This document shows, piece after piece, positions 1 to 64,000 of a DNA stretch of 64,000 nt. Made by a program: the position numbers and the translations under genes. The stretch spans positions 1 to 64,000 of the forward strand of contig NZ_CAJHBR010000018.1 of the NCBI RefSeq assembly GCF_904846695.1. Direction: 5' to 3'. The stretch is from Psychrobacter urativorans. Lineage in GTDB: Bacteria; Pseudomonadota; Gammaproteobacteria; Pseudomonadales; Moraxellaceae. Position 1 is the first letter of the stretch; each line of letters begins with the position of its first letter. The notes below the pieces were generated by a model. It made no database searches, was not told the origin of the DNA, and saw only the letters and a list, made by a program, of their open reading frames with translations.

Positions 1-126
1 TGAACCCTATTGAGAAAAAATGGGCTCAAGTGAAGTTTCTACGCCAAGGGTGGATGGAAAATGACTTATCCAAATTATTTTATGATGTTTGTCCTAGCTA
101 TAACATTTTTGTTTTGAACTGACTAT
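1..126 (+). mobile_element. 3' end of an IS630-type insertion sequence (partial, cut by window edge)
   Basis: Codons from base 3 to the TGA at 120-122 read as the last 39 residues of a transposase. They begin NPIEKKWAQVK, the motif around the final catalytic Glu of IS630-family DDE transposases, and end in FVLN. The element appears to stop right after the stop codon at GAACTGACTATA, since the reading frame of a methyltransferase resumes immediately downstream. IS630 elements duplicate a TA dinucleotide, which fits the TATA here. The same 12 bases end the 146-bp miniature elements at 17861 and 48749. The rest of the IS lies outside the window, so its length and activity cannot be judged. Confidence 0.75.
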
Positions 127-600
127 ATATCTCTGTATGGAGAGATTGATATAACGCAAGAAATGCCAGGACTAGGATGCGGATTTCAATTTTGTAAGTT
201 GTCTAATGAACCATTATTCAATTCTGATGGTCGAATTCGTTCTGATGTCACTTTTGAGCAGTTATCAGAATTTGTCTGGTTTATAGAAACCGGAACTGGC
301 TTAAATCAATCTAATTTACAATCTATAGATAAGAAAAAAAGTAGTACACATTATCTAGGACAGTATAAAGATCGAGCAATATTTTTGCTTTATAACGAAA
401 TTCTAAAGGATAAATCTGACACTGGCGGTAATGTCCTCAACAGTAGGACTCTTGAACTATTAGAAGAGGCTTCACCAGACTTTAAAAGACAAAAAGTTAT
501 TTACGGTGCTCGCACACGATTTGATAAAACAAAACTAGCCAGACTCAATATTACTTTTCACCAACTCCCTTACGAATTGGCGGTTAAAACATGGTTCTAA
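127..600 (+). pseudogene. C-terminal fragment of a type III-like DNA adenine methyltransferase (Mod), cut by the IS
   Basis: The open frame runs from about base 118 to the TAA at 600; the first ATG in it is at 163. The roughly 155 residues contain GLGCGFQF...PLFNSDGRI near the start and KVIYGARTRFD...HQLPYELAVK at the end. From memory, these are typical of the C-terminal region of adenine methyltransferases paired with DEAH-type Res helicases. No catalytic motif (DPPY, FxGxG) is present, so this is only the tail, with the front separated by the insertion sequence. The stop overlaps the ATG of the downstream helicase-nuclease gene by 10 bases, the translational coupling expected of a mod-res operon. 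Whether the 5' half still lies upstream of the IS cannot be seen. Confidence 0.7.
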
Positions 601-3239
601 ATAATAAATCACTAAAAAACTATCAGGAAATCTTACTTGAGGACTATTCAAGTTATTTATCTCGCTGTAGAGAACTAAGAGATCCCGCTGCTGCTTTTGC
701 AGAATCTACCAAACTGATGACTTCAGGTTTAGCTCAACCTTACTATCCATTACCAGAGATGGATCATGTTCCTTATGTCTGTCTTCGAGTACCTACAGGT
801 GGTGGGAAAACTCGTATTGCAGGACAATCTATTAAATGTGTTAACGATGCGTTCTTAGCTACAGAGCATTCGTTAGTACTCTGGCTAGTTCCCTCAGATC
901 CTATACGTGAACAGACGCTATATGCGCTTAAAACCGAGGGAGAGTTACTTCATCAGGATATGCGTGACCTCTTTGGTGCGGTTAACGTATTAGATATCAA
1001 TGAAGCACTGTATATGCAGCCTGCTACGCTGAATACTGGCAATACTATCGTTGTCGCTACCATGCAAAGCTTTAAGCGTGATACAGCGGACGGCTTACGA
1101 GTTTATCGTCAGAATGGTGCACTTATGCCACATTTTGAAGGTGCAAGTACCGAACAAAAAGGTGAGCATTCGTTAGTAGACGTTATTCGCTTGAGACGAC
1201 CCTTCGTCATTGTGGACGAAGCGCATAATCAAGGTACTCAATTAGCATCTGATACTCTTAAACGCTTTAATCCTAGCTGTATTTTAGAGCTTACCGCCAC
1301 ACCAGATAGATCTCATCAGCCCTCTAATGTATTACGTAGCATTTCTGCCGCTACTCTACAGTCAGAGGATATGTTGAAGCTGCCCTTAGAGTTAGCTATT
1401 CATCCAGAGTGGCGCGTTTCATTGACAGAAGCGATCGCTCGGTTACGTCAGCTAGAAAAACATGCTGAACAAGAGAAACAACTTACTGGAGAAATAATAG
1501 ATCCAGTAGTGATGCTAATTCAGGCCGAACGAACTGCTAAAGAAAAAGAAACATTTACGCCAGACAAAGTAAAAAAGCACTTAATTGATGACTTTAATAT
1601 TCCCGAAGAATCAATAGCTATCGCAACTGGCGCTGTTGATGAATTAACAGGTAAAAGGCTAGGCGACCCTGACTATCCGCAGTTTATTATTACCGTTGAT
1701 AAACTACGTGAAGGCTGGGACTGTCCGAATGCATACGTTTTATTTTCTTTTAGAAACACAACTTCTGCTACAGCTGTAGAGCAGGTACTCGGTCGTATAT
1801 TACGTATGCCTCACGTTGTACGAAAAAACACAGAAGCACTTAATCGTAGTTATGCTTATGTTGTTTCAAATGAGCTTGCTAGTACCGTTCAGAATTTAAA
1901 AGATGGTTTAGTTCAAAGTGGTTTTGAGCGTTTAGAAGCGAAAGACCTAATAGTCGCTCGTGGCGAAGAAACTAGTGGAGATTTATTTTCGCAACCTACC
2001 GATTTGATTATTCCACTACCTGAGCATGATGGGTTTTTGTCTCTTCCTGATGAAGACTCAGTTTTAGCGTTACCAAAATCTTTGCGTGATAAAATTGAAA
2101 TTTCACCAGAAACCTCTACATTGACCGTAAAACAGGGAGCGACTTCTAAACAAATTCAGCAGATATCAGAAACTTTTAAACGACCCGAAGTAGCAAAATC
2201 GGTAAAGGAACAACTTAATACTGCACTTGCAATTCAAGCAGCACCACCCACGCAAGAATTAACGCCTGCAGAAAAAGGAGTCTCGGCTAAAATACCTTTA
2301 CTTAGTTATACTCAATTTAGTTTTTTTGATATTTTTGATGAAACTCCGTTATTAGATGCTGACTGGGAGATTTCAGATTTTGATTACAAGCTAACAGATG
2401 GTGAATTTTCTCCAGACATAGAGACTATGCGCCGCGCTTCATTAAGTATTTCTCAATTAGAAAAAGTAGAGTGTGATATTTATGATCAAATGGATAGCCA
2501 ACTAGCGATTTTTGGTAAAGAGGAAGGCTGGCAAGTAACAGATCTCGTATATTGGCTAGATAGAAATCTATATTTTCCGTATTCAGAACGTGATGTAAAA
2601 GTTGCTTGGTTGAATGCTGCCGTTTCTTACTTAATGAATGAAAAGAATTTCACATTAGATGAATTAGCTTACCGTAAGTTTCGTTTACGAGGTGCATTAC
2701 AACGGAAAATGGCTGCGGGACTAGTAGAAGTGAAACAGCGTGTTTTCGACGACTTATTTTCAGATGAAGATAAATTTGAAGTTAGAAACGAGCATGCTAT
2801 TACTTTTGAGCAAGGTCGATATGGCTATGACAGTGTTTATAATGGTTTGATTCCTTTGAAAAATCACTTTTTTAAAGTTATTGGTAATTTAAAAGATAAA
2901 GGAGAGGAGTTTGAGTGCGCCGAATACATTGCACATCAAATGCAAGGAGTGGAATGGTGGGTACGGAATGTAGAGAAGAAACCTACGTCTTTTTGGTTGC
3001 AGACAGCCTCTGATAAATTCTATCCTGACTTCGTTGTTAAGCTTAAAAGCGGTGTAATTTTAGCTATTGAATATAAAGGAAAAGATCGCTCTGTAGAGAT
3101 TGGTAATCGAGATAGTATAGAGAAAAAGCGAATCGGTGACTTATGGGCAAAAAGAAGTAATGGAGCTTGCGGTTTTGTATGGGTAGAAAATAAAAACTGG
3201 CAAACATTAAAAGATGCTGCGGTGCAATACGGTTCTTAA
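591..3239 (+). CDS. Type III restriction enzyme Res-like DEAD/DEAH helicase-nuclease
   Basis: An intact 882-residue protein with the layout of a Res subunit. Walker A PTGGGKT lies at residues 68-74, DEAH begins at about residue 209, ATPD follows, and a helicase C-terminal domain contains EGWDCPNAYVLFSFRN and EQVLGRILRMP. Near the C-terminus is a PD-(D/E)xK nuclease: PDF with D813, then EYKG with E827 and K829. In type III systems Res needs Mod for target recognition, so with the neighbouring mod gene cut this protein may be silent or may work with another methyltransferase. It starts inside the end of mod with a 10-base overlap and no separate promoter, so transcription may now depend on the IS. 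No frameshift is visible. Confidence 0.85.
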   Translation: MVLNNKSLKNYQEILLEDYSSYLSRCRELRDPAAAFAESTKLMTSGLAQPYYPLPEMDHVPYVCLRVPTGGGKTRIAGQSIKCVNDAFLATEHSLVLWLVPSDPIREQTLYALKTEGELLHQDMRDLFGAVNVLDINEALYMQPATLNTGNTIVVATMQSFKRDTADGLRVYRQNGALMPHFEGASTEQKGEHSLVDVIRLRRPFVIVDEAHNQGTQLASDTLKRFNPSCILELTATPDRSHQPSNVLRSISAATLQSEDMLKLPLELAIHPEWRVSLTEAIARLRQLEKHAEQEKQLTGEIIDPVVMLIQAERTAKEKETFTPDKVKKHLIDDFNIPEESIAIATGAVDELTGKRLGDPDYPQFIITVDKLREGWDCPNAYVLFSFRNTTSATAVEQVLGRILRMPHVVRKNTEALNRSYAYVVSNELASTVQNLKDGLVQSGFERLEAKDLIVARGEETSGDLFSQPTDLIIPLPEHDGFLSLPDEDSVLALPKSLRDKIEISPETSTLTVKQGATSKQIQQISETFKRPEVAKSVKEQLNTALAIQAAPPTQELTPAEKGVSAKIPLLSYTQFSFFDIFDETPLLDADWEISDFDYKLTDGEFSPDIETMRRASLSISQLEKVECDIYDQMDSQLAIFGKEEGWQVTDLVYWLDRNLYFPYSERDVKVAWLNAAVSYLMNEKNFTLDELAYRKFRLRGALQRKMAAGLVEVKQRVFDDLFSDEDKFEVRNEHAITFEQGRYGYDSVYNGLIPLKNHFFKVIGNLKDKGEEFECAEYIAHQMQGVEWWVRNVEKKPTSFWLQTASDKFYPDFVVKLKSGVILAIEYKGKDRSVEIGNRDSIEKKRIGDLWAKRSNGACGFVWVENKNWQTLKDAAVQYGS

Positions 3240-3547
3240 TAAGACGTTTATTATACTAGGTAAGGTATTTTCACAGGTCACTGGGTTTTGATAACCGCTT
3301 AATCTACGACCTGTAGAGCGTTTTAGCCTCGATTGCAGCGGTTATTCTTGTTTAACTACTATATTGCAGCGACTTGGCCCTTTTAGAAAATCATAGATTT
3401 TCTCTTGCGTCCGACCCAGTGTCTCTCAGACACTCGCTATTACCCTCCTCATATCGCGGTAGCAGAAACAAGGCGGGCTTTAGTCGCCGCTCTAGTGGGC
3501 AGACAAGATAATAGCGAAAAGCGAGATTAGCTCCAGAAATTTTAAAC
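3240..3547. other. Structured intergenic segment with nested inverted repeats
   Basis: No plausible protein gene. The segment holds several perfect inverted repeats: ACAGGTC (3273-3279) with GACCTGT (3308-3314); ATAACCGCT (3291-3299) with AGCGGTTAT (3337-3345); AGAAAATC/GATTTTCT (3385-3403, 3-base loop); AGTGTCT/AGACACT (3418-3434, 3-base loop); and GCGACT (3369-3374) with AGTCGC (3482-3487), enclosing the last two hairpins. The flanking genes converge on it. It could be a structured RNA or a degenerate repeat element. I recognise no RNA family. Confidence 0.4.
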
Positions 3548-3577
3548 CAAAAAAAACACTCAACCAAGTTGAGTGTC
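3548..3577 (-). terminator. Rho-independent terminator of the flavin oxidoreductase gene
   Basis: Stem ACACTCAAC (3556-3564) pairs with GTTGAGTGT (3568-3576) around a three-base loop. The A-run at 3549-3556 gives a T-run on the minus strand, about 40 bases past the stop of the minus-strand gene. The hairpin is almost the same as the one after guaA at 5381. Confidence 0.85.
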
Positions 3578-3615
3578 CTCGCAAAACAGCAAAGCTAATT
3601 AAATAAGCCAAACCA

Positions 3616-5052
3616 TTACTCTTCGATTTTCTTGTCTTCTACTCGTAGGTTTCTACAGATGCGTTGAGCCGCCATGCCCAAAGCTTCGGTAAACGTCGGA
3701 AAGGCCAATTCTAAATTAGCGATCTCATTAACGGTCATTTTAGTCGCCAAACAAGTGGCCGCGACCTGAATCACCTCAGCAGAGTAAGAACCGAGAACAT
3801 GCGCGCCTAGTAGCTGTTGCGTCTGTTTATCAATGATAATCTTACAGAAGCCATCGGTACGCCCATCCATAACCGCACGAGGTAGATTTTCATAATCGAT
3901 AATCTCAACGATGCACTCATGCTCTTCTTCTGCTTGGGCTTGCGTCATACCTACCGATGCGTATTCTGGCTCAGTAAGACTACCCGTTGCAATAGCTCGT
4001 GGAGCGTATTTCTCAGCGGTATCAGATAAAGCATTTTGCGTGGCAACTCGAGCTTGATGGGCGGCACTTTGGACGAACATACTGACGCCGTTCGCATCTC
4101 CGGCGACGTACACGCCCTCTACGTTAGTCTGCAAATAGTCATCAACTTCGATGTAAGGGCCGTTCACTTTAATATCAGTGGCCTTTAGATTTAGCCCATC
4201 CAAGTCAGCTGGCCAACCCACCATCAAGAACACCGCATCGGTCATCAGTGAGTCTACTTGCCCAACATGCTTATAGGTCACTTTTAACTGACCGTTTTCC
4301 TTGGAGATTGACTCACACCCAGTACTGGTTAGAACATTCATACCCCGTGATTTAAAGGCCTCCTCAAGCTTACGCGATATATCAGCGTCGCTCGGCGGGC
4401 TCAAGCGGTCAGCAAACTCAATGATATCGACCTGCGCGCCAAAATCAATGAGGATGGAGGCAAGCTGGCAACCCGTTGCAGAGCCACCGACTACCGTTAC
4501 CCTCTCTGGCAGTTCAGTCATTGACCATAAGTCATGAAACGACAGTGCTAACTCATTGCCCGGAATAGACAGCTTTTTGGGTTTGCCACCGACGGTCAAA
4601 ATGATTTTGTCGGCACTAAACTGGCATCCGTCAGCAATCTCTAAAGTGTTGTTATTGACAAAATGTGCTGAACCCACCTCATCTATTACCTCAATGCCCT
4701 GATACTCAACAATCTTGGTCAGATGCCATACCTGATTAGCATGAGCGGCAACCCGATTAGCATTGTCGATGGCGGCTTTAAAATCGACGGATGGCGCATC
4801 GCCTTGTAGTCCAAACTGAGAGTACAGCGCCGTATCCGTGCGCAGACGTGCTGCTCGAGCTAGCGTTCGAACAGGCGCTGGGCCTTCATTAAACGCAGTA
4901 CCACCGAGTTTATTGGCTTCAAGCAGGGTTACTTTTGCGCCAAGTTCATGCGCTCGCAATGCTGCTTGTACCCCTGCTGGGCCGCCACCGACTACGAGGA
5001 CTGTTTTCTTATTCTCTGACTCGTTACTCTCTAAATAGTTATCTTGTTTCAT
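3616..5052 (-). CDS. FAD/NAD-dependent oxidoreductase of the dihydrolipoamide dehydrogenase fold, without the active-site cysteines
   Basis: A 478-residue protein with an N-terminal FAD-binding GGGPAGVQA motif (residues 22-30), a second Rossmann motif VVGGSATGCQLAS for NAD(P)H, the FAD motif VYVAGDANG and a C-terminal dimerisation domain. Overall it resembles dihydrolipoamide dehydrogenase and mercuric reductase. In those enzymes a redox-active cysteine pair lies in GGTCxNxGCxP. Here the segment reads GGTAFNEGPAP, so the two positions are Ala53 and Pro58. The His of the usual C-terminal HPT motif is replaced too (AFPTFTE). It therefore cannot use disulfide chemistry and may act as a direct NAD(P)H:acceptor oxidoreductase or transhydrogenase-like enzyme. 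It is transcribed alone toward the terminator at 3548; substrate unknown. Confidence 0.8.
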   Translation of the reverse strand: MKQDNYLESNESENKKTVLVVGGGPAGVQAALRAHELGAKVTLLEANKLGGTAFNEGPAPVRTLARAARLRTDTALYSQFGLQGDAPSVDFKAAIDNANRVAAHANQVWHLTKIVEYQGIEVIDEVGSAHFVNNNTLEIADGCQFSADKIILTVGGKPKKLSIPGNELALSFHDLWSMTELPERVTVVGGSATGCQLASILIDFGAQVDIIEFADRLSPPSDADISRKLEEAFKSRGMNVLTSTGCESISKENGQLKVTYKHVGQVDSLMTDAVFLMVGWPADLDGLNLKATDIKVNGPYIEVDDYLQTNVEGVYVAGDANGVSMFVQSAAHQARVATQNALSDTAEKYAPRAIATGSLTEPEYASVGMTQAQAEEEHECIVEIIDYENLPRAVMDGRTDGFCKIIIDKQTQQLLGAHVLGSYSAEVIQVAATCLATKMTVNEIANLELAFPTFTEALGMAAQRICRNLRVEDKKIEE

Positions 5053-5371
5053 ATTTTTTCCAATTTAAGCTATAACTTAAGGTCTGTTTGATCTGTCACA
5101 CTGAGTGCTGCTGATAGCTACTGATAGCTACTGATCTATAAAAGCTGTGCTCTAGTGTCAGTGCAGATCGTCAGTAATTAAGTAAAACACACAATAATGC
5201 TGACTATTGCGCCCTTTGTGACCTTTTCTGTTAGCGTATGTTCGATATGATAGGTTACGGTAACTCAGCTAAACCTAGTTTTAAGATAGTATTAACACCA
5301 TAGGCTTTAGTCGCATTTAATAAACACACAATATGATGGCGAAGAGCTAAATTGGCTATAGAAATTTTAAG
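5053..5371. other. Intergenic region upstream of the oxidoreductase gene
   Basis: No gene seen. It holds a short tandem repeat (CTGATAGCTA, two full copies from 5111) and AT-rich sequence that presumably carries the promoter of the leftward oxidoreductase gene. No further motif is recognised. Confidence 0.4.
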
Positions 5372-5406
5372 AAAAAAAAACACCCAACCAAGTTGAGTGC
5401 TTTTTT
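5372..5406 (-). terminator. Terminator after guaA, possibly bidirectional
   Basis: Stem CACCCAAC (5381-5388) pairs with GTTGAGTG (5392-5399) including one G-T pair. A run of nine A lies on its left and a run of T on its right, so it can end transcription on both strands. It sits about 27 bases past the guaA stop. Confidence 0.85.
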
Positions 5407-5432
5407 ATTTTAGCTAAAGGCTAGGTAGAGAA

Positions 5433-7040
5433 TTATTCCCACTCAATAGTAGCCGGCGGCTTGCTAGACACATCATAAGTCACCCGTGATACTTCAGCGA
5501 TCTCATTCATAATGCGATTCGATACGGTTTCGATCAAATCATAGGGCAAATGGGCAAAGCGCGCAGTCATAAAGTCTACGGTCTCAACCGCACGTAGGGC
5601 GATAACCCACGCATAACGGCGGCCATCGCCAACCACGCCGACAGATTTGATCGGTTGGAATACCGCAAAGGCTTGCGCCGTCTTCGCATACCAGCCTGAT
5701 TTTTCTAACTCATCCATAAAGATCGCATCAGCTGCACGCAGGATATCAGCGAACTCTTTGGTTACTTCACCTAAGATACGTACGCCTAAACCTGGTCCTG
5801 GGAACGGATGACGGTTGATCATCTTCGCTGGTAAACCTAAAGTCAGACCCAATTTACGGACTTCATCTTTAAACAAATCACGTAACGGCTCAACCAATTC
5901 AAAGGCCAAATCATCTGGCAGACCACCCACATTATGATGGCTCTTAATCACGTGAGCTTTACCTTGATGCGACTTAGCTGATTCAATAACGTCGGGATAA
6001 ATAGTGCCTTGCGCTAAGAATTCGATGACTTTACCATCGCTTTGCTCGCTGATTTCGCGCGCGCTATTGGCAAATACATCGATAAAGGTTTTACCGATAA
6101 TCTTACGCTTAGCTTCTGGGTCAGACTCGCCAGCCAATGCCGTTAAGAATAACTCTTCAGCATCCACACGAATCACTTTTACGCCCATGTTTTCGGCGAA
6201 TACTTGCATCACTTGATCGCCTTCATGCAGACGTAACAAGCCAGTATCGACGAACACACAAGTTAGCTGATCGCCGATGGCCTTATGCAACAATGCGGCG
6301 ACGACTGAACTGTCTACCCCACCTGAAAGACCGAGCAACACTTGCTTGTCACCGATTTGCTTTTTCAGCTGCTCAATACGCATATCGATGATGTTATCAG
6401 CCGTCCAGCTACCCGCGCAGCCGCAAATTTCATGAACAAAACGACCTAATAAAGCTTGGCCTTGCGCAGTATGAGTGACTTCTGGATGGAACTGTAAACC
6501 ATAATAATCGCGAGTATCATCAGCCATAATCGCTATCGGACAGCTTGGCGTGCTAGCAACGATATTGAAGCCTTGTGGCAAATCGATGACTTTATCGCCA
6601 TGGCTCATCCATACATTTAGCTTGCCAGCTGTGTCTTCGATGCCGTCTGTAAGCTTGGAAGTGCTATCAATATTGATCGTCGATGCGCCAAACTCGTGGA
6701 TGTCGCTAGCGTGAACTTTACCACCGAAGCGCTCTGCCATCGCTTGCATGCCGTAGCAAATACCTAATACTGGTACGCCTAACTCAAACACCGCCTCATT
6801 GATACGTGGGCTATTGTCAGCATGAACACTCTCAGGGCCACCTGACAAGATGACACCTTTGGCACCAAAGTCGATGATACGCTGAGTATCGATATCATAA
6901 GGGAACATCTCACAGAATACGCCTGAATCACGTACACGGCGGGCGATAAGCTGGCTGTATTGCGAGCCAAAATCAAGGATTAGGATGCGATCTTCTTTAA
7001 TGGTAGGTGTGGCAGCATTAGGCGTAGTGGCAGTGGTCAT
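5433..7040 (-). CDS. guaA: GMP synthase (glutamine-hydrolysing)
   Basis: Makes GMP from XMP, ATP and glutamine, the last step of guanine nucleotide synthesis, in the cytosol. The 535 residues hold a class I glutamine amidotransferase domain ([20 protein letters not shown] near the start, catalytic Cys in [10 protein letters not shown], His-Glu in LQFHPEVTH), an ATP-pyrophosphatase domain with the P-loop [15 protein letters not shown], and the C-terminal dimerisation domain ending PPATIEWE, the usual GuaA end. Length is a little above the common 525 because of about 12 extra Thr/Ala-rich N-terminal residues. guaB is not adjacent, so guaA is probably transcribed alone from the gap shared with the divergent adhesin gene. 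Confidence 0.97.
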
Positions 7041-7415
7041 AAATAGATGTCCATCAATAGATAAAATTGGTGGCCTATTTTAACAAGTTTCGGGGTAGTA
7101 ATGGCGGTTGGTATGATAATTAATAATGACTATTTTTATTATTGTTTTAATTATACCTTTCATGGTTACTTAGAAATAAAGGCTTTGAACAATAACCGCT
7201 TGTAGTAAATAACTTTTAGCTATTGATTTAAATGTAATTTTTGCAAATAGTAGTAAAATAATAGTCGAATCTAACTACACAATAGTGCTAAAGTGTTAAG
7301 GCAAGTTTAACAGTACCAGCTGACCATTATGCTGTTACTTCAAGTGCTCTGACCTCTATCAGCCTTTAGCCGAATCGACTAAAGTGCCTAATACCTTTAA
7401 AAAGGATGAACGATA
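7041..7415. other. Divergent promoter region between guaA and the autotransporter gene
   Basis: AT-rich non-coding stretch of about 375 bases between two genes that point away from each other, so both promoters must lie here. The rightward gene has a clear ribosome binding site (AAAGGATGAACGATA before the ATG at 7416). No terminator or repeat of note. Confidence 0.4.
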
Positions 7416-9485
7416 ATGAAAATGGAATTTCTATCAGGCTCAGCACTCAAAATCAGCGCACTTTCACTAGCAATCGCTGCCATTTCTTTTAGCAGCTCCA
7501 CCGTGATGGCAGCTGAGTGTCAACTGGCAAGTGGCGATTCAGGGGGAGCAACCAGCTTTGGAACAGATGCTTTGGCTTGTGGTCCGAACACTAGCGCCTT
7601 TGCTGATAACGCCACTGCAGTAGGTCAAAACTCCTTTGCGGCGGCTGAAAATGCCTTGGCGATAGGTAATACTGCTTTTGCCTCTTTCGAAAACTCTATT
7701 TCGATTGGCGCTAACTCACAGGCTGATGGTATTGACGCTGTGGCACTTGGTGGCGGTGTATCTGAAAACGGTTCGCGTGCAGGTGCGCAGGCTTTAGGTA
7801 ATTCGACCACGGCAATTGGTGGCGAGAGTCTAGCGAACACTCCAGGAGCAACCGCTTTGGGCTGGCAGGCTCAGGCTTCTGGCGCTATGGCTACGGCAGT
7901 TGGTCATCAAACTACTGCATCAGGTGCTCAAAGTTTTGCTGGTGCTGAAGATGCTGTTGCTTCAGGTACTAACGCTGTTGCGATTGGTAATACTGCCGTT
8001 GCTTCAGGAGAGGATGGCGTGGCTATAGGAGGAGACCGAAGTGGTGCACGTAAAACTACCGCCTCTGGCACATCTTCAACTGCTATCGGTGCGCAAGCCC
8101 AAGCCACTCAAGCAGGTGCGACTGCCGTAGGTTGGCAGTCAACTGCCAGTGCTGAGCGAGCACAAGCTTTTGGTCATTTAGCCAATGCTAGTGGTGTACG
8201 ATCTACCGCTGTAGGGGAAGCGGCAGTTGCATCGGGTGAAAATGCAGTCGCCATCGGTAACCAAGCAGATTCTGGCTCTTTCGCCGATAATACTGTGGCA
8301 ATTGGTAACAAAGCTACTACTGGTTTTGGCGCTAGTGGAGCGGTTTCTGTTGGCAGTATGTCAAGCGCTTCAGGTCAGCAATCAACTGCTATAGGTGAAA
8401 ACGCTAAAGCATCAGCTGGTAGCTCAGTTGCTTTAGGAGCTGAATCAAGCGCATCAAATATTTTTGCAACAGCAACAGGTGTTTCATCTCAAGCTTCTAA
8501 CGCATTTAGCGCGGCTTATGGATCTAGATCAATCGCATCTGGCTTGGGTTCAACAGCAGTTGGTGATTCAGCAGCAGCAACTGGTGGTAGTAGTACAGCA
8601 GTCGGTAGTGTGGCGGCAGCTGGAGAAAATTCAGCAGCATTAGGCTCGCGTGCTAATGCCTCGAATGCCAATTCAATTGCTATAGGTAGCAATTCAACCG
8701 CAGCCAGCGAAAATAGCACTGCTATTGGCTTTTTAGCTAATGCAAATGGCACTGATGCATTGGCTATAGGGGATACGGCTAATGCAACAGGAAAATCAAC
8801 TACTGCAGTAGGCGGCGAATCAGTAGCAACTGGCGCAGGAACTACAGCGATTGGGTGGCAGTCAAAAGCAACGGCTGAACGCGCTCAAGCCTTTGGACAC
8901 TTGGCATCAGCAACTGGTGTACGTTCAACAGCAGTAGGGGAAGCGGCAAATGCTGGCGGTTTAAACAGTATCGCTATCGGCAACCAAGCAGCAGCTGGTA
9001 GTGATAACCAGATTGCTCTTGGTGGTGCAGGTCAACTACAAGCGAGTACCGCCTCACAAGCAGGCAGTACTAATATAGTAACTACCAATGCTAACGGCAC
9101 TTTAGGGACTAGCGTTACTGTACAGTCATTAGCGACTGCCAATCAGTTAGCCAATACTAATGCGCAAGTTGCAAACTTTGGGGCAGCTACCGCTAGTAAC
9201 ACTAGACAAATAAGTGATTTACGCAGTGAATACAACCGTCAATCAGATCGTTTAGATGAAGCCGAAGATGGGATCGCTATGGCGCTGTCGTTAGAGACTC
9301 CAGTTATTCCTTCAGGGAAGCGCTATGCTATGTCTTTCGGTACAGGTTATTATAATAGTAGCTCAGCACTGAGCACCTCGTTTGCTGGTCGACTTAGCGA
9401 TAGCATGACTATCTCAGCGGGTGCAGGAGTTGGTCTTGATACCGGGAAAGTAGGCGCACGTGGTGGCGTAACTTTTGCTTGGTAA
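7416..9485 (+). CDS. YadA-like trimeric autotransporter adhesin
   Basis: A 689-residue surface protein. Residues 1-32 form a signal peptide ending STVMA. Then comes a long array of about 14-residue YadA head repeats of the kind xAxAxGxxAxAxGxxSxAxG, which build a trimeric left-handed beta-roll. Near residue 590 is a short coiled-coil segment (TRQISDLRSEYNRQSDRLDEAEDGIA), followed by the C-terminal anchor of about 65 residues ending GARGGVTFAW, which forms the trimeric outer-membrane barrel. The stalk is very short. Two stretches of about 60 residues (bases 8110-8270 and 8836-8995) are near copies of each other, both containing ERAQAFGHLA and GVRSTAVGEAA, so the head grew by internal duplication. 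Likely role: attachment or autoaggregation; the ligand is unknown. Confidence 0.9.
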   Translation: MKMEFLSGSALKISALSLAIAAISFSSSTVMAAECQLASGDSGGATSFGTDALACGPNTSAFADNATAVGQNSFAAAENALAIGNTAFASFENSISIGANSQADGIDAVALGGGVSENGSRAGAQALGNSTTAIGGESLANTPGATALGWQAQASGAMATAVGHQTTASGAQSFAGAEDAVASGTNAVAIGNTAVASGEDGVAIGGDRSGARKTTASGTSSTAIGAQAQATQAGATAVGWQSTASAERAQAFGHLANASGVRSTAVGEAAVASGENAVAIGNQADSGSFADNTVAIGNKATTGFGASGAVSVGSMSSASGQQSTAIGENAKASAGSSVALGAESSASNIFATATGVSSQASNAFSAAYGSRSIASGLGSTAVGDSAAATGGSSTAVGSVAAAGENSAALGSRANASNANSIAIGSNSTAASENSTAIGFLANANGTDALAIGDTANATGKSTTAVGGESVATGAGTTAIGWQSKATAERAQAFGHLASATGVRSTAVGEAANAGGLNSIAIGNQAAAGSDNQIALGGAGQLQASTASQAGSTNIVTTNANGTLGTSVTVQSLATANQLANTNAQVANFGAATASNTRQISDLRSEYNRQSDRLDEAEDGIAMALSLETPVIPSGKRYAMSFGTGYYNSSSALSTSFAGRLSDSMTISAGAGVGLDTGKVGARGGVTFAW

Positions 9486-9576
9486 GTAGCTGATAGACAT
9501 CTAGTTAATCCCTAATGTTTAGGTAGATGGGGTTAACTGGATATAACTAATCTCGATAAAACTAGCCAAAATTAAT

Positions 9577-9603
9577 AAAAACCCTGCACTTGCAGGGTTT
9601 TTG
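9577..9603 (+). terminator. Terminator after the autotransporter gene
   Basis: AAAACCCTGCA pairs with TGCAGGGTTTT around a two-base loop, with A and T runs on the two sides. It lies between converging genes and may serve both. Confidence 0.9.
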
Positions 9604-9662
9604 CTAGTAGCCGAAGCAGTATTAAGTAATGGGCAATCAGTATGAAAGTCTTATCTGCCTGA

Positions 9663-10823
9663 TTAAGATTTTATGTCATTAAAGGCAGCATGAATACGAT
9701 TTAGACCCTCTATCAGCAGCGCTTGAGGGCAAGCTACATTCAAGCGCATTTTAAACTGCCCCTCATTACCGTATTGGATACCTGCACTGAGCTCGACTCT
9801 CGCAGCGCGAAGCTGGTCATAAAGAGTCTGATCGTCTTGAGCATACGCTGAGCAGTCGAGCCATATTAGATAGGAGGCCTCTGGGCGCATAACTCTAATA
9901 TCAGGCAGATGCTGCGCTAAAAAATCACAGACTAAGTCTATATTGGCTTCAATATACGTTAACGCCTGCGCCAACCATTCATCGCCTTGCTCATAAGCAC
10001 TACGCATGACCTCATAAGCAAATAGATTTAGATCATGCTCGTCACTTAAGCGCTGCTGTTGGCTGATTTGTTCAATTAAGGCCTCGTCTTTAGCAAAGAT
10101 CATTGAGCCTTTAATGCCGGCCACATTAAAAGTTTTAGTCATTGAGGTGATGCTCACTACTTTGTGCTCGTAGTCTTTTGCTAGGCCTAAAAACGGTATA
10201 AACTCATGACCGCTCAAGGTCAAATCTTGATGAATCTCGTCACTAACAATCGCTACATCGTGCTTTTTGCAAATCAAAAGCAGCGACTCAAGCTCATCTA
10301 CTGTCCATACCCGTCCGCCTGGGTTATGCGGATTACATAGCAGAAAAAGCTTCACTTTATGCGCCACTATCTTAGCTTCGATATCAGCCAAGTCTAGCTG
10401 ATAGCGTCCTTCTCCTTCTTTTAGGGCAGAGAGGATAAGCTGTCGCCCGTTATCGTCAACTTTAGTCATAAAAGGTGCGTAGATAGGGTCATTCACTAGC
10501 ACGGCGTCCCCTACCTCAGTGAATATTCTCATCATCAGCGCCAAACTTGGTACTACGCCGGGGGAGAACAAGATATGTTGTTTATTCAGTGCTAACCCAT
10601 AACGATTGCCATGCCAGTTAATAATTGACTCGTATAAAGCTTCAGTAGGTCTGGTATAGCCCAATACCCCATGCTGCCCCACTTGTTCAATGGTCTTTAG
10701 AATGGGCTGCGCTGCTCTAAAATCCATATCCGCCACCCATAGCGCAATGGTGTCATCGCTATAGTGCCATTTCAGCGATCCGGTATTACGTCGGTCGATT
10801 ATCTCATCAAAGTTATACAACAT
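9663..10823 (-). CDS. PatB/MalY-type PLP aminotransferase (putative cystathionine beta-lyase)
   Basis: A 386-residue fold-type I PLP enzyme of the MalY/PatB group, which cleaves the C-S bond of cystathionine or related compounds. The N-terminal segment NFDEIIDRRNTGSLKW...ALWVADMDF is typical of the group. CNPHNPGGRVW holds the conserved Asn, SDEIHQDL the Asp that pairs with PLP, and SMTKTFNVAGIKGS holds the Schiff-base lysine K230. The C-terminus has FKMRLNVACP, with the Arg that holds the substrate carboxylate. It stands alone. Exact substrate (cystathionine, cysteine or S-alkyl cysteine) is not visible from sequence. Confidence 0.88.
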   Translation of the reverse strand: MLYNFDEIIDRRNTGSLKWHYSDDTIALWVADMDFRAAQPILKTIEQVGQHGVLGYTRPTEALYESIINWHGNRYGLALNKQHILFSPGVVPSLALMMRIFTEVGDAVLVNDPIYAPFMTKVDDNGRQLILSALKEGEGRYQLDLADIEAKIVAHKVKLFLLCNPHNPGGRVWTVDELESLLLICKKHDVAIVSDEIHQDLTLSGHEFIPFLGLAKDYEHKVVSITSMTKTFNVAGIKGSMIFAKDEALIEQISQQQRLSDEHDLNLFAYEVMRSAYEQGDEWLAQALTYIEANIDLVCDFLAQHLPDIRVMRPEASYLIWLDCSAYAQDDQTLYDQLRAARVELSAGIQYGNEGQFKMRLNVACPQALLIEGLNRIHAAFNDIKS

Positions 10824-11689
10824 AAGTGTTCTCTTAGCGGAGGGTTTTAGCTGATTACAGGCGCAAGTTTAAACAGGTTTATAGGATAAACCTATAAAGC
10901 AAAATGATAGTTTAGGGTATAGGATGACTGCGCTGATTACCAGTGGCTTTGTTGGGGTTACGTAGAGGTGTTATGGAATAACTAAAGAGGTCATTTATGT
11001 GCGGGTACTATAGATTTGGGATGAGGATATAGTAGCTAATCCTGCCATCTGCTATTATCTGCTTAGCCAATGGCGTGCGGACTAAAGTAGCTGGTAGCGT
11101 TGCTGTTACCTCGACACCCCTTCCAGCCACAGTCTCGCATCACCATTGTCGTCAGCAGGATAGCCGCTACTGTCAAGGCTAAACCGCTTTTTGAAGCAAC
11201 CTTTGTAGATATATTAAAATTTAGCAGATTCTTTGTGGACTTTGTAGGCTGTGGCTTTAGCCCAGCAACAGCTAGGCAAAAACACTGTTTTAGGTGATGA
11301 ACATCAGTTTAGCTAACAGCTGATAGGTCATGCTAAATAATATAAATAACAGCGCTGAGCTAAAAGCGCCAGCCTACGGTAGAGCTAGCCTTATAGCCCC
11401 AACAATGCATTAAAACTAAAACCTAGATATAGTAGGTTGGCGGAGCTTGCGACCCCCAACAGCTTGCTATGCAATAACCATAATTTGCCAGCATAAGAGA
11501 GTCTGTGAATATTTCTGTGCTTGCAGCATACCTCAAGACTCAAATTTCAGTGCCGCTTTTTAACTTTTCTAGTGCCAAGGCTAAACCGACTCAAAGAGTT
11601 ATACTAGTTATCTATGAGTTCCACTCCGTTGCACCACACGCTACCACATCGTTTAAACATAAATTCTGCTGTATATAGACAGAACAGGA
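10824..11689. other. Long intergenic stretch without a convincing gene
   Basis: About 870 bases with no open frame that looks coding; the longest (11100-11297, 65 codons) has no family resemblance. It holds an imperfect hairpin GTTGG(...)CCAAC at 11436-11460 and two copies of a short phrase CAAGGCTAAACCG (11175 and 11574). It may be debris of deleted genes or repeat elements. Confidence 0.4.
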
Positions 11690-12703
11690 TTATTTTTTTA
11701 AAGTTTTTAGGGTAGCTAACTGTTGACAGGCAGTTTGATGACCACTTTGACAAGCAAGGTTATACCAATACTTCGCCTTGCTATAATCATGTGGTTGAGT
11801 ATCATCCTGATGATATAGCAGCCCTAGATGATATTGAGCCTCCATAAAGCCCTGTTCTGCTGCTTTTTGATACCAAAATATCGCCATCGCATTATTATTT
11901 TCAGTACGTTTAAAAGTCCCAGCTAGATCAGTTTGCGCTTTGGCATTGCCTTCCATCGCTAATATTTCCACGGATTTCTTATCGGTAATAGGTTTATCAG
12001 CTGATTGACGCTGGTTGAATTGAATGACTTTAGCAGATGCTGGGGGAAAGCTTTGCTTTGCAGCTTCATAATACCAATAAAAGGCTTGCTCATAATCTTG
12101 TTCAACTCCACGACCCTTTTCATACGCTAGCCCAAGGTTAAACTGTGCTTCTTTATAACTTTGCTCCGCTGCCAGTCGTAACAACATTACCGCTTTTTGA
12201 TGGTCTTGCTCAACCCCTTGCCCATAAGTGTACATGGTGGCTAATAAGTTTTGCGCTTTTGCATTATCTTTATTAATTAGTAGGTCTAACCATTGTTTCG
12301 CCTTACTATAGTCTTGGGGAACGCCATAGCCACTATAGTATATTAGTGCCATCATCTCTTGTGCATATTCATAGTCTTGCCGCGCAGAGGCTTCAAACCA
12401 CTTAAATGCCGCTTCGTAATCCCTTTCTACCTCTATCCCATTAAAATACATATGAGCAAGATCATATTCTGCCTCCTTATCTCCCGATTGCGCTTTTGCT
12501 TTAATTTGGCTAAGCTCAGAAGTTGAGTTCTCACTAGTGACCATAACCTTATTAGCTAATGACGACTGCGTCTGGTTGACTGATTTAGGTACTAATAATG
12601 ATATTGATTGTGTCGATGGCTTTGACTGACAGCCGGTGAATAAAACGGTCATCAAAGTAGCAGATACCATAAGAGAAGCTGAAGAGAGTCGCGATGAAAA
12701 CAT
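11690..12703 (-). CDS. Sel1-like (TPR-type) repeat lipoprotein
   Basis: A 337-residue protein. The N-terminus is a lipoprotein signal with the lipobox LFTGC, so the mature protein should be lipid-anchored at Cys25. From about residue 65 come repeated 36-residue Sel1 units with the pattern AxxxLAxMYxxGxGVxxDYxxAxxW, for example AEYDLAHMYFNGIEVERDY and AQFNLGLAYEKGRGVEQDY, interrupted by a less regular segment near residues 225-250 and resuming to the end. Sel1 repeats form alpha-solenoids that bind proteins. In Moraxellaceae such genes are multi-copy and their partners are mostly unknown. Confidence 0.85.
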   Translation of the reverse strand: MFSSRLSSASLMVSATLMTVLFTGCQSKPSTQSISLLVPKSVNQTQSSLANKVMVTSENSTSELSQIKAKAQSGDKEAEYDLAHMYFNGIEVERDYEAAFKWFEASARQDYEYAQEMMALIYYSGYGVPQDYSKAKQWLDLLINKDNAKAQNLLATMYTYGQGVEQDHQKAVMLLRLAAEQSYKEAQFNLGLAYEKGRGVEQDYEQAFYWYYEAAKQSFPPASAKVIQFNQRQSADKPITDKKSVEILAMEGNAKAQTDLAGTFKRTENNNAMAIFWYQKAAEQGFMEAQYHLGLLYHQDDTQPHDYSKAKYWYNLACQSGHQTACQQLATLKTLKK

Positions 12704-12767
12704 AAATTTCCCTTAATATTTAAACACTTTATTTGTAGATATTTATATTCTTAACTTAATCTATCTA

Positions 12768-13001
12768 TCATCTTGTGATCGCAATATTTATCAAAAGCTC
12801 TAATGTATTAGGATCAAAACTATCAGTTATTTTCAACATTTTAGTATTGCCTGTATTAGCGCTGATATCAATACCAGTCTTAAAAACTTCAAAGCCTACT
12901 AATTGAGCAAATGTTAAGGAGAAATTATTTTTACCACCCTTAAAGATTAATTGTTTCCTAACGTCATCAATCTTATTTGTTATTTTACAAATAAAAGCCA
13001 T
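12768..13001 (-). CDS. Small hypothetical protein (77 aa)
   Basis: Not recognised. The frame has an ATG preceded by AAGGG at a good distance and encodes 77 residues without signal peptide or membrane segment. It lies just upstream of, and on the same strand as, the Sel1 lipoprotein gene, with a 64-base gap, so the two may share a transcript. The codon use is AT-rich compared with the neighbouring crotonase gene. It could be a genuine small protein or a remnant of a longer gene. Confidence 0.4.
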   Translation of the reverse strand: MAFICKITNKIDDVRKQLIFKGGKNNFSLTFAQLVGFEVFKTGIDISANTGNTKMLKITDSFDPNTLELLINIAITR

Positions 13002-13096
13002 GAAAATACCCTTATAAAATCAACCAGCTAGGTACGAGTTTATTCTTAATTCAACGGTATTTTTCCAAATAATTTACTATCAGAAAAACTTACCAT

Positions 13097-13885
13097 TTAT
13101 TTCCCAACAAACTCAGCCTGACGCCTCTCAACCATAGCCATAACCCCTTCTTTAGCATCCTCAGAGTGAAACAATGGCGGCAAAAAGCTATGAATATTCG
13201 CCATAGCGACTGCTGCGCCATTACGACTGGCATCTTGCGCTGAAGATAGTAATGCTTGCACGCCAAGCGGTGCCGACTGGCAAATCTCTTTTGCTATAGT
13301 CAGTGCACGCTCATATTCTTCACCATTAGCCACCACCTCACTGACCAGATTAAGCTTATCAGCGGTCTGCGCATTAAAGGGCTTACCCGTTAATAGATAC
13401 GGCATGGCTTTTTGCCAGCCAGCAGCCGCTACAAAGCGTACGGTTGCGCCACCAAAAGGCATAATGCCACGCTGAACTTCCATTTGGGCAAAGTTGCAGT
13501 TGTCACTGGCGATCACCACATCGCTATTGAGCATCAGCTCGATGCCCGCGGTAAAGCAAGTGCCTTGCACGGCTACAACGATAGGTTTAGTACGTAATTT
13601 GCCACTAATACCCCACGGATCGACTTGGTCATCAGCGAATTCAAACACCCCTTTATCTAGCTTATCTTGCAGCTCCATCAGATCAAGACCAGCAGTGAAA
13701 TGCTCACCATGAGCGAAGATTAAGGCACAGCGCAGCTCGCTATCATGGTCATAGCGGGTCAATGCTTCAGACAACTGCGCAATCATATGGCTATCAAAAG
13801 CATTGCGTTTATCAGCACGATTAAAGCCAATCAAACAGATGTGATCTTGCACTTCATAACTGATGCGCTCGTTTACCGTAGTCAT
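13097..13885 (-). CDS. Enoyl-CoA hydratase/isomerase (crotonase) family protein
   Basis: A 262-residue crotonase-fold protein. The oxyanion-hole segments HGEHFTAGLDLMELQ (about residues 55-69) and GTCFTAGIELMLNSDVVIA (about 109-127) are clear, as is the segment VQRGIMPFGGATVRFVAAAGW. GTCFTAGIEL carries a Glu at a position often catalytic in the hydratases, but the second catalytic Glu is not obvious, so the reaction (hydratase, isomerase or thioesterase-like) stays open. The ribosome binding site AAGGACGATAAT precedes the ATG. No beta-oxidation genes are adjacent. Confidence 0.85.
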   Translation of the reverse strand: MTTVNERISYEVQDHICLIGFNRADKRNAFDSHMIAQLSEALTRYDHDSELRCALIFAHGEHFTAGLDLMELQDKLDKGVFEFADDQVDPWGISGKLRTKPIVVAVQGTCFTAGIELMLNSDVVIASDNCNFAQMEVQRGIMPFGGATVRFVAAAGWQKAMPYLLTGKPFNAQTADKLNLVSEVVANGEEYERALTIAKEICQSAPLGVQALLSSAQDASRNGAAVAMANIHSFLPPLFHSEDAKEGVMAMVERRQAEFVGK

Positions 13886-14103
13886 ATTATCGTCCTTGAG
13901 AGTTTATTATTGTGCTGTACAAAGCGGTTAGCGATCTGCTCTGCTCTTGATAAATCTAGTTTTAATATAGCTAGCCCCGCAGCACAACGCAAGTGGCTTA
14001 ATTGTGTACAGCATTCACCTCTATAAGCTCACGATATCTGCGTAGTTTGGCGCTAAATCTGCTACACTTGCTCGTTATCTCCCTATATCGTAAGCCCGTT
14101 ACT

Positions 14104-15111
14104 ATGACAACTCCACACAGAAATAGATCTCCAGCCTCAATCAAAAAACTAGGCCAGCTACATCCGCGTAATGCGCATCAAGGTCGCTATGACTTTGACG
14201 CTTTAACTCGCGCTTTACCTGAGTTAGCTGACCATACCATCACCAACCCTAATGGCGAGCCGACGATTAACTTCTCGGATCATCAAGCAGTACGTACCCT
14301 AAACAGAGCACTATTAGCGAATTTTTATGGCGTTAAGTTTTGGGATATTCCAGAAGGTTATCTGTGTCCGCCTATCCCAGGTCGTGCCGACTATATTCAC
14401 TATGTCGCCGACTTATTAGCGCAGACCACGCATATTAATGAAGACAATACCCCACCAACAGGCAAGCAGATTCATGTGCTCGATATCGGTACTGGTGCTA
14501 GTGCTATCTATCCGATCGTTGGTAGCCAAAGCTACGGCTGGCGCTTCACGGCTAGTGATATCGACCCTATATCAGTGAATACTGCTGCGCTTATTTGTGA
14601 GACTAATCCTAAGTTAAAAGGCGCAGTGAAAGTTAAACTGCAGCCTAATCCTAAGAAGTTATTCGCTGGTATTATTGGTCGCCAAGATTACTTTGACTTA
14701 GTAGTTTGCAACCCTCCTTTCCATGCTTCAATGGAAGAAGCGGTAGAAGCCAATAGCCGTAAGCAACATAACTTGCAAAGACATCGTGGTAAAAACGAAA
14801 ACGAACAGGTCAGTCGTAGCTCAAGCAAATCGGGCAATGCAGCACAAAACCTGAACTTCGGCGGTCAGCATAAAGAGCTGTGGAGTGAAGGTGGCGAGAT
14901 TACTTTTTTGACTAATATGGCCAAAGAGAGTCAGAGCTTTGCTGAGCATGTTGGCTGGTTTACTACTTTGGTTTCTAAGTCTGAAAACGTTAAGCCCTTG
15001 CAGCTGTTACTAAGTCAGCTTAATGTTGCTCAAACACGCATTATTGAGATGAGCCAAGGTCAAAAGAACACGCGCATATTGGCATGGCGCTTTAATAGCG
15101 ATGACGAGTAA
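14104..15111 (+). CDS. rlmF: 23S rRNA (adenine(1618)-N(6))-methyltransferase
   Basis: Methylates N6 of A1618 in 23S rRNA using S-adenosylmethionine. The protein (335 residues from this start) has the family opening [16 protein letters not shown], the SAM-binding segment [17 protein letters not shown] and the N6-adenine catalytic motif [11 protein letters not shown]-terminal segments [18 protein letters not shown] and GWFTTLVSK also match RlmF. The frame is open upstream to 14002, but the family begins close to the ATG at 14104 (MTTPHRNRS), which I chose. A Ser/Asn-rich insert after the NPPF motif looks like a flexible loop. Confidence 0.92.
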
Positions 15112-15182
15112 TAGTTAAACTTAGTATTGATGATCAGTATTGATAATCGGTACTGATAATCCGTACTAATTATTCATAAAAA
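15112..15182. repeat. Degenerate short tandem repeat
   Basis: Three imperfect copies of a 16-17 base unit (AGTATTGATAATC-like, then GGTACTGATAATC, then CGTACTAAT) directly after the rlmF stop. Origin and role are unclear. Confidence 0.5.
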
Positions 15183-15198
15183 GGTTTCACATGAAACA
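15183..15198 (-). promoter_or_regulatory. parS-like site
   Basis: GGTTTCACATGAAACA differs from the parS consensus TGTTTCACGTGAAACA at 2 positions. It is the reverse orientation of the CATGTG-centred form. Outermost of the set on the left. Confidence 0.6.
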
Positions 15199-15297
15199 CT
15201 AACTTTGCTATTTATCCTTGCTAGTACTGTTGCTACTGGTATTGCTACTGTTGTTATTAATAGGATTGATAGTTTATGATAAATCCTTATTAAAAGT

Positions 15298-15313
15298 AGT
15301 TTCACGTGAAACA
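15298..15313. promoter_or_regulatory. parS-like site
   Basis: AGTTTCACGTGAAACA matches the parS consensus at 15 of 16 positions with the palindromic CACGTG centre. It lies next to the rlmF terminator. Confidence 0.75.
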
Positions 15314-15315
15314 TA

Positions 15316-15350
15316 AACACCGTCTTGAATGTCAAGACGGTGTTTTTTAT
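15316..15350 (+). terminator. Terminator on the rlmF side
   Basis: ACACCGTCTTGA pairs with TCAAGACGGTGT around a three-base loop and is followed by six T. It serves the rightward rlmF transcript. Confidence 0.88.
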
Positions 15351-15419
15351 GGCGCTATTTATAATGCTTTTTATGGCACTGTTTATACTATTAGTTACGC
15401 TATTATCCATAGTGCTAAG

Positions 15420-16031
15420 CTAGCTAAATAACATTACTTTGAACCCGATAGCGATAAGCACTACCCCACCTAATATCTCTGCTTTATCTTCTAGCCAAGT
15501 ACCAGAGCGCTTACCTAGATAAACTCCAAACCAGCTAAACCCAGCGGTGACTAGCGCTATTATTAGACAAGACAACCAAGCATTGAGTGCCAATAGATTC
15601 AGGGTGAAGCCCGCTGCCATAGCATCAATACTAGTAGCGATGGCTAAAGTAAACATAGTGCGATGATTGATCACGCTAAGCATTTGCTTATTATTACTAT
15701 AGCTAACGCTACCCTCAAGGCTTTGAGCATCGTCTATAGCCTCTTGATCATCAGGTTTTAAGGCTTCATACAGCATTTTACCACCTAGAGCAATTAGGAT
15801 AAAACCACCTATCCAAGGAGCAGCCGAGGCTAGCCAGCCTAATAATGCCGCCCCTAGTAAATAACCAATGAGGGGCATGACGCCTTGAGCAATACCAAAG
15901 TATAAGGCTGAAATAAGCGCTAAGCGCAAAATATAAGACTGAGTTTGCTTTGGTGATTTTGCACCTAGTCCTATAGCTACGGCAAAGGCATCCATCGCTA
16001 AAGCAATAGCGAGTAAAATTACTTCGATCAT
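15420..16031 (-). CDS. mntP: Manganese efflux pump MntP
   Basis: A small polytopic inner-membrane protein of about 203 residues with six predicted membrane segments. It opens with [20 protein letters not shown], matching the first helix of MntP (MDAFA with the metal-binding Asp). A second internal repeat has [14 protein letters not shown], the counterpart Asp motif. Such proteins export Mn(II). I prefer the ATG at 16031 to the GTG at 16043 because the family starts just before the first helix. I see no yybP-ykoY manganese riboswitch upstream, although many mntP genes have one. Confidence 0.92.
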
Positions 16032-16112
16032 ATTACTAGTCACTTATTAATTAAGAGTTGTTATGTTGCTGGGTGAACTGCTTAAGCTTTACTAGAGAAC
16101 TCTCGTCAATAA

Positions 16113-16128
16113 GGTTTCATGTGAAACA
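16113..16128 (+). promoter_or_regulatory. parS-like site
   Basis: GGTTTCATGTGAAACA, CATGTG-centred, 2 mismatches to the consensus, in the gap upstream of mntP. Confidence 0.6.
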
Positions 16129-16297
16129 TTAAAATGACTTTATATAGTGAACGAGTATTCATCACTAGTTGAGATTTTTAGAAGCCTATCCCTGTAGAAG
16201 GCGCTACTTTTAAAGAGATATATTTTTAGAAAGAAAGTTATTTACAAGCCTGAAGCTCGACAAGCCTAAAAGCTTACTTGACCGAAAAAATCACCAG

Positions 16298-17800
16298 CTA
16301 ATCACTTATTCGCTGCCAAAAATCACTTCTTTCATTATACTTTTGACTTAACAGCTCAGTATATTGCTGATGGGTAGCGAGACTATTATAACCATCTGTA
16401 GATTTATTAATAGTGCTATCTAAAGGCGATAAGCGCTTGTAATAGCGGGCAGCATAACCGTAAGCTCTACTGCGATCATTAGTCAAAATATCATCGATTA
16501 AGCTGCGATAGATAATCATTTGAATGATAGCCGTGTCTTCTGGCAAGCCCTTTAACAGCTGGGTCAAGGTTTCATAATGGATGTCTGCAAACTCATGATG
16601 ACGAGTAATTGCTACTTGATTAGCTAGCTTGATCTCCCCTATTTCTAGTAACAGCAAAATTGCCGTTATGATATCTTGTTGATCCTCAGCCAGCTTATAA
16701 GCTTTTTTGCGCCAGCCTGCTTGCTCGGCTGGGCTAGCTATAGCCATGATTGCCTGTAGCCTTTTAGCAGACGACTGCAACTCGAATACTTCGCCAAGCA
16801 CTTTTAGTTGCGCCTTACTGTCACCTTGCTGTTGATATATTTGGCTCAGCCAGTCCAAACGTTTTATCGCATCTTGCTGAGCCTTACTCTGCCAGTCATG
16901 GTTTAGATATTCTAGGGCTAGCTCATAGGCTTGATGATCTATCATAAAGCTAACTAGCCCATTTAGTTGTTGCGGGCTCAAAGGTTGCTGAGGATAGATA
17001 GTCCGATAAACTGCTATAAATAATGCCACATCTCCCAAAGCTTGAGCTACCCCTAACAGAGCCGTTTCGGTCTTTAGCTTTTCTTGATGGTTAGCTCGAT
17101 CATGACCATAAGATAGTGGTATTCGCGGATTAGCTGCAGTGTTGATAGTATTCTCAGCACTGCCTTTACCCTTGTTTTCCGTAAATAAACTTTGATAGTA
17201 GTGTAGATAGTCGTCGATTATTCCTCGTATTTCCAACTGTGATAACAGCTGCTTAAGCCCTGCCATTAGCGCATCTTTAAAGCCGTAATCGTTATCGTCG
17301 ATTAAATTTTTGACCTTTGTTTGCCATGCTTGACTCAGAATATCTTGCTCATCGACTGGCAAAATCTGTTTTTGCTGGTTATAACAATCCCTAGCAACCA
17401 TCAGCCAACTCTGCGCCAGATTGCTATATATCTCTCCTATTTCACCACTAGCATCATCACAACGCTGCAAGCTCGTATTACTCGATTCAATAAATAACTC
17501 TAGTAGCTGTAGACAAGTCTCAGCTTGCTCTGGATAGAGACTCATAATGTCACTGGCTAGATACTGCAGCTCGGTGGCAAACTCACTGACTTTCCAATGA
17601 TCTATATATTTATGTCGTCTGTTAAGCCCTTTTAAAGTAGTAGTCAGCTTCTTTATTAGCTTGGGTTTATCCGACTGTAATAATAGCCGCTCTATCTTTT
17701 TATCCAATAACTTATCTACCCCTTGCACTTCAGCGATAAAATTGACCAAAGTTGCTTTAGGAAGTTGCGCTAGACAGTGCTTTTGTTGCAAATTTAGCAT
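16298..17800 (-). CDS. Uncharacterised protein, DUF6880-like helical repeat protein
   Basis: About 500 residues, almost entirely alpha-helical in composition, with no signal peptide or membrane segment. The N-terminal pattern LVNFIAEVQGVDKLLDKKIERLLL...LIKKLTTTLKGLNRRHKYIDHWKVSEFA and the following DASGEIGEIYSNLAQSWL remind me of the DUF6880 family, whose function is unknown; this is from memory. The C-terminal half looks like TPR-type helical pairs. The frame is open to 17827, but the ATG at 17800 has AGGGG eight bases upstream and is the better start. A 146-bp miniature transposon ends 61 bases upstream of it and could supply or disturb its promoter. Confidence 0.6.
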   Translation of the reverse strand: MLNLQQKHCLAQLPKATLVNFIAEVQGVDKLLDKKIERLLLQSDKPKLIKKLTTTLKGLNRRHKYIDHWKVSEFATELQYLASDIMSLYPEQAETCLQLLELFIESSNTSLQRCDDASGEIGEIYSNLAQSWLMVARDCYNQQKQILPVDEQDILSQAWQTKVKNLIDDNDYGFKDALMAGLKQLLSQLEIRGIIDDYLHYYQSLFTENKGKGSAENTINTAANPRIPLSYGHDRANHQEKLKTETALLGVAQALGDVALFIAVYRTIYPQQPLSPQQLNGLVSFMIDHQAYELALEYLNHDWQSKAQQDAIKRLDWLSQIYQQQGDSKAQLKVLGEVFELQSSAKRLQAIMAIASPAEQAGWRKKAYKLAEDQQDIITAILLLLEIGEIKLANQVAITRHHEFADIHYETLTQLLKGLPEDTAIIQMIIYRSLIDDILTNDRSRAYGYAARYYKRLSPLDSTINKSTDGYNSLATHQQYTELLSQKYNERSDFWQRISD

Positions 17801-17860
17801 GATAGAACCCCTACTAGTTGTCCACAATGTCGTTGATAGCTTGTTTAATAACTTATTTGA

Positions 17861-18006
17861 TATAGTCAGTTCATTATAAAAACTCTACAGCGAGATTGAG
17901 ATCAGTTTTTTGTAGCCTCTGTCAGCCTAGGCACAGCAAGCCAAAAAAACTCACCATAGTCTCGCATTATAAAGTGATGTATCTATTCTATTTGATATCG
18001 ACTATA
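17861..18006 (+). mobile_element. 146-bp miniature inverted-repeat element (MITE), copy 1
   Basis: Begins TATAGTCAGTTCATT and ends ATCGACTATA, so the terminal inverted repeat is TATAGTC and includes a TA that may be the target duplication. Aligned by hand, the reverse complement of 48749-48894 matches it over the full 146 bases with about 21 differences and no gaps. The left end in reverse complement (GAACTGACTATA) is the same as the end of the IS630-type element at the window start. It carries no reading frame. The layout recalls Correia-type elements of Neisseria, which also start TATAG and target TA. Confidence 0.8.
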
Positions 18007-18154
18007 GCTTTTAACCATAAAAAAGTACTACTAAGCTCAGCTGTTTAGCGACTATCAATAGGGGGTAGCAACTAATAAGTTATTACTAACAGCGCATTAT
18101 TGCCATCTGCATAGGTTATTTTAAAGCAACTAGCGGGACAAGTTATTATTATAG

Positions 18155-18170
18155 TGTTTCATGTGAAACA
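18155..18170 (+). promoter_or_regulatory. parS-like site
   Basis: TGTTTCATGTGAAACA, one mismatch to the parS consensus. It touches the gyrB terminator stem. Confidence 0.75.
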
Positions 18171-18203
18171 AAAAAGCCACCTTGCGAACAAGATGGCTTT
18201 TTA
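18169..18203 (-). terminator. Terminator after gyrB
   Basis: AAAAAGCCACCTTG (18171-18184) pairs with CAAGATGGCTTTTT (18189-18202) around a four-base loop. The A-run gives the T tract for the leftward gyrB transcript; it lies 36 bases past the stop. Confidence 0.9.
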
Positions 18204-18238
18204 TTATTAAGAGACTCTTCGAGCTTTATAGCTATCCG

Positions 18239-21440
<3,202 letters not shown>

Positions 21441-21485
21441 TAATCACTAAACCAATAATTATTAAACCAATAACCACTAAACTAA
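21441..21485 (+). repeat. 15-bp tandem repeat at the recF 3' end
   Basis: Three copies of a 15-base unit (TAATCACTAAACCAA and two variants). The last copy overlaps the recF stop codon, so the final RecF residues are encoded at the repeat edge. Confidence 0.7.
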
Positions 21486-22774
21486 TAATCAGTGAGCTCA
21501 CCTTGTTTCATGTGAAACACTTTAGAAGTTGGCCAATATTTATCGATCATAGGTAAGATATCAGCAGTTAGACTAGTTATAAATACTTGGCAAGGCAGCG
21601 TTGCTAAGGTCGCTAATAAAATCTCCAACGCCCTACTATCCAACTCTGCGGTTATATCATCCAATAGCACTACTGGCGTCATGCTAGCCTCAATACTGCC
21701 CTGTTTGTCGCTACTAGCTATGGTTTTATCATTATCTAGTAATAGCGGTAGCTGTGACAGTCGTAACGCTGTGATCAGTAGTTTTTTTTCACCACGTGAT
21801 AAGACGTTAGCGGCTTGCTCCTTGAGGATAGGCTGTGCTGAAGTTTTAGTGGCTGACTTAGAAAAATCAGGATCAATACTCTGCTGAATATCGCTATTTA
21901 TTGTGTCAATGTCAGTGCTGGCCCTAAGATCAGTTGTCGACGAAACAGCGCTTATCTCATCAAGCGCTTGCTTGCTATTATCTGAACGCCAATGCACATG
22001 AACATCTGCGCGATGACTGCCAATACGAGTATAGCCTAATTGCAAATCTTGGGTTAGACGCTCACTCAACTGCAGATCAAGAGCAATACTAGTATCGTAT
22101 CCAGCCGTATAACTCAAGCTTAGTTGCTGGACATACGCTGGTAGTAGCTGAGCGATACTAGCGGCAAAATAGGGCTGCCAGGCTGTAAAGATATGCTGAC
22201 GATAATGATCAATTAGCGCTGCATGATTGGCTAAGCCTTGATCCCAAGACTTTAGCTCAGACAGCTGGTTTTGCGACAAGCTTTTAGCTTGTTTCAACAG
22301 AGTGTTACGTTGCTTTAGTAAGCGTTGATAAGCCACCCACTGGGGATGAAACCCTTGTTTCATGTGAAACACTAACCAATCTAATAGCTGACGACGGCTA
22401 GCACTACCCTGCTCTAGCATATCCATAGTCGAGGGATCTATCAGTAACGTAGGTAGCTGTTCGGTAAGGATACTTTGGTTGTAAACAGTAGTTTGATTCA
22501 GGCGCAATAGCGTACTGGCGTCGCTTTGCTTTTGGATAGCAACCGTGCTGCCATCAGTGAGATGAGCATGAACCGTCACCGCTGGCTGATGATGCTGGAT
22601 ATAGCGTTTGGGTTGATGATGACGGAAGCTTTTACCACGCGATAATAAGAATATAGATTCTAATAAGGAGGTCTTGCCACTACCATTAACGCCAATAATG
22701 ACATTGCATTTGGCTGTCTGCATATCTATTTGGTTGATATTACGCAGATGTGAGACTTGTAGACGTCCAATCAT
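21482..22774 (-). CDS. recF: DNA replication and repair protein RecF
   Basis: An SMC-like ATPase that helps RecOR load RecA at gaps. Of the 430 residues, the N-terminus has LRNINQIDMQTAKCNVIIGVNGSGKTSLLESI (Walker A GVNGSGKTS) and the C-terminal half has the signature VLSRGEKKLLITALRL and Walker B PVVLLDDITAELD. RecF is normally 355-375 residues. The excess is a Ser/Thr/Asp-rich insert of about 60 residues around position 265-325, before the signature. Two parS-like sites lie inside the gene and both encode the peptide VFHMKQG, once in the conserved middle and once nine residues from the end. Confidence 0.95.
   Translation of the reverse strand: MIGRLQVSHLRNINQIDMQTAKCNVIIGVNGSGKTSLLESIFLLSRGKSFRHHQPKRYIQHHQPAVTVHAHLTDGSTVAIQKQSDASTLLRLNQTTVYNQSILTEQLPTLLIDPSTMDMLEQGSASRRQLLDWLVFHMKQGFHPQWVAYQRLLKQRNTLLKQAKSLSQNQLSELKSWDQGLANHAALIDHYRQHIFTAWQPYFAASIAQLLPAYVQQLSLSYTAGYDTSIALDLQLSERLTQDLQLGYTRIGSHRADVHVHWRSDNSKQALDEISAVSSTTDLRASTDIDTINSDIQQSIDPDFSKSATKTSAQPILKEQAANVLSRGEKKLLITALRLSQLPLLLDNDKTIASSDKQGSIEASMTPVVLLDDITAELDSRALEILLATLATLPCQVFITSLTADILPMIDKYWPTSKVFHMKQGELTDY
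21504..21519 (+). promoter_or_regulatory. parS-like site within recF
   Basis: TGTTTCATGTGAAACA, one mismatch to the consensus, inside the 3' end of recF where it encodes VFHMKQ. Confidence 0.75.
22356..22371 (+). promoter_or_regulatory. parS-like site within recF
   Basis: TGTTTCATGTGAAACA, identical to the site at 21504, in the same reading frame of recF and again encoding VFHMKQG. Confidence 0.75.
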
Positions 22775-22965
22775 AGTGCTTTTACGCCTGTTTTTATCGA
22801 TCAGCAGCTAGAGAATGAGACCACGATTAGGGTCATTACTACAGAGTAAACTTAACCACTGCCAATCTACTAACTTTCAATAAACCGCCTGTTTATCGAA
22901 ACTTAAGATTATTAATACTTGAGATTAGCAGCGTTTAAGATCAGCAACTACAGGCTACTGCCCTA

Positions 22966-24141
22966 CTATATACGCATTGGCATAATGACATACTGATGAA
23001 ATTCATCGTTGAGCTGATTGACTAATACTGAAGCATTAGACTGGCTCATGTGCATTTGTAAATCGCCTTGAATAACGCCCAATACGTCCTGCAGGTAAGC
23101 AGCATTAAAGGACAGCTCCATTGGTTCGCCTTGATATTTGGCTTGGATCATCTCCACTGCTTCATCTTGCTCAGCGTTATTAGCTCGTACTTCTACCATG
23201 CCATCACTAGCAAAATTAAATACTACGCCGCGCGACTTCTCATTACTCAAGATAGCGACTCGGCGCAGCACATCAGTCATTTTCTCTTGATTAAATAAAG
23301 CCAGTTTGTCAGTGTTGCTTGGCATTACTCGGCGATAATCAGGGAACTTACCATCGATAAGACGAGCGGTAAAAGTCACCATCAAGTCTTGACTGATTTG
23401 CCCAGTACTATCTACCTCACCAAAAGGTAGACTCACTTGTAAAAACTCACGGCCAAAACTTAAAGTCACTACGTTGTCTTGGTCGCCAAGCATTTTACCT
23501 AGCTCAGTCGCCAATCGCTCAAGCTCAATGACGGCTTTACGCGGCAGGATAGCCTGCATATTTAAATCAGCGCTGATATCAATAACGCTGCGCGCCAATG
23601 CCAATCGATGCCCATCAGTAGCGACTGTAGTTAGTTGCTGCTGTGAAACGTCAAATAACATCCCTGTTAAATAGTAACGCACATCTTGAATAGCCATCGC
23701 AAACTGAGTTTTGTGAATAAGATCAGTCAGACGATTGCGACTGATAGTCAAAGGGGTGATACTTTCAGGATTACCCAAACTTGGGTAGTCCTCACTCGGT
23801 AAAGTACCTAAAGTGAAACGACTTTTGCCGCTAGTTAATAGACAGCGCTCGTTTTCTTGGCTAGCAAGGTTGATCTGTGCTTGCGCAGGTAACGATCTAC
23901 AAATATCTTTTAGCTTTATCGCCGGTAAAGTAGTTGCACCAGCTTCAATACAAGCACCTGCTGGCAATTTGAGGGTTGACGTTAGCTCTACTTCTAAATC
24001 AGATGCGGTCAAAATCAGTTCAGAATCAGACAGTTGCAGCTTTATATTGCCCAAGATCACCATGTTGTGACGCTTATCGGCGGCCTTGGCTATCAAGTTA
24101 ATGGCTTTTAGTAACGATTCTCTGTTAATCGATAATTGCAT
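22966..24141 (-). CDS. dnaN: DNA polymerase III beta sliding clamp
   Basis: Processivity clamp of the replicase. The 391 residues start MQLSINRESLLKAINLIAKAADKR, include RFTLGTLPSEDYPSLGNPE and QDVRYYLTGMLFD, and end QLNDEFHQYVIMPMRI, the usual beta-clamp terminus. Three beta-clamp domains of about 120-130 residues fit the length, which is slightly above E. coli (366). It lies 171 bases downstream of dnaA on the same strand. Confidence 0.97.
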   Translation of the reverse strand: MQLSINRESLLKAINLIAKAADKRHNMVILGNIKLQLSDSELILTASDLEVELTSTLKLPAGACIEAGATTLPAIKLKDICRSLPAQAQINLASQENERCLLTSGKSRFTLGTLPSEDYPSLGNPESITPLTISRNRLTDLIHKTQFAMAIQDVRYYLTGMLFDVSQQQLTTVATDGHRLALARSVIDISADLNMQAILPRKAVIELERLATELGKMLGDQDNVVTLSFGREFLQVSLPFGEVDSTGQISQDLMVTFTARLIDGKFPDYRRVMPSNTDKLALFNQEKMTDVLRRVAILSNEKSRGVVFNFASDGMVEVRANNAEQDEAVEMIQAKYQGEPMELSFNAAYLQDVLGVIQGDLQMHMSQSNASVLVNQLNDEFHQYVIMPMRI

Positions 24142-24312
24142 GCTAGATACTCTTAAGTAAAGGACATTTATTTAACGTGGTATTGTTAGTTTTTTTAGAG
24201 GTATAGCACGTTTTGTTAATAATATTACTAATCATTATAAACCATAAATAGCCGCTACAACATAGTGAAACTAACCACTATTAGTGACTATTAGAATGGC
24301 AAAATACTGAGG

Positions 24313-25797
24313 CTATCCAGCTTGGAGCATCATCGCTAGGGCCTTATAGTCTTTATCAACAGTAGGATCTTCTGCTCTTAACTGTGCAACTTTATCACAG
24401 CCATGCATCACCGTAGTATGATCTCGTCCACCAAAAGATTGGCCGATATCTGGGTAACTGTCACCCGTTAACTCACGTGATAGTGCCATTGCTATCTGTC
24501 TTGGCCTAGCAATAGTACGCGTACGTTTACGACCCATTAAGTCTTTTACCGTTATATCGTAATACTCAGCAACTACTTTACGGATATTGTCCATATTGAC
24601 GGCTTGTACCCGCATAGCGACAATATCTTTTAGAGCATACTGCACCATCTCTAAAGTAATAGGTGCGCCAGTCAAATTAGCATTAGCAAATACTTGGTTC
24701 AATGCACCTTCTAGGCGTCTAACATTCGAAACCACATTCTGAGCTATGAATAGAGCGCATTCTTTTGGTAACACCATACCGTAGGAGGCAGCCTTCTTTT
24801 GTAGAATCTGTACCCGAGTATCAATCTCAGGAGGCTCAACAGCCACGGTTAAACCCCAAGAAAAGCGCGAACGAAAGCGCTCATCAAACTCAGTCATTTG
24901 TGAAGGATGTCGATCTGAGGCCAAAATAAGTTGCTTGTCACCACTAGTAAAATCAGCAAACAAAGTTAAAAACTCATTACTACTTTTGGTCTTACCTGCA
25001 AGAACATGAATATCATCAACAATGAGTAAATCCACTTTTTTTATTTTCTTTTTAAAATCTTCTATTTTATTGTTTCTTAATGAATAAACTAATTGATTAA
25101 TAAATTTTTCAGAAGTGAAATAATAAAAACTTCTATTATTTTTTAAATAGCGTTGAGCTACAGAATGCATTAAATGAGTTTTTCCCAAACCTGATGGGCC
25201 GTATATAAATAACGGATTGTGACGATTTTTTGATTGTGGCTTAGTAAGCTCATAACAAGCTTTGTACGCTAAGTTATTAGACTTACCAGTGACAAAGGTT
25301 TCGAAGGTAAAATCAGGGTTCAGATAACTTAACGACTTAGTATCAGCAGAGTCAATAAGTGCGGAGTGCGCACTGCTCATTTGCGCATTGATACTAGAAT
25401 TTACGCTGTTATTATTTGCTGACGCTAGGGTAGGGGAGTGCTCATCATTTGGAAATAGTGAGCCTGAGGCATTGAAAACATTGAAAGGATTATCTTCGAT
25501 ATTATTTACACTATCATCAGCATCGCGACTAATACTTTCACTATGACTAGTGTTGTCTACTCGAACAATGACTTCCTCAATGCTCCCTTGACTGTGTTTA
25601 GTCACTAATTGCTGAATATCCGCTAAGTGATTCTTTCTTATGTAAGAAACGAAGTAATCGTTGGGCGCACGGATGACTAAAGTTTGAGCTTCTTGATGTA
25701 CCGATAAAGGTCTCAACCACATAGTAAAGACATTATCTTTAACGTTATAGCGCAAGTCATCTAAGCATTTGTCCCAAAGCGTGGCAGTATCTATCAT
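24313..25797 (-). CDS. dnaA: Chromosomal replication initiator DnaA
   Basis: Binds DnaA boxes and opens the origin. N-terminal domain I starts MIDTATLWDKCLDDLRY; a low-complexity Asn/Ser-rich linker (domain II) covers about residues 90-165. The AAA+ domain has Walker A GPSGLGKTHL and Walker B LLIVDDIHVLAGK. The C-terminal DNA-binding domain has GRKRTRTIARPRQIAM and the signature GQSFGGRDHTTVMHGC. The frame extends to a TTG at 25815, but the ATG at 25797 matches the family start. Bases 25030-25150, encoding the segment before Walker B, are strikingly AT-rich compared with the rest. Confidence 0.97.
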   Translation of the reverse strand: MIDTATLWDKCLDDLRYNVKDNVFTMWLRPLSVHQEAQTLVIRAPNDYFVSYIRKNHLADIQQLVTKHSQGSIEEVIVRVDNTSHSESISRDADDSVNNIEDNPFNVFNASGSLFPNDEHSPTLASANNNSVNSSINAQMSSAHSALIDSADTKSLSYLNPDFTFETFVTGKSNNLAYKACYELTKPQSKNRHNPLFIYGPSGLGKTHLMHSVAQRYLKNNRSFYYFTSEKFINQLVYSLRNNKIEDFKKKIKKVDLLIVDDIHVLAGKTKSSNEFLTLFADFTSGDKQLILASDRHPSQMTEFDERFRSRFSWGLTVAVEPPEIDTRVQILQKKAASYGMVLPKECALFIAQNVVSNVRRLEGALNQVFANANLTGAPITLEMVQYALKDIVAMRVQAVNMDNIRKVVAEYYDITVKDLMGRKRTRTIARPRQIAMALSRELTGDSYPDIGQSFGGRDHTTVMHGCDKVAQLRAEDPTVDKDYKALAMMLQAG

Positions 25798-25815
25798 GAA
25801 AAATGCTAACCTCAA

Positions 25816-26437
25816 AATTTAGATTTATTGTTAAATAACCAGGATTAAAAACAAGTATAAAAAATAGTAATTAAATAATGTTTTTCAACACTTTTACTGA
25901 GCTTAAGGCCGATTATCAGCCCTAAACCTTAGTTTTGGTGACTTTCAATGCGTACTATTAATCACTTTGATCATCGCTAACGCTCAGAGTAGAAGACTGG
26001 CGCTTATTGGCTAGAGTAACTTAAAAATTAGCAGCATAACTAGCTGGCTAATTTAACACAATTAGCCTGTGGATAACATCCTGTTTTTTGGGGATAACCC
26101 TGTGGATAGTTTTGGGGATAACTTTAATTAGTGAGTTACCCCCATTTCATCCACAGCTTGTCCACAAGGTTATCCATAGTTTAAGATTTTGATAATTAAA
26201 GATAATTCCGACTTATCCTCAGATTATAGGGCTCCCAATAACAACAATACTAATATATATTAATCTTTAGTTATTATGGAATTCAACAAAATCTGTGGAT
26301 AACTATTTCAAAACAGTCGATAATCTATAAATCAAAATTCAATTCAGAGCGATCAAAGAATGATAACCAAGCACCCATCAAAGAGCTAATCATTAGCAGT
26401 TATCGATAACCCATTAGCAAAACTATTAATTAGTTTA
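25816..26437. other. Putative chromosomal origin (oriC) between dnaA and rpmH
   Basis: AT-rich and non-coding. It has two perfect DnaA boxes TGTGGATAA at 26068-26076 and 26294-26302 and several near matches: GGGGATAAC around 26091 and 26114, TGTGGATAG at 26101, ATCCACAG around 26149, TGTCCACAA around 26159 and TTATCCATA at 26170. An AT-rich stretch at about 26195-26290 could be the unwinding element. This position, with dnaA leaving on one side and rpmH on the other, matches the origin of Pseudomonas. Confidence 0.8.
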
Positions 26438-26466
26438 TTGACCTATATTTTCTGTAATGATATAAT
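26438..26466 (+). promoter_or_regulatory. rpmH promoter (sigma-70 type)
   Basis: TTGACC (26438-26443), a 17-base spacer, then TATAAT (26461-26466), 44 bases before the rpmH ATG. Confidence 0.75.
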
Positions 26467-26510
26467 CCTGCATTATTGCGAATTTAGTCCATTATTTTGA
26501 TAGGTGAGTT

Positions 26511-26645
26511 ATGAAACGTACATTCCAACCAAGCGTGATCAAACGCAAGCGTACTCACGGTTTCCGTGCTCGTATGGCCACTAAAAAAGGTCGTCAAGTA
26601 CTGGCTCGTCGTCGCGCTAAAGGTCGTCATCGCCTAACTGTGTAG
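26511..26645 (+). CDS. rpmH: 50S ribosomal protein L34
   Basis: A 44-residue basic protein beginning [20 protein letters not shown] and ending KGRHRLTV, the full-length L34 sequence. Start preceded by TAGGTGAGTT. First gene of the rightward origin arm, followed by a terminator-like hairpin before rnpA, as is usual where ribosomal protein and RNase P levels differ. Confidence 0.98.
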
Positions 26646-26768
26646 ATCAATTCCATACAGATATAAGATGATTATGGCTTATAGTGATTGTTGAGGCTGT
26701 GGTGATTTGAAATCTGATAGCTTTAGAATATGATAATCATTGTCCAAAACTTACTTGTAGCCCTATAT

Positions 26769-26796
26769 TAAAAGCGCCCATATCGGCGCTTTTTTT
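26769..26796 (+). terminator. Terminator or attenuator between rpmH and rnpA
   Basis: AAAGCGCC (26771-26778) pairs with GGCGCTTT (26785-26792), followed by T residues. It can separate rpmH from rnpA expression. Confidence 0.85.
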
Positions 26797-26869
26797 GTCG
26801 CTTTATTTTATACTACTGGCTTTAACGCTAAGCTTATCGCTACTACTAGCCTCTACTTTAGGTTGTATT

Positions 26870-27241
26870 ATGTCTAATAATCAATTAACGCTGTCTACTA
26901 CACGCTTCACTAAGGCGCAACGCTTGCTTACTCCAGCAGCCTTTAGAGAAGTGTTTGATGCCCCTGAGCGCAAGCTACATCAAGGCCATCTAATGGCCTT
27001 TGTGCGTAGCAACAACTGTGAGCAACCACGAGTAGGTATGGCTATTACTAAGCGTAAAGTACCTACTGCAGTGATGCGTAATTTGATCAAAAGACAGATT
27101 CGTGAAAACTTTCGAGTACAAGCTTCTAAGTTAGAAAACAAAGATATAGTTTTTATAGTTAAAAAATCTGTAAAAGAATTGAATAATAAAGATTTAAAAA
27201 TTGAAATAAATAATATATTTAATAAATTAAAAATCAAATAG
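26870..27241 (+). CDS. rnpA: Ribonuclease P protein component
   Basis: Protein subunit of RNase P, which matures tRNA 5' ends. From the ATG at 26870 it has 123 residues, with [18 protein letters not shown] and the RNR-type motif [26 protein letters not shown] that contacts the RNA. The frame is open back to 26795, but that codon lies in the terminator T-run, so the later start is right. The last 35 codons are very AT-rich and encode a Lys/Asn/Ile-rich tail. It is separated by one base from yidD. Confidence 0.95.
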
Positions 27242-27242
27242 A

Positions 27243-27620
27243 ATGAAATTTATAAATAATTTTATATATTTTGTTTTATTTAAATTAATTATTTTTTATC
27301 AAAAAATAATTAGTCCTATAATACCTGCGCGCTGTCGTTATTATCCAACTTGCTCAAATTATGGCAGACAGGCTTTGCTTTGGCATGGAGGCCTAGCAGG
27401 TAGTTGGTTGCTCCTAAAACGAATTGGGCGTTGTCATCCTCTAGGTGGACATGGCATTGACTTTGTGCCGTTGCCACTAGCTTCCTATAAATATTTTTTT
27501 ATCAGCAGCAGTAATGACGTCAATAAGCGCTCTTTTAAAACTTATGTAGGCAGTAATGTTTATCGCGACAACACTAGTTATACGGTGCGTTTGAACCAGC
27601 TAATGAGTAGATATCAATGA
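27243..27620 (+). CDS. yidD: Membrane protein insertion efficiency factor YidD
   Basis: A small membrane-associated protein that assists YidC-dependent insertion. It has an N-terminal hydrophobic amphipathic helix ([19 protein letters not shown]) and the family signature [20 protein letters not shown] with the conserved cysteine. At 125 residues it is longer than the common 75-90, with a polar tail after the HPLGGHG segment. One base downstream of rnpA and followed by three DnaA boxes before yidC. Confidence 0.95.
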
Positions 27621-27624
27621 GCCT

Positions 27625-27663
27625 TGTGGATAACTATGGTAAGTTATCCACAAGTTATCCACA
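27625..27663. promoter_or_regulatory. Cluster of three perfect DnaA boxes between yidD and yidC
   Basis: TGTGGATAA at 27625-27633, TTATCCACA at 27644-27652 and TTATCCACA at 27655-27663: one box in one orientation and two in the other within 39 bases. This is denser than the region next to dnaA, so it may be part of the origin or regulate yidC. Confidence 0.8.
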
Positions 27664-27818
27664 CTGTTGGTATCATTTAGAGTGGTTTTTTAGTAAAATG
27701 ATGCACATTTTATGTAAATGATTGCGGATATAGTAGTTTGTTTTTTTTGCCTGCTTATCTGTTAGTCATGACACATGCCTAATTTTTCATTCCCTAATTT
27801 TTAATGTAGGAAAGGTTT

Positions 27819-29507
27819 ATGCAAAAGATATTTCGGGTGATGATCATCATAGCGATGCTAATCACCGCTTATCTGCTGATTTTGGCATGGCGAGATGATT
27901 ATGCCGATGCACCTGCGGTAGATCCTGTGCAAGAAGCGACGAGCTCATTAGGCGCTGATATTCCATCGACTACCGGTGCAGCTGGTGATGTTCCGATACA
28001 AACGCTACCTACTAGTACTAGTAGTGCAGTAGTATCGGCAGCGGCTAAAGACGCCGGATTAATCACAGTTACTACTGATCGCTATGACATCAAAATCAGC
28101 CCAGAGGGCGGTGATATCGTCTACGCTGCACTTAAGCAGTATGATGCAACACTCGATAGTGATGAGCCTTTTGTATTGCTAGAGAACGATAGCAATCGCG
28201 TTTATGTAGCACAATCAGGATTGATTGGACCGAACGGTATCGATACCGCTGCTGGTCGAGCTAACTATAGTCATAGTGCTACTAGTTATACTATGCAAAG
28301 TGGACAGCAGACTTTGTCAGTACCGCTTACTTATCAAAAAGATGGGGTGACGATTACTAAGACCTTCACTTTTACCGCAGATAAGTACCCTATCGATGTC
28401 AGCTACCAGATTCAGAATAAGTCTGCAACTGCATGGCAAGGTCAAATGTTTGCTCAGTTAAAGCGTGATGCTAGTAAAGATCCTGGTATGTCTGATAAAG
28501 GTGCGCTAAGTATGGCAACTTACTTAGGCGGCGCTTGGGGAACTCCTGATGACCCATACAATAAGCTTAAGTTCAAAGACTTTAGTGATGGTAAGTTAGC
28601 CGTTAGTAGTGATAGTGGCTGGGTTGGTATCGTGCAGCATTATTTTGTATCAGCATGGACACCGCAGAACTTTACCGGTAGCTTTTTTAGCCGTGAAACC
28701 GCAGGCGACTACTTTATTGGTTTTAACAGCCAACCTATTAATGTAGCTACCAATAAGCAAGTCACCTTGAATGCGACTCTTTATGCGGGGCCAAAAGTAC
28801 AGTCTGAGCTCAAAGATTTGGCGGTTGGCCTAAATAAGACCGTTGATTATGGTTTGTTATGGCCGATATCTAAGGTGTTGTTTGCTATCCTACAGGGTAT
28901 TCATAACCTCATTGGTAACTGGGGTTGGTCGATCATCTTCTTAACTATCTTAGTTAAAATTGCCTTGATGTGGTTCTCTAATAAGAGCTACTATTCAATG
29001 GCGAAAATGCGCGCTATCGCTCCAAGATTGCAGGCTCTAAAAGAAGAGCATGGCGATGATCGCATGAAGATGTCACAAGAGATGATGGGGATTTACAAAG
29101 AAGAAAAAGTAAATCCTATGGCTGGTTGTTTGCCTATTCTAATGCAAATGCCTATCTTCTTAGCGCTATATTGGGTCTTAGTTGAGAGCGTTGAGCTACG
29201 TCATGCACCATGGATTCTATGGATTCATGACTTATCAGCGATGGATCCTTGGTTTATATTACCGTTACTGATGGGCGCTTCTATGTTCGTTCAGCAGCAG
29301 TTAAACCCACAGCCTACTGATCCTATGCAAGCAAAAGTAATGAAATTTTTGCCGATTATCTTCACCGCATTTATGTTGTTCTTCCCTGCAGGTCTAGTAC
29401 TATATTGGACAGTGAATAACTTATTCAGTATGACCCAACAGTACTTGATCAACAAAAAAGTACAAGAAGAGCAGAAGCATCGTACCGTGAAAGTCCTAGA
29501 AGGATAG
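27819..29507 (+). CDS. yidC: Membrane protein insertase YidC
   Basis: Inserts and folds inner-membrane proteins, alone or with Sec. The 562 residues have the gammaproteobacterial layout: N-terminal helix (IFRVMIIIAMLITAYLLILAW), a large periplasmic beta-supersandwich domain (about residues 80-330), then the conserved 5-helix core with NWGWSIIFLTILVKIALMWF, KMRAIAPRLQALKEEHGDDR and NPMAGCLPILMQMPIFLALY. The C-terminus is basic. Follows yidD in the rpmH-rnpA-yidD-yidC-mnmE order and is closed by a terminator. Confidence 0.97.
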   Translation: MQKIFRVMIIIAMLITAYLLILAWRDDYADAPAVDPVQEATSSLGADIPSTTGAAGDVPIQTLPTSTSSAVVSAAAKDAGLITVTTDRYDIKISPEGGDIVYAALKQYDATLDSDEPFVLLENDSNRVYVAQSGLIGPNGIDTAAGRANYSHSATSYTMQSGQQTLSVPLTYQKDGVTITKTFTFTADKYPIDVSYQIQNKSATAWQGQMFAQLKRDASKDPGMSDKGALSMATYLGGAWGTPDDPYNKLKFKDFSDGKLAVSSDSGWVGIVQHYFVSAWTPQNFTGSFFSRETAGDYFIGFNSQPINVATNKQVTLNATLYAGPKVQSELKDLAVGLNKTVDYGLLWPISKVLFAILQGIHNLIGNWGWSIIFLTILVKIALMWFSNKSYYSMAKMRAIAPRLQALKEEHGDDRMKMSQEMMGIYKEEKVNPMAGCLPILMQMPIFLALYWVLVESVELRHAPWILWIHDLSAMDPWFILPLLMGASMFVQQQLNPQPTDPMQAKVMKFLPIIFTAFMLFFPAGLVLYWTVNNLFSMTQQYLINKKVQEEQKHRTVKVLEG

Positions 29508-29524
29508 ATATATCCGCTAATAGT

Positions 29525-29557
29525 AAAAAACCATCGCTACGGCGGTGGTTTTTTTTA
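29525..29557 (+). terminator. Terminator after yidC
   Basis: AAACCATCGC pairs with GCGGTGGTTT (one mismatch accommodated as G-U), followed by a run of T. Confidence 0.88.
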
Positions 29558-29662
29558 TTTAAAATCTGCTAATAAGCACAATGGTTATAAGGTAGATATC
29601 TGGCTATTTGAAGTTTGCTTTGTCAGGATTAGTCTAGCCGTCTATAATAGAGTTTTTAGCTA

Positions 29663-31177
29663 TTGAGAGTGGTTGTGAATTCTATCGCAACGGCGGCGAC
29701 GTCGACTGACCTACCTGTTTTATCTGCCCCCTCTATGACCACTACCATTGCTGCTATTGCAACGCCGCTTGGCCGTGGTGGAGTAGGTATCATCCGCCTG
29801 TCTGGTAGCAAAGCTTACGCCATCGCTTGTCAGTTGACGGGTAAGACCAAGTTTAGCCCACGCTTAGCCAGTTTTTGTCGCTTTTATCAAGCTGATGGTA
29901 CGATCATCGATGAAGGGCTGGTGTTATATTTCAATGCGCCACACTCTTTTACTGGTGAGGATGTGATTGAGCTACAAGGCCATGGTGGTATGATTTTGCA
30001 GAATCAGCTATTAGCACGCGTTTTTGAGCTGGGCGCGCAGCAAGCAAACGCGGGAGAGTTCTCGTATCGAGCTTTTGATAATGATAAGCTCGATCTGGTA
30101 CAAGCAGAAGCTATTGCTGATGCAATCGATGCCACTAGCGCTGCTGCTGCTAGTAGCGCTATACGCTCATTAAGTGGTGAGTTTTCACTAAAGATCAATC
30201 AACTGTTAGAACAACTGATTCATCTGCGTCTGCATGTAGAGGCGGCTATTGATTTTCCTGATGAAGAAGACGTTGATTTTCTATCCGATGGCGTTATTCA
30301 AGATAAACTGGAACAAACCCAAGCGCAGATTCAACTAGTATTAGCGACGGCCAAACAGGGTCAGTTATTACGTGATGGTATTCATGTGGTATTAGCAGGC
30401 CGACCTAATGCTGGCAAATCCAGCTTACTCAATCGGCTAGCAGGGCAAGAGCGCGCTATCGTTACTGAGATTGCTGGAACTACGCGCGATACGCTACAAG
30501 AGACAGTAGTGTTGAATGGTTTGACGCTACATTTAACCGATACCGCAGGGCTGCGTGAGACTGAAGATACGGTTGAACGTATCGGCATAGCCCGTGCTCG
30601 TACCGCTATCGCCCAAGCTGACATGCTACTGTTGGTCTATGATGTGACTCGTGATATAGAAGGCGGTAGCACCCCTATTCAATTAGCAGAGCAGCTATTT
30701 GGTGAGTTACCAGAAGCCAAACGCTTACTAATTATTGCTAATAAAAGCGACTTACTACCGCAGAATAGTGATAAAACTGTCCAGCTATCTAATGGCCTTA
30801 CTGAGACAAGTCAGACAAACAATATAGTTTCCACGTTTATTCATACTGATGCTAATAACGGCCAAGGATATGAGCAAGTTAATGTTTCATGTGAAACAGG
30901 GGCGGGTATTGAAAATCTTATCGAAACGCTTTGTGCTAAAGTAGGCTTTCACCCTCCCGAAAACAGTCTTATTGCCCGTACCCGCCATTTAGATGCATTG
31001 AGACGAACACTGCTTTATTTGGATGAAGCCCATGAGCAATTGGTAGTCTTTCAGGCAGGAGAGCTAGTGGCTGACAGTTTGCGTCAAGCTCAGCATAGTT
31101 TGAGCGAGATCACGGGTGCCTTTAGCGCTGATGATTTGTTAGGTAAAATATTTGGTAGTTTTTGTATAGGTAAGTAG
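29663..31177 (+). CDS. mnmE: tRNA modification GTPase MnmE (TrmE)
   Basis: With MnmG it places the 5-carboxymethylaminomethyl group on U34 of tRNAs. The N-terminal formyl-THF domain has TIAAIATPLGRGGVGIIRLSG. The GTPase domain has G1 GRPNAGKSSLLNRL, G2/G3 IAGTTRDT...DTAGLRE, and G4 NKSD. The C-terminus ends FGSFCIGK with the catalytic Cys. The start is unclear: the frame opens with TTG 29663, and ATG 29735 fits the family but lacks a ribosome binding site. A Ser/Thr/Asn-rich insert lies in the G domain near residues 375-410, and the parS-like site at 30883 sits there. mnmG is not in the window. Confidence 0.95.
   Translation: MRVVVNSIATAATSTDLPVLSAPSMTTTIAAIATPLGRGGVGIIRLSGSKAYAIACQLTGKTKFSPRLASFCRFYQADGTIIDEGLVLYFNAPHSFTGEDVIELQGHGGMILQNQLLARVFELGAQQANAGEFSYRAFDNDKLDLVQAEAIADAIDATSAAAASSAIRSLSGEFSLKINQLLEQLIHLRLHVEAAIDFPDEEDVDFLSDGVIQDKLEQTQAQIQLVLATAKQGQLLRDGIHVVLAGRPNAGKSSLLNRLAGQERAIVTEIAGTTRDTLQETVVLNGLTLHLTDTAGLRETEDTVERIGIARARTAIAQADMLLLVYDVTRDIEGGSTPIQLAEQLFGELPEAKRLLIIANKSDLLPQNSDKTVQLSNGLTETSQTNNIVSTFIHTDANNGQGYEQVNVSCETGAGIENLIETLCAKVGFHPPENSLIARTRHLDALRRTLLYLDEAHEQLVVFQAGELVADSLRQAQHSLSEITGAFSADDLLGKIFGSFCIGK
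30883..30898 (+). promoter_or_regulatory. parS-like site within mnmE
   Basis: TGTTTCATGTGAAACA, inside the variable insert of the MnmE G domain, where it encodes NVSCET. Confidence 0.75.
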
Positions 31178-31220
31178 CGGCAGCTCACTAGCTATAGATC
31201 ATCTATATGCATAATTAGTA

Positions 31221-31244
31221 CTCATACTCATACTCATACTCATA
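31221..31244 (+). repeat. Hexanucleotide tandem repeat
   Basis: Four copies of CTCATA between mnmE and nrdR, with a fifth degenerate copy nearby. A possible slippage site outside coding sequence. Confidence 0.8.
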
Positions 31245-31334
31245 CTGTTACTCATATTGATACTTGTAGCTGACATCCATAGATGAAACCTGTAACCGGC
31301 AGTTATAATTGGCACCCATAAAAAGGAACACCGC

Positions 31335-31802
31335 ATGCACTGTCCTTATTGCAACGCTTCAGAGACTAAGGTCATTGATTCACGTTTAGCAGCAGAAGGA
31401 GCGCAAGTACGTCGTCGTCGGGTCTGTAGTAGTTGCCAAGAGCGTTTTACTACCTTTGAGATGGTAGAAGTCGTTATGCCACGGATTATCAAATCAAGTG
31501 GCAAAATTGAACCTTATGATAATGAGAAACTACGCCGCTCTATTCAATTGCCGTTACAGAAGCGTCCCATTACTATTGATGAGCAAGAAGCTATGATTAG
31601 CCGTGTTGAAAAGCGCGTACGGCAAATGGGGGAACGCGAAATCAGTAGCAAAGTCTTAGGCGAAATTATCATGAGCGAACTGAAATCTCTAGATGATGTA
31701 GCTTATGTACGTTTTGCTAGTGTCTATCGCGATTTTCAAGATATCGATGCCTTTCATCAAGAGATAGCTAATATTCGCCCCGCTGATAAAGACGATAGTT
31801 AG
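31335..31802 (+). CDS. nrdR: Transcriptional repressor NrdR
   Basis: Zinc- and ATP/dATP-binding repressor of ribonucleotide reductase genes. The 155 residues start [17 protein letters not shown] with a four-cysteine zinc ribbon (CPYC and CSSC), followed by an ATP-cone domain ([19 protein letters not shown]) and [14 protein letters not shown]. Adjacent to ribD, as in many proteobacteria. Confidence 0.97.
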
Positions 31803-31854
31803 TTTTCACTACTTTTTTGCCAATCGATTATTTCTTATTAAGCGTGGTGCTTGT

Positions 31855-32910
31855 ATGTCAGTTTTTAACCTTAGTCGAAATGCTAGTGATAGCTATTTTA
31901 TGATGCTAGCTATCGAACAAGGCCGACGTGGACAATATACTACTCGCCCTAATCCAGCAGTAGGCTGCGTGATAGTGCAAGCAGAACAAGTAGTAGGGCA
32001 AGGCTTTCATCCACAAGCAGGACAGCCACATGCTGAAGTATTTGCGCTCAGAGACGCTGGCAGTAAAGCGTTAGGAGCAACGGCTTATGTAACTTTGGAA
32101 CCTTGTAGTCATACTGGACGTACACCACCTTGTGCATTGGCGTTGATTGAAGCGGGTATCAAGCGCGTGGTGGTCGCCGGTTTAGATCCTAATCCACAAG
32201 TAGCGGGTCGCGGGGTAAAGTGGTTACAGCAGGCAGGTATTGCGGTAACTGTTGGGGTATTGACTAGCCAAGCAGAAGCGCTTAATCGTGGTTTTCTAAA
32301 AGCAATGCGTACGCAAATGCCTTATGTACGGTTAAAGATAGCTACTAGCCTCGATGGTCGTACAGCTATGGCGTCAGGAGAGTCTAAGTGGATTACTGGT
32401 GCAGCAGCGCGCGAGGATGTACAGAAGCTACGGGCGCAAAGCGCAGCTATTATCACTGGTAGCGAAACGGTTATCACAGACAATCCACAGCTGAACGTAC
32501 GCTCCACGCAATTAGGGGTAGCGCTTGCGCAAATACCGCAACCAAAGCTAGTGATACTTGATAGACGTCAGCGCTTAGCTTATGATCCAAAATCTGACTA
32601 CCAGTTATGTTGTGATAGTGACACCCTCTATTGGCGTGATAACGAGCTAGCAGAACTATTAACTAGATTAGTCAGCGAGCATCATTGTTATGAGGTGCTG
32701 ATTGAGGCGGGTGCTAAAGTGGCTGGTAGCTTTCTTAGTGCGCAGCTAGTTGATGAGCTAATTGTCTATCAAGCGCCTTGTTTATTAGGGGCCCAAGCTA
32801 AAGCTATGGTTGATTTTAATCCTTTATCTTTAGCGCAGCAATTACGCTTTGATTATCATAGCCATGAGCAACTTGGTTCTGACCTTAAGATCACTCTCAT
32901 GCCATTGTAA
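31855..32910 (+). CDS. ribD: Bifunctional riboflavin biosynthesis deaminase/reductase RibD
   Basis: Performs the deaminase and reductase steps after GTP cyclohydrolase II in riboflavin synthesis. The deaminase domain has the zinc site HAEVFAL and PCSHTGRTPPC and opens MMLAIEQGRRGQYTTRPNPAVGC. The reductase domain starts around LKIATSLDGRTAMASGESKWITG. At 351 residues it is a little shorter than E. coli RibD (367). It follows nrdR by 52 bases. Confidence 0.96.
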   Translation: MSVFNLSRNASDSYFMMLAIEQGRRGQYTTRPNPAVGCVIVQAEQVVGQGFHPQAGQPHAEVFALRDAGSKALGATAYVTLEPCSHTGRTPPCALALIEAGIKRVVVAGLDPNPQVAGRGVKWLQQAGIAVTVGVLTSQAEALNRGFLKAMRTQMPYVRLKIATSLDGRTAMASGESKWITGAAAREDVQKLRAQSAAIITGSETVITDNPQLNVRSTQLGVALAQIPQPKLVILDRRQRLAYDPKSDYQLCCDSDTLYWRDNELAELLTRLVSEHHCYEVLIEAGAKVAGSFLSAQLVDELIVYQAPCLLGAQAKAMVDFNPLSLAQQLRFDYHSHEQLGSDLKITLMPL

Positions 32911-33004
32911 TTAGACAATACAATCAAAGATATAACCTCAAGGAGTTATCCACAGTAGGGGTTAAATAGTCCGTTAATGTGGATAACTACTATACTGAAC
33001 ATAA

Positions 33005-33020
33005 GGTTTCACATGAAACT
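33005..33020 (-). promoter_or_regulatory. parS-like site
   Basis: GGTTTCACATGAAACT, reverse orientation of the CATGTG form, 3 mismatches to the consensus. First of two sites 27 bases apart. Confidence 0.55.
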
Positions 33021-33031
33021 GTGTATAACTT

Positions 33032-33047
33032 TGTTTCACATGAAACT
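33032..33047 (-). promoter_or_regulatory. parS-like site
   Basis: TGTTTCACATGAAACT, 2 mismatches to the consensus, flanked by DnaA boxes. Confidence 0.65.
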
Positions 33048-33297
33048 TATAGACTATGAGTAACCGTTTATAATCAGCTCAAACCTTTACTGAGCTTAAC
33101 TTTGCATAGAGGTATCAGTACCATTGCCGCTACAATTTAATTTACTAGCTATTGTGGATAACTTTTGCAGATGGCTGATTTACACAGTTAAACGCTACAA
33201 ACATTCCATACTTATCCACAACTTATGCCATTGAAACGCAAGCGATGAATAAGTATGCTGATGATCAAACCAACAGCGATAATACAAAGAGGTTAAT

Positions 33298-33960
33298 ATG
33301 TTTACTGGAATTATAGAAAGTGTTGGACGTGTCAAGACTATGCAGCCTGTCGGTGGTGATATTCGCTTGGTTATTGAGGCCAATGATTTAGATTTTAGTG
33401 ATATTTCACTAGGCGATTCCATCGCTTCTAATGGGATTTGTTTGACAGTAGTCGATTTAGGTAGTAACTATTATGCTGTTGATGTTTCACGTGAAACTAT
33501 AGCTCGTACTGCGCTGCAGGATTTAAAAGCGGGTGATGTGGTTAACTTAGAAAAAGCGATGCTGCCTACCACTCGCTTTGGCGGACATATTGTCTCTGGT
33601 CACGTTGACGGTGTGGGGGTAGTAAGCAAGTTAAAGCAAGACGCTCGCTCTATTTACATCGAAATCGAAATTCCAGCTGAGTTGGCGCATTACACAGCAA
33701 CTAAAGGCTCTATTACTCTTGATGGCATTAGCCTGACTACTAATCTGGTACGTGATAATATCGTTTGTTTAAATATTATTCCTCATACTGCGCAAGTGAC
33801 TAATATTGCTAAGCACTGGTTAGTCGGCGATAAAGTCAATGTCGAGGTAGATCTGGTTGCGCGTTATTTAGAGCGTTTGTTGAATAAAAAAACAGATACT
33901 TCACCAGCCCCTAGTGCTATTACTGAGAGTTTTTTAGCAGATAATGGCTTTATGAGATAA
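33298..33960 (+). CDS. ribE: Riboflavin synthase, alpha chain
   Basis: Dismutates two 6,7-dimethyl-8-ribityllumazine molecules to riboflavin. The 220 residues begin MFTGIIESVGRV, the hallmark N-terminus. Two lumazine-binding repeats are visible (SNGICLTVVDLG and LDGISLTTNLVRDN), with the intervening GGHIVSGHVDGVG. A parS-like site within the gene encodes VSRET. It is separated from ribD by the DnaA-box region and so is probably transcribed from its own promoter. Confidence 0.96.
   Translation: MFTGIIESVGRVKTMQPVGGDIRLVIEANDLDFSDISLGDSIASNGICLTVVDLGSNYYAVDVSRETIARTALQDLKAGDVVNLEKAMLPTTRFGGHIVSGHVDGVGVVSKLKQDARSIYIEIEIPAELAHYTATKGSITLDGISLTTNLVRDNIVCLNIIPHTAQVTNIAKHWLVGDKVNVEVDLVARYLERLLNKKTDTSPAPSAITESFLADNGFMR
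33483..33498 (+). promoter_or_regulatory. parS-like site within ribE
   Basis: TGTTTCACGTGAAACT, one mismatch and a palindromic centre, encoding DVSRET in riboflavin synthase. Confidence 0.75.
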
Positions 33961-34169
33961 CAGATTTATCAAGTTTTAGCTAAATCAAATTCAGTTAGAT
34001 CAATTAACTAATTGAATGACCAACTAGCCATCAATCAGCCTAATATACGCTGGTTGATAGCTGACTGAGCAGCAGTTATTGGCTTTTAGTAGTCTAACTG
34101 CTGGAGATCTAAGAGATTATAAGCTCTATATTCAAGTGTTAACTTTTTATAGCCTAGCGGTTACGCCTA

Positions 34170-37022
34170 TTAATTATTAATGAGTCGCTGTAGTACCTCA
34201 ATAAGTTGCTGCTTATTAATAGGTTTAGTCAAAAATTCATTCATTCCGGCCTTCCTACAAGCTTCCCTATCCTCTACAGAGTCATTAGCGGTGAGCGCTA
34301 CTATAGGAATATCATTGCCTTGGGCTCGAATAGTTCGTGTCGCTTCCATCCCATCCATCACTGGCATACGACAATCCATCAAAATAAGTGCAATGCTCTG
34401 CTCGGTTGCCGCTAGCTGCTGTAAGGCTTGTTTGCCATTTTCAGCAACGATAGTCTGATAACCTAACTGATCTAACAGTTTACAGGCTACTTTTCGATTA
34501 ATAATATTGTCTTCAACTACTAAGATTAAGGCTTCTATAGGCTGCTTTATAACTTGATCGCTATCACTTTGGATTTCTGTAACGTTAGGAGCTTGGAGCT
34601 CTGGTGGTACCAAAGCTTTAGGGGTTACCGGTTCGTTAGTAGTCATCAGTAATGCAGATGAGTTTGCCAGTAGCTTTGGCTGAGTTAAGCGAATGATTTC
34701 AGATAATAATAAAGTGACATCTAAAGGCTTATGCAAAAACCCATCGAACTGATCTAGATAAGTAGATGAGATATTACGCACCATCTTCATGCTCAATAGA
34801 ATCTTTGGTGAGGGCATGGCGAGCAGAGCCTCTAAGCTACTCTGAGGTATAGTGCCAGCTGTATTGTTATCAATACTAACATCGGCACTAGTAGCAACAG
34901 CAACTGAGTTGGCTATGCTTATGGGTTGGTTATCGTAATCAAGTAGTAATAACGGCGCTGAGGTTTCGCTTTTATGCTGCAGTTTTTCTGTGATCTCAGC
35001 TACAGCTGGCATCTCGTTAATAGAGTAGATATCAGCACTGATAGATAAGTGATGGCAAAGTCTGCGCAGGTAATCAATATACAGGTCATGTTTAACGATA
35101 GCGACCAGATAAATAGGGGTTAGGTTAGCATGGAAGTAATAAGTAGGGTGATAAGTGGGCGCTCTACAGGGTAAGTAGAGGGCAAAAGTACTGCCCGAGC
35201 GACCATCGCTATCGAGTTGGATAAATCCTCCAAGGAGTTGGGCGAAACTGTTAGATATAGCCAGTCCAAGACCTGTCCCACCGAACTTATGGCTGATCTG
35301 AGCATTGGCTTGATTAAAATAAGAAAACAGCGAGTGTTTTTCATCTTCAGCAATACCTATACCGGTATCTATAACACTGAAGCGAATCCAATGATACTGA
35401 TCGGTAGCAACAGAAGAGTTATTTTGAGTAGGAGGATGTTTGGCCAAGCCTTTGGTTCTATTTTGCGTAGTTTTTTGCTGAGTGACTGGCTCTACAACTA
35501 AAGCCACATAGCCTGATTCAGTGAATTTAATTGCATTGTTCATTAGGTTGAGAATGATTTGTTGTAAGCGCTTAGCATCAGTATCGATGAAACGAGGGCA
35601 CTCAGGCATAAATAAATAGAGCAGATCGATATTCTTTTTATAAGCACTGCCAGCCATAAGGTCGACCACATGCTGATTGATTTTAAAGATATCAGTAGCT
35701 TCATTGGCGATTGAGGTTTTTCCTGCTTCTATTTTTGCTACATCTAGCATGTCATTGAGCATCGCTAGCATAGAGTGACTAGATTGTTTTAGGGTATGTA
35801 AAATATCTTGTTGCTTGAGCGAAAAAGCAGATTCTTCTATTATATCAAGGGTACCGATGATAGCGCTTAGTGGCGTGCGCAATTCATGACCAATAACGGA
35901 TCTAAGCTGAGCAAACTCTTTGACCTGTAGCTGTAACTGCTGGTTTTTTAACTTTTCACTTTCGAGTTGCTTGGTAAAAGTATCGACATTATTTAATAGC
36001 ACAGTAAAGCCATGTACTTGACCATGCTCCCCAAACCAAGGGGTAATGTGTAACTGATAGGTTTGCTTATTCTCTAAGCCATAGACTACTAAGGTACGAG
36101 TTACCCGTTGCAATGACAGTTTTTGTAGCAGCTGTTGGGTTGTAGGGTCGATACCAGTGACAAAGTCTGTCAGATTGTAGTCATTGTCGCGCTGAAAGAG
36201 GGTATTAAAAACCTGCTCAAAGCGTTGGTTAAAAAAGCTAATTTGACCTTGACGCATCACCATTAGCATAGGTAGAGGAGCTTGATCTACTAACCGTTCT
36301 AGCCGGTGGCTCAAGGTGTTAATACGACGATAATTGGTATGCAGCTGATAATTGACTCGCCCTAGAGCATGACCTAAGCGTATGAACTCTTCAGTGGAGG
36401 GGGCTTGCGCGAAAGGAGGTAGGGTGTAGATATCTTTAGAGGTAGTGGCCATATTCTCGATATAATTGAGTAATTGTGACCAATCTAATCGGCGCTTAAG
36501 GGTATATACCAACATCACCGTAAACAAAATCAGGGCCAACAATAGAGGCAACCAGTACTGGTAAGTCAGCCAATTTATATCCATAGGCTTGTGACGCAGC
36601 ACTATATAGATTTGATGTCCGCCTCGCAGTTTGATGACTCCTGTCAGCGTATTATTGGTCAACTGATAACTATTATTAGGAGCAACTGATTTGGCAAGCT
36701 TTGGAAAAACAACAGTAGTAAACCTCTTTTCTCCTGGTCTAGTATAGCGGTGCACATAGCTTTGCCCAGAGGGCAACATTAAGATAATTTGATAGCTGAC
36801 GCCTTCAAAAAAAGGTTTATCTAACAGGGCCAGCATTTCAACATCGGTAAGAGTAGTGTTTTTGGATATCTCGTAATGTAGAGCCTCGTATACCGTTTGG
36901 CTATACTGCTGATTATTGGTTTTTAGCAACGAGAACATCATGACATAATACAAGGTCAGCATGATAAGCAAGCTCAAAGTATAAAATATGAGCAAGCGCG
37001 TTAGTGACCTGAATTTCCGCAT
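34170..37022 (-). CDS. Hybrid sensor histidine kinase/response regulator (BarA-like)
   Basis: An inner-membrane kinase of 950 residues. Membrane helices lie at about 9-30 and 157-178, framing a periplasmic sensor domain of some 125 residues. Then come a PAS-like region (about 245-345), the HisKA domain with VIGHELRTPLSAIIG (His379), the HATPase with NLMNNAIKFT and FGGTGLGLAIS, a degenerate receiver-like domain (about 640-760), and a complete C-terminal receiver (about 830-950) with LILVVEDN, phospho-acceptor Asp883 in MDCRMPVMDG and the Lys in FLTKP. No Hpt domain is present, so phosphotransfer needs a separate Hpt protein. It is alone on the minus strand between ribE and fmt. The signal is unknown. 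Confidence 0.9.
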   Translation of the reverse strand: MRKFRSLTRLLIFYTLSLLIMLTLYYVMMFSLLKTNNQQYSQTVYEALHYEISKNTTLTDVEMLALLDKPFFEGVSYQIILMLPSGQSYVHRYTRPGEKRFTTVVFPKLAKSVAPNNSYQLTNNTLTGVIKLRGGHQIYIVLRHKPMDINWLTYQYWLPLLLALILFTVMLVYTLKRRLDWSQLLNYIENMATTSKDIYTLPPFAQAPSTEEFIRLGHALGRVNYQLHTNYRRINTLSHRLERLVDQAPLPMLMVMRQGQISFFNQRFEQVFNTLFQRDNDYNLTDFVTGIDPTTQQLLQKLSLQRVTRTLVVYGLENKQTYQLHITPWFGEHGQVHGFTVLLNNVDTFTKQLESEKLKNQQLQLQVKEFAQLRSVIGHELRTPLSAIIGTLDIIEESAFSLKQQDILHTLKQSSHSMLAMLNDMLDVAKIEAGKTSIANEATDIFKINQHVVDLMAGSAYKKNIDLLYLFMPECPRFIDTDAKRLQQIILNLMNNAIKFTESGYVALVVEPVTQQKTTQNRTKGLAKHPPTQNNSSVATDQYHWIRFSVIDTGIGIAEDEKHSLFSYFNQANAQISHKFGGTGLGLAISNSFAQLLGGFIQLDSDGRSGSTFALYLPCRAPTYHPTYYFHANLTPIYLVAIVKHDLYIDYLRRLCHHLSISADIYSINEMPAVAEITEKLQHKSETSAPLLLLDYDNQPISIANSVAVATSADVSIDNNTAGTIPQSSLEALLAMPSPKILLSMKMVRNISSTYLDQFDGFLHKPLDVTLLLSEIIRLTQPKLLANSSALLMTTNEPVTPKALVPPELQAPNVTEIQSDSDQVIKQPIEALILVVEDNIINRKVACKLLDQLGYQTIVAENGKQALQQLAATEQSIALILMDCRMPVMDGMEATRTIRAQGNDIPIVALTANDSVEDREACRKAGMNEFLTKPINKQQLIEVLQRLINN

Positions 37023-37497
37023 ATCACTTAATCCTATATCTGCCGCAAAGTGCAGTATGATAGTGATGGTCTAATAACCAGATAATACTCATTATCTGTC
37101 CTCTTAAATCTAACCGTAAAGGGCTTACAAAGTTTGTTCAAGCATTTTAACATGGACAACTATTTTCAGTGTAACTGTGGGTATGTGGACAGTTGACGAA
37201 TAAACGTTGCTGATGGCTAATAGTAGATTAAAGCTATGTATCAGATAAGATACAAATTGCGGATAATGCCGATGTGTTTTTATTATTATCAACTAATATT
37301 ATAATAGGTAAGGGTTGCTAAATACTATTTATAACGACTACAGAGTGATTTTAGCAGCTGCCCTAAAGACTGAACTAGCAGCGCTATAATTGAAGGTTGA
37401 ACACGCCTTATCCACAAGCATGGCACAACGCGATAAACTCACTTATAATACAGCGAGCACTTATCTGCAATTTATAAACCCTACCTACTAAGCTGCG
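37023..37497. other. Divergent gap between the sensor kinase gene and fmt
   Basis: AT-rich, non-coding and 475 bases long, holding the promoters of two genes that point away from each other. A perfect DnaA box TTATCCACA lies at 37408-37416, about 80 bases before fmt. Confidence 0.5.
37408..37416 (-). promoter_or_regulatory. DnaA box upstream of fmt
   Basis: Perfect TTATCCACA in the promoter region of fmt-rsmB, about 11 kb from the presumed oriC. Confidence 0.6.
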
Positions 37498-38616
37498 ATG
37501 ATAAACATGACCGCTATAAATGATTCCGACCCTAGTTTAAGCCCTACGCAAAGTTTAGATAATGAGCATCCTGCTAGTATTAATAAGATGCAACCGTTAC
37601 GAGTAGTATTCGCCGGTACGCCTGAGTTTGCAGCTACTAGTCTTGAGGCCTTAATAGCTCAACAAGACGCATTGAATATAATTATAGTAGCCGTCTACAC
37701 TCAGCCGGATCGAAAAGCGGGGCGTGGACAAAAACTATCAGCTTCGGCGGTCAAACAAGTGGCTTTGGCGCATAGCTTGCCTGTTGAGCAACCAGCTACT
37801 TTTAAAAAATCAGTGACAGAAGGTATAGCGGCTAGAGAAACACTACGCAGTTATCAGCCAGACTTAATGATTGTCGCAGCTTACGGACTGATCTTGCCGA
37901 TTGGGGTGTTAACTATGCCTACTTATGGTTGTCTCAATATTCATGCTTCACTTTTGCCGCGCTGGCGTGGTGCTGCTCCTATCCACCGGGCAATATTAGC
38001 GGGTGACAAAGAGACTGGCATTACTATTATGCAGATGGATAAAGGCTTAGATACGGGCGATATGTTGTATAAAGTCAGCTGTGTTATAGACTCCGGCGAC
38101 ACTGCAACTGGCTTACATGACAAACTAGCAGCTTTAGGCGCTACGGCTATTACTACTGTGCTACAAGATCTAGCAGGCTATCAACAGCAGGCTATTAGCC
38201 AAGATAATAGTGAAGCCAATTATGCCGAAAAGTTAGTCAAAACTGAAGGCGAAATTGACTGGTCACAGCCTGCCGCAGTAATTGAAAGACATATTCGGGG
38301 TCTAACCCCTTGGCCGGGTGCGTATACCTTTTTACAAGGCCAGCGAGTCAAGATTTTGGCCAGTTTACCGGTTAATACTAGCCAACAAACCCACGAAACT
38401 GCTGGCAAGGTTGTCAGTGTTGGACGCAAAGCAATTTTAGTCGCTTGTGGGATCGCAGTTGATGATAGTCAACAAGATGATTCTATCCAACAGCCCGCTG
38501 GCACTATCGCTATCACTGAATTACAGTTTGCTGGTAGTAAGTCAGTCAATGCTGAACAAATTTGTCATGGCAATCAGCTCAATGACGGTGACCAATTTAG
38601 TAACGATGCACCTTAA
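37498..38616 (+). CDS. fmt: Methionyl-tRNA formyltransferase
   Basis: Formylates Met-tRNAfMet for initiation. It has about 30 extra N-terminal residues before the family start LRVVFAGTPEFAATSLEAL. The catalytic centre NIHASLLPRWRGAAPIHRAI and MQMDKGLDTGDML are intact, and a C-terminal OB-fold domain follows (HIRGLTPWPGAYT). At 372 residues it is longer than E. coli Fmt (315), from the N-terminal extension, a C-terminal insert and a polar tail. def is not adjacent; rsmB follows, as is usual. Confidence 0.96.
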   Translation: MINMTAINDSDPSLSPTQSLDNEHPASINKMQPLRVVFAGTPEFAATSLEALIAQQDALNIIIVAVYTQPDRKAGRGQKLSASAVKQVALAHSLPVEQPATFKKSVTEGIAARETLRSYQPDLMIVAAYGLILPIGVLTMPTYGCLNIHASLLPRWRGAAPIHRAILAGDKETGITIMQMDKGLDTGDMLYKVSCVIDSGDTATGLHDKLAALGATAITTVLQDLAGYQQQAISQDNSEANYAEKLVKTEGEIDWSQPAAVIERHIRGLTPWPGAYTFLQGQRVKILASLPVNTSQQTHETAGKVVSVGRKAILVACGIAVDDSQQDDSIQQPAGTIAITELQFAGSKSVNAEQICHGNQLNDGDQFSNDAP

Positions 38617-38685
38617 TAATTTATAGTTATAGCTCCCTTTAATAAGCCAACACAGATGCCCAATAGGCATAGGAAATCAAGTAAT

Positions 38686-40230
38686 ATGAGACAAACCACG
38701 TCTAATAGCCCTAGAAATAATAAAAACAAGCCATCAAGTAACTTAAAAATGACTGGTAGCGTACGTGTACGTGTGATTCGAACTTTATTAGCTATCCAAA
38801 ATGGTCAGTCATTATCTAGTGTATTAGATCCGCTACTCAATAGTCTGCACGAGGGCGATAAAGGTTTTGCTCACGCATTATTATTGACCACTTTGCGCCA
38901 GTGGTATGCGCTCGAGCGCCTACTAGATAGTCTGGCTGACAACCCTATTGATGAAAAAGAAGTACGCACGACTATTCAAGTAGGTCTGACCCAGCTGCTG
39001 TATTTACAAGTGGCTGATCATGCGGCTATTCATGAAACCGTCGAAGCGGCAAAAGAGATCGAGTTTGCTCATGCTACGGGTCTAGTAAATGCTATTTTGC
39101 GCAAAGTGGCCAAGAACCCAAGCAAGTTCCGTAAAAAGTGTGATAAAAAGCACAGCTTGCCTAATTGGCTTGCTTATCAGCTTAAGCAAGATTGGAGTGC
39201 TGAATATGACGATCTTATGCAAGGTCTGCGCCAACCTGCGCCAATGTTTTTACGAGTAAATTCTGCAGTTACTGATGTTAGTATCTATCAGCAGAGCTTG
39301 TTTGATGCTGATATCAGCGCTGATTTGGTAGAGATAACCAGTGCTTTTCAACTGCCTAATCAGCAGCAGACTACTAAGGTTAATACCTCAGTGTTACGTT
39401 TAGAGCAAACCACAGCAGTGAGCGGTTTACCTTCCTTCGCTGAAGGGGTGGTTAGTATTCAAGATATGTATGCTCAATTGGCGGCACCTTTGATCAATCA
39501 AGCATTTATCAACAAGGTGAGCACTGAGAGCAATGTGGATGATTTGCAGATTTTAGATGCCTGCGCTGCTCCTGGCGGTAAGCTTGCCCATTGGTTAGAG
39601 CTATTAACTACTGATAGTCAATCACCATTGTTTCATGTGAAACATACTGATGCTAATGATACTAATGATAGCACCGATCAGAAATACAGCATTAAACTAA
39701 CCGCTATCGATAATGAAGCGCCGCGTATTACTCGTATTTATGAGAACCTAGAGCGTCTAAATCTAGAGCAGTCAGAGCAAGTCAAACTGGATATTGTTTG
39801 TGCTGATGCTACGCGCTGGCAAGGAGCGAACAAGCAAGCCGATAACAATGCTCCAGTATTTGACGCCATCTTGCTAGATGCCCCTTGTACCGCTACTGGT
39901 GTTATTCGTCGTCATCCTGATATCAGTATCTTACGAACCGAGGAAGACGTAGAACAAACCGCGCGTTTGCAAGCTGAGATCTTGGATAATCTATGGCCAC
40001 AATTAAAAGTTGGTGGCTATTTGTTATACATCACTTGCTCCATATTAAAGCAAGAAAACGTTGAGCAGATCCAAGAATTTATGAGACATCATACGGATGC
40101 TAGTGCTATCGAATTCACTGCAGACTGTAATTGGGGCATTGCACAAGAAGTTGGTCGTCAGTGTCTGCCAATAGATAGCGACAGCGGTGACGGCTTTTAT
40201 TATGCGTTGTTGATGAAGACGACAGGATAA
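38686..40230 (+). CDS. rsmB: 16S rRNA (cytosine(967)-C(5))-methyltransferase
   Basis: Methylates C967 of 16S rRNA. The N-terminal NusB-like domain includes SVRVRVIRTLLAIQNGQSL and HAAIHETVEAAKE. The Rossmann domain has the SAM motif ILDACAAPGGKLAHWLE, LLDAPCTATGVIRRHPDI with one catalytic Cys, and ITCSI with the other. The frame is open to an ATG at 38656; I prefer 38686, which has AGGA upstream, but this is unsure. An Asp/Thr-rich insert after the SAM motif contains a parS-like site that encodes LFHVKH. Downstream, the usual trkA is missing and an unrelated AT-rich gene begins. Confidence 0.94.
   Translation: MRQTTSNSPRNNKNKPSSNLKMTGSVRVRVIRTLLAIQNGQSLSSVLDPLLNSLHEGDKGFAHALLLTTLRQWYALERLLDSLADNPIDEKEVRTTIQVGLTQLLYLQVADHAAIHETVEAAKEIEFAHATGLVNAILRKVAKNPSKFRKKCDKKHSLPNWLAYQLKQDWSAEYDDLMQGLRQPAPMFLRVNSAVTDVSIYQQSLFDADISADLVEITSAFQLPNQQQTTKVNTSVLRLEQTTAVSGLPSFAEGVVSIQDMYAQLAAPLINQAFINKVSTESNVDDLQILDACAAPGGKLAHWLELLTTDSQSPLFHVKHTDANDTNDSTDQKYSIKLTAIDNEAPRITRIYENLERLNLEQSEQVKLDIVCADATRWQGANKQADNNAPVFDAILLDAPCTATGVIRRHPDISILRTEEDVEQTARLQAEILDNLWPQLKVGGYLLYITCSILKQENVEQIQEFMRHHTDASAIEFTADCNWGIAQEVGRQCLPIDSDSGDGFYYALLMKTTG
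39629..39644 (+). promoter_or_regulatory. parS-like site within rsmB
   Basis: TGTTTCATGTGAAACA in a variable insert of RsmB, encoding LFHVKH. Confidence 0.75.
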
Positions 40231-40284
40231 ATAGGTTCAAAAAGTCCGCAAGCTTGATGAGTTTTAAAGGAGTACTAAATTTAA

Positions 40285-43200
40285 ATGGCTTACGAACTTA
40301 GTGATTTATTGAATGATGATCGTTTAGAAAGATTATTTTCATCAGAAGGACTTCCTTGTGCATTCCAACTCTGGGTGCTTCAAATTCAACACCAAAACGT
40401 TATAGAAAATCGCGTAATATATGGTCGATTACTTCCATATAGTTTTTCTAACAGCAGATGGTCATTTAGTGATGACGACAGTAATTATCAGTCATTTGGA
40501 GAATCTAAAGCTAGTGTTACTCAATTAAACCTATATATAGATAGTTCACTATGTTCTAGCTTACTCACTATGATAATTGACGGAAAAAATCTTGATGATA
40601 TAAGTACAGCGCTTGATTTTACGTTTCAGTCCAAGCTACAAAATAGGTTTGGAGATGTCAGTCTTTCGAATTCTTATGTAGGTTTTCGGCCTGTAGCTTA
40701 TCTTTTAAATCGGGATGCACATGTGTCAGATACCCTAGCTAGTCCACTTGGAAATGCAGGAGCGTTTAGTGCATCCATTTTTCAAGGAGATAAACAAGGT
40801 TTATTCTTATATGATGAAGTGTATGATAAAAACCTTACTTCTATGATAATAACCCGATTAAATTCCGACACTGGAATGGATTTTGGTAAAAAAGACCTAG
40901 AAAGGATCGGAGATATTGAATTACTTGTATTCCCAACTATCGATGATCAGGAAAATAGCCTTTTCGCAGTTGAATGGACTGAAGAAAAGAATATAGAAGT
41001 TAAACTCAACGCCAGTCAGCTTCCTAGCTTTAATAATTTTAGCTTTATTTTGACTTTAATGAATAACAATCAAGTGTTCTATTCGTGTCGTGCAACAGCT
41101 AATAACATAGAAAACCTATTTGAATATGTTTTCAAACTTGATAATAATTTAAAAAATGTGGTTGATAGCTCTAGAGTGGATATTTATGCTTCGAAAGGAG
41201 ATGAAACTGAAGAGGGTTATCTTTGTTGTAGTTGGAAGATTTATTATTGTCGTGAAATTAGCTTTCAGTTAACCGCTATGGAAAATAGTTCTAGTAGGGT
41301 GGAGTTTGACTGGCTTGAAAGAACAACTAATCCTAGTATGGGAATACGTGTAAGAAATGCTTTATCATTTTCAGGTGCGAACTATGATTCTAATAACGTA
41401 ATAGGCGAGCGTGAACTCGATAAATGGGTACCTGAAAATAGAGCTATGAACTCATTGTTCAAAAAATTATATCCACCTACATCTAATGGAAGGTTTTTTT
41501 TACGCTGGGGTCAAAGCAATGGTGAGGGGCGTTTACAGTTTGTTGAGTGGTTTAAAGAAGTTCTAAAGAAAAATGAGAAATACCAAGTTACAATATTTGA
41601 TCCCTATTTTGAAGATGCTGGTTCAGCTCTACTAACTTTATATGCTTCACGAGGTGCTGAGTACATAGTATTCCGAACAGTACCAGAATTTAAAGATGGA
41701 AAAGTTAAACAGGGTCTTGATAACTTATTAGAAAACTGTGAGCATAATAGAGCAAGGTTAAGTAGGAGCAAAGTTAAAATATATGGATTGAAAGAAAAGC
41801 GTTTGCATGACCGTTATATTTTAATTATAGGGAGTGACGGCCTTCCAGTTGAGGGTTATCATTTATCTAACTCCTTCCAAAGCGTAGCTCAAAACTTTCC
41901 TTTGTTAGTAACACCAATTCCTATAGATGTTTTATATCAAGTTAAGCAATACACATTTGACCTCATTCAAGAGGCTAATGAGTCGTCAAATGATAATAAT
42001 ATTACACTACTGTTTGATACAGAAGACTCTTCAAAGGAGTTAATAAATTTATATAATCCATTAAGCATCCTAGAAAATAGGCTATCAGGAAATCTTTTTA
42101 GTGTGTGGTTCGAAGAGTCATCGTTAAAAGGCTTATATGGCAATGAACTTAAGAAAGAACTTCAAAGTTTAGGACTTATCGAAGATGTTTCGCTTCATAG
42201 TTTGACAGCGAACGGACTATACAATTGTATTGATAATATGCAAGAAGACTTTACTAACTTCTATTCACAGTGGAATATGATAGGTCATATTCTAGCAAAC
42301 TCTCACATCATTGATTCAAACCTAGATGAAATCTCTTCAAAAACTCAGTTTTTATTATTTCTATCAGAGTTTTTATCTGATTCTTTCAAGATGAAGTTTA
42401 CTGACGATAGTAAAAATGTTGCAGTAATTGATCCAAGCTACCTTACTAAATCTCTAAAAGAGCTAACTAAAAACCCAATACAGATTGACTATTTTAATAG
42501 ACCATCAAACAATGAAATTCTATCTTGGTCTGATTTTTATGCTATTAAGTTATTATGGCAATATAGACCAGAATGCCTTCTTCTGATTATTAGTAAACAA
42601 ACTAATATTTTGGAAGTGAATCCTAAATCAAATCATATCATTAGGTTATCATTGCTAGAGCAAGTTCTATATGAAATTTCTTTAGCTGTAAATTTTGAAC
42701 AAGTTTCAAATTATCAAACGAGTCTATTAATTATAAGTAATACAGGTATCATTAACTGGTTTGGATGGATCATGCTAGAACAAAATCTCAAATCTTTAAA
42801 CAATTTTGATTTGAACTCCAGTTTCTTACATATATTTTCTTACGAAGAAAAGATTCAATTTGTAGGATGGAGTTTGAATCGAAATGCTTTGAGCTTTGAG
42901 TCAAAGCTTTATTATGAAAAACTTGTAGGTGAATTGCATAAATTCCTACCTGAACAAGTACCTGATAATAGTATGCAAAATCTTATTGATTCCGCTAAGG
43001 GTTATCATCAACAGCTTAAATGGTCTGAACCTTGGTTGTTTATAGATATAATTGATCCATTATTATTAGCTAACCGTGTTAACTGTGATTATATATGTGA
43101 GATTTGGATTCAAGAGCTAATAGCTCAATTTGAAAATACAGATGAAAATGAATCAGTAATATTTTCACCAGATAGAGAACAGGTAACCACGCAAGTATGT

Positions 43201-43533
43201 GCACACCTATGGGTTAACAGTAGTCAAGATAATAAAGATAAGTGTATTAAAAATCTTCATAAGATTATTTTAAAGCAAAAAAGGATTATACAAAGACCTC
43301 TAGCTAAATCAATAAATTGGAATAAATGGGATAAGGCACTCAAAATATCTCTCTGGATCTTAATACTTACCAAATTATTCGAAAATAATTTAGCGACTAT
43401 GCAGGGTTTAATTCCGAAAAACTTAGAAGATTTGATAAACGAATCTCATATTTTGGCGTTGACTAGACCTTCTACAGAATGGTTGCCCAATAGTGATTTA
43501 TTTGCATATTTAGAAAGTATAGCTTCAACTTGA
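40285..43533 (+). CDS. Large protein with a PLD-like HDR module; VPA1262-family-like, putative defence protein
   Basis: A 1082-residue soluble protein, visibly richer in A+T than its neighbours, standing alone between rsmB and thrC. From memory, its N-terminal half (RPVAYLLNRDAHVSD, DTGMDFG, LGDIELLVFP types of motif) resembles the VPA1262 family, found mainly in variable regions and suspected of phage defence; no search was run. Residues about 415-560 look like a phospholipase-D-type domain: VTIFDPYFEDAG (Asp439), EYIVFRTVP, then LHDRYILIIG (His508) and GYHLSNSFQ. HDR with a following Ser/Asn motif is a known variant of the HxK motif in PLD-like nucleases. The C-terminal half (about 560-1082) is helical, with no motif I know. 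RBS AAAGGAGTAC lies 13 bases upstream. Function unproven. Confidence 0.6.
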   Translation: MAYELSDLLNDDRLERLFSSEGLPCAFQLWVLQIQHQNVIENRVIYGRLLPYSFSNSRWSFSDDDSNYQSFGESKASVTQLNLYIDSSLCSSLLTMIIDGKNLDDISTALDFTFQSKLQNRFGDVSLSNSYVGFRPVAYLLNRDAHVSDTLASPLGNAGAFSASIFQGDKQGLFLYDEVYDKNLTSMIITRLNSDTGMDFGKKDLERIGDIELLVFPTIDDQENSLFAVEWTEEKNIEVKLNASQLPSFNNFSFILTLMNNNQVFYSCRATANNIENLFEYVFKLDNNLKNVVDSSRVDIYASKGDETEEGYLCCSWKIYYCREISFQLTAMENSSSRVEFDWLERTTNPSMGIRVRNALSFSGANYDSNNVIGERELDKWVPENRAMNSLFKKLYPPTSNGRFFLRWGQSNGEGRLQFVEWFKEVLKKNEKYQVTIFDPYFEDAGSALLTLYASRGAEYIVFRTVPEFKDGKVKQGLDNLLENCEHNRARLSRSKVKIYGLKEKRLHDRYILIIGSDGLPVEGYHLSNSFQSVAQNFPLLVTPIPIDVLYQVKQYTFDLIQEANESSNDNNITLLFDTEDSSKELINLYNPLSILENRLSGNLFSVWFEESSLKGLYGNELKKELQSLGLIEDVSLHSLTANGLYNCIDNMQEDFTNFYSQWNMIGHILANSHIIDSNLDEISSKTQFLLFLSEFLSDSFKMKFTDDSKNVAVIDPSYLTKSLKELTKNPIQIDYFNRPSNNEILSWSDFYAIKLLWQYRPECLLLIISKQTNILEVNPKSNHIIRLSLLEQVLYEISLAVNFEQVSNYQTSLLIISNTGIINWFGWIMLEQNLKSLNNFDLNSSFLHIFSYEEKIQFVGWSLNRNALSFESKLYYEKLVGELHKFLPEQVPDNSMQNLIDSAKGYHQQLKWSEPWLFIDIIDPLLLANRVNCDYICEIWIQELIAQFENTDENESVIFSPDREQVTTQVCAHLWVNSSQDNKDKCIKNLHKIILKQKRIIQRPLAKSINWNKWDKALKISLWILILTKLFENNLATMQGLIPKNLEDLINESHILALTRPSTEWLPNSDLFAYLESIAST

Positions 43534-43609
43534 AATTAAGCTACCCTTTTGCTATTTCTCATTTCTGTATTTAACAGATAAATAAAACAATTCTTTGACA
43601 GGACAAAAC

Positions 43610-45031
43610 ATGAAATATATTAGTACTCGTGGTCAGACTGAACCGATGGATTTTAGTGATGTGCTCCTTATGGGACTTGCGCCTGATGGTGGCTTGATGT
43701 TACCTGAGCACTATCCAAATGTTGATGAGGCTACTTTAGAAGAGTGGCGCTCGCTGAGTTATCCAGAGTTAGCATTAGCCATTATGCAGCGCTTTGCTAC
43801 TGATATTCCTTATGCCGATTTAAAAGATATTATTGAGCGTACTTATACTGCTGAAGTATTTGGCGATGCTGAGATTGTACCTGTACGTAAGCTTGAAGAT
43901 GACTTGTATATTTTAGGCTTATCTAATGGTCCAACGCTCGCGTTCAAAGATGTGGCGATGCAGTTTTTGGGTAATGCCTTTGAGTATGTACTCAAGCGTC
44001 AAAACGCGCGTATCACTATTATTGGCGCAACTAGTGGCGATACAGGTAGTGCTGCTGAATATGCACTGCGTGGTAAAGACAACATCGAAGTATTTATGCT
44101 GTCGCCGCATGGCAAGATGAGTGAGTTTCAGCGCGCGCAGATGTATAGCCTGACAGACGCTAATATCCATAATATCGCCATCGATGGTATGTTTGATGAT
44201 TGCCAAGATATCGTCAAAGCTTTGCAACAAGATGCTGAGTTCAAAGCGGCTTATAACTTAGGTACCGTCAACTCCATCAACTGGGGCCGGATACTGGCAC
44301 AGATTGTCTATTACTTTAAAGCCTACTTTGCCGTGACTAGTAGCAACGAAGAGCAGGTTAGTTTTAGCGTGCCCTCAGGTAATTTTGGTAATATTTGTGC
44401 CGGTCATATCGCTCGTGAAATGGGCTTACCGATTGGACGCTTAATCGTCGCTACTAACGAGAACGACGTCCTTAATGACTTCTTTAATCAAGGCGCTTAT
44501 AAGCCGCGCGCAACAGATAAAACTTACATTACTTCTAGCCCGTCTATGGATATTTCTAAGGCCTCTAACTTTGAACGTTTCGTTTATCTATTGCTAGATA
44601 AAGACAGCGCTCGCGTTCATGAGCTATTTGAAGGCGTAAAAGCAGGGCAAGGCTTTGACTTATCTGATTTAGCACAAGTAGTTAATAGCCGTTATGGTTT
44701 TGCTGCCGGTAAGTCTACTCATGCCGATCGCTTACAAACCATAAAATCCTTGTATCAACAGTATGGTGAATTGGTCGATCCACATACGGCAGATGGTATC
44801 AAAGTCGCTAAAGAGCTACAGCAAGCAGGTGAAACTATCATCTGTGCCGAAACAGCACTGCCTGTTAAGTTCGCAGACACCATCATCGAAGCTGTCGGCC
44901 CTATAGAGATTGCTCGACCAAAGCACACCGAAGGTTTAGAAGCTCTAGAACAGCATGTGGTTATTTTAGATAACAAGGCAGAGCTAGTAGCTGAGCAAAT
45001 TCGTCAGCAAGTTACTGCTAACCCTGCATAG
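43610..45031 (+). CDS. thrC: Threonine synthase
   Basis: Converts O-phosphohomoserine to threonine, PLP-dependent. The protein (473 residues from this ATG) opens MKYISTRGQTEPMDFSDVLLMGLAPDGGL, has the PLP lysine in PTLAFKDVAMQF, and has GATSGDTGSAAEYAL and VNSINWGRI, all typical of the long-form threonine synthase. AGGACAAAAC precedes ATG 43610, so the TTG at 43595 is not the start. hom usually lies upstream in relatives; here the HDR-protein gene does. Confidence 0.96.
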   Translation: MKYISTRGQTEPMDFSDVLLMGLAPDGGLMLPEHYPNVDEATLEEWRSLSYPELALAIMQRFATDIPYADLKDIIERTYTAEVFGDAEIVPVRKLEDDLYILGLSNGPTLAFKDVAMQFLGNAFEYVLKRQNARITIIGATSGDTGSAAEYALRGKDNIEVFMLSPHGKMSEFQRAQMYSLTDANIHNIAIDGMFDDCQDIVKALQQDAEFKAAYNLGTVNSINWGRILAQIVYYFKAYFAVTSSNEEQVSFSVPSGNFGNICAGHIAREMGLPIGRLIVATNENDVLNDFFNQGAYKPRATDKTYITSSPSMDISKASNFERFVYLLLDKDSARVHELFEGVKAGQGFDLSDLAQVVNSRYGFAAGKSTHADRLQTIKSLYQQYGELVDPHTADGIKVAKELQQAGETIICAETALPVKFADTIIEAVGPIEIARPKHTEGLEALEQHVVILDNKAELVAEQIRQQVTANPA

Positions 45032-45098
45032 AGTTTCTATAATAAAACAATAGGGCTATAGAGCAGCTCTATAAAACAGTATTTTGAATATTCTAAAT

Positions 45099-45135
45099 CA
45101 CTAACGGCTATCATTTATTGATAGCCGTTAGTCGT
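45099..45135 (+). terminator. Strong hairpin after thrC
   Basis: CTAACGGCTATCA (45101-45113) pairs perfectly over 13 bases with TGATAGCCGTTAG (45119-45131). The following sequence is only moderately T-rich, so termination may be incomplete. Confidence 0.65.
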
Positions 45136-45255
45136 TTAATAATAAACATTAATCTATCAAATAACATAAACCGATAGCTATCGATGAGTTAGCCGACCAG
45201 TGCGCATAACTGTATCAGCAACCATTAGCAGCTGTTTTAATAAGATATAATGTCA

Positions 45256-45271
45256 AGTTCCACGTGAAACA
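45256..45271 (+). promoter_or_regulatory. parS-like site
   Basis: AGTTCCACGTGAAACA, 2 mismatches with a palindromic CACGTG centre. The TTCC half recalls the pseudomonad form of parS. Confidence 0.65.
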
Positions 45272-45460
45272 TAGTTATGTTAATTGGTTTTAATCGACAT
45301 TAATCAGTAAAAATATAATTAATATTGTGCTAAGGTACAGATAGCTTACTGTAGTGTTATAAATCAGCAACCATTGATTAGCGATCATTGAAACTGAAAA
45401 AGCACTATAAGCGGCTATGATAAAAGGCGCTGATTACATCAACGTCATACCTTAATTCAT

Positions 45461-46567
45461 ATGGATATAATAAAAATGAGCTTTAAGGCTTTAGTGAAAG
45501 CACTGTTGATGACGGCCTTTAGTAGTGCATTATGGCTACCTACTGCTCATGCTAATAACCCGCCACCCACTATCAAGGCTGATGCTCCTAATCGCTATAT
45601 CGTCAAAAAAGGCGATACTTTGTGGGATATCTCAGGCCGCTATTTAGATAGTCCATGGCGCTGGAAAGATATTTGGGCGACCAATACCCAAATAAAAAAC
45701 CCTCATCTTATTTATCCTAACGATGTACTTATCTTATGCATCATTCAAGGTAACACCTTGCTTGGGGTTGATACTGGGGAAGGTTGTGCAGGGATAGAAA
45801 AGCAGCTGAATGGTGGTTTGCCTGCTAGACCAGTGACGGTGACATCGACAGTCAACAGCATCCCTGCTATTCCACGCTCAGCTATCCAGCATTGGTTAGA
45901 TAAAACCACTATAGTAAATCCTAAGGACTTCAATACTACCCCTTATATCTTAGCTTCTAAGAACCGCAACTTGATTACGGCTAGCGGTGATACAGTTTAT
46001 GCTAAAGGGGTAGCGCTTATTGTTGGTCAGAATTATGGGGTATATCGCCAAGGTGAACGCTATGTTGATCCAAAGACCAAAACAGTTATCGGCTTAGAGG
46101 TTACCCAAGTAGCGACAGGGCGAGTTACTAGCTCTACTCCTGAGGGAGTCTCTAGTTTGCATTTGAATGCTAGTTACGGTAAGGAAGTACGTGAAGGTGA
46201 CAGAGTCTTTGTTGAGCTAAATAATAGTATTGCGCCGGTATTCTATCCTAAGCCTGCGACAGTCAGCCGTGGCGGTACCATAGTGCGAGTAATGGACTCC
46301 ATTAGTTCCGCCGCCCGAGGCAGTGTAGTAGCGATTAATTTAGGGACTAGGCAAGGCGCAAAGCTAGGCGATGTATTGACCGTTTATCAAAAAGGTCCGT
46401 TAGTGCGTGACACTATCGATAATGACAATCCAGTACGCTTGCCCAGCGAACTTAGTGGAATGGTCATGGTATTTAATAGCTTCGCTGATATCAGCTATGC
46501 TTATGTTCTAAGCTCAGATCTACCATTAGGCGTGGGTGATCAGTTACTACCACCGCCCCATTTATAA
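45461..46567 (+). CDS. LysM domain protein (secreted, peptidoglycan-binding)
   Basis: A 368-residue exported protein. Residues 1-31 form a signal peptide ending ALWLPTAHA. A LysM domain follows at about 45-95 (RYIVKKGDTLWDISGRYL...WPNDVL-like), for binding peptidoglycan. The rest has no catalytic motif I can name. Genes of this type lie directly before dprA in many gammaproteobacteria, including Acinetobacter. It probably forms an operon with dprA (79-base gap) and tsaC. The ATG at 45476 is an alternative start. Confidence 0.85.
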   Translation: MDIIKMSFKALVKALLMTAFSSALWLPTAHANNPPPTIKADAPNRYIVKKGDTLWDISGRYLDSPWRWKDIWATNTQIKNPHLIYPNDVLILCIIQGNTLLGVDTGEGCAGIEKQLNGGLPARPVTVTSTVNSIPAIPRSAIQHWLDKTTIVNPKDFNTTPYILASKNRNLITASGDTVYAKGVALIVGQNYGVYRQGERYVDPKTKTVIGLEVTQVATGRVTSSTPEGVSSLHLNASYGKEVREGDRVFVELNNSIAPVFYPKPATVSRGGTIVRVMDSISSAARGSVVAINLGTRQGAKLGDVLTVYQKGPLVRDTIDNDNPVRLPSELSGMVMVFNSFADISYAYVLSSDLPLGVGDQLLPPPHL

Positions 46568-46646
46568 GGGTTATTTTAATAAGGTATTATTGCAATAATT
46601 TACTAACGCCTAAAATGCTATAAAACAAACTAAGAGCCAGACTACT

Positions 46647-47900
46647 ATGACGGTATCTAAGCTTATATTATCGGAAGAGCAGCGTGCCTCGTTGGCACTA
46701 TGGTATGAAGTGAATGGCTCATTATCTGCTTATTATAAACTAGTCAGTAGTTTTGCTAGTATGCAACAAGCCTGGACAGCTAAGCTGAGTGCTTGGCGTG
46801 AGCTAGGTCTTCATCATACTCATCTGAAACGTCACCAGCAAACTGAGCAGACTATTGCTAGTATAGATACTATTATGGCGGCGCTAGAATCGGGTGAGTA
46901 CCAATTAATATTTGCCGATCAGCCCCAGTATCCTACGCAACTATTACAAATCTATGATCCACCCCCATTATTGTTCTGTCGGGGTAATAGCGCGCGCTTG
47001 CAGCAAGCACAGATTGCTATGGTAGGTAGCCGTAAACCTACTGCCCATGCCCAAAAAACCACCTTCGATATGGCGCAATATTTAGCTCGGGTAGGTTATG
47101 TGATCACTAGTGGTTTAGCAGTGGGGGTAGATAAATGTGCTCATCTAGGGGCACTAGCTCAAGCTGAGACTAGCTATCACGGGCGTACCATAGGCGTGAT
47201 GGGGACTGGTATTGACGTCTGTTATCCTAGTCAACATCAGCAGCTATTTGCTCAAATAATTGAGCAAGGTGGCTGTCTTATCAGTGAGCTACTTCCGGGT
47301 ACACTACCACATAAGCATACCTTTCCTCGTCGCAATCGTTTAGTGGCTGGACTTAGTTTGGCCACTATCGTTACTGAGGCGGCTATTAAAAGTGGCTCAC
47401 TAATTACTGCCAGACTGACCTCAGAGCAAGGCAAGCAAGTCTTTGCTATTCCTAGTCATATTGATAATACTAACGCTGAGGGCTGTTTACATTTGATTCG
47501 AGAAGGCGCTACTTTGATTTATCACCCTGAGCAAGTGCTAGAGGATGTCAATGCGCAGCTTAACTCGCCAGTAGATTATGCTAAAACAGAGGCAACTAAA
47601 GCTGTAGTAAACCCTGCGTCTCGACTCAATAAGCGCTCTGCTAAAGACGAAAGCCTGCCGATAAGCTTAGCTAACCCGCCAGTTCAATCAGCATTCGATG
47701 CTGATATTACTATCAAAACTAAGGTGATAATTCCTGAGCATTTGACCGCAGTCTATGAACAGCTTGATTGGCATGGACAAGATTTAGAGGCGCTATTAGT
47801 GACTACTAAGCTGAATACCGCGCAACTGATCGGTAAGTTGATGGAGCTTGAGTTGCTAGGAACTATTAGCGAACAAGGGGGTCGCTATTTACGCTTATAA
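46647..47900 (+). CDS. dprA: DNA-processing protein DprA
   Basis: Loads RecA on single-stranded DNA during natural transformation. The Rossmann-type DNA-binding domain has MVGSRKPTAHAQKTTFDMA, ITSGLAVGVDKCAHLGAL, GVMGTGIDVCYPSQHQ and FPRRNRLVAGLS, all DprA signatures. Upstream is a helical domain (about 1-85) and at the C-terminus a winged-helix domain (AVYEQLDWHGQDLEALL...). At 417 residues it is longer than the common 370, through a linker rich in Lys/Ala/Ser before the winged helix. It suggests competence, common in Moraxellaceae. Confidence 0.95.
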   Translation: MTVSKLILSEEQRASLALWYEVNGSLSAYYKLVSSFASMQQAWTAKLSAWRELGLHHTHLKRHQQTEQTIASIDTIMAALESGEYQLIFADQPQYPTQLLQIYDPPPLLFCRGNSARLQQAQIAMVGSRKPTAHAQKTTFDMAQYLARVGYVITSGLAVGVDKCAHLGALAQAETSYHGRTIGVMGTGIDVCYPSQHQQLFAQIIEQGGCLISELLPGTLPHKHTFPRRNRLVAGLSLATIVTEAAIKSGSLITARLTSEQGKQVFAIPSHIDNTNAEGCLHLIREGATLIYHPEQVLEDVNAQLNSPVDYAKTEATKAVVNPASRLNKRSAKDESLPISLANPPVQSAFDADITIKTKVIIPEHLTAVYEQLDWHGQDLEALLVTTKLNTAQLIGKLMELELLGTISEQGGRYLRL

Positions 47901-47998
47901 CAAAAATAAAAAACCGACCTAAAAAGTCAGTCATTCACTATCTTATTAACCCCTCAAAGCGTTATTATTCCTATCTCTCCTTTTTATCTTTATATCTT

Positions 47999-48724
47999 AT
48001 GAAAACAGATGATTTTTCAGCAGAGCCTGTGGCAGTAGAGCAGATAGTTACTAGTAGCCCAAACAAAGCGGCTCAATGGTTAAACTCTGGTAAGCTTTTG
48101 GCATATCCTACCGAAAGCGTTTGGGGCATTGGCTGCAACCCTTTTAATCAGTCAGCTGTAGAGCAGTTGTTGGCCATCAAACAGCGGCCCATAGACAAAG
48201 GTATGATCGTAGTCACTGACCATATCGACCGTATTGCGCCATTACTTAATACCCTTACTAGCGCGCAACGCCAGTCTATTATTGATAGCTGGCAGATGAT
48301 GGCTAATCAGCAAGCGCAAACTTGGCTATTACCGCTATCTACTGAGTTGAGTGTACCTATCCCGTATTGGATTACTGGAGCACATAACAGCGTTGCCGTG
48401 CGGGTCATAGCTCATCCCCTTATTCAACAGCTTTGCAGTCAAATGGTTAGCGCAGATAACCCTTATGGTTTCATTGTCTCCACTAGTTGCAACCCATCGG
48501 GGCAGCCCCCAGCATTGTCCCTAGAGGAAGCTCGCCGTTACTTCTTCAGTACTGATAAACAAAGCCCTGATAAACAAAGCACTGATGAATTAAGTGTTGA
48601 TATAGAAGCCATTGATAAACAGCGCAGTGCGTCCAAGCAGATGAGATATTTATCAGGGCCTACCTTAGAATATCAGCTACCAAGCCAAATCAGTGATGCC
48701 TTAACTGGACAAGTAATTCGTTAA
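47999..48724 (+). CDS. tsaC: L-threonylcarbamoyladenylate synthase (YrdC/Sua5 family)
   Basis: Makes the threonylcarbamoyl-AMP used for t6A37 in tRNAs. The 241 residues contain LLAYPTESVWGIGCNPFN, LLAIKQRPIDKGMIVV with the KRx(n)KG motif, AVRVIAHPLIQQLC, and STSCNPSGQPPA, the standard YrdC fold. The tail is longer than in E. coli TsaC (190), with a Ser/Asp/Gln-rich repetitive stretch around residues 185-215. Third gene of the lysM-dprA-tsaC set. Confidence 0.94.
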   Translation: MKTDDFSAEPVAVEQIVTSSPNKAAQWLNSGKLLAYPTESVWGIGCNPFNQSAVEQLLAIKQRPIDKGMIVVTDHIDRIAPLLNTLTSAQRQSIIDSWQMMANQQAQTWLLPLSTELSVPIPYWITGAHNSVAVRVIAHPLIQQLCSQMVSADNPYGFIVSTSCNPSGQPPALSLEEARRYFFSTDKQSPDKQSTDELSVDIEAIDKQRSASKQMRYLSGPTLEYQLPSQISDALTGQVIR

Positions 48725-48748
48725 TAACCGATCTGCTTGATCATAGGG
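48725..48748. other. Short gap before MITE copy 2
   Basis: Joins the tsaC stop to the miniature element. No terminator is seen before the element. Confidence 0.3.
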
Positions 48749-48894
48749 TATAGTCGAGATTAAATAACATAGATACATCGCTTTATGAAACGAGACTGTG
48801 ATGAGTTTTTCCAGCTTGCTTTGACTATGCCGACAGAGGCTACAAAAAACTGATCTCAATCTCTCTATATAGTTTTTACAATGAACTGACTATA
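48749..48894 (-). mobile_element. 146-bp miniature inverted-repeat element (MITE), copy 2
   Basis: Reads TATAGTCGA at the left and ends TGAACTGACTATA at the right. In reverse complement it aligns without gaps to copy 1 at 17861, with about 21 differences in 146. It lies just after tsaC and upstream of the epimerase gene and has no reading frame. Confidence 0.8.
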
Positions 48895-49159
48895 GAATGA
48901 TGCTAATACTTTAAAGCTTCCTACTAGCTAATACTTCAATGTTTTGAAGCTATCCTACTGATAGGGCTATTCGCTAACTTGATCATAAATCTCTTCAGTA
49001 GCAGCAAGTGGGTCATTGCTAGTGCTTTTGCCTTACCAAAAGCCTGTACAACCAATTTTGACAAAGTCAGTAAAAAAGAACAGGATAATTAGAACGATAT
49101 ACAACAAGTTTAATAGCACTATACCAGCCGATTTTAGCCGAAATTATAAGGATAAGCTC

Positions 49160-50152
49160 ATGAATATTTTAATTAGTGGTGGCTCAGGATTTTTAGGTAG
49201 TGCATTGAGTAAAGAGATGATTGAACGCTATCGTCAAGCTGGAAGCGAAGTCAATATTACTTGGCTGACTCGTGATAGTAATCAGGCACATCCTGATAAT
49301 ATTCAGATGATTAGTTATGATGAATTGGCTAAAACCGACCATAGCTATGAGGTGATAGTAAACCTTGCTGGAGCAGGTATTGCTGACTCGCGCTGGACTG
49401 ATGATCGCAAGCAAGCATTAGTTGCCAGTCGAGTAAAGCCAACAGAGTCGCTACTAGCTTTTATCGCTCGCACAGCTAATAAGCCCAAGCTACTAGTTAG
49501 CGGTTCAGCTATTGGCTGGTATGGGGCACAAGGGGACAAACCTCTGACGGAAAGTAGTGACTCTAAGACTGATTTTGCCCATCGCTTATGCCAGGAGTGG
49601 GAGCAGTTAGCGCTGAAGGCTTCTGAGTATAATGTACCAGTGGCTATATTACGTACTGGCGTGGTCATCCATCCTGCAGGTGGTATGCTTGGCAAGTTGT
49701 TGCTACCCTTCAAGTTTGGAGTAGGCGGACAGTTGGGTGATGGTCAGCAGATTATGAGCTGGATTAGCCGTGATGACTGGGTAGGGGCCGCTATTTTTAT
49801 TATTGAGCAACACCTATCGGATAAGTCCAAAGCGCTGTCAGCACAGAGTACGGTTCCTAATGATAATAATATAAAACCCGCGAATTCTTCTATTAATAAT
49901 ACTACACCAGCCGTAGTTTATAACCTAACCGCTCCTAATCCCGTGACTAACCATAATTTTACTAAGGCTGTTGGCTCATGGCTACATCGCCCAACCATTT
50001 TTACTTTACCCACCCCCTTGTTAAAGCTGATGTTCGGTGAGATGTCGACTTTACTGATTGATGGACAAAAGGTACTGCCACAAGCGTTACTGAATGCTGG
50101 TTATGAGTTTAAACAATCAAGTCTGGAAAAGGCACTAGCAGAGCAGCGCTAA
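49160..50152 (+). CDS. TIGR01777-type NAD(P)-dependent epimerase (YfcH-like)
   Basis: An extended short-chain dehydrogenase fold protein of about 330 residues. It begins MNILISGGSGFLGSALSKEM, a Rossmann motif, and continues VIVNLAGAGIADSRWTDDRKQALVASRV, SGSAIGWYGAQGD and VAILRTGVVIHPAGGMLGKLL, all marks of the TIGR01777/YfcH family (SulA-like sugar epimerase). The substrate is unknown. The ATG at 49160 follows AAGGATAAGCTC, so the upstream extension to 49016 is not coding. An Asn/Ser-rich insert near residues 230-255 is unusual for the family. Confidence 0.88.
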   Translation: MNILISGGSGFLGSALSKEMIERYRQAGSEVNITWLTRDSNQAHPDNIQMISYDELAKTDHSYEVIVNLAGAGIADSRWTDDRKQALVASRVKPTESLLAFIARTANKPKLLVSGSAIGWYGAQGDKPLTESSDSKTDFAHRLCQEWEQLALKASEYNVPVAILRTGVVIHPAGGMLGKLLLPFKFGVGGQLGDGQQIMSWISRDDWVGAAIFIIEQHLSDKSKALSAQSTVPNDNNIKPANSSINNTTPAVVYNLTAPNPVTNHNFTKAVGSWLHRPTIFTLPTPLLKLMFGEMSTLLIDGQKVLPQALLNAGYEFKQSSLEKALAEQR

Positions 50153-50179
50153 ACAAGCTATAACAATATCACTGAGCAA

Positions 50180-50195
50180 CGTTTCATGTGAAACA
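50180..50195 (+). promoter_or_regulatory. parS-like site
   Basis: CGTTTCATGTGAAACA, 2 mismatches to the consensus, in the gap after the epimerase gene. Confidence 0.65.
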
Positions 50196-50231
50196 TTAAA
50201 GATTAGCTATTAATAAGTAGTAATACTTAGA

Positions 50232-50247
50232 TGTTTCATGTGAAACT
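50232..50247 (+). promoter_or_regulatory. parS-like site, right-most of the set
   Basis: TGTTTCATGTGAAACT, 2 mismatches, 52 bases from the previous site and in the same orientation. Confidence 0.65.
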
Positions 50248-50350
50248 TAATGCTGTAAATTATGGAATTTTTATGGAATCTAGCCAGCTTATACAGCTTT
50301 GCAGAAATCTAGCATAAGATGACCTTACATTAATCAATCAGACCTTTATT

Positions 50351-51445
50351 ATGTGGCTTTTTATCATCGCAACTCAGCTGCTAGCGCTAATCACTAGTGC
50401 CCTTTTATGGTGGCTAATACAGCCTAAAAGCCCTGCTAAAACCTTAGCGTTGATCACTATAGTATTTGCTATTAATAACCTGGCATTGTTCTATGGAATT
50501 ACTGAGTTTTGGCGTGAACGTTTTCATATCTATTTGGTTGTTAGTATCCTACAAGGGTTTATGGTTTATGCCGCCATAATAACAGCCGTTATTGGAGTCA
50601 CTTACACTAAGTTGTTAAAGCAACCTAGTCGTCCTAAGTTATTACGGATACTGGCGGCTAGCGTTTATGTAGGTATTGTAGGACTATCAGTATTTAATGC
50701 TTACGCACCAGTAGTCAAGCACCTGACAGTAACGACAGCTAAGCCAATGAAAAAGCCCTTAAATATGGTACTGATATCTGATACTCATTTAGGTAGATGG
50801 TTCGGCAATCGTCAGTTAGATAAACTGGCCAGTCTCGTCGAGGCACAGCAGCCCGATGTAGTAGTGATAGCCGGTGATATCATGAATGACAGCACCTTTT
50901 ATTATGATAAAAATAGCATGCAAGAGCAGTTGTCCAAATTGCAGGCACCGCTTGGGGTTTATGCAGTATTAGGCAATCATGATTATTCAGGTAACCAACT
51001 AGCCATTACCACAGCAGTTGAAAAGGCGGGAATAAAGGTATTAGATAATGAAAACGTACTGCTAGAGGATTCGGTCTGGCTAATTGGGCGCTCGGACATT
51101 ACTGACCCAGCACCGCGCATATCAGCAAAAGATTTAGTCGCGCAAGTGGATACCGATAAGCCAGTGATATTTTTGGAACACAGTCTTGAATCTATGGATG
51201 AGTTAAAGCAGGCCCCCATAGATGTACACTTATCAGGCCATACTCATGGTGGGCAAATATTTCCCCTAACCGCGCTGATGCAATGGTTTTATCCATTAAT
51301 ACAGGGGGCTAAGCAGATAGGTAACACCCAATTTTTAGTAACTTCAGGTTATGGGTTTGGTGCGGTCCCTTTTCGATTAGGTACGCGTTCTGAGATATGG
51401 GTAATTACCTTGCAGTCAGTCACTGAGCAATCAGCAACTAAATAG
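50351..51445 (+). CDS. Membrane metallophosphoesterase (YaeI-like), copy 1
   Basis: 364 residues. The first 125 hold about four membrane helices. The C-terminal domain is a calcineurin-type metallophosphoesterase with all five metal motifs: LISDTHLG, VVIAGDIMND, LGNHDYSG, ILEH-type (IFLEHSLES) and LSGHTHGGQIFP. Relatives of this type hydrolyse phosphodiesters, some acting on UDP-lipid or lysophospholipid substrates; the target is not visible. It is a paralog of the gene at 52032, with matching topology. Confidence 0.88.
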   Translation: MWLFIIATQLLALITSALLWWLIQPKSPAKTLALITIVFAINNLALFYGITEFWRERFHIYLVVSILQGFMVYAAIITAVIGVTYTKLLKQPSRPKLLRILAASVYVGIVGLSVFNAYAPVVKHLTVTTAKPMKKPLNMVLISDTHLGRWFGNRQLDKLASLVEAQQPDVVVIAGDIMNDSTFYYDKNSMQEQLSKLQAPLGVYAVLGNHDYSGNQLAITTAVEKAGIKVLDNENVLLEDSVWLIGRSDITDPAPRISAKDLVAQVDTDKPVIFLEHSLESMDELKQAPIDVHLSGHTHGGQIFPLTALMQWFYPLIQGAKQIGNTQFLVTSGYGFGAVPFRLGTRSEIWVITLQSVTEQSATK

Positions 51446-51590
51446 CGGCGGTCTACGAGGTGGATAAGCGTTTTGATAAAATGGATGTTATAAACAGCAG
51501 TCAGTTATGGCAGTAAGCTATTAGAGCTATGCTTTATTAGAGCTAATGTTTAAGCTATAGCCTTTATTTTTATGGTGCTATAACGCTTGT

Positions 51591-51770
51591 TTATATACCA
51601 GCAAACGCCTTAAAGCTAGCCTCATCGTAGTCATCATCATGAGTGACCATAACAGAACCTTGGGTAATATTGACATCGACCCAGCGCACCCCTGTTAGGC
51701 TGATAGTATTAGCCACCAATTTATCAGCACTTTCTCTATCGGTAATAGTGGTTTGATATAGTGTTTGCAT
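51591..51770 (-). CDS. Small HMA-like (heavy-metal-associated fold) protein without the CxxC motif
   Basis: A 59-residue protein from the ATG at 51770, which has GGAGG eight bases upstream. The pattern LYQTTITDRESADKLVANTIS, GVRWVDVNITQGSVMVTHDDDYDEASF fits the beta-alpha-beta-beta-alpha-beta fold of copper chaperones (HMA domain). In those, CxxC follows the first strand. Here no cysteine exists at all, so it cannot bind copper in the usual way. It lies on the opposite strand between the two metallophosphoesterase genes. Good coding signals, function unknown. Confidence 0.6.
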   Translation of the reverse strand: MQTLYQTTITDRESADKLVANTISLTGVRWVDVNITQGSVMVTHDDDYDEASFKAFAGI

Positions 51771-52031
51771 CACAATAACCTCCAGTTTTGCTCAAACAAA
51801 GCAAAGGTTCGCCAAAGCCAATCTTATAACCTCAGCAGAATCCAAAACATCGTTACCACTATTCTTGGCAACTATTATTACCCTTATAAAGAGTATAACC
51901 CTTTATCTCGCTACTAGAGTATGACTATTAAGGCGAGCTGCGCTTTGACAACGCTAACTGCACGAGATTAAGTCGTTTTTTTGTGCCGTTGCTACTATTA
52001 TATTAGTCATAAATCTATTACAGGACAGCGC

Positions 52032-53168
52032 ATGCGCTACGTATTTTTTATTGTCATTATTTTATTATTAGAGCTGTTTAGTCTAGGCGCAGCGCTAAGT
52101 TTACAGTGGTGGATTGCGCCGTGGACTAAGCTGGCATCGCAGACAATGGCGATGATAGTAGTGTTCTTAATAAGTAATGGCTTGTTATTATTAAGCGTTA
52201 GCAAGCTGCTAAAAAACAGTTATCGCTGGGTCAGTGGCTGGATGCTGGCGATGCATTTTATGGTGCTCACTGCTGCGATTATCAGTTTGATATATGGCGC
52301 TGGTTGGGTGACTATGACCATGTTTGATAGTGCTACTATCTTCGCTATGCCTGCTATTAGCGTAGCACTAGGTCTACGTGGCTTAGCTTTGCTAGTGTTT
52401 ATAGGCTTGTTCGTTTACGCTCTATATAGCGCTTATATACCGAAAGTACGTCATCTTACCGTAACTATCAATAAACCTTTATTGAAGCCGCTACGTATCG
52501 CAGTAGCTAGTGATTTACATTTGGGTCGTCTGTTTGGTAATAAGGCTATCGATAGATTACAGCGTCTAATCACTCAGTCACAAGCCGATATGTTGCTGAT
52601 GCCAGGTGATATTATGGACGATAATACTCAGGCATTTAGTGACTATAATATGGCAGCTAACTTAGCTAGATTGTGTGCCAGCCTGCCTTATGGGGTCTAT
52701 GCGACGTTAGGCAATCATGATTTATATGGTCATGAGAAACCGATCACTGAGTCGCTACGCAACGCTGGCGTACAGTTGTTAAACGATGAAGTGCTACGCC
52801 TCGATTATAAAGGTCAGCCAATGTGGCTAGTAGGGCGCTTTGATAATCATAAACGTCAGCGTGTGGCAACGACAGAGTTGTTGGCGCAAGTAAATACTGA
52901 AGAGCCGGTTATCCTATTGGATCATAGACCGAGCGATATTATTGAACATAGCCTGTTGCCTATTGATTTGCAGCTGTCAGGGCATACCCATAATGGGCAG
53001 ATATTCCCTGCCAACTTCATTGTCAGCTCGATCAATCGTCTGGGCTATGGTTATGAAGCCATTGGCAAAGGCCACTTTGTAGTCTCCTCTGGCTATGGCT
53101 TTTGGGGCATACCATTTCGCTTAGGATCACGTTCTGAGATTTGGTTAATTAGCCTCAGTGGTCAGTAA
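52032..53168 (+). CDS. Membrane metallophosphoesterase (YaeI-like), copy 2
   Basis: 378 residues from this ATG, preceded by CAGGACAGCGC; the frame to 51981 is not needed. About four membrane helices fill the first 140 residues. The C-terminal calcineurin-type domain has VASDLHLGRLFGNKAID, LMPGDIMDD, LGNHDLYG, ILLDHRPSD and LSGHTHNGQIFP. It is a diverged paralog of 50351-51445, and both end in (T/S)RSEIW(V/L)I. Its 3' end overlaps the convergent esterase gene by 24 bases. Confidence 0.88.
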   Translation: MRYVFFIVIILLLELFSLGAALSLQWWIAPWTKLASQTMAMIVVFLISNGLLLLSVSKLLKNSYRWVSGWMLAMHFMVLTAAIISLIYGAGWVTMTMFDSATIFAMPAISVALGLRGLALLVFIGLFVYALYSAYIPKVRHLTVTINKPLLKPLRIAVASDLHLGRLFGNKAIDRLQRLITQSQADMLLMPGDIMDDNTQAFSDYNMAANLARLCASLPYGVYATLGNHDLYGHEKPITESLRNAGVQLLNDEVLRLDYKGQPMWLVGRFDNHKRQRVATTELLAQVNTEEPVILLDHRPSDIIEHSLLPIDLQLSGHTHNGQIFPANFIVSSINRLGYGYEAIGKGHFVVSSGYGFWGIPFRLGSRSEIWLISLSGQ

Positions 53169-54455
53169 CTTGCGCACGAATTTAGCGAACTGGCTGATGA
53201 TATGGCTAGTTTCAGTGTTAAGACCTTGATGCACCCCTATTAAGTTAATAAAACCATGCGGTGCCCCTAGCACAGTATAAGTCTCTACTTGAGTAGCGTT
53301 ATTTTGCAAGCGTTCAGCGTAAGCTAGTGCCTCATCACGCAAGATATCTAATTCAGCAGTGACGATATAGCTTGGACAGATATTGCTATTGTCCCCATTC
53401 ATCACTGAAACCAAAGGATGTCCTTGCGGTAAAGCACTCTGTGTGATGTAAGCAGTATTAAAGGCTTCCGCTTCATCATTATCCAGTAATAATCCTTGGC
53501 CATAAAGCTTCCAGCTTGGATAATCAGACCCAAAGTCAGTCACCGGATACAAAGGTAGCTGCGCCAATGGTAGCGGTAAGTTACTGATACTTTCTACAAA
53601 GGTTGATATAGAAGTACCCGTAGAGTCTTTATCTTCACTAAGCTCTAGCCAGAGTGCTGGCGTTGGAGTCGTCACTTGCTGGGCTACCAATATCGCTAGG
53701 CAGCCACCAGCACTGTCGCCTGCTAACACAATACGTGATGATGAAGCCCCCAAGGTTTGCGAATTCTTAGCCACCCAAGCATAAGCTGCCATACAGTCTT
53801 TGAGTGCCGTTGGTGCCCGATACTCTGGGGCCAATCGATAATCAACGCTAACCACTGCCCAACCAGTTTGGCTACAGACAGTATGACAAAACTCGTGATG
53901 AGTGTCGATATCACCAATACAAAATCCGCCACCATGAAAAAACAGCATCACTACATTCTTATTAGGATCATCAAGGTTAATGCTTGCAGCAGCTAGTTGA
54001 TGCCGAGGGTGTTGATAGCAGCGAATGGCCATATCACCCCCCTCGCCATTAGCGATGACTTTATCTTGCCAGTTAACATCAGCATTTTTGCCAGCAGTAG
54101 TCAGGTCAGTATTAACATTAGCACTGGCCTGTCGCCAAACCTTAGGCGCTTGTATAGACACCACATCAGTCGCGAATTTCTTACGTAGTTTAAGCAGTTT
54201 ATCTACGCTTAGCGGCTTTTTAAGCTGATTATTCATCGCCATAATTAAGCGTAAATGAGCATCAGCATGTGGATATTGCTCAGCAGTAACAGCGTTTAAG
54301 CGCTGGTTGAGCTGCTTGACTACTGGTGCTGGCAGCTGACCTAAGCCTTTAAATAAATAGTGTAATCTATGCTGATAAACAGTCCGACTAGCAGCTACAG
54401 TTTTCATGGTCTTAGTCACTACAGCATTCAGCGATGGTAACGATAAAATAGACAT
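53145..54455 (-). CDS. Alpha/beta hydrolase (HSL-family esterase), copy 1
   Basis: A 436-residue esterase/lipase of the hormone-sensitive lipase family. It shows the oxyanion motif MLFFHGGGFCIGD, the nucleophile elbow VLAGDSAGGCLA, SYIVTAELDILRDEALAYAERL with the acid residue and GAPHGFINLI with the catalytic His. About 120 N-terminal residues before the hydrolase core are conserved between the two copies here and may form a cap. No signal peptide is clear. Ribosome binding site AAGGTGAG. It converges on the metallophosphoesterase gene with a 24-base overlap. Confidence 0.88.
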   Translation of the reverse strand: MSILSLPSLNAVVTKTMKTVAASRTVYQHRLHYLFKGLGQLPAPVVKQLNQRLNAVTAEQYPHADAHLRLIMAMNNQLKKPLSVDKLLKLRKKFATDVVSIQAPKVWRQASANVNTDLTTAGKNADVNWQDKVIANGEGGDMAIRCYQHPRHQLAAASINLDDPNKNVVMLFFHGGGFCIGDIDTHHEFCHTVCSQTGWAVVSVDYRLAPEYRAPTALKDCMAAYAWVAKNSQTLGASSSRIVLAGDSAGGCLAILVAQQVTTPTPALWLELSEDKDSTGTSISTFVESISNLPLPLAQLPLYPVTDFGSDYPSWKLYGQGLLLDNDEAEAFNTAYITQSALPQGHPLVSVMNGDNSNICPSYIVTAELDILRDEALAYAERLQNNATQVETYTVLGAPHGFINLIGVHQGLNTETSHIISQFAKFVRKLLTTEAN

Positions 54456-54542
54456 AAACTCACCTTTATTGGTTCAGCTAAGGAATAAAACGGATGCTAG
54501 TAGCGCTGTAGAACTTTTTTGAAACTAGCAATCACAACGCTA

Positions 54543-55979
54543 CTAAGCCGCCTGTGCTTTTTGCATACTCAGCACTTGATAGACGAAGCAGGCAAACTGC
54601 TCAATAATATAGTCAGTCTGTTGCTCAAGCCGTTGATGTACGCTCATAAAATGCAGAAATCCATGCGGCGCGCCAAGCACAGTATGAGTCTCAACCGCCA
54701 CGCCATGACCTTTTAGTTGCTCAGCATACGCAAAAGCTTGGTCACGTAGCACATCCAGCTCAGCGGCTACAATATAAGTCGGGCAGACTTGTCGGTTATC
54801 ACTAGTCATCGGAGAGATCAGAGGATGCTCGCGGGTGAGAGAACTGTGCTGCAAGTAAGCGACATCGAATACCGCAATATCAGCATGGTCCAATAGTAAG
54901 CCTTCACCGTATAACGCCCAGCTAGGATAGTCGGTTTCGATATCTGTCACTGGATACAGTGGCATTTGCGCCATAGGTTGCGGCAAGTGCTGTAGTAACT
55001 GGTAAGTACTTTGACCCGATAAACCTAGATCTTGCCATGAGCTGGCCGTTGGTGCAGCTATTTGTTGGGCTAGCAAAGAGGCCAGACAACCGCCAGCACT
55101 GTCACCAGCCAACACAATACGTGCAGGTCGAGCTCCGAGCGTATGACAGTGCTCAGCTAGCCAAGCGTAAGCAGCAATACAGTCTCTAAGAGCAGTTGGT
55201 GCAGGATGTTCAGGAGCTAAACGATAATCAACGCTGACTACGGCCCAGCCCGTTTTTGCACAAATAGCATGGCAGAACTCATGATGAGTGTCGATATCAC
55301 CAATACAGAATCCACCACCATGCATAAATAGCATGACTATTTCATCAGCATTGGAGCGGTGGCTAGCCTTTGGGCCCGCTTGGTAGCAGCGAACCTTCAT
55401 AGTAGCTTGATCACTGCCCGTATCTCTATCCTCGTCAGCATTAGCAATAAGCTTATCTTGCCAACTAACAGCAGCAGCGCTACGTTTAATAATAGGCTTG
55501 ATAGCCAGCAGCTTATTGGCACGATATTGCCGCCATACTTTTGGGGTTTGCATCGCAACCGCATCAGCAGCAAACCTTTGGCGTAAACCGCCTAATTCTG
55601 CAAGCTGTAATGGAGTTTTGAGCTTAGCATTGACTGCCAGTATCAAGCGTAAGTGCGCATTAGCATGCAGATATTGCTTGGAGGTTGGGCCTTGTAAATA
55701 ACTCACAAAGCCTTCTAAAAAAGGCGCAGGAACATAGCCTATAGTTTTTAGCACATAGTGCAAGGTATGCTGCTTATATTGGGCAATAGGTTTATAACTG
55801 AGTACTTTGCTAGCCATAGCATTAGTCACAGAGCGCTTGTTGATGCAGATGACCATATCAGCGCTGCTGTCTTGTAGCTGCTCATTAGTAGTACCACCCA
55901 AAACTGCAGGGTTAAAGCTGCTAGCGGTCCTATTGAACACTTTGCGCAATGAGACTGAGCTCGTAGATAGAACTGACAT
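54543..55979 (-). CDS. Alpha/beta hydrolase (HSL-family esterase), copy 2
   Basis: Paralog of the neighbouring gene with the same strand and order of motifs: MLFMHGGGFCIGD, VLAGDSAGGCLAS, TYIVAAELDVLRDQAFAYAEQL and GAPHGFLHFM. I chose the ATG at 55979 because AGGAAG lies just upstream; the frame continues to 56012. It has about 40 more residues than copy 1, mostly at the N-terminus. The pair arose by tandem duplication and probably acts on short or medium acyl esters; substrates unknown. Confidence 0.88.
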   Translation of the reverse strand: MSVLSTSSVSLRKVFNRTASSFNPAVLGGTTNEQLQDSSADMVICINKRSVTNAMASKVLSYKPIAQYKQHTLHYVLKTIGYVPAPFLEGFVSYLQGPTSKQYLHANAHLRLILAVNAKLKTPLQLAELGGLRQRFAADAVAMQTPKVWRQYRANKLLAIKPIIKRSAAAVSWQDKLIANADEDRDTGSDQATMKVRCYQAGPKASHRSNADEIVMLFMHGGGFCIGDIDTHHEFCHAICAKTGWAVVSVDYRLAPEHPAPTALRDCIAAYAWLAEHCHTLGARPARIVLAGDSAGGCLASLLAQQIAAPTASSWQDLGLSGQSTYQLLQHLPQPMAQMPLYPVTDIETDYPSWALYGEGLLLDHADIAVFDVAYLQHSSLTREHPLISPMTSDNRQVCPTYIVAAELDVLRDQAFAYAEQLKGHGVAVETHTVLGAPHGFLHFMSVHQRLEQQTDYIIEQFACFVYQVLSMQKAQAA

Positions 55980-56621
55980 AACATTTCTTCCTGATAATTT
56001 TTTAACGGTCATGCTTATAACTGGCCAAAGCGTTGATTGTAACTATCATCCACTATAGCTAGCATTAGTTGCCAATAGAGTTGATGATAGCTATACACTG
56101 ATATAAATCTCTAGTTGCTGCATGCCAAAATATAATAAGACAATCTACAAAAATATTAAGTGTCATTTAGTAAAAGTATGCGGCTAAAAAAGTCTAATAA
56201 TACTTTTGAGCATAGTTGTAGTGCTAATAACAGCCAGCTTATATAAGGTCTATTACTGACTAATATAACGGCTAGTTGCCAACCTCACTAGTCACTCTAG
56301 CCACTGACTATAAAGCTCTACTTGTTAGTCTTTTTACCGCTTTTATTACTATATTAGTGAATATCTAGCATTAATTAAAAAAATTCCTCTACTTTAGGCT
56401 TGAAATTGATGACCATCACCTTTATCAAGCAGCTATCGAAAGGTATTTCAATCAAAGGACTAACGATGCTAGCGTTATTAAAAAATAGCTAGCCAAATAA
56501 ATAGCTAAATAACACTTGTGAGCGTACAAGTATCTGCATCTGAAAGTTCTGTTTTTATCTGCTTTATCAGTTTTTAAAATTAACTATTTGCACTCAATTA
56601 TTCAAATCACAAGGAGTTATC
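55980..56621. other. Intergenic region between the esterase gene and grpE
   Basis: About 640 bases, AT-rich, no gene. It holds the promoters of two divergent genes and the possible heat-shock promoter at 56399. Confidence 0.4.
56399..56425 (+). promoter_or_regulatory. Possible sigma-32 heat-shock promoter of grpE
   Basis: CTTGAAA at 56399-56405 followed after about 12 bases by ACCTTTATC. The -35 fits the sigma-32 consensus, the -10 (CCCCATnT) only loosely. Confidence 0.35.
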
Positions 56622-57227
56622 ATGAGCGAACAAACCCCAAACCATGAATTCGATACTAAAGATCCAAAGGCAGCACAAAGCAATATCGATCGTGAAGGTA
56701 GTGTCTTAGAAGAGACGATTGAAGAATTTAACCCTGAGGTTAATGAAGGCGACAATCAAACTATCGATAATGACATTAGCATTGAAGCCTTTCAAGCACG
56801 TATTGCTGAGCTGGAAAGTGAAGTCAAAAAGTCTAAAGAGAGTACTGCTCGCGCTAATGCTGAGACTTATAATGCGCAAAAACGTATGGAGCAAGAAGCT
56901 GATAAGAGCAAAAAGTTTGCTTTGCAGAAATTTGCCAAAGAGTTATTAGAAGTGGTTGATAACTTAGAGCGTGCTATTGAAAACGTTAATGATGATGACG
57001 CTGTTAGCGAAGGTATCAAGCTTACTCATAAAGCGCTTATAAGCGTATTGAACAAAAACGGTGTCGAAGTGGTTGACCCAGCTGGCGAAAAGTTTAATGC
57101 TGATCTTCATGAAGCGGTTGGTATTGATCCACAAGCTGCTGCAGACACAGTAGGCGTAGTGCTACAGAAGGGTTATAGTTTAAACGGTCGTCTATTACGT
57201 CCAGCTATGGTGCAAGTCGGTCAATAG
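56622..57227 (+). CDS. grpE: Nucleotide exchange factor GrpE
   Basis: Releases ADP from DnaK. Of 201 residues, about the first 50 are acidic and flexible. The coiled coil follows (residues 55-110, ARIAELESEVKKSKESTARANAETYNAQKR), then the beta domain with VVDPAGEKFNADLHEAVGID and QKGYSLNGRLLRPAMVQVGQ, the classic terminus. ribosome binding site AAGGAG. dnaK lies 241 bases downstream. Confidence 0.97.
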   Translation: MSEQTPNHEFDTKDPKAAQSNIDREGSVLEETIEEFNPEVNEGDNQTIDNDISIEAFQARIAELESEVKKSKESTARANAETYNAQKRMEQEADKSKKFALQKFAKELLEVVDNLERAIENVNDDDAVSEGIKLTHKALISVLNKNGVEVVDPAGEKFNADLHEAVGIDPQAAADTVGVVLQKGYSLNGRLLRPAMVQVGQ

Positions 57228-57329
57228 TTTTAGTCAAGGCTACTTTACTTCTGTGGGTAGATAACCCTTGTTAAAGGTAAGGGTATTGACAAAACTTCAC
57301 ATAAAAGCGAATTATTGTACTGTTAGCGA

Positions 57330-57360
57330 CTTGAAAAAACTTAGACTCAAACCGATATAA
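57330..57360 (+). promoter_or_regulatory. Possible sigma-32 heat-shock promoter of dnaK
   Basis: CTTGAAA at 57330-57336, 15 bases, then CCGATATAA at 57352-57360. A TTGACA at 57287 could serve a sigma-70 promoter too. Confidence 0.4.
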
Positions 57361-57468
57361 AGCAACAAGTAACCGCTTAGCAGCATAACCAATCAGCTGA
57401 TAAGCGCATTCATAATAGAATTATCAATAAAACATTAACAGACTAAAACTAATTAGGAGTAATTAACG

Positions 57469-59412
57469 ATGGGTAAAGTCATAGGTATAGATTTAGGTAC
57501 TACTAACTCATGTGTCGCTGTATTAGAAGGTGACTCAGTCAAGATTATTGAAAATGCTGAAGGTACTCGTACTACTCCTTCAATCGTCGCTTATAAAGAT
57601 GATGAAACTTTAGTAGGTCAGTCAGCTAAGCGTCAAGCCGTTACTAACCCGAACAACACTTTGTTTGCTATTAAGCGTCTTATTGGTCGTCGTTTTGATG
57701 ACAAAGTCGTGCAAAAAGATATCGGCATGGTGCCTTACAAAATCGCTAAAGCAGACAACGGTGATGCTTGGGTCGAAATCAATGGCAAAAAACTAGCGCC
57801 ACCACAAGTTTCTGCTGAAATCTTGAAAAAGATGAAAAAAACAGCTGAAGATTATCTTGGTGAGAGCGTTACAGAAGCCGTTATTACGGTACCTGCTTAC
57901 TTTAATGACTCACAGCGTCAAGCTACTAAAGATGCTGGCAAAATCGCTGGTCTAGACGTTAAGCGTATCATTAACGAGCCGACTGCTGCTGCACTTGCTT
58001 ATGGTATGGACAAAAAGCAAGGCGATCGCACTATCGCAGTTTATGACTTAGGTGGTGGTACTTTTGACGTATCAATCATCGAGATTGCTGACGTTGATGG
58101 CGAGCAACAGTTCGAAGTATTAGCAACTAATGGTGATACTTTCCTTGGTGGTGAAGATTTTGACTCAGCATTGATCGAATATTTAGTTGCAGAGTTCAAA
58201 AAAGACCAAGACGTCAACCTAAAAGGTGACTCTCTAGCGATGCAGCGTCTAAAAGAAGCTGCCGAAAAAGCTAAAATTGAGTTATCAAGTGCTCAAAGTA
58301 CTGAAGTAAACTTGCCTTATATCACAGCTGATAGCAGTGGTCCTAAGCATTTGGTAGTTACCGTTAGCCGCTCGAAGCTTGAGAGCTTAACGGAAGCTTT
58401 GGTACAGCGTACTATGGGTCCTTGTAAAATCGCTATCGATGATGCTGGTCTAAAAACCTCTGAAATCGATGATGTGATCTTAGTAGGTGGCCAGACTCGT
58501 ATGCCATTAGTGCAAAAACAAGTGCAAGAATTCTTTGGTCAAGAGCCACGTAAAGATGTTAACCCTGATGAAGCGGTAGCCGCAGGTGCAGCAATTCAAG
58601 GTGCGGTATTGTCTGGCGAAAAAACAGACGTCTTGCTACTTGACGTGACGCCTTTGACACTTGGTATCGAAACAATGGGTGGGGTATTGACGCCAATCAT
58701 TGAGAAAAACACTATGATTCCTACTAAGAAATCACAAGTATTCTCAACGGCAGAAGACAACCAGCCAGCAGTAACGATTCAGGTTTATCAAGGTGAGCGT
58801 AAAATCGCTAACCAGAATAAACAGCTTGGTCGTTTCGACTTGACGGACATTCCACCAGCACCACGTGGCTTGCCACAAATCGAAGTAAGTTTCGATATCA
58901 ACGCTGATGGTATTATGAATATTTCAGCTACTGATAAAGGTACTGGTAAAGCGCAAAGTATCCAAATCAAAGCGGATTCTGGTTTGTCGGACGAAGAAGT
59001 CGAACAAATGGTGCGCGATGCAGAAGCGAACGCCGCAGAAGATGAAAAGTTCGCTAACTTAGCACAAGTTCGTAACGAAGCTGATGGTCGTATCCATGCA
59101 GTACAAAAAGCACTAAAAGATGCTGAAGATAAAGTTACTGCAGAAGAAAAATCATCAGTAGAAACTGCTATCTCTGAGCTTGAAATGGCTGCTAAAGAAG
59201 ACGATCATGATGACATCAAGTCTAAACTTGAAGCATTAGATAACGCTTTCTTGCCAGTTAGCCAGAAGATCTACGCTGATGCTGGCGCAGGTAGTGAAGG
59301 TATGGATCCAAGTCAGTTCCAACAAGGCGCAGATTCAGCAGCTGATAACAATCAGGCTAATGATGATGTAGTTGATGCTGAATTTACAGAAGTAGAAGAT
59401 GATAAGAAGTAG
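57469..59412 (+). CDS. dnaK: Chaperone DnaK (Hsp70)
   Basis: ATP-dependent folding chaperone. The 647 residues start [21 protein letters not shown] (phosphate 1), with [26 protein letters not shown] (phosphate 2), GGQTRMP and the substrate domain ([20 protein letters not shown]). The acidic Gly/Asn/Asp-rich tail ends [13 protein letters not shown], near the usual EEVKD type. dnaJ is not in the window. The gene ends in a clear terminator. Confidence 0.98.
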
Positions 59413-59458
59413 TCTTCTAAAGCTTAAGTTTTTATAGAAGCTATTGATCTGTATAAAA

Positions 59459-59491
59459 TAAAAAACGCACCTTTCGAGGTGCGTTTTTTTA
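59459..59491 (+). terminator. Terminator after dnaK, likely bidirectional
   Basis: AAAACGCACCT pairs with AGGTGCGTTTT around TTCG. A and T runs on the two sides suit the convergent dnaK and bioC genes. Confidence 0.92.
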
Positions 59492-59521
59492 TGGGCAATA
59501 TAAGCATAAGATAAGATTACT

Positions 59522-60331
59522 CTAAGCTTTAAAGGCGCTCACTATTAGTACTTCGTAAGTCAAAATAACACAAGGTTTGCCTTGTTGATCTTTATTGCAG
59601 AACTGCTGCCAATAATCCCGCTCAAATTGTTGCAATCGGGTTTTTGTCCAAGTAAAGCCCTGATTGTCATTTGCTTGTGCTTGTGTGCGATTGGTCGATA
59701 CGCCGGTTAATTGCATATGTTTTAATACGGCGTAAGGATTGGCAAAGGTTAAATCAAAGCGTTGAATAGTTAATTCAATATTTTCAAAACCAGCATCTGC
59801 TAATGCTGACTGCCATTGCTCAACCTCTGGATACTGTAATCCTTGACCGGTTAAAGCTTTGATTTGCAAAAAGTTATTTGCAGTAAAAGTGTTAAAAATT
59901 AATTGGCCTTTGGCTTGTAGGCGCAGCGCTGATTGTCCTACAAAGCTCAATGGATTATCAAACCATTGCACAGTATTGGCGCTGATTATCAGGCTATGGT
60001 TTCCTTGAAGGTCCATAGTCTCAGCATCACCAATCGCTATCTTGGCAGTGGCCAAAATTGATTGCAAGGTAGCCGCTTGTTCAGCGCACAACTCATTGAT
60101 AAACCACTGCTGACTTTGAATATGCGCTGCTATCAGGCGGGTCATCTGGCCTGTCCCTGCACCGATTTCTAACACACTGTCTTGCTCAGTATCAGCAATA
60201 TTGGCTAGTAAATATTGACAGACTCGCTGCTGAATATTGGCATGCTGGTCATAGTGGTTTGCACTGGCAAAATGGCGAGCAATGGTTTGCTTTCTGCTAC
60301 TAAAATTGTAAGGTGGAGCGAGGGTTGTCAT
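59522..60331 (-). CDS. bioC: Malonyl-ACP O-methyltransferase BioC
   Basis: Methylates malonyl-ACP to start pimeloyl synthesis for biotin. About 269 residues; class I SAM motif VLEIGAGTGQMTRLIA, IGDAETMD and ISANTVQWFDNP, the last typical of BioC. The frame opens with TTG 60349, but MTTLAPP at 60331 is a more likely start. It follows bioF in the same direction with a small gap (about 60 bases). Confidence 0.88.
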   Translation of the reverse strand: MTTLAPPYNFSSRKQTIARHFASANHYDQHANIQQRVCQYLLANIADTEQDSVLEIGAGTGQMTRLIAAHIQSQQWFINELCAEQAATLQSILATAKIAIGDAETMDLQGNHSLIISANTVQWFDNPLSFVGQSALRLQAKGQLIFNTFTANNFLQIKALTGQGLQYPEVEQWQSALADAGFENIELTIQRFDLTFANPYAVLKHMQLTGVSTNRTQAQANDNQGFTWTKTRLQQFERDYWQQFCNKDQQGKPCVILTYEVLIVSAFKA

Positions 60332-60390
60332 AATATTCGTTGCATCCAAATAAGCTGATTGTCGCTTGATAGCATGACTAGTATCTAAAA

Positions 60391-61617
60391 CTATAGTTGT
60401 TGCATGAGCTGTTGGCAGTCCGCATCTGTCAGCCCAGCGTTCATGACCAAGCGTATACGAGCGCTATTGGCAGGGACAGTAGGGGGTCTGATAGGCAGCG
60501 CATAAAAGCCAGCTTCTTGTAATTGTTGAGCTTTAGCAATAGTCCGAGCATTATCGCCTAATATGTAAGGCACAATAGGCGAATGATAAACGCTATCTTC
60601 AGTAGTCGCTGATACTCGGTATTGTGGAGCTATGGCTTGGCTGATCCTCACCGATAATTGAGCCAAATGGGCGCGTTGAGCCGTTAGTTTTGGCATTTTT
60701 GCTAAAATAAATCGCGTCCAAGCGTGATTTATTGGCGGTAAGGCGGTGCTAAAAATCAGTGGCCGCATATAGTTAATTAGCCATTGTCTAGCGACATCAT
60801 TGCACATTATATAAGCCCCAACCGAGGCAAAAGCTTTACCAAACGTACCGACTAAATAATCTATATCAGCTAGAGTATGAGTCTCTTCTGCTAGTCCCAA
60901 GCCTGTGTTACCTAAAATACCGATGGCATGGGCTTCATCGATATACAGCTCTATGCGACAGTCCCTAGCTTTTAATTGTACTAACTTAGGTAAGTCAGCG
61001 CGGTCACCATCCATACTGAAAATACTTTCAGTAACAATAATAATGCGCTCAACGCTTGGGTCCGCTTGCTCAATGAATTTAGCCAAATGCTCATAGTCAT
61101 TGTGTCGGTAACGACGATAAGTGACTAGCTTACTTTGGCTCAAACGTAGGCCATCGATAATGCTCGCATGTACCAGTTTGTCAGCTAGAATAAGGGTGTT
61201 AACTGGCAATGCAGTTAAGGCTGGTAAGATACCAATATTGGCATGGTAACCACTGTTGAATACTAATGCTGATTTCGTTATGTCATCTCTGCTTACTGCT
61301 GCTTGATACCACTTCTGCAATTCAAACTCTAGGGCTTGTAGCTGGGTATCGTTACCGGTGAGCAGCCGTGAAGAAGTAGCACTCATTCTAGGTATTTGTG
61401 TCACGTCTAACTGTGCTATTTGGTTAAGAAACTCAGTCTGTAGCTCAGGATCAGCGCCTAAACCAAGATAATCATTACTAGCGATATTGAGTAGTTTTTT
61501 GCCCTTAATAATGACATGCGATCCCTGATGCTCTAGATTTGACAAACTGCGGTACTGCTGTTGAGACTTTAAGATCTCTAACAATTGTTGCATCCGGTCC
61601 ACTGTAGGACTTGTCAT
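60391..61617 (-). CDS. bioF: 8-amino-7-oxononanoate synthase
   Basis: Joins pimeloyl-ACP and alanine to give KAPA, PLP-dependent. The 408 residues show SNDYLGLGADPEL, the substrate site GYHANIGILPAL, TESIFSMDGDRADL, the PLP Asp-His in LYIDEAHAIGILG and the Schiff-base lysine in LVGTFGKAFASVGAYI. First gene of a bioF-bioC unit; bioA, bioB and bioD lie elsewhere. bioH, which often sits between the two, is absent here. Confidence 0.94.
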   Translation of the reverse strand: MTSPTVDRMQQLLEILKSQQQYRSLSNLEHQGSHVIIKGKKLLNIASNDYLGLGADPELQTEFLNQIAQLDVTQIPRMSATSSRLLTGNDTQLQALEFELQKWYQAAVSRDDITKSALVFNSGYHANIGILPALTALPVNTLILADKLVHASIIDGLRLSQSKLVTYRRYRHNDYEHLAKFIEQADPSVERIIIVTESIFSMDGDRADLPKLVQLKARDCRIELYIDEAHAIGILGNTGLGLAEETHTLADIDYLVGTFGKAFASVGAYIMCNDVARQWLINYMRPLIFSTALPPINHAWTRFILAKMPKLTAQRAHLAQLSVRISQAIAPQYRVSATTEDSVYHSPIVPYILGDNARTIAKAQQLQEAGFYALPIRPPTVPANSARIRLVMNAGLTDADCQQLMQQL

Positions 61618-61946
61618 ATTAATACATTCCTGTAATTTATTTCAACTTTATGGCATTAGTTATAGGTTTAGTCAGTAGGAAGTATTGCACAAATCGCCTA
61701 CTTGTAACAAAAAATTTCATATATCAAGTTTTGTAACTAATGATACGACAAACACTTGCAAAACTTAACTCTCGGACTGCTAAACACAGACAGACTGAAA
61801 TAAATATTTTGTTAATATAACCCCATCGTAAGCAAACAAGGCGATATGGTTATTACTGCTTTTATCAGTAGTGTTAGAAGTTGTTTAGATGACCTTAATA
61901 TAAATAGATAACTTGTTTGTCAAAATACACCTTAAAGGAGAACACA
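61618..61946. other. Divergent gap between bioF and the outer-membrane barrel gene
   Basis: About 330 bases, AT-rich, holding two divergent promoters. No BirA-type operator palindrome is seen. Confidence 0.4.
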
Positions 61947-62501
61947 ATGAAAACTTTACAAAAAACTCTATTAGCTCTAGTAGCTGGCTCATTAGTTAGC
62001 GTAGGCGCTCAAGCTGCTATCTCTTATGGTAATGGTTATACTGGTCAGCCATACGTCGGCGTCAAAGTCGGTCAGTTTGATCTAGATGTTGATAACGCTG
62101 ACAAGCCTACTGCTTATGGTGTATATGGTGGTTACAACTTCGATCCTAATTTCGGTATAGAAGCTGAATATGTTGGTTCAGATGATGCTGACTATAGAGG
62201 TGGTGACATCAACGCCAAAACTTATGGCGCTTATGGTACTTACCGCTATGCTTTCGCTGACACTGGTCTCTACGCTAAAGGTAAGCTAGGTGTTGCAAAA
62301 ACTAAAGTAGAAGGTGACTATACTACTAGTATTGGTAATGCTCAATTTAAAACTGATACTTACTCAAATAGCGAAACTAGCTTAGCTGGTGGTGTTGGTC
62401 TTGGTTATGCTGTAAACCCAAGTTTTGGCGTTGAAGCAGAATATGACATCCTAGGTAGCGATGCTAACTTGATGACTGTTGGTGCCCATCTAAAGTTCTA
62501 A
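61947..62501 (+). CDS. Small outer-membrane beta-barrel protein (OmpW/OmpA-barrel-like)
   Basis: 184 residues from the ATG at 61947, which has AAAGGAGAACACA upstream. The signal peptide MKTLQKTLLALVAGSLVSVGAQA is followed by alternating strands with Gly/Tyr/aromatic residues (YVGVKVGQFDLDVD, YGVYGGYNFDPNFGIEAEYVGS, GVGLGYAVNPSFGVEAEYDIL) and a terminal strand ending HLKF, the Phe end used for BAM insertion. Eight strands fit the length. No periplasmic OmpA domain. Function unknown, perhaps a small porin or structural protein. Confidence 0.82.
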   Translation: MKTLQKTLLALVAGSLVSVGAQAAISYGNGYTGQPYVGVKVGQFDLDVDNADKPTAYGVYGGYNFDPNFGIEAEYVGSDDADYRGGDINAKTYGAYGTYRYAFADTGLYAKGKLGVAKTKVEGDYTTSIGNAQFKTDTYSNSETSLAGGVGLGYAVNPSFGVEAEYDILGSDANLMTVGAHLKF

Positions 62502-62542
62502 TTTAACGGCATTCAATGTTCAGATTATAAAGATATAAAATA

Positions 62543-62574
62543 AGAAAACGACCACTAAGTTGGTCGTTTTTTTA
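62543..62574 (+). terminator. Terminator after the barrel gene
   Basis: AAAACGACCA (62545-62554) pairs with TGGTCGTTTT (62561-62570) and is followed by T. Confidence 0.9.
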
Positions 62575-62717
62575 TGTCTATAAATCCTGTTATAAAATTT
62601 TGTTTGGTGCTGCACTTTACACAATAACTAATAGTATAATACTGATTTTTAAGACAATATGAATAGTTGAACTGTGTTACATTAAAGTATAGAACCATAA
62701 AGAGGGAGGAGACAACA

Positions 62718-63329
62718 ATGATTGAAACTATCTATATGATCGAGCCTTGGCATTGGCTGGTATTAGGTTTTCTACTATTGATTGCTGAAATATTTATCCC
62801 TACTTTTGCTAGTCTTTGGTTCGGGGCTGCGGCTATTATTGTTGCGGCTCTAGCTTGGCTATTGCCAGTGCCTATATTGCTGCAAGTTCTTATTTGGCTG
62901 ACTCTATCAGTGATTTTTATGTTCGCTTGGGTCAAGTACATTAAACCTTTGTCAGTAGACCGTACGAAGGCTGGACTCGGTGGCAGTGTCATCATTGGTG
63001 AAACTGGTATGATCGTACTCAAGCCTCAAGGCACCGCGCTGGGAGTAGTACGTTTTAGTGTCCCTATTGTCGGAGCTGATGAGTGGTCTTGTCGCACTCA
63101 AGGTGAAGTAGTTGAAGTAGGCGATAGAGTAGTGGTTACCGATATCGTAGGTAATGAGCTTATTGTGGCGCTAACTAAACGTATTGCGGTTGCTAATGTT
63201 TTGCAACCTGATATCAGTGTCGCTATTGAAAGCCCTCCTGTAACTAGTGATATTAGAATTAACCGATTGAATCTTAGCAAGCCTAATCTAGACAGCGTGC
63301 GCCTCGAAAAGAAATTTACAAATAAGTAA
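62718..63329 (+). CDS. NfeD family membrane protein
   Basis: About 203 residues from the ATG at 62718, which follows AGGGAGGAGACAACA. Three hydrophobic helices (WHWLVLGFLLLIAEIFIPTFAS, FGAAAIIVAALAWLL, LLQVLIWLTLSVIFMFAWV) precede a C-terminal OB-fold (GLGGSVIIGETGMIVLKPQGTALGVVRF, GEVVEVGDRVVVTDIVGNELIV). NfeD proteins are partners of SPFH proteins, and one follows about 210 bases downstream. A polar C-terminal tail of about 45 residues extends past the OB-fold. Confidence 0.9.
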   Translation: MIETIYMIEPWHWLVLGFLLLIAEIFIPTFASLWFGAAAIIVAALAWLLPVPILLQVLIWLTLSVIFMFAWVKYIKPLSVDRTKAGLGGSVIIGETGMIVLKPQGTALGVVRFSVPIVGADEWSCRTQGEVVEVGDRVVVTDIVGNELIVALTKRIAVANVLQPDISVAIESPPVTSDIRINRLNLSKPNLDSVRLEKKFTNK

Positions 63330-63538
63330 TGCGCTTAAGTTGCTGCTCAATTGGTCTCAATAAGAGGCACTTCTTGACCGGCTCTTAGTGAGATAACCAA
63401 TAAGGTAGATAACCAACAAGTTATCGCAAATAAGTTATCGCAAAACAATTCGTTCAAAGATCTGTTATCTAAAAATAATAAGCGCAAACACATACGAGCT
63501 TGCTGCATTATTATCGGCAATGGCTCAAGGAGAGTATT

Positions 63539-64000
63539 ATGAATAGCATCTTAAGCAATCTTAATGGCGTCAGTATTGTTATGTTGGTACTAATAGCCCT
63601 GATTGCCTTGACTGTATATAAAGGGGTGCGTATTGTTCCTCAGGGGTATAAATGGATTGTCCAGCGTCTCGGTAAATATCAGCAGACGTTAGAGCCGGGT
63701 CTAACTCTAATTATCCCTTTCATCGATACTGTTGCTTATAAAATCACTACCAAAGATATCGTGCTTGATATTCCCTCACAAGAAGTCATTACTCGTGATA
63801 ACGTGGTCATCATCGCTAACGCCGTCGCTTATATTAGTATTGTGCGTCCAGACAAAGCGGTCTACGGTATCGAAGACTACGAATATGGTATTCGCAATCT
63901 AGTCCAAACCTCATTGCGATCTATCATAGGTGAGATGGATTTGGACAGCGCTTTATCTAGCCGTGATGAGATTAAGGCTAAGCTCAAGCATGCTATCTCA
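63539..64000 (+). CDS. SPFH/band-7 (stomatin-like) membrane protein, N-terminal part
   Basis: Cut by the window edge after 154 codons. ATG at 63539 with AAGGAGAGTATT upstream. An N-terminal membrane helix (VSIVMLVLIALIALTVYKG) is followed by the band-7 domain: VPQGYKWIVQRLGKYQQTLEPGL, IPFIDTVAYK, DIPSQEVITRDNVVI, GIEDYEYGIRNLVQTSLRSIIGEMDLD. This matches the QmcA/stomatin type that assembles into membrane rings. Paired with NfeD upstream, as is typical. Confidence 0.92.
   Translation, partial: MNSILSNLNGVSIVMLVLIALIALTVYKGVRIVPQGYKWIVQRLGKYQQTLEPGLTLIIPFIDTVAYKITTKDIVLDIPSQEVITRDNVVIIANAVAYISIVRPDKAVYGIEDYEYGIRNLVQTSLRSIIGEMDLDSALSSRDEIKAKLKHAIS

Follow-up and report, generated by a model that had tools for sequence, protein, structure and literature searches.

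A probably horizontally acquired VPA1262-family gene in Psychrobacter, with a predicted HDR-type phospholipase-D fold and a probable role in defence

A single gene of 1082 codons, lying between rsmB and thrC in a 64,000-nt stretch of Psychrobacter DNA (hereafter the window), is with reasonable probability a horizontally acquired, stand-alone fused copy of an HDR-type phospholipase-D (PLD) effector system, whose most likely role is defence against phages or other mobile elements. Elsewhere the same little-studied system is probably split over two or three genes. The features of the locus are collected in Table 1.

Table 1. Features of the 1082-codon gene, its product and its borders, in window coordinates.
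Feature	Coordinates	Strand	Basis or remark
rsmB, left border of the insertion	38656..40230	+	ORF list; genus-wide match
AAAGGAG, likely ribosome binding site	40266..40272	+	inference from the sequence ahead of the ATG
VPA1262-family protein gene, fused form, 1082 aa	40285..43533	+	NF040699, 959 bits over residues 26-1026; model pLDDT 86.2
Alpha/beta N-terminal domain, residues about 20-215	40342..40929	+	predicted model; invariant P136, S153, D204, R207, E212
Ig/fibronectin-III-like beta-sandwich, residues about 216-322	40930..41250	+	weak structural matches, Z up to 8.8
Phospholipase-D fold, residues 398-578	41476..42018	+	structural matches of the predicted model
D439-P440, first PLD strand	41599..41604	+	invariant in 76/76 rows
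H508-D509-R510, His-x-Arg replacing the HKD His-x-Lys	41806..41814	+	invariant in 76/76 rows
G524 to Q532 with S528-N529-S530, second motif part	41854..41880	+	invariant, partly circular (in search pattern)
All-helical C-terminal half, residues 585-1082	42037..43530	+	predicted model
thrC, right border of the insertion	43613..45031	+	start is the first ATG past the 1082-aa gene

The reading frame opens with ATG, contains no internal stop and is intact. A sequence-only reading of this DNA had placed the gene singly in its block, and the ORFs of the window agree, since its only immediate neighbours are the two genes that it named rsmB and thrC, names consistent with my inspection of their sequences. 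Among the window ORFs no integrase adjoins it, and no small antitoxin-like gene accompanies it between rsmB and thrC. No repeat frames the gene, the repeats found being short and away from both its ends. Promoter-like sites at the locus are at chance level (19 versus 17.2 ± 3.4), and terminator-like sites slightly over it (4 versus 1.6 ± 1.3), with all four inside the gene.

Both borders are present throughout the genus, with thrC matched in 105 of 105 Psychrobacter genomes and rsmB in 103 of 105. The gene itself scores above the family cut-off in the window's own genome alone (1/105), where it has one copy, and in 3 of 390 genomes of the order, the window's own counted. The comparison of the junction that had been suggested at the outset shows it to be empty in the relative whose rsmB and thrC are most like those of the window, the other 104 genus genomes being without the gene at that cut-off. 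I also compared base composition over 36 mechanically chosen, non-overlapping ORFs of at least 200 aa from the window. The gene has the lowest GC (0.326) and GC3 (0.245) of the set, for which the medians are 0.437 and 0.385 and the standard deviations of the other ORFs 0.026 and 0.046, so that the AT-richness first noted by eye is borne out. Conservation in all relatives with normal base composition, the outcome that had been named as contrary, was not what was found. By its composition the gene appears foreign and horizontally acquired. If it is indeed a defence effector of this kind, single defence-like genes could be sought in Psychrobacter at the junction of rsmB and thrC, which would then serve as a cargo site with no visible integrase.

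The protein matches the NCBIfam model VPA1262_fam (NF040699) at 959.1 bits (E 2.7e-288, curated cut-off 325), and covers the profile end to end (1-1026 of 1026). With a match of this length and E value the likeness is not due to chance. The sequence-only reading was therefore right about the family but wrong to limit the resemblance to the N-terminal half; its treatment of the C-terminal half as unclassified is likewise rejected, because the model extends over this half, which is predicted to be all helical. The databases and the main texts of the papers searched yielded no function, solved structure or defence role for the VPA1262 family (NF040699; N-terminal domain NF040700), and its identifiers are absent from those papers, although two of them (PMC1464126 and PMC3656152) name VPA1262. 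The main text of the DefensePredictor paper mentions neither VPA1262 nor PLD, and a sequence search returned no relatives with a solved structure.

No Pfam family matches the 1082-aa protein at E up to 1, nor does any match a shorter relative of type B (L003), while two other shorter relatives (L004 and L129) pass Pfam PLDc_2 with 29.6 and 33.1 bits against a gathering threshold of 27. In the AlphaFold2 model, residues 398-578 are predicted to adopt a PLD fold, a span that takes in the residues 415-560 put forward at the outset, and a confident structure lacking this fold did not emerge. This segment aligns with many PLD structures at Z of 13.1 to 10, among them 4urj (13.1), SauUSI (7clg, 12.5), NucT (6ehi, 12.5), Nuc (1byr, 11.5) and BfiI (2c1l, 10.5). 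Among the solved structures listed, the matches on the N-terminal side cover the beta-sandwich alone and leave residues 20-215 uncovered, which does not in itself make the fold of these residues a new one. Because the PLD fold is shared among enzymes, it does not in itself fix the substrate. Phosphatidylserine synthase (11.8), polyphosphate kinase (11.2) and phospholipase D (9.9) are also among the matches, and the protein might act on a phospholipid or nucleotide, damaging membranes or degrading a signal, still in the service of defence. This is unlikely, the structural match to NucT, Nuc, BfiI and SauUSI, all of them nucleases, being as good or better.

Shorter relatives of the protein retain the N-domain/PLD module, and in 16 of 16 such split loci a large second gene lies directly downstream, one of them with an insertion sequence between module gene and partner; in 11 of the 16 the module gene overlaps the next gene. 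Some split loci carry a second small HDR protein in addition. The 16 are the split loci examined; sub-threshold VPA1262_N matches with short ORFs also occur (G555, G578, G696, G787, G881, G909 and G910). The separate partner is similar in size to the fused C-terminal half and occupies its place, and the type-B partner and its PLD gene are held by the same 7 plasmid records. I compared the fused C-terminal half with seven type-B partners (E 0.006, score 30; hhalign probability 6%) and with all eleven partners (E 0.002, score 35; hhalign probability 14%), reversed controls scoring 15-20; the type-C partners gave no match. Homology between the fused half and the separate partners is at most weakly suggested by these scores. 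Fused and split gene sets of one N-domain/PLD module exist, the split form being newly described here. The earlier description of a single-gene system is correct for the window copy, but in relatives the module belongs to sets of two or three genes.

The VPA1262 relatives have a patchy, plasmid-borne and mobile distribution. Family members are spread over several phyla, relatives are present on plasmids, and identical proteins occur in Pseudidiomarina and Marinobacter. In E. coli a relative lies at guaA inside an integrative element, and PMC1464126 places another in the genomic island VPaI-6 of V. parahaemolyticus. The fused gene of Enterobacter was found in at least 2 of 5426 E. coli genomes, a lower bound since blastn has low sensitivity here; the Klebsiella genes gave no blastn match in E. 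coli. The possibility of a phage gene was rejected, as 50,697 phage records hold no match. Scans of viral contigs gave one relative, and none when two split proteins were the queries, and a viral structure library gave no match at E < 0.001.

Neighbours of the split loci include CBASS genes, restriction enzymes with reverse transcriptases, SIR2, and GmrSD with HEPN/RES, as seen with no control set, and 6 of the 16 (L106, L122, L127, L129, L137 and L139) have no recognised defence gene. For the fused form, 85 loci were compared, and every neighbour family is confined to 7 of them or fewer. In 41 fused loci, the 82 nearest neighbours matched 221 PADLOC families against 149 for the 82 outermost, counting families and not proteins; the most members per family were 3 among the nearest and 5 among the outermost, with no clear excess near the gene. 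PADLOC itself returned no family at E up to 1 for the 1082-aa protein, and scans of one N/PLD protein and of the seven large partners were equally negative. Copies on plasmids and in an integrative element, together with a phage collection devoid of matches, would fit a mobile-element gene for addiction or competition, directed for instance against incoming plasmids or DNA rather than phage. The window copy, however, is chromosomal, directly between rsmB and thrC, with neither integrase nor antitoxin-like gene, and several split copies adjoin anti-phage systems; I regard this explanation as quite improbable.

The PLD-variant motifs quoted in the sequence-only reading are at the residues given there: FDPYFED with D439, LHDRYILIIG with H508, and GYHLSNS at 524-530. 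Their conservation was assessed in an alignment of 76 rows, comprising 75 relatives from several phyla and the window protein. H508, D509, R510, D439 and P440, all invariant in it, lie outside the search patterns by which the relatives were gathered. The canonical HxKx4Dx6GSxN (HKD) is absent from the fused form, where all 76 rows have HxR and the HKD Asp has no conserved counterpart. DP[YF] and HDR recur in all 16 split relatives, and eight of these (all five of type C, L136, L137 and L139) have HDRx4Dx6GxSxN, that is, an HKD motif with Lys replaced by Arg. The loss of the HKD Lys and Asp in the fused form would suit a PLD-like scaffold that has no catalysis and serves to bind a ligand or partner, as would the top VIA match (4urj, Z 13.1), BJ-TSA-9, presumably a non-catalytic FAM83 protein. 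However, the invariance of His, Arg and Asp439 across several phyla, and the HxRx4Dx6GxSxN kept by eight split relatives, argue for a working site and make a dead scaffold very unlikely. That the gene is a mere passenger without present function in this genome, as its rarity in the genus (one genome out of 105 above the cut-off) might suggest, is the least credible of all, given 1082 uninterrupted codons and every invariant residue retained.

For a horizontally acquired defence effector, a mechanism can be proposed by analogy. In other single-motif PLD nucleases a dimer shares one active site, and the PLD module of the window protein is expected to dimerise likewise, two HDR motifs forming one site. 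Nucleic acid would then be cut via a covalent intermediate on H508, with the phosphate held by R510. The N-terminal alpha/beta and Ig-like domains are the constant companion of the PLD module. The helical half would be a sensor or clamp that responds to infection, presumably by a phage, by releasing the PLD site; in split relatives a separate, exchangeable partner takes its place. More broadly, and tentatively, VPA1262 proteins and their split relatives could be one unrecognised modular immune system, in which a constant N-domain/HDR-PLD effector is fused or coupled to exchangeable sensor halves of at least two sequence families, some sets having two different HDR-PLD chains as a heterodimer. 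If so, fused, two-gene and three-gene forms of a PLD-based immune system would become open to test in a family that has no assigned function and extends over several phyla, plasmids and islands. Its invariant His-x-Arg site and exchangeable half would offer a clean way to ask what keeps PLD effectors restrained before infection. They would likewise help to show if DNA, RNA or another substrate is cut by an HKD site of the Arg type.

Several known systems resemble this protein in part. Nuc, NucT, BfiI, the NgoAVII R protein and SauUSI (an ATP-dependent restriction enzyme) have a PLD fold like that predicted for residues 398-578 (Z 9.5-12.5). Nuc and BfiI possess a single HKD motif per chain, just as the window protein has one HDR motif per chain. 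It differs from these nucleases in having HxR and not HxK, in a DP that is invariant on the first strand of the PLD fold, and in the alpha/beta domain, Ig-like sandwich and helical half that flank its PLD. Mokosh and Azaca are defence systems with a PLD domain, according to PMC10952713. In DISARM, Dpd and Druantia III, as described in PMC12458937, the PLD domain is joined to YprA-type helicases and other genes, whereas the window gene is adjoined by rsmB and thrC only. The small HDR genes of two type-C sets (L127 and L107) resemble the PADLOC candidate PDC-S05 around the HDR motif (1.3e-5 and 4.2e-5), a likeness that the window protein does not have. Two papers in the literature searched mention PDC-S05. 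With the other members of the VPA1262 family (NF040699) it shares their invariant residues.

The gene between rsmB and thrC is an uninterrupted ORF whose GC content (0.326) and GC3 (0.245) lie below the medians of 0.437 and 0.385 for 36 mechanically chosen, non-overlapping window ORFs of at least 200 aa, and its GC is the lowest of these. It is present once in its genome, and neither an adjoining integrase nor a framing repeat was seen at the locus. An isolated, AT-rich gene is what the sequence-only reading had described, and the motifs it listed are all at the residues it named.

Searches of Pfam, PADLOC and the PDB sequences gave zero matches to the protein. The NCBIfam model VPA1262_fam is matched over its complete length (residues 26–1026; 959 bits, cut-off 325), which confirms a resemblance that the sequence-only reading had named for the N-terminal half. 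Residues 77–563 also match the model of the VPA1262 N-terminal domain. The name presumably derives from the Vibrio parahaemolyticus gene VPA1262 of genomic island VPaI-6, an island present in 24 of 41 tested isolates (PMC1464126). VPA1262 is a named family without a function, and the window protein is a full-length member. The distribution is sparse: one of 105 Psychrobacter genomes and three of 390 genomes of the order pass the family cut-off.

I scanned genome contigs with GYHLSNSxQ-like and YPLLxTPIP-like patterns, which would miss relatives lacking these motifs, and found 87 relatives. The best 80, five plasmid loci, one viral contig and one Escherichia coli locus make up 87 loci, with a closed matching ORF in 85 (none in L028 and L037). 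The 75 relatives with ORFs of at least 950 aa were aligned with the window protein (76 rows; ten shorter ones dropped). Invariant residues are P136, S153, D204, R207, E212, W381, S400, W422, D439, P440, H508, D509, R510, G524, S528, N529, S530, Q532, P539, L541, T543 and W862; since the scan used those patterns, conservation at the two motifs is partly by construction. Subsets of 72 and 67 rows give the identical list.

An AlphaFold2 model built on the 67-row alignment (mean pLDDT 86.2, pTM 0.75) predicts a PLD fold at residues 398–578, where the sequence-only reading had proposed one at 415–560, with D439 directly after the first PLD strand. Structural matches to this region are 4urj (Z 13.1), SauUSI and NucT (both 12.5), phosphatidylserine synthase (11.8), Nuc (11.5), polyphosphate kinase (about 11) and BfiI (10.5); Foldseek alone is weak, with best E-values of 1.7e-3 for polyphosphate kinase and 4.7e-3 for BfiI. 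Residues 1–345 modelled alone (pLDDT 90.8) contain an Ig/FnIII-like sandwich at 217–323 (Z up to 8.8), and residues 20–215 lie outside all structural matches listed for that model. The invariant P136, S153, D204, R207 and E212 fall inside this domain without a matched fold, and could mark a second functional site. The C-terminal half, which the sequence-only reading had left to be classified, is covered by the family model to residue 1026 and is predicted to be all helical from about residue 590. Weak Foldseek matches, listed without residue ranges, include beta-catenin and karyopherins (E 0.01–0.05); these would fall on the helical half, which may be a solenoid.

In a quick tree (LG+G4, SH-aLRT support only), the window protein groups with proteins of Pseudoalteromonas, Enterobacter, two Acinetobacter and an Alteromonadaceae bacterium (98%). 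Identical family proteins, preceded by shared genes, occur in Pseudidiomarina piscicola and Marinobacter fuscus. One set of upstream genes, with almost constant spacing, recurs in L039, L042, L058 and L066 (Pseudidiomarina, Marinobacter and two Idiomarina). The protein is identical in the first two and close in L058, and L066 has a 615-aa ORF close to the end of its contig; the four are probably one recently transferred element. Gene GC is below flank GC in 58 of 81 loci, 34 of them with a difference above 0.03, and exceeds it by more than 0.03 in 12.

Coordinates and composition of the features discussed (G, Psychrobacter genomes; L, individual loci)
Feature	Locus	Positions	Remark
Window gene	rsmB-thrC junction of the window	40285-43533 (+)	1082 codons, ATG start
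AAAGGAG	window	12 bases 5' of the window gene ATG	
KAP NTPase	junction of G018 (L095)	595-1941	AT-rich single gene; Pfam KAP_NTPase 143.8 bits
ORF closely similar to the G018 KAP NTPase	junction of G101 (L096)	588-1934	by similarity
DUF2806 protein	junction of G064 (L100)	559-1572	AT-rich single gene
Type B set	L106, L122, L123, L124, L125, L126, L131, L136, L137, L138, L139		N/PLD + 449-700 aa
Type C set	L107, L127, L128, L129		N/PLD + 160-227 aa + 639-684 aa
Type C set, other gene order	L130		549-659-260
Compact island	G058 (L107)	802-14286	
Divergent hypothetical gene, 1304 aa	L111	15178-19092	adjoins E. coli VPA1262 gene
Family gene in several frames	L068	9929-13272	pseudogene or sequencing errors
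Family gene in several frames	L078	9714-13081	pseudogene or sequencing errors
Family gene in several frames	L059	386-3791	pseudogene or sequencing errors
Family gene in several frames	L048	10001-13338	pseudogene or sequencing errors

Two other Psychrobacter genomes match only part of the family model, and encode 548- and 522-aa proteins corresponding to the N-domain/PLD part alone. The N/PLD gene is followed in L106 by an overlapping gene (505 aa), and in L107 by an overlapping 224-aa gene and then a 684-aa gene. Plasmid searches with both proteins and with one from Klebsiella turned up 14 distinct records, of which 12 were examined (H9 and H18, same-species duplicates, were left out) together with two further genome loci. 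A large same-strand ORF (449–700 aa) lies downstream in all 16 split loci, directly or after one small ORF, and in 11 of them the end of the PLD gene shares 4–35 nt with the gene that follows; in L122 an IS630 element separates the N/PLD gene from its partner. A tblastn search with the L123 partner hits exactly the seven plasmid records in which the L106 protein had located the PLD gene.

Profile comparison shows the split N/PLD proteins to be homologues of the fused one (E 7e-8 for seven of type B, 2.3e-12 for five of type C). All 16 contain DP[YF] and HDR, and eight (the five of type C, L136, L137 and L139) contain HDRx4Dx6GxSxN, an HKD motif that has Arg in place of Lys. Among three scanned with Pfam, L004 (the L107 protein) and L129 pass PLDc_2 and L003 (the L106 protein) does not. 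The third type-C gene has its own HDR motif in three of five loci; both copies that were scanned, those of L127 and L107, match the PADLOC candidate PDC-S05. By blastp, the 16 partners divide into a seven-member group, a six-member group and three singletons; no profile link was found between the group of seven and the type-C partners. The fused C-terminal half, which may be equivalent to the type-B partner, matches type-B partners weakly, at E 0.006–0.002, above reversed controls.

I located rsmB and thrC across the genus by protein search. Matches were present in 103 and 105 of the 105 genomes respectively, and on the same contig in 100, the window's own included; G038, G063 and G082 (different contigs) and G074 and G075 (no rsmB match) are outside the count. 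The spacing between the two matches is at most 300 bp in 72 genomes, 301–1000 bp in 20, 1001–3000 bp in five and above 3000 bp in three, among them the window's own (3385 bp). In G077, whose rsmB and thrC are the most similar (97 and 96% identity), 119 bp without a gene separate the two matches. Outside the window's own genome the spacing exceeds 300 bp in 27, and in 13 of these the junction content was inspected. Besides the genes in the table, of which the G018 KAP NTPase is similar to QatA yet far below the QatA cut-off, unnamed AT-rich single genes of 155–211 aa occur in G027, G061, G016, G043, G089 and G030 (the junction loci concerned are L092, L094, L101, L102, L108 and L110), and transposase genes, by eye, in G045 and G056. 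Cargo lies on either strand. Since other species carry other AT-rich single genes here, the junction is a site whose cargo varies within the genus, with no integrase in sight, and the window gene is one of several occupants; in the comparison that the sequence-only reading had proposed, the gene is not conserved there in all relatives.

Every neighbour family is confined to at most seven of the 85 fused loci; integrases, transposases, type I R-M genes and guaA are the commonest of those that could be named by eye. Fused genes lie downstream of guaA in L029, L032, L034, L043 and, as part of an integrative element of E. coli VCSW7, in L111; in the other four they stand directly 3' of it (223–479 bp), and all five proteins but that of L034 group in the tree. 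The 1304-aa protein of L111 has a start resembling, by eye, an alpha/beta hydrolase. Among fused plasmid loci, L008 has type I R-M genes, L005 NERD and VapC genes, L007 an AAA ATPase and L009 a RecD-like helicase; no defence-like neighbour was seen in L006.

Split loci neighbour a CBASS cyclase and S-4TM effector (L124), restriction endonucleases and a reverse transcriptase domain (L123), a type I S subunit, DUF4297 and reverse transcriptase (L126), SIR2 (L130), GmrSD and HEPN/RES (L107), a ThiF/multiubiquitin set (L136), a TPR protein with weak ATPase similarity (L138), a large DEAD/DEAH helicase and antitoxin (L125) and a 1314-aa ATP-binding protein (L128). No recognisable defence gene was seen around L106, L122, L127, L129, L137 and L139, and the surroundings of L131 are unannotated. 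The G058 island holds, by eye, WYL-like and PP2C-like genes. Its other members are a GmrSD_N protein with a look-alike after it, a transposase, the HDR-PLD set of three genes and the HEPN/RES protein. When the 82 ORFs nearest to the gene in 41 fused loci were compared with the 82 farthest out, 221 and 149 PADLOC families were matched (families, not proteins), with at most 3 and 5 members per family. Since defence-like matches are present in both sets, guilt by association for a defence role is suggestive, not proven.

The window gene is probably a modular PLD defence system in its fused, single-gene form. The sequence-only proposal of a single-gene anti-phage system withstands both of the checks set to refute it and gains in precision: a PLD fold with a variant site is predicted, and the gene is neither universal at the junction nor of normal composition. 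The split and fused series of PLD gene sets around the VPA1262 family is new. The constant N/PLD module would be the effector, and the exchangeable second half would sense or restrain it. In single-motif PLD nucleases, two chains form one site, with His as the nucleophile and Lys binding phosphate. H508 and R510 would act likewise in a homodimer, with Arg on the phosphate, and type C would use two different HDR chains. The window protein has its predicted PLD fold in common with the PLD nucleases, but differs in its site, with His-x-Arg in place of His-x-Lys.
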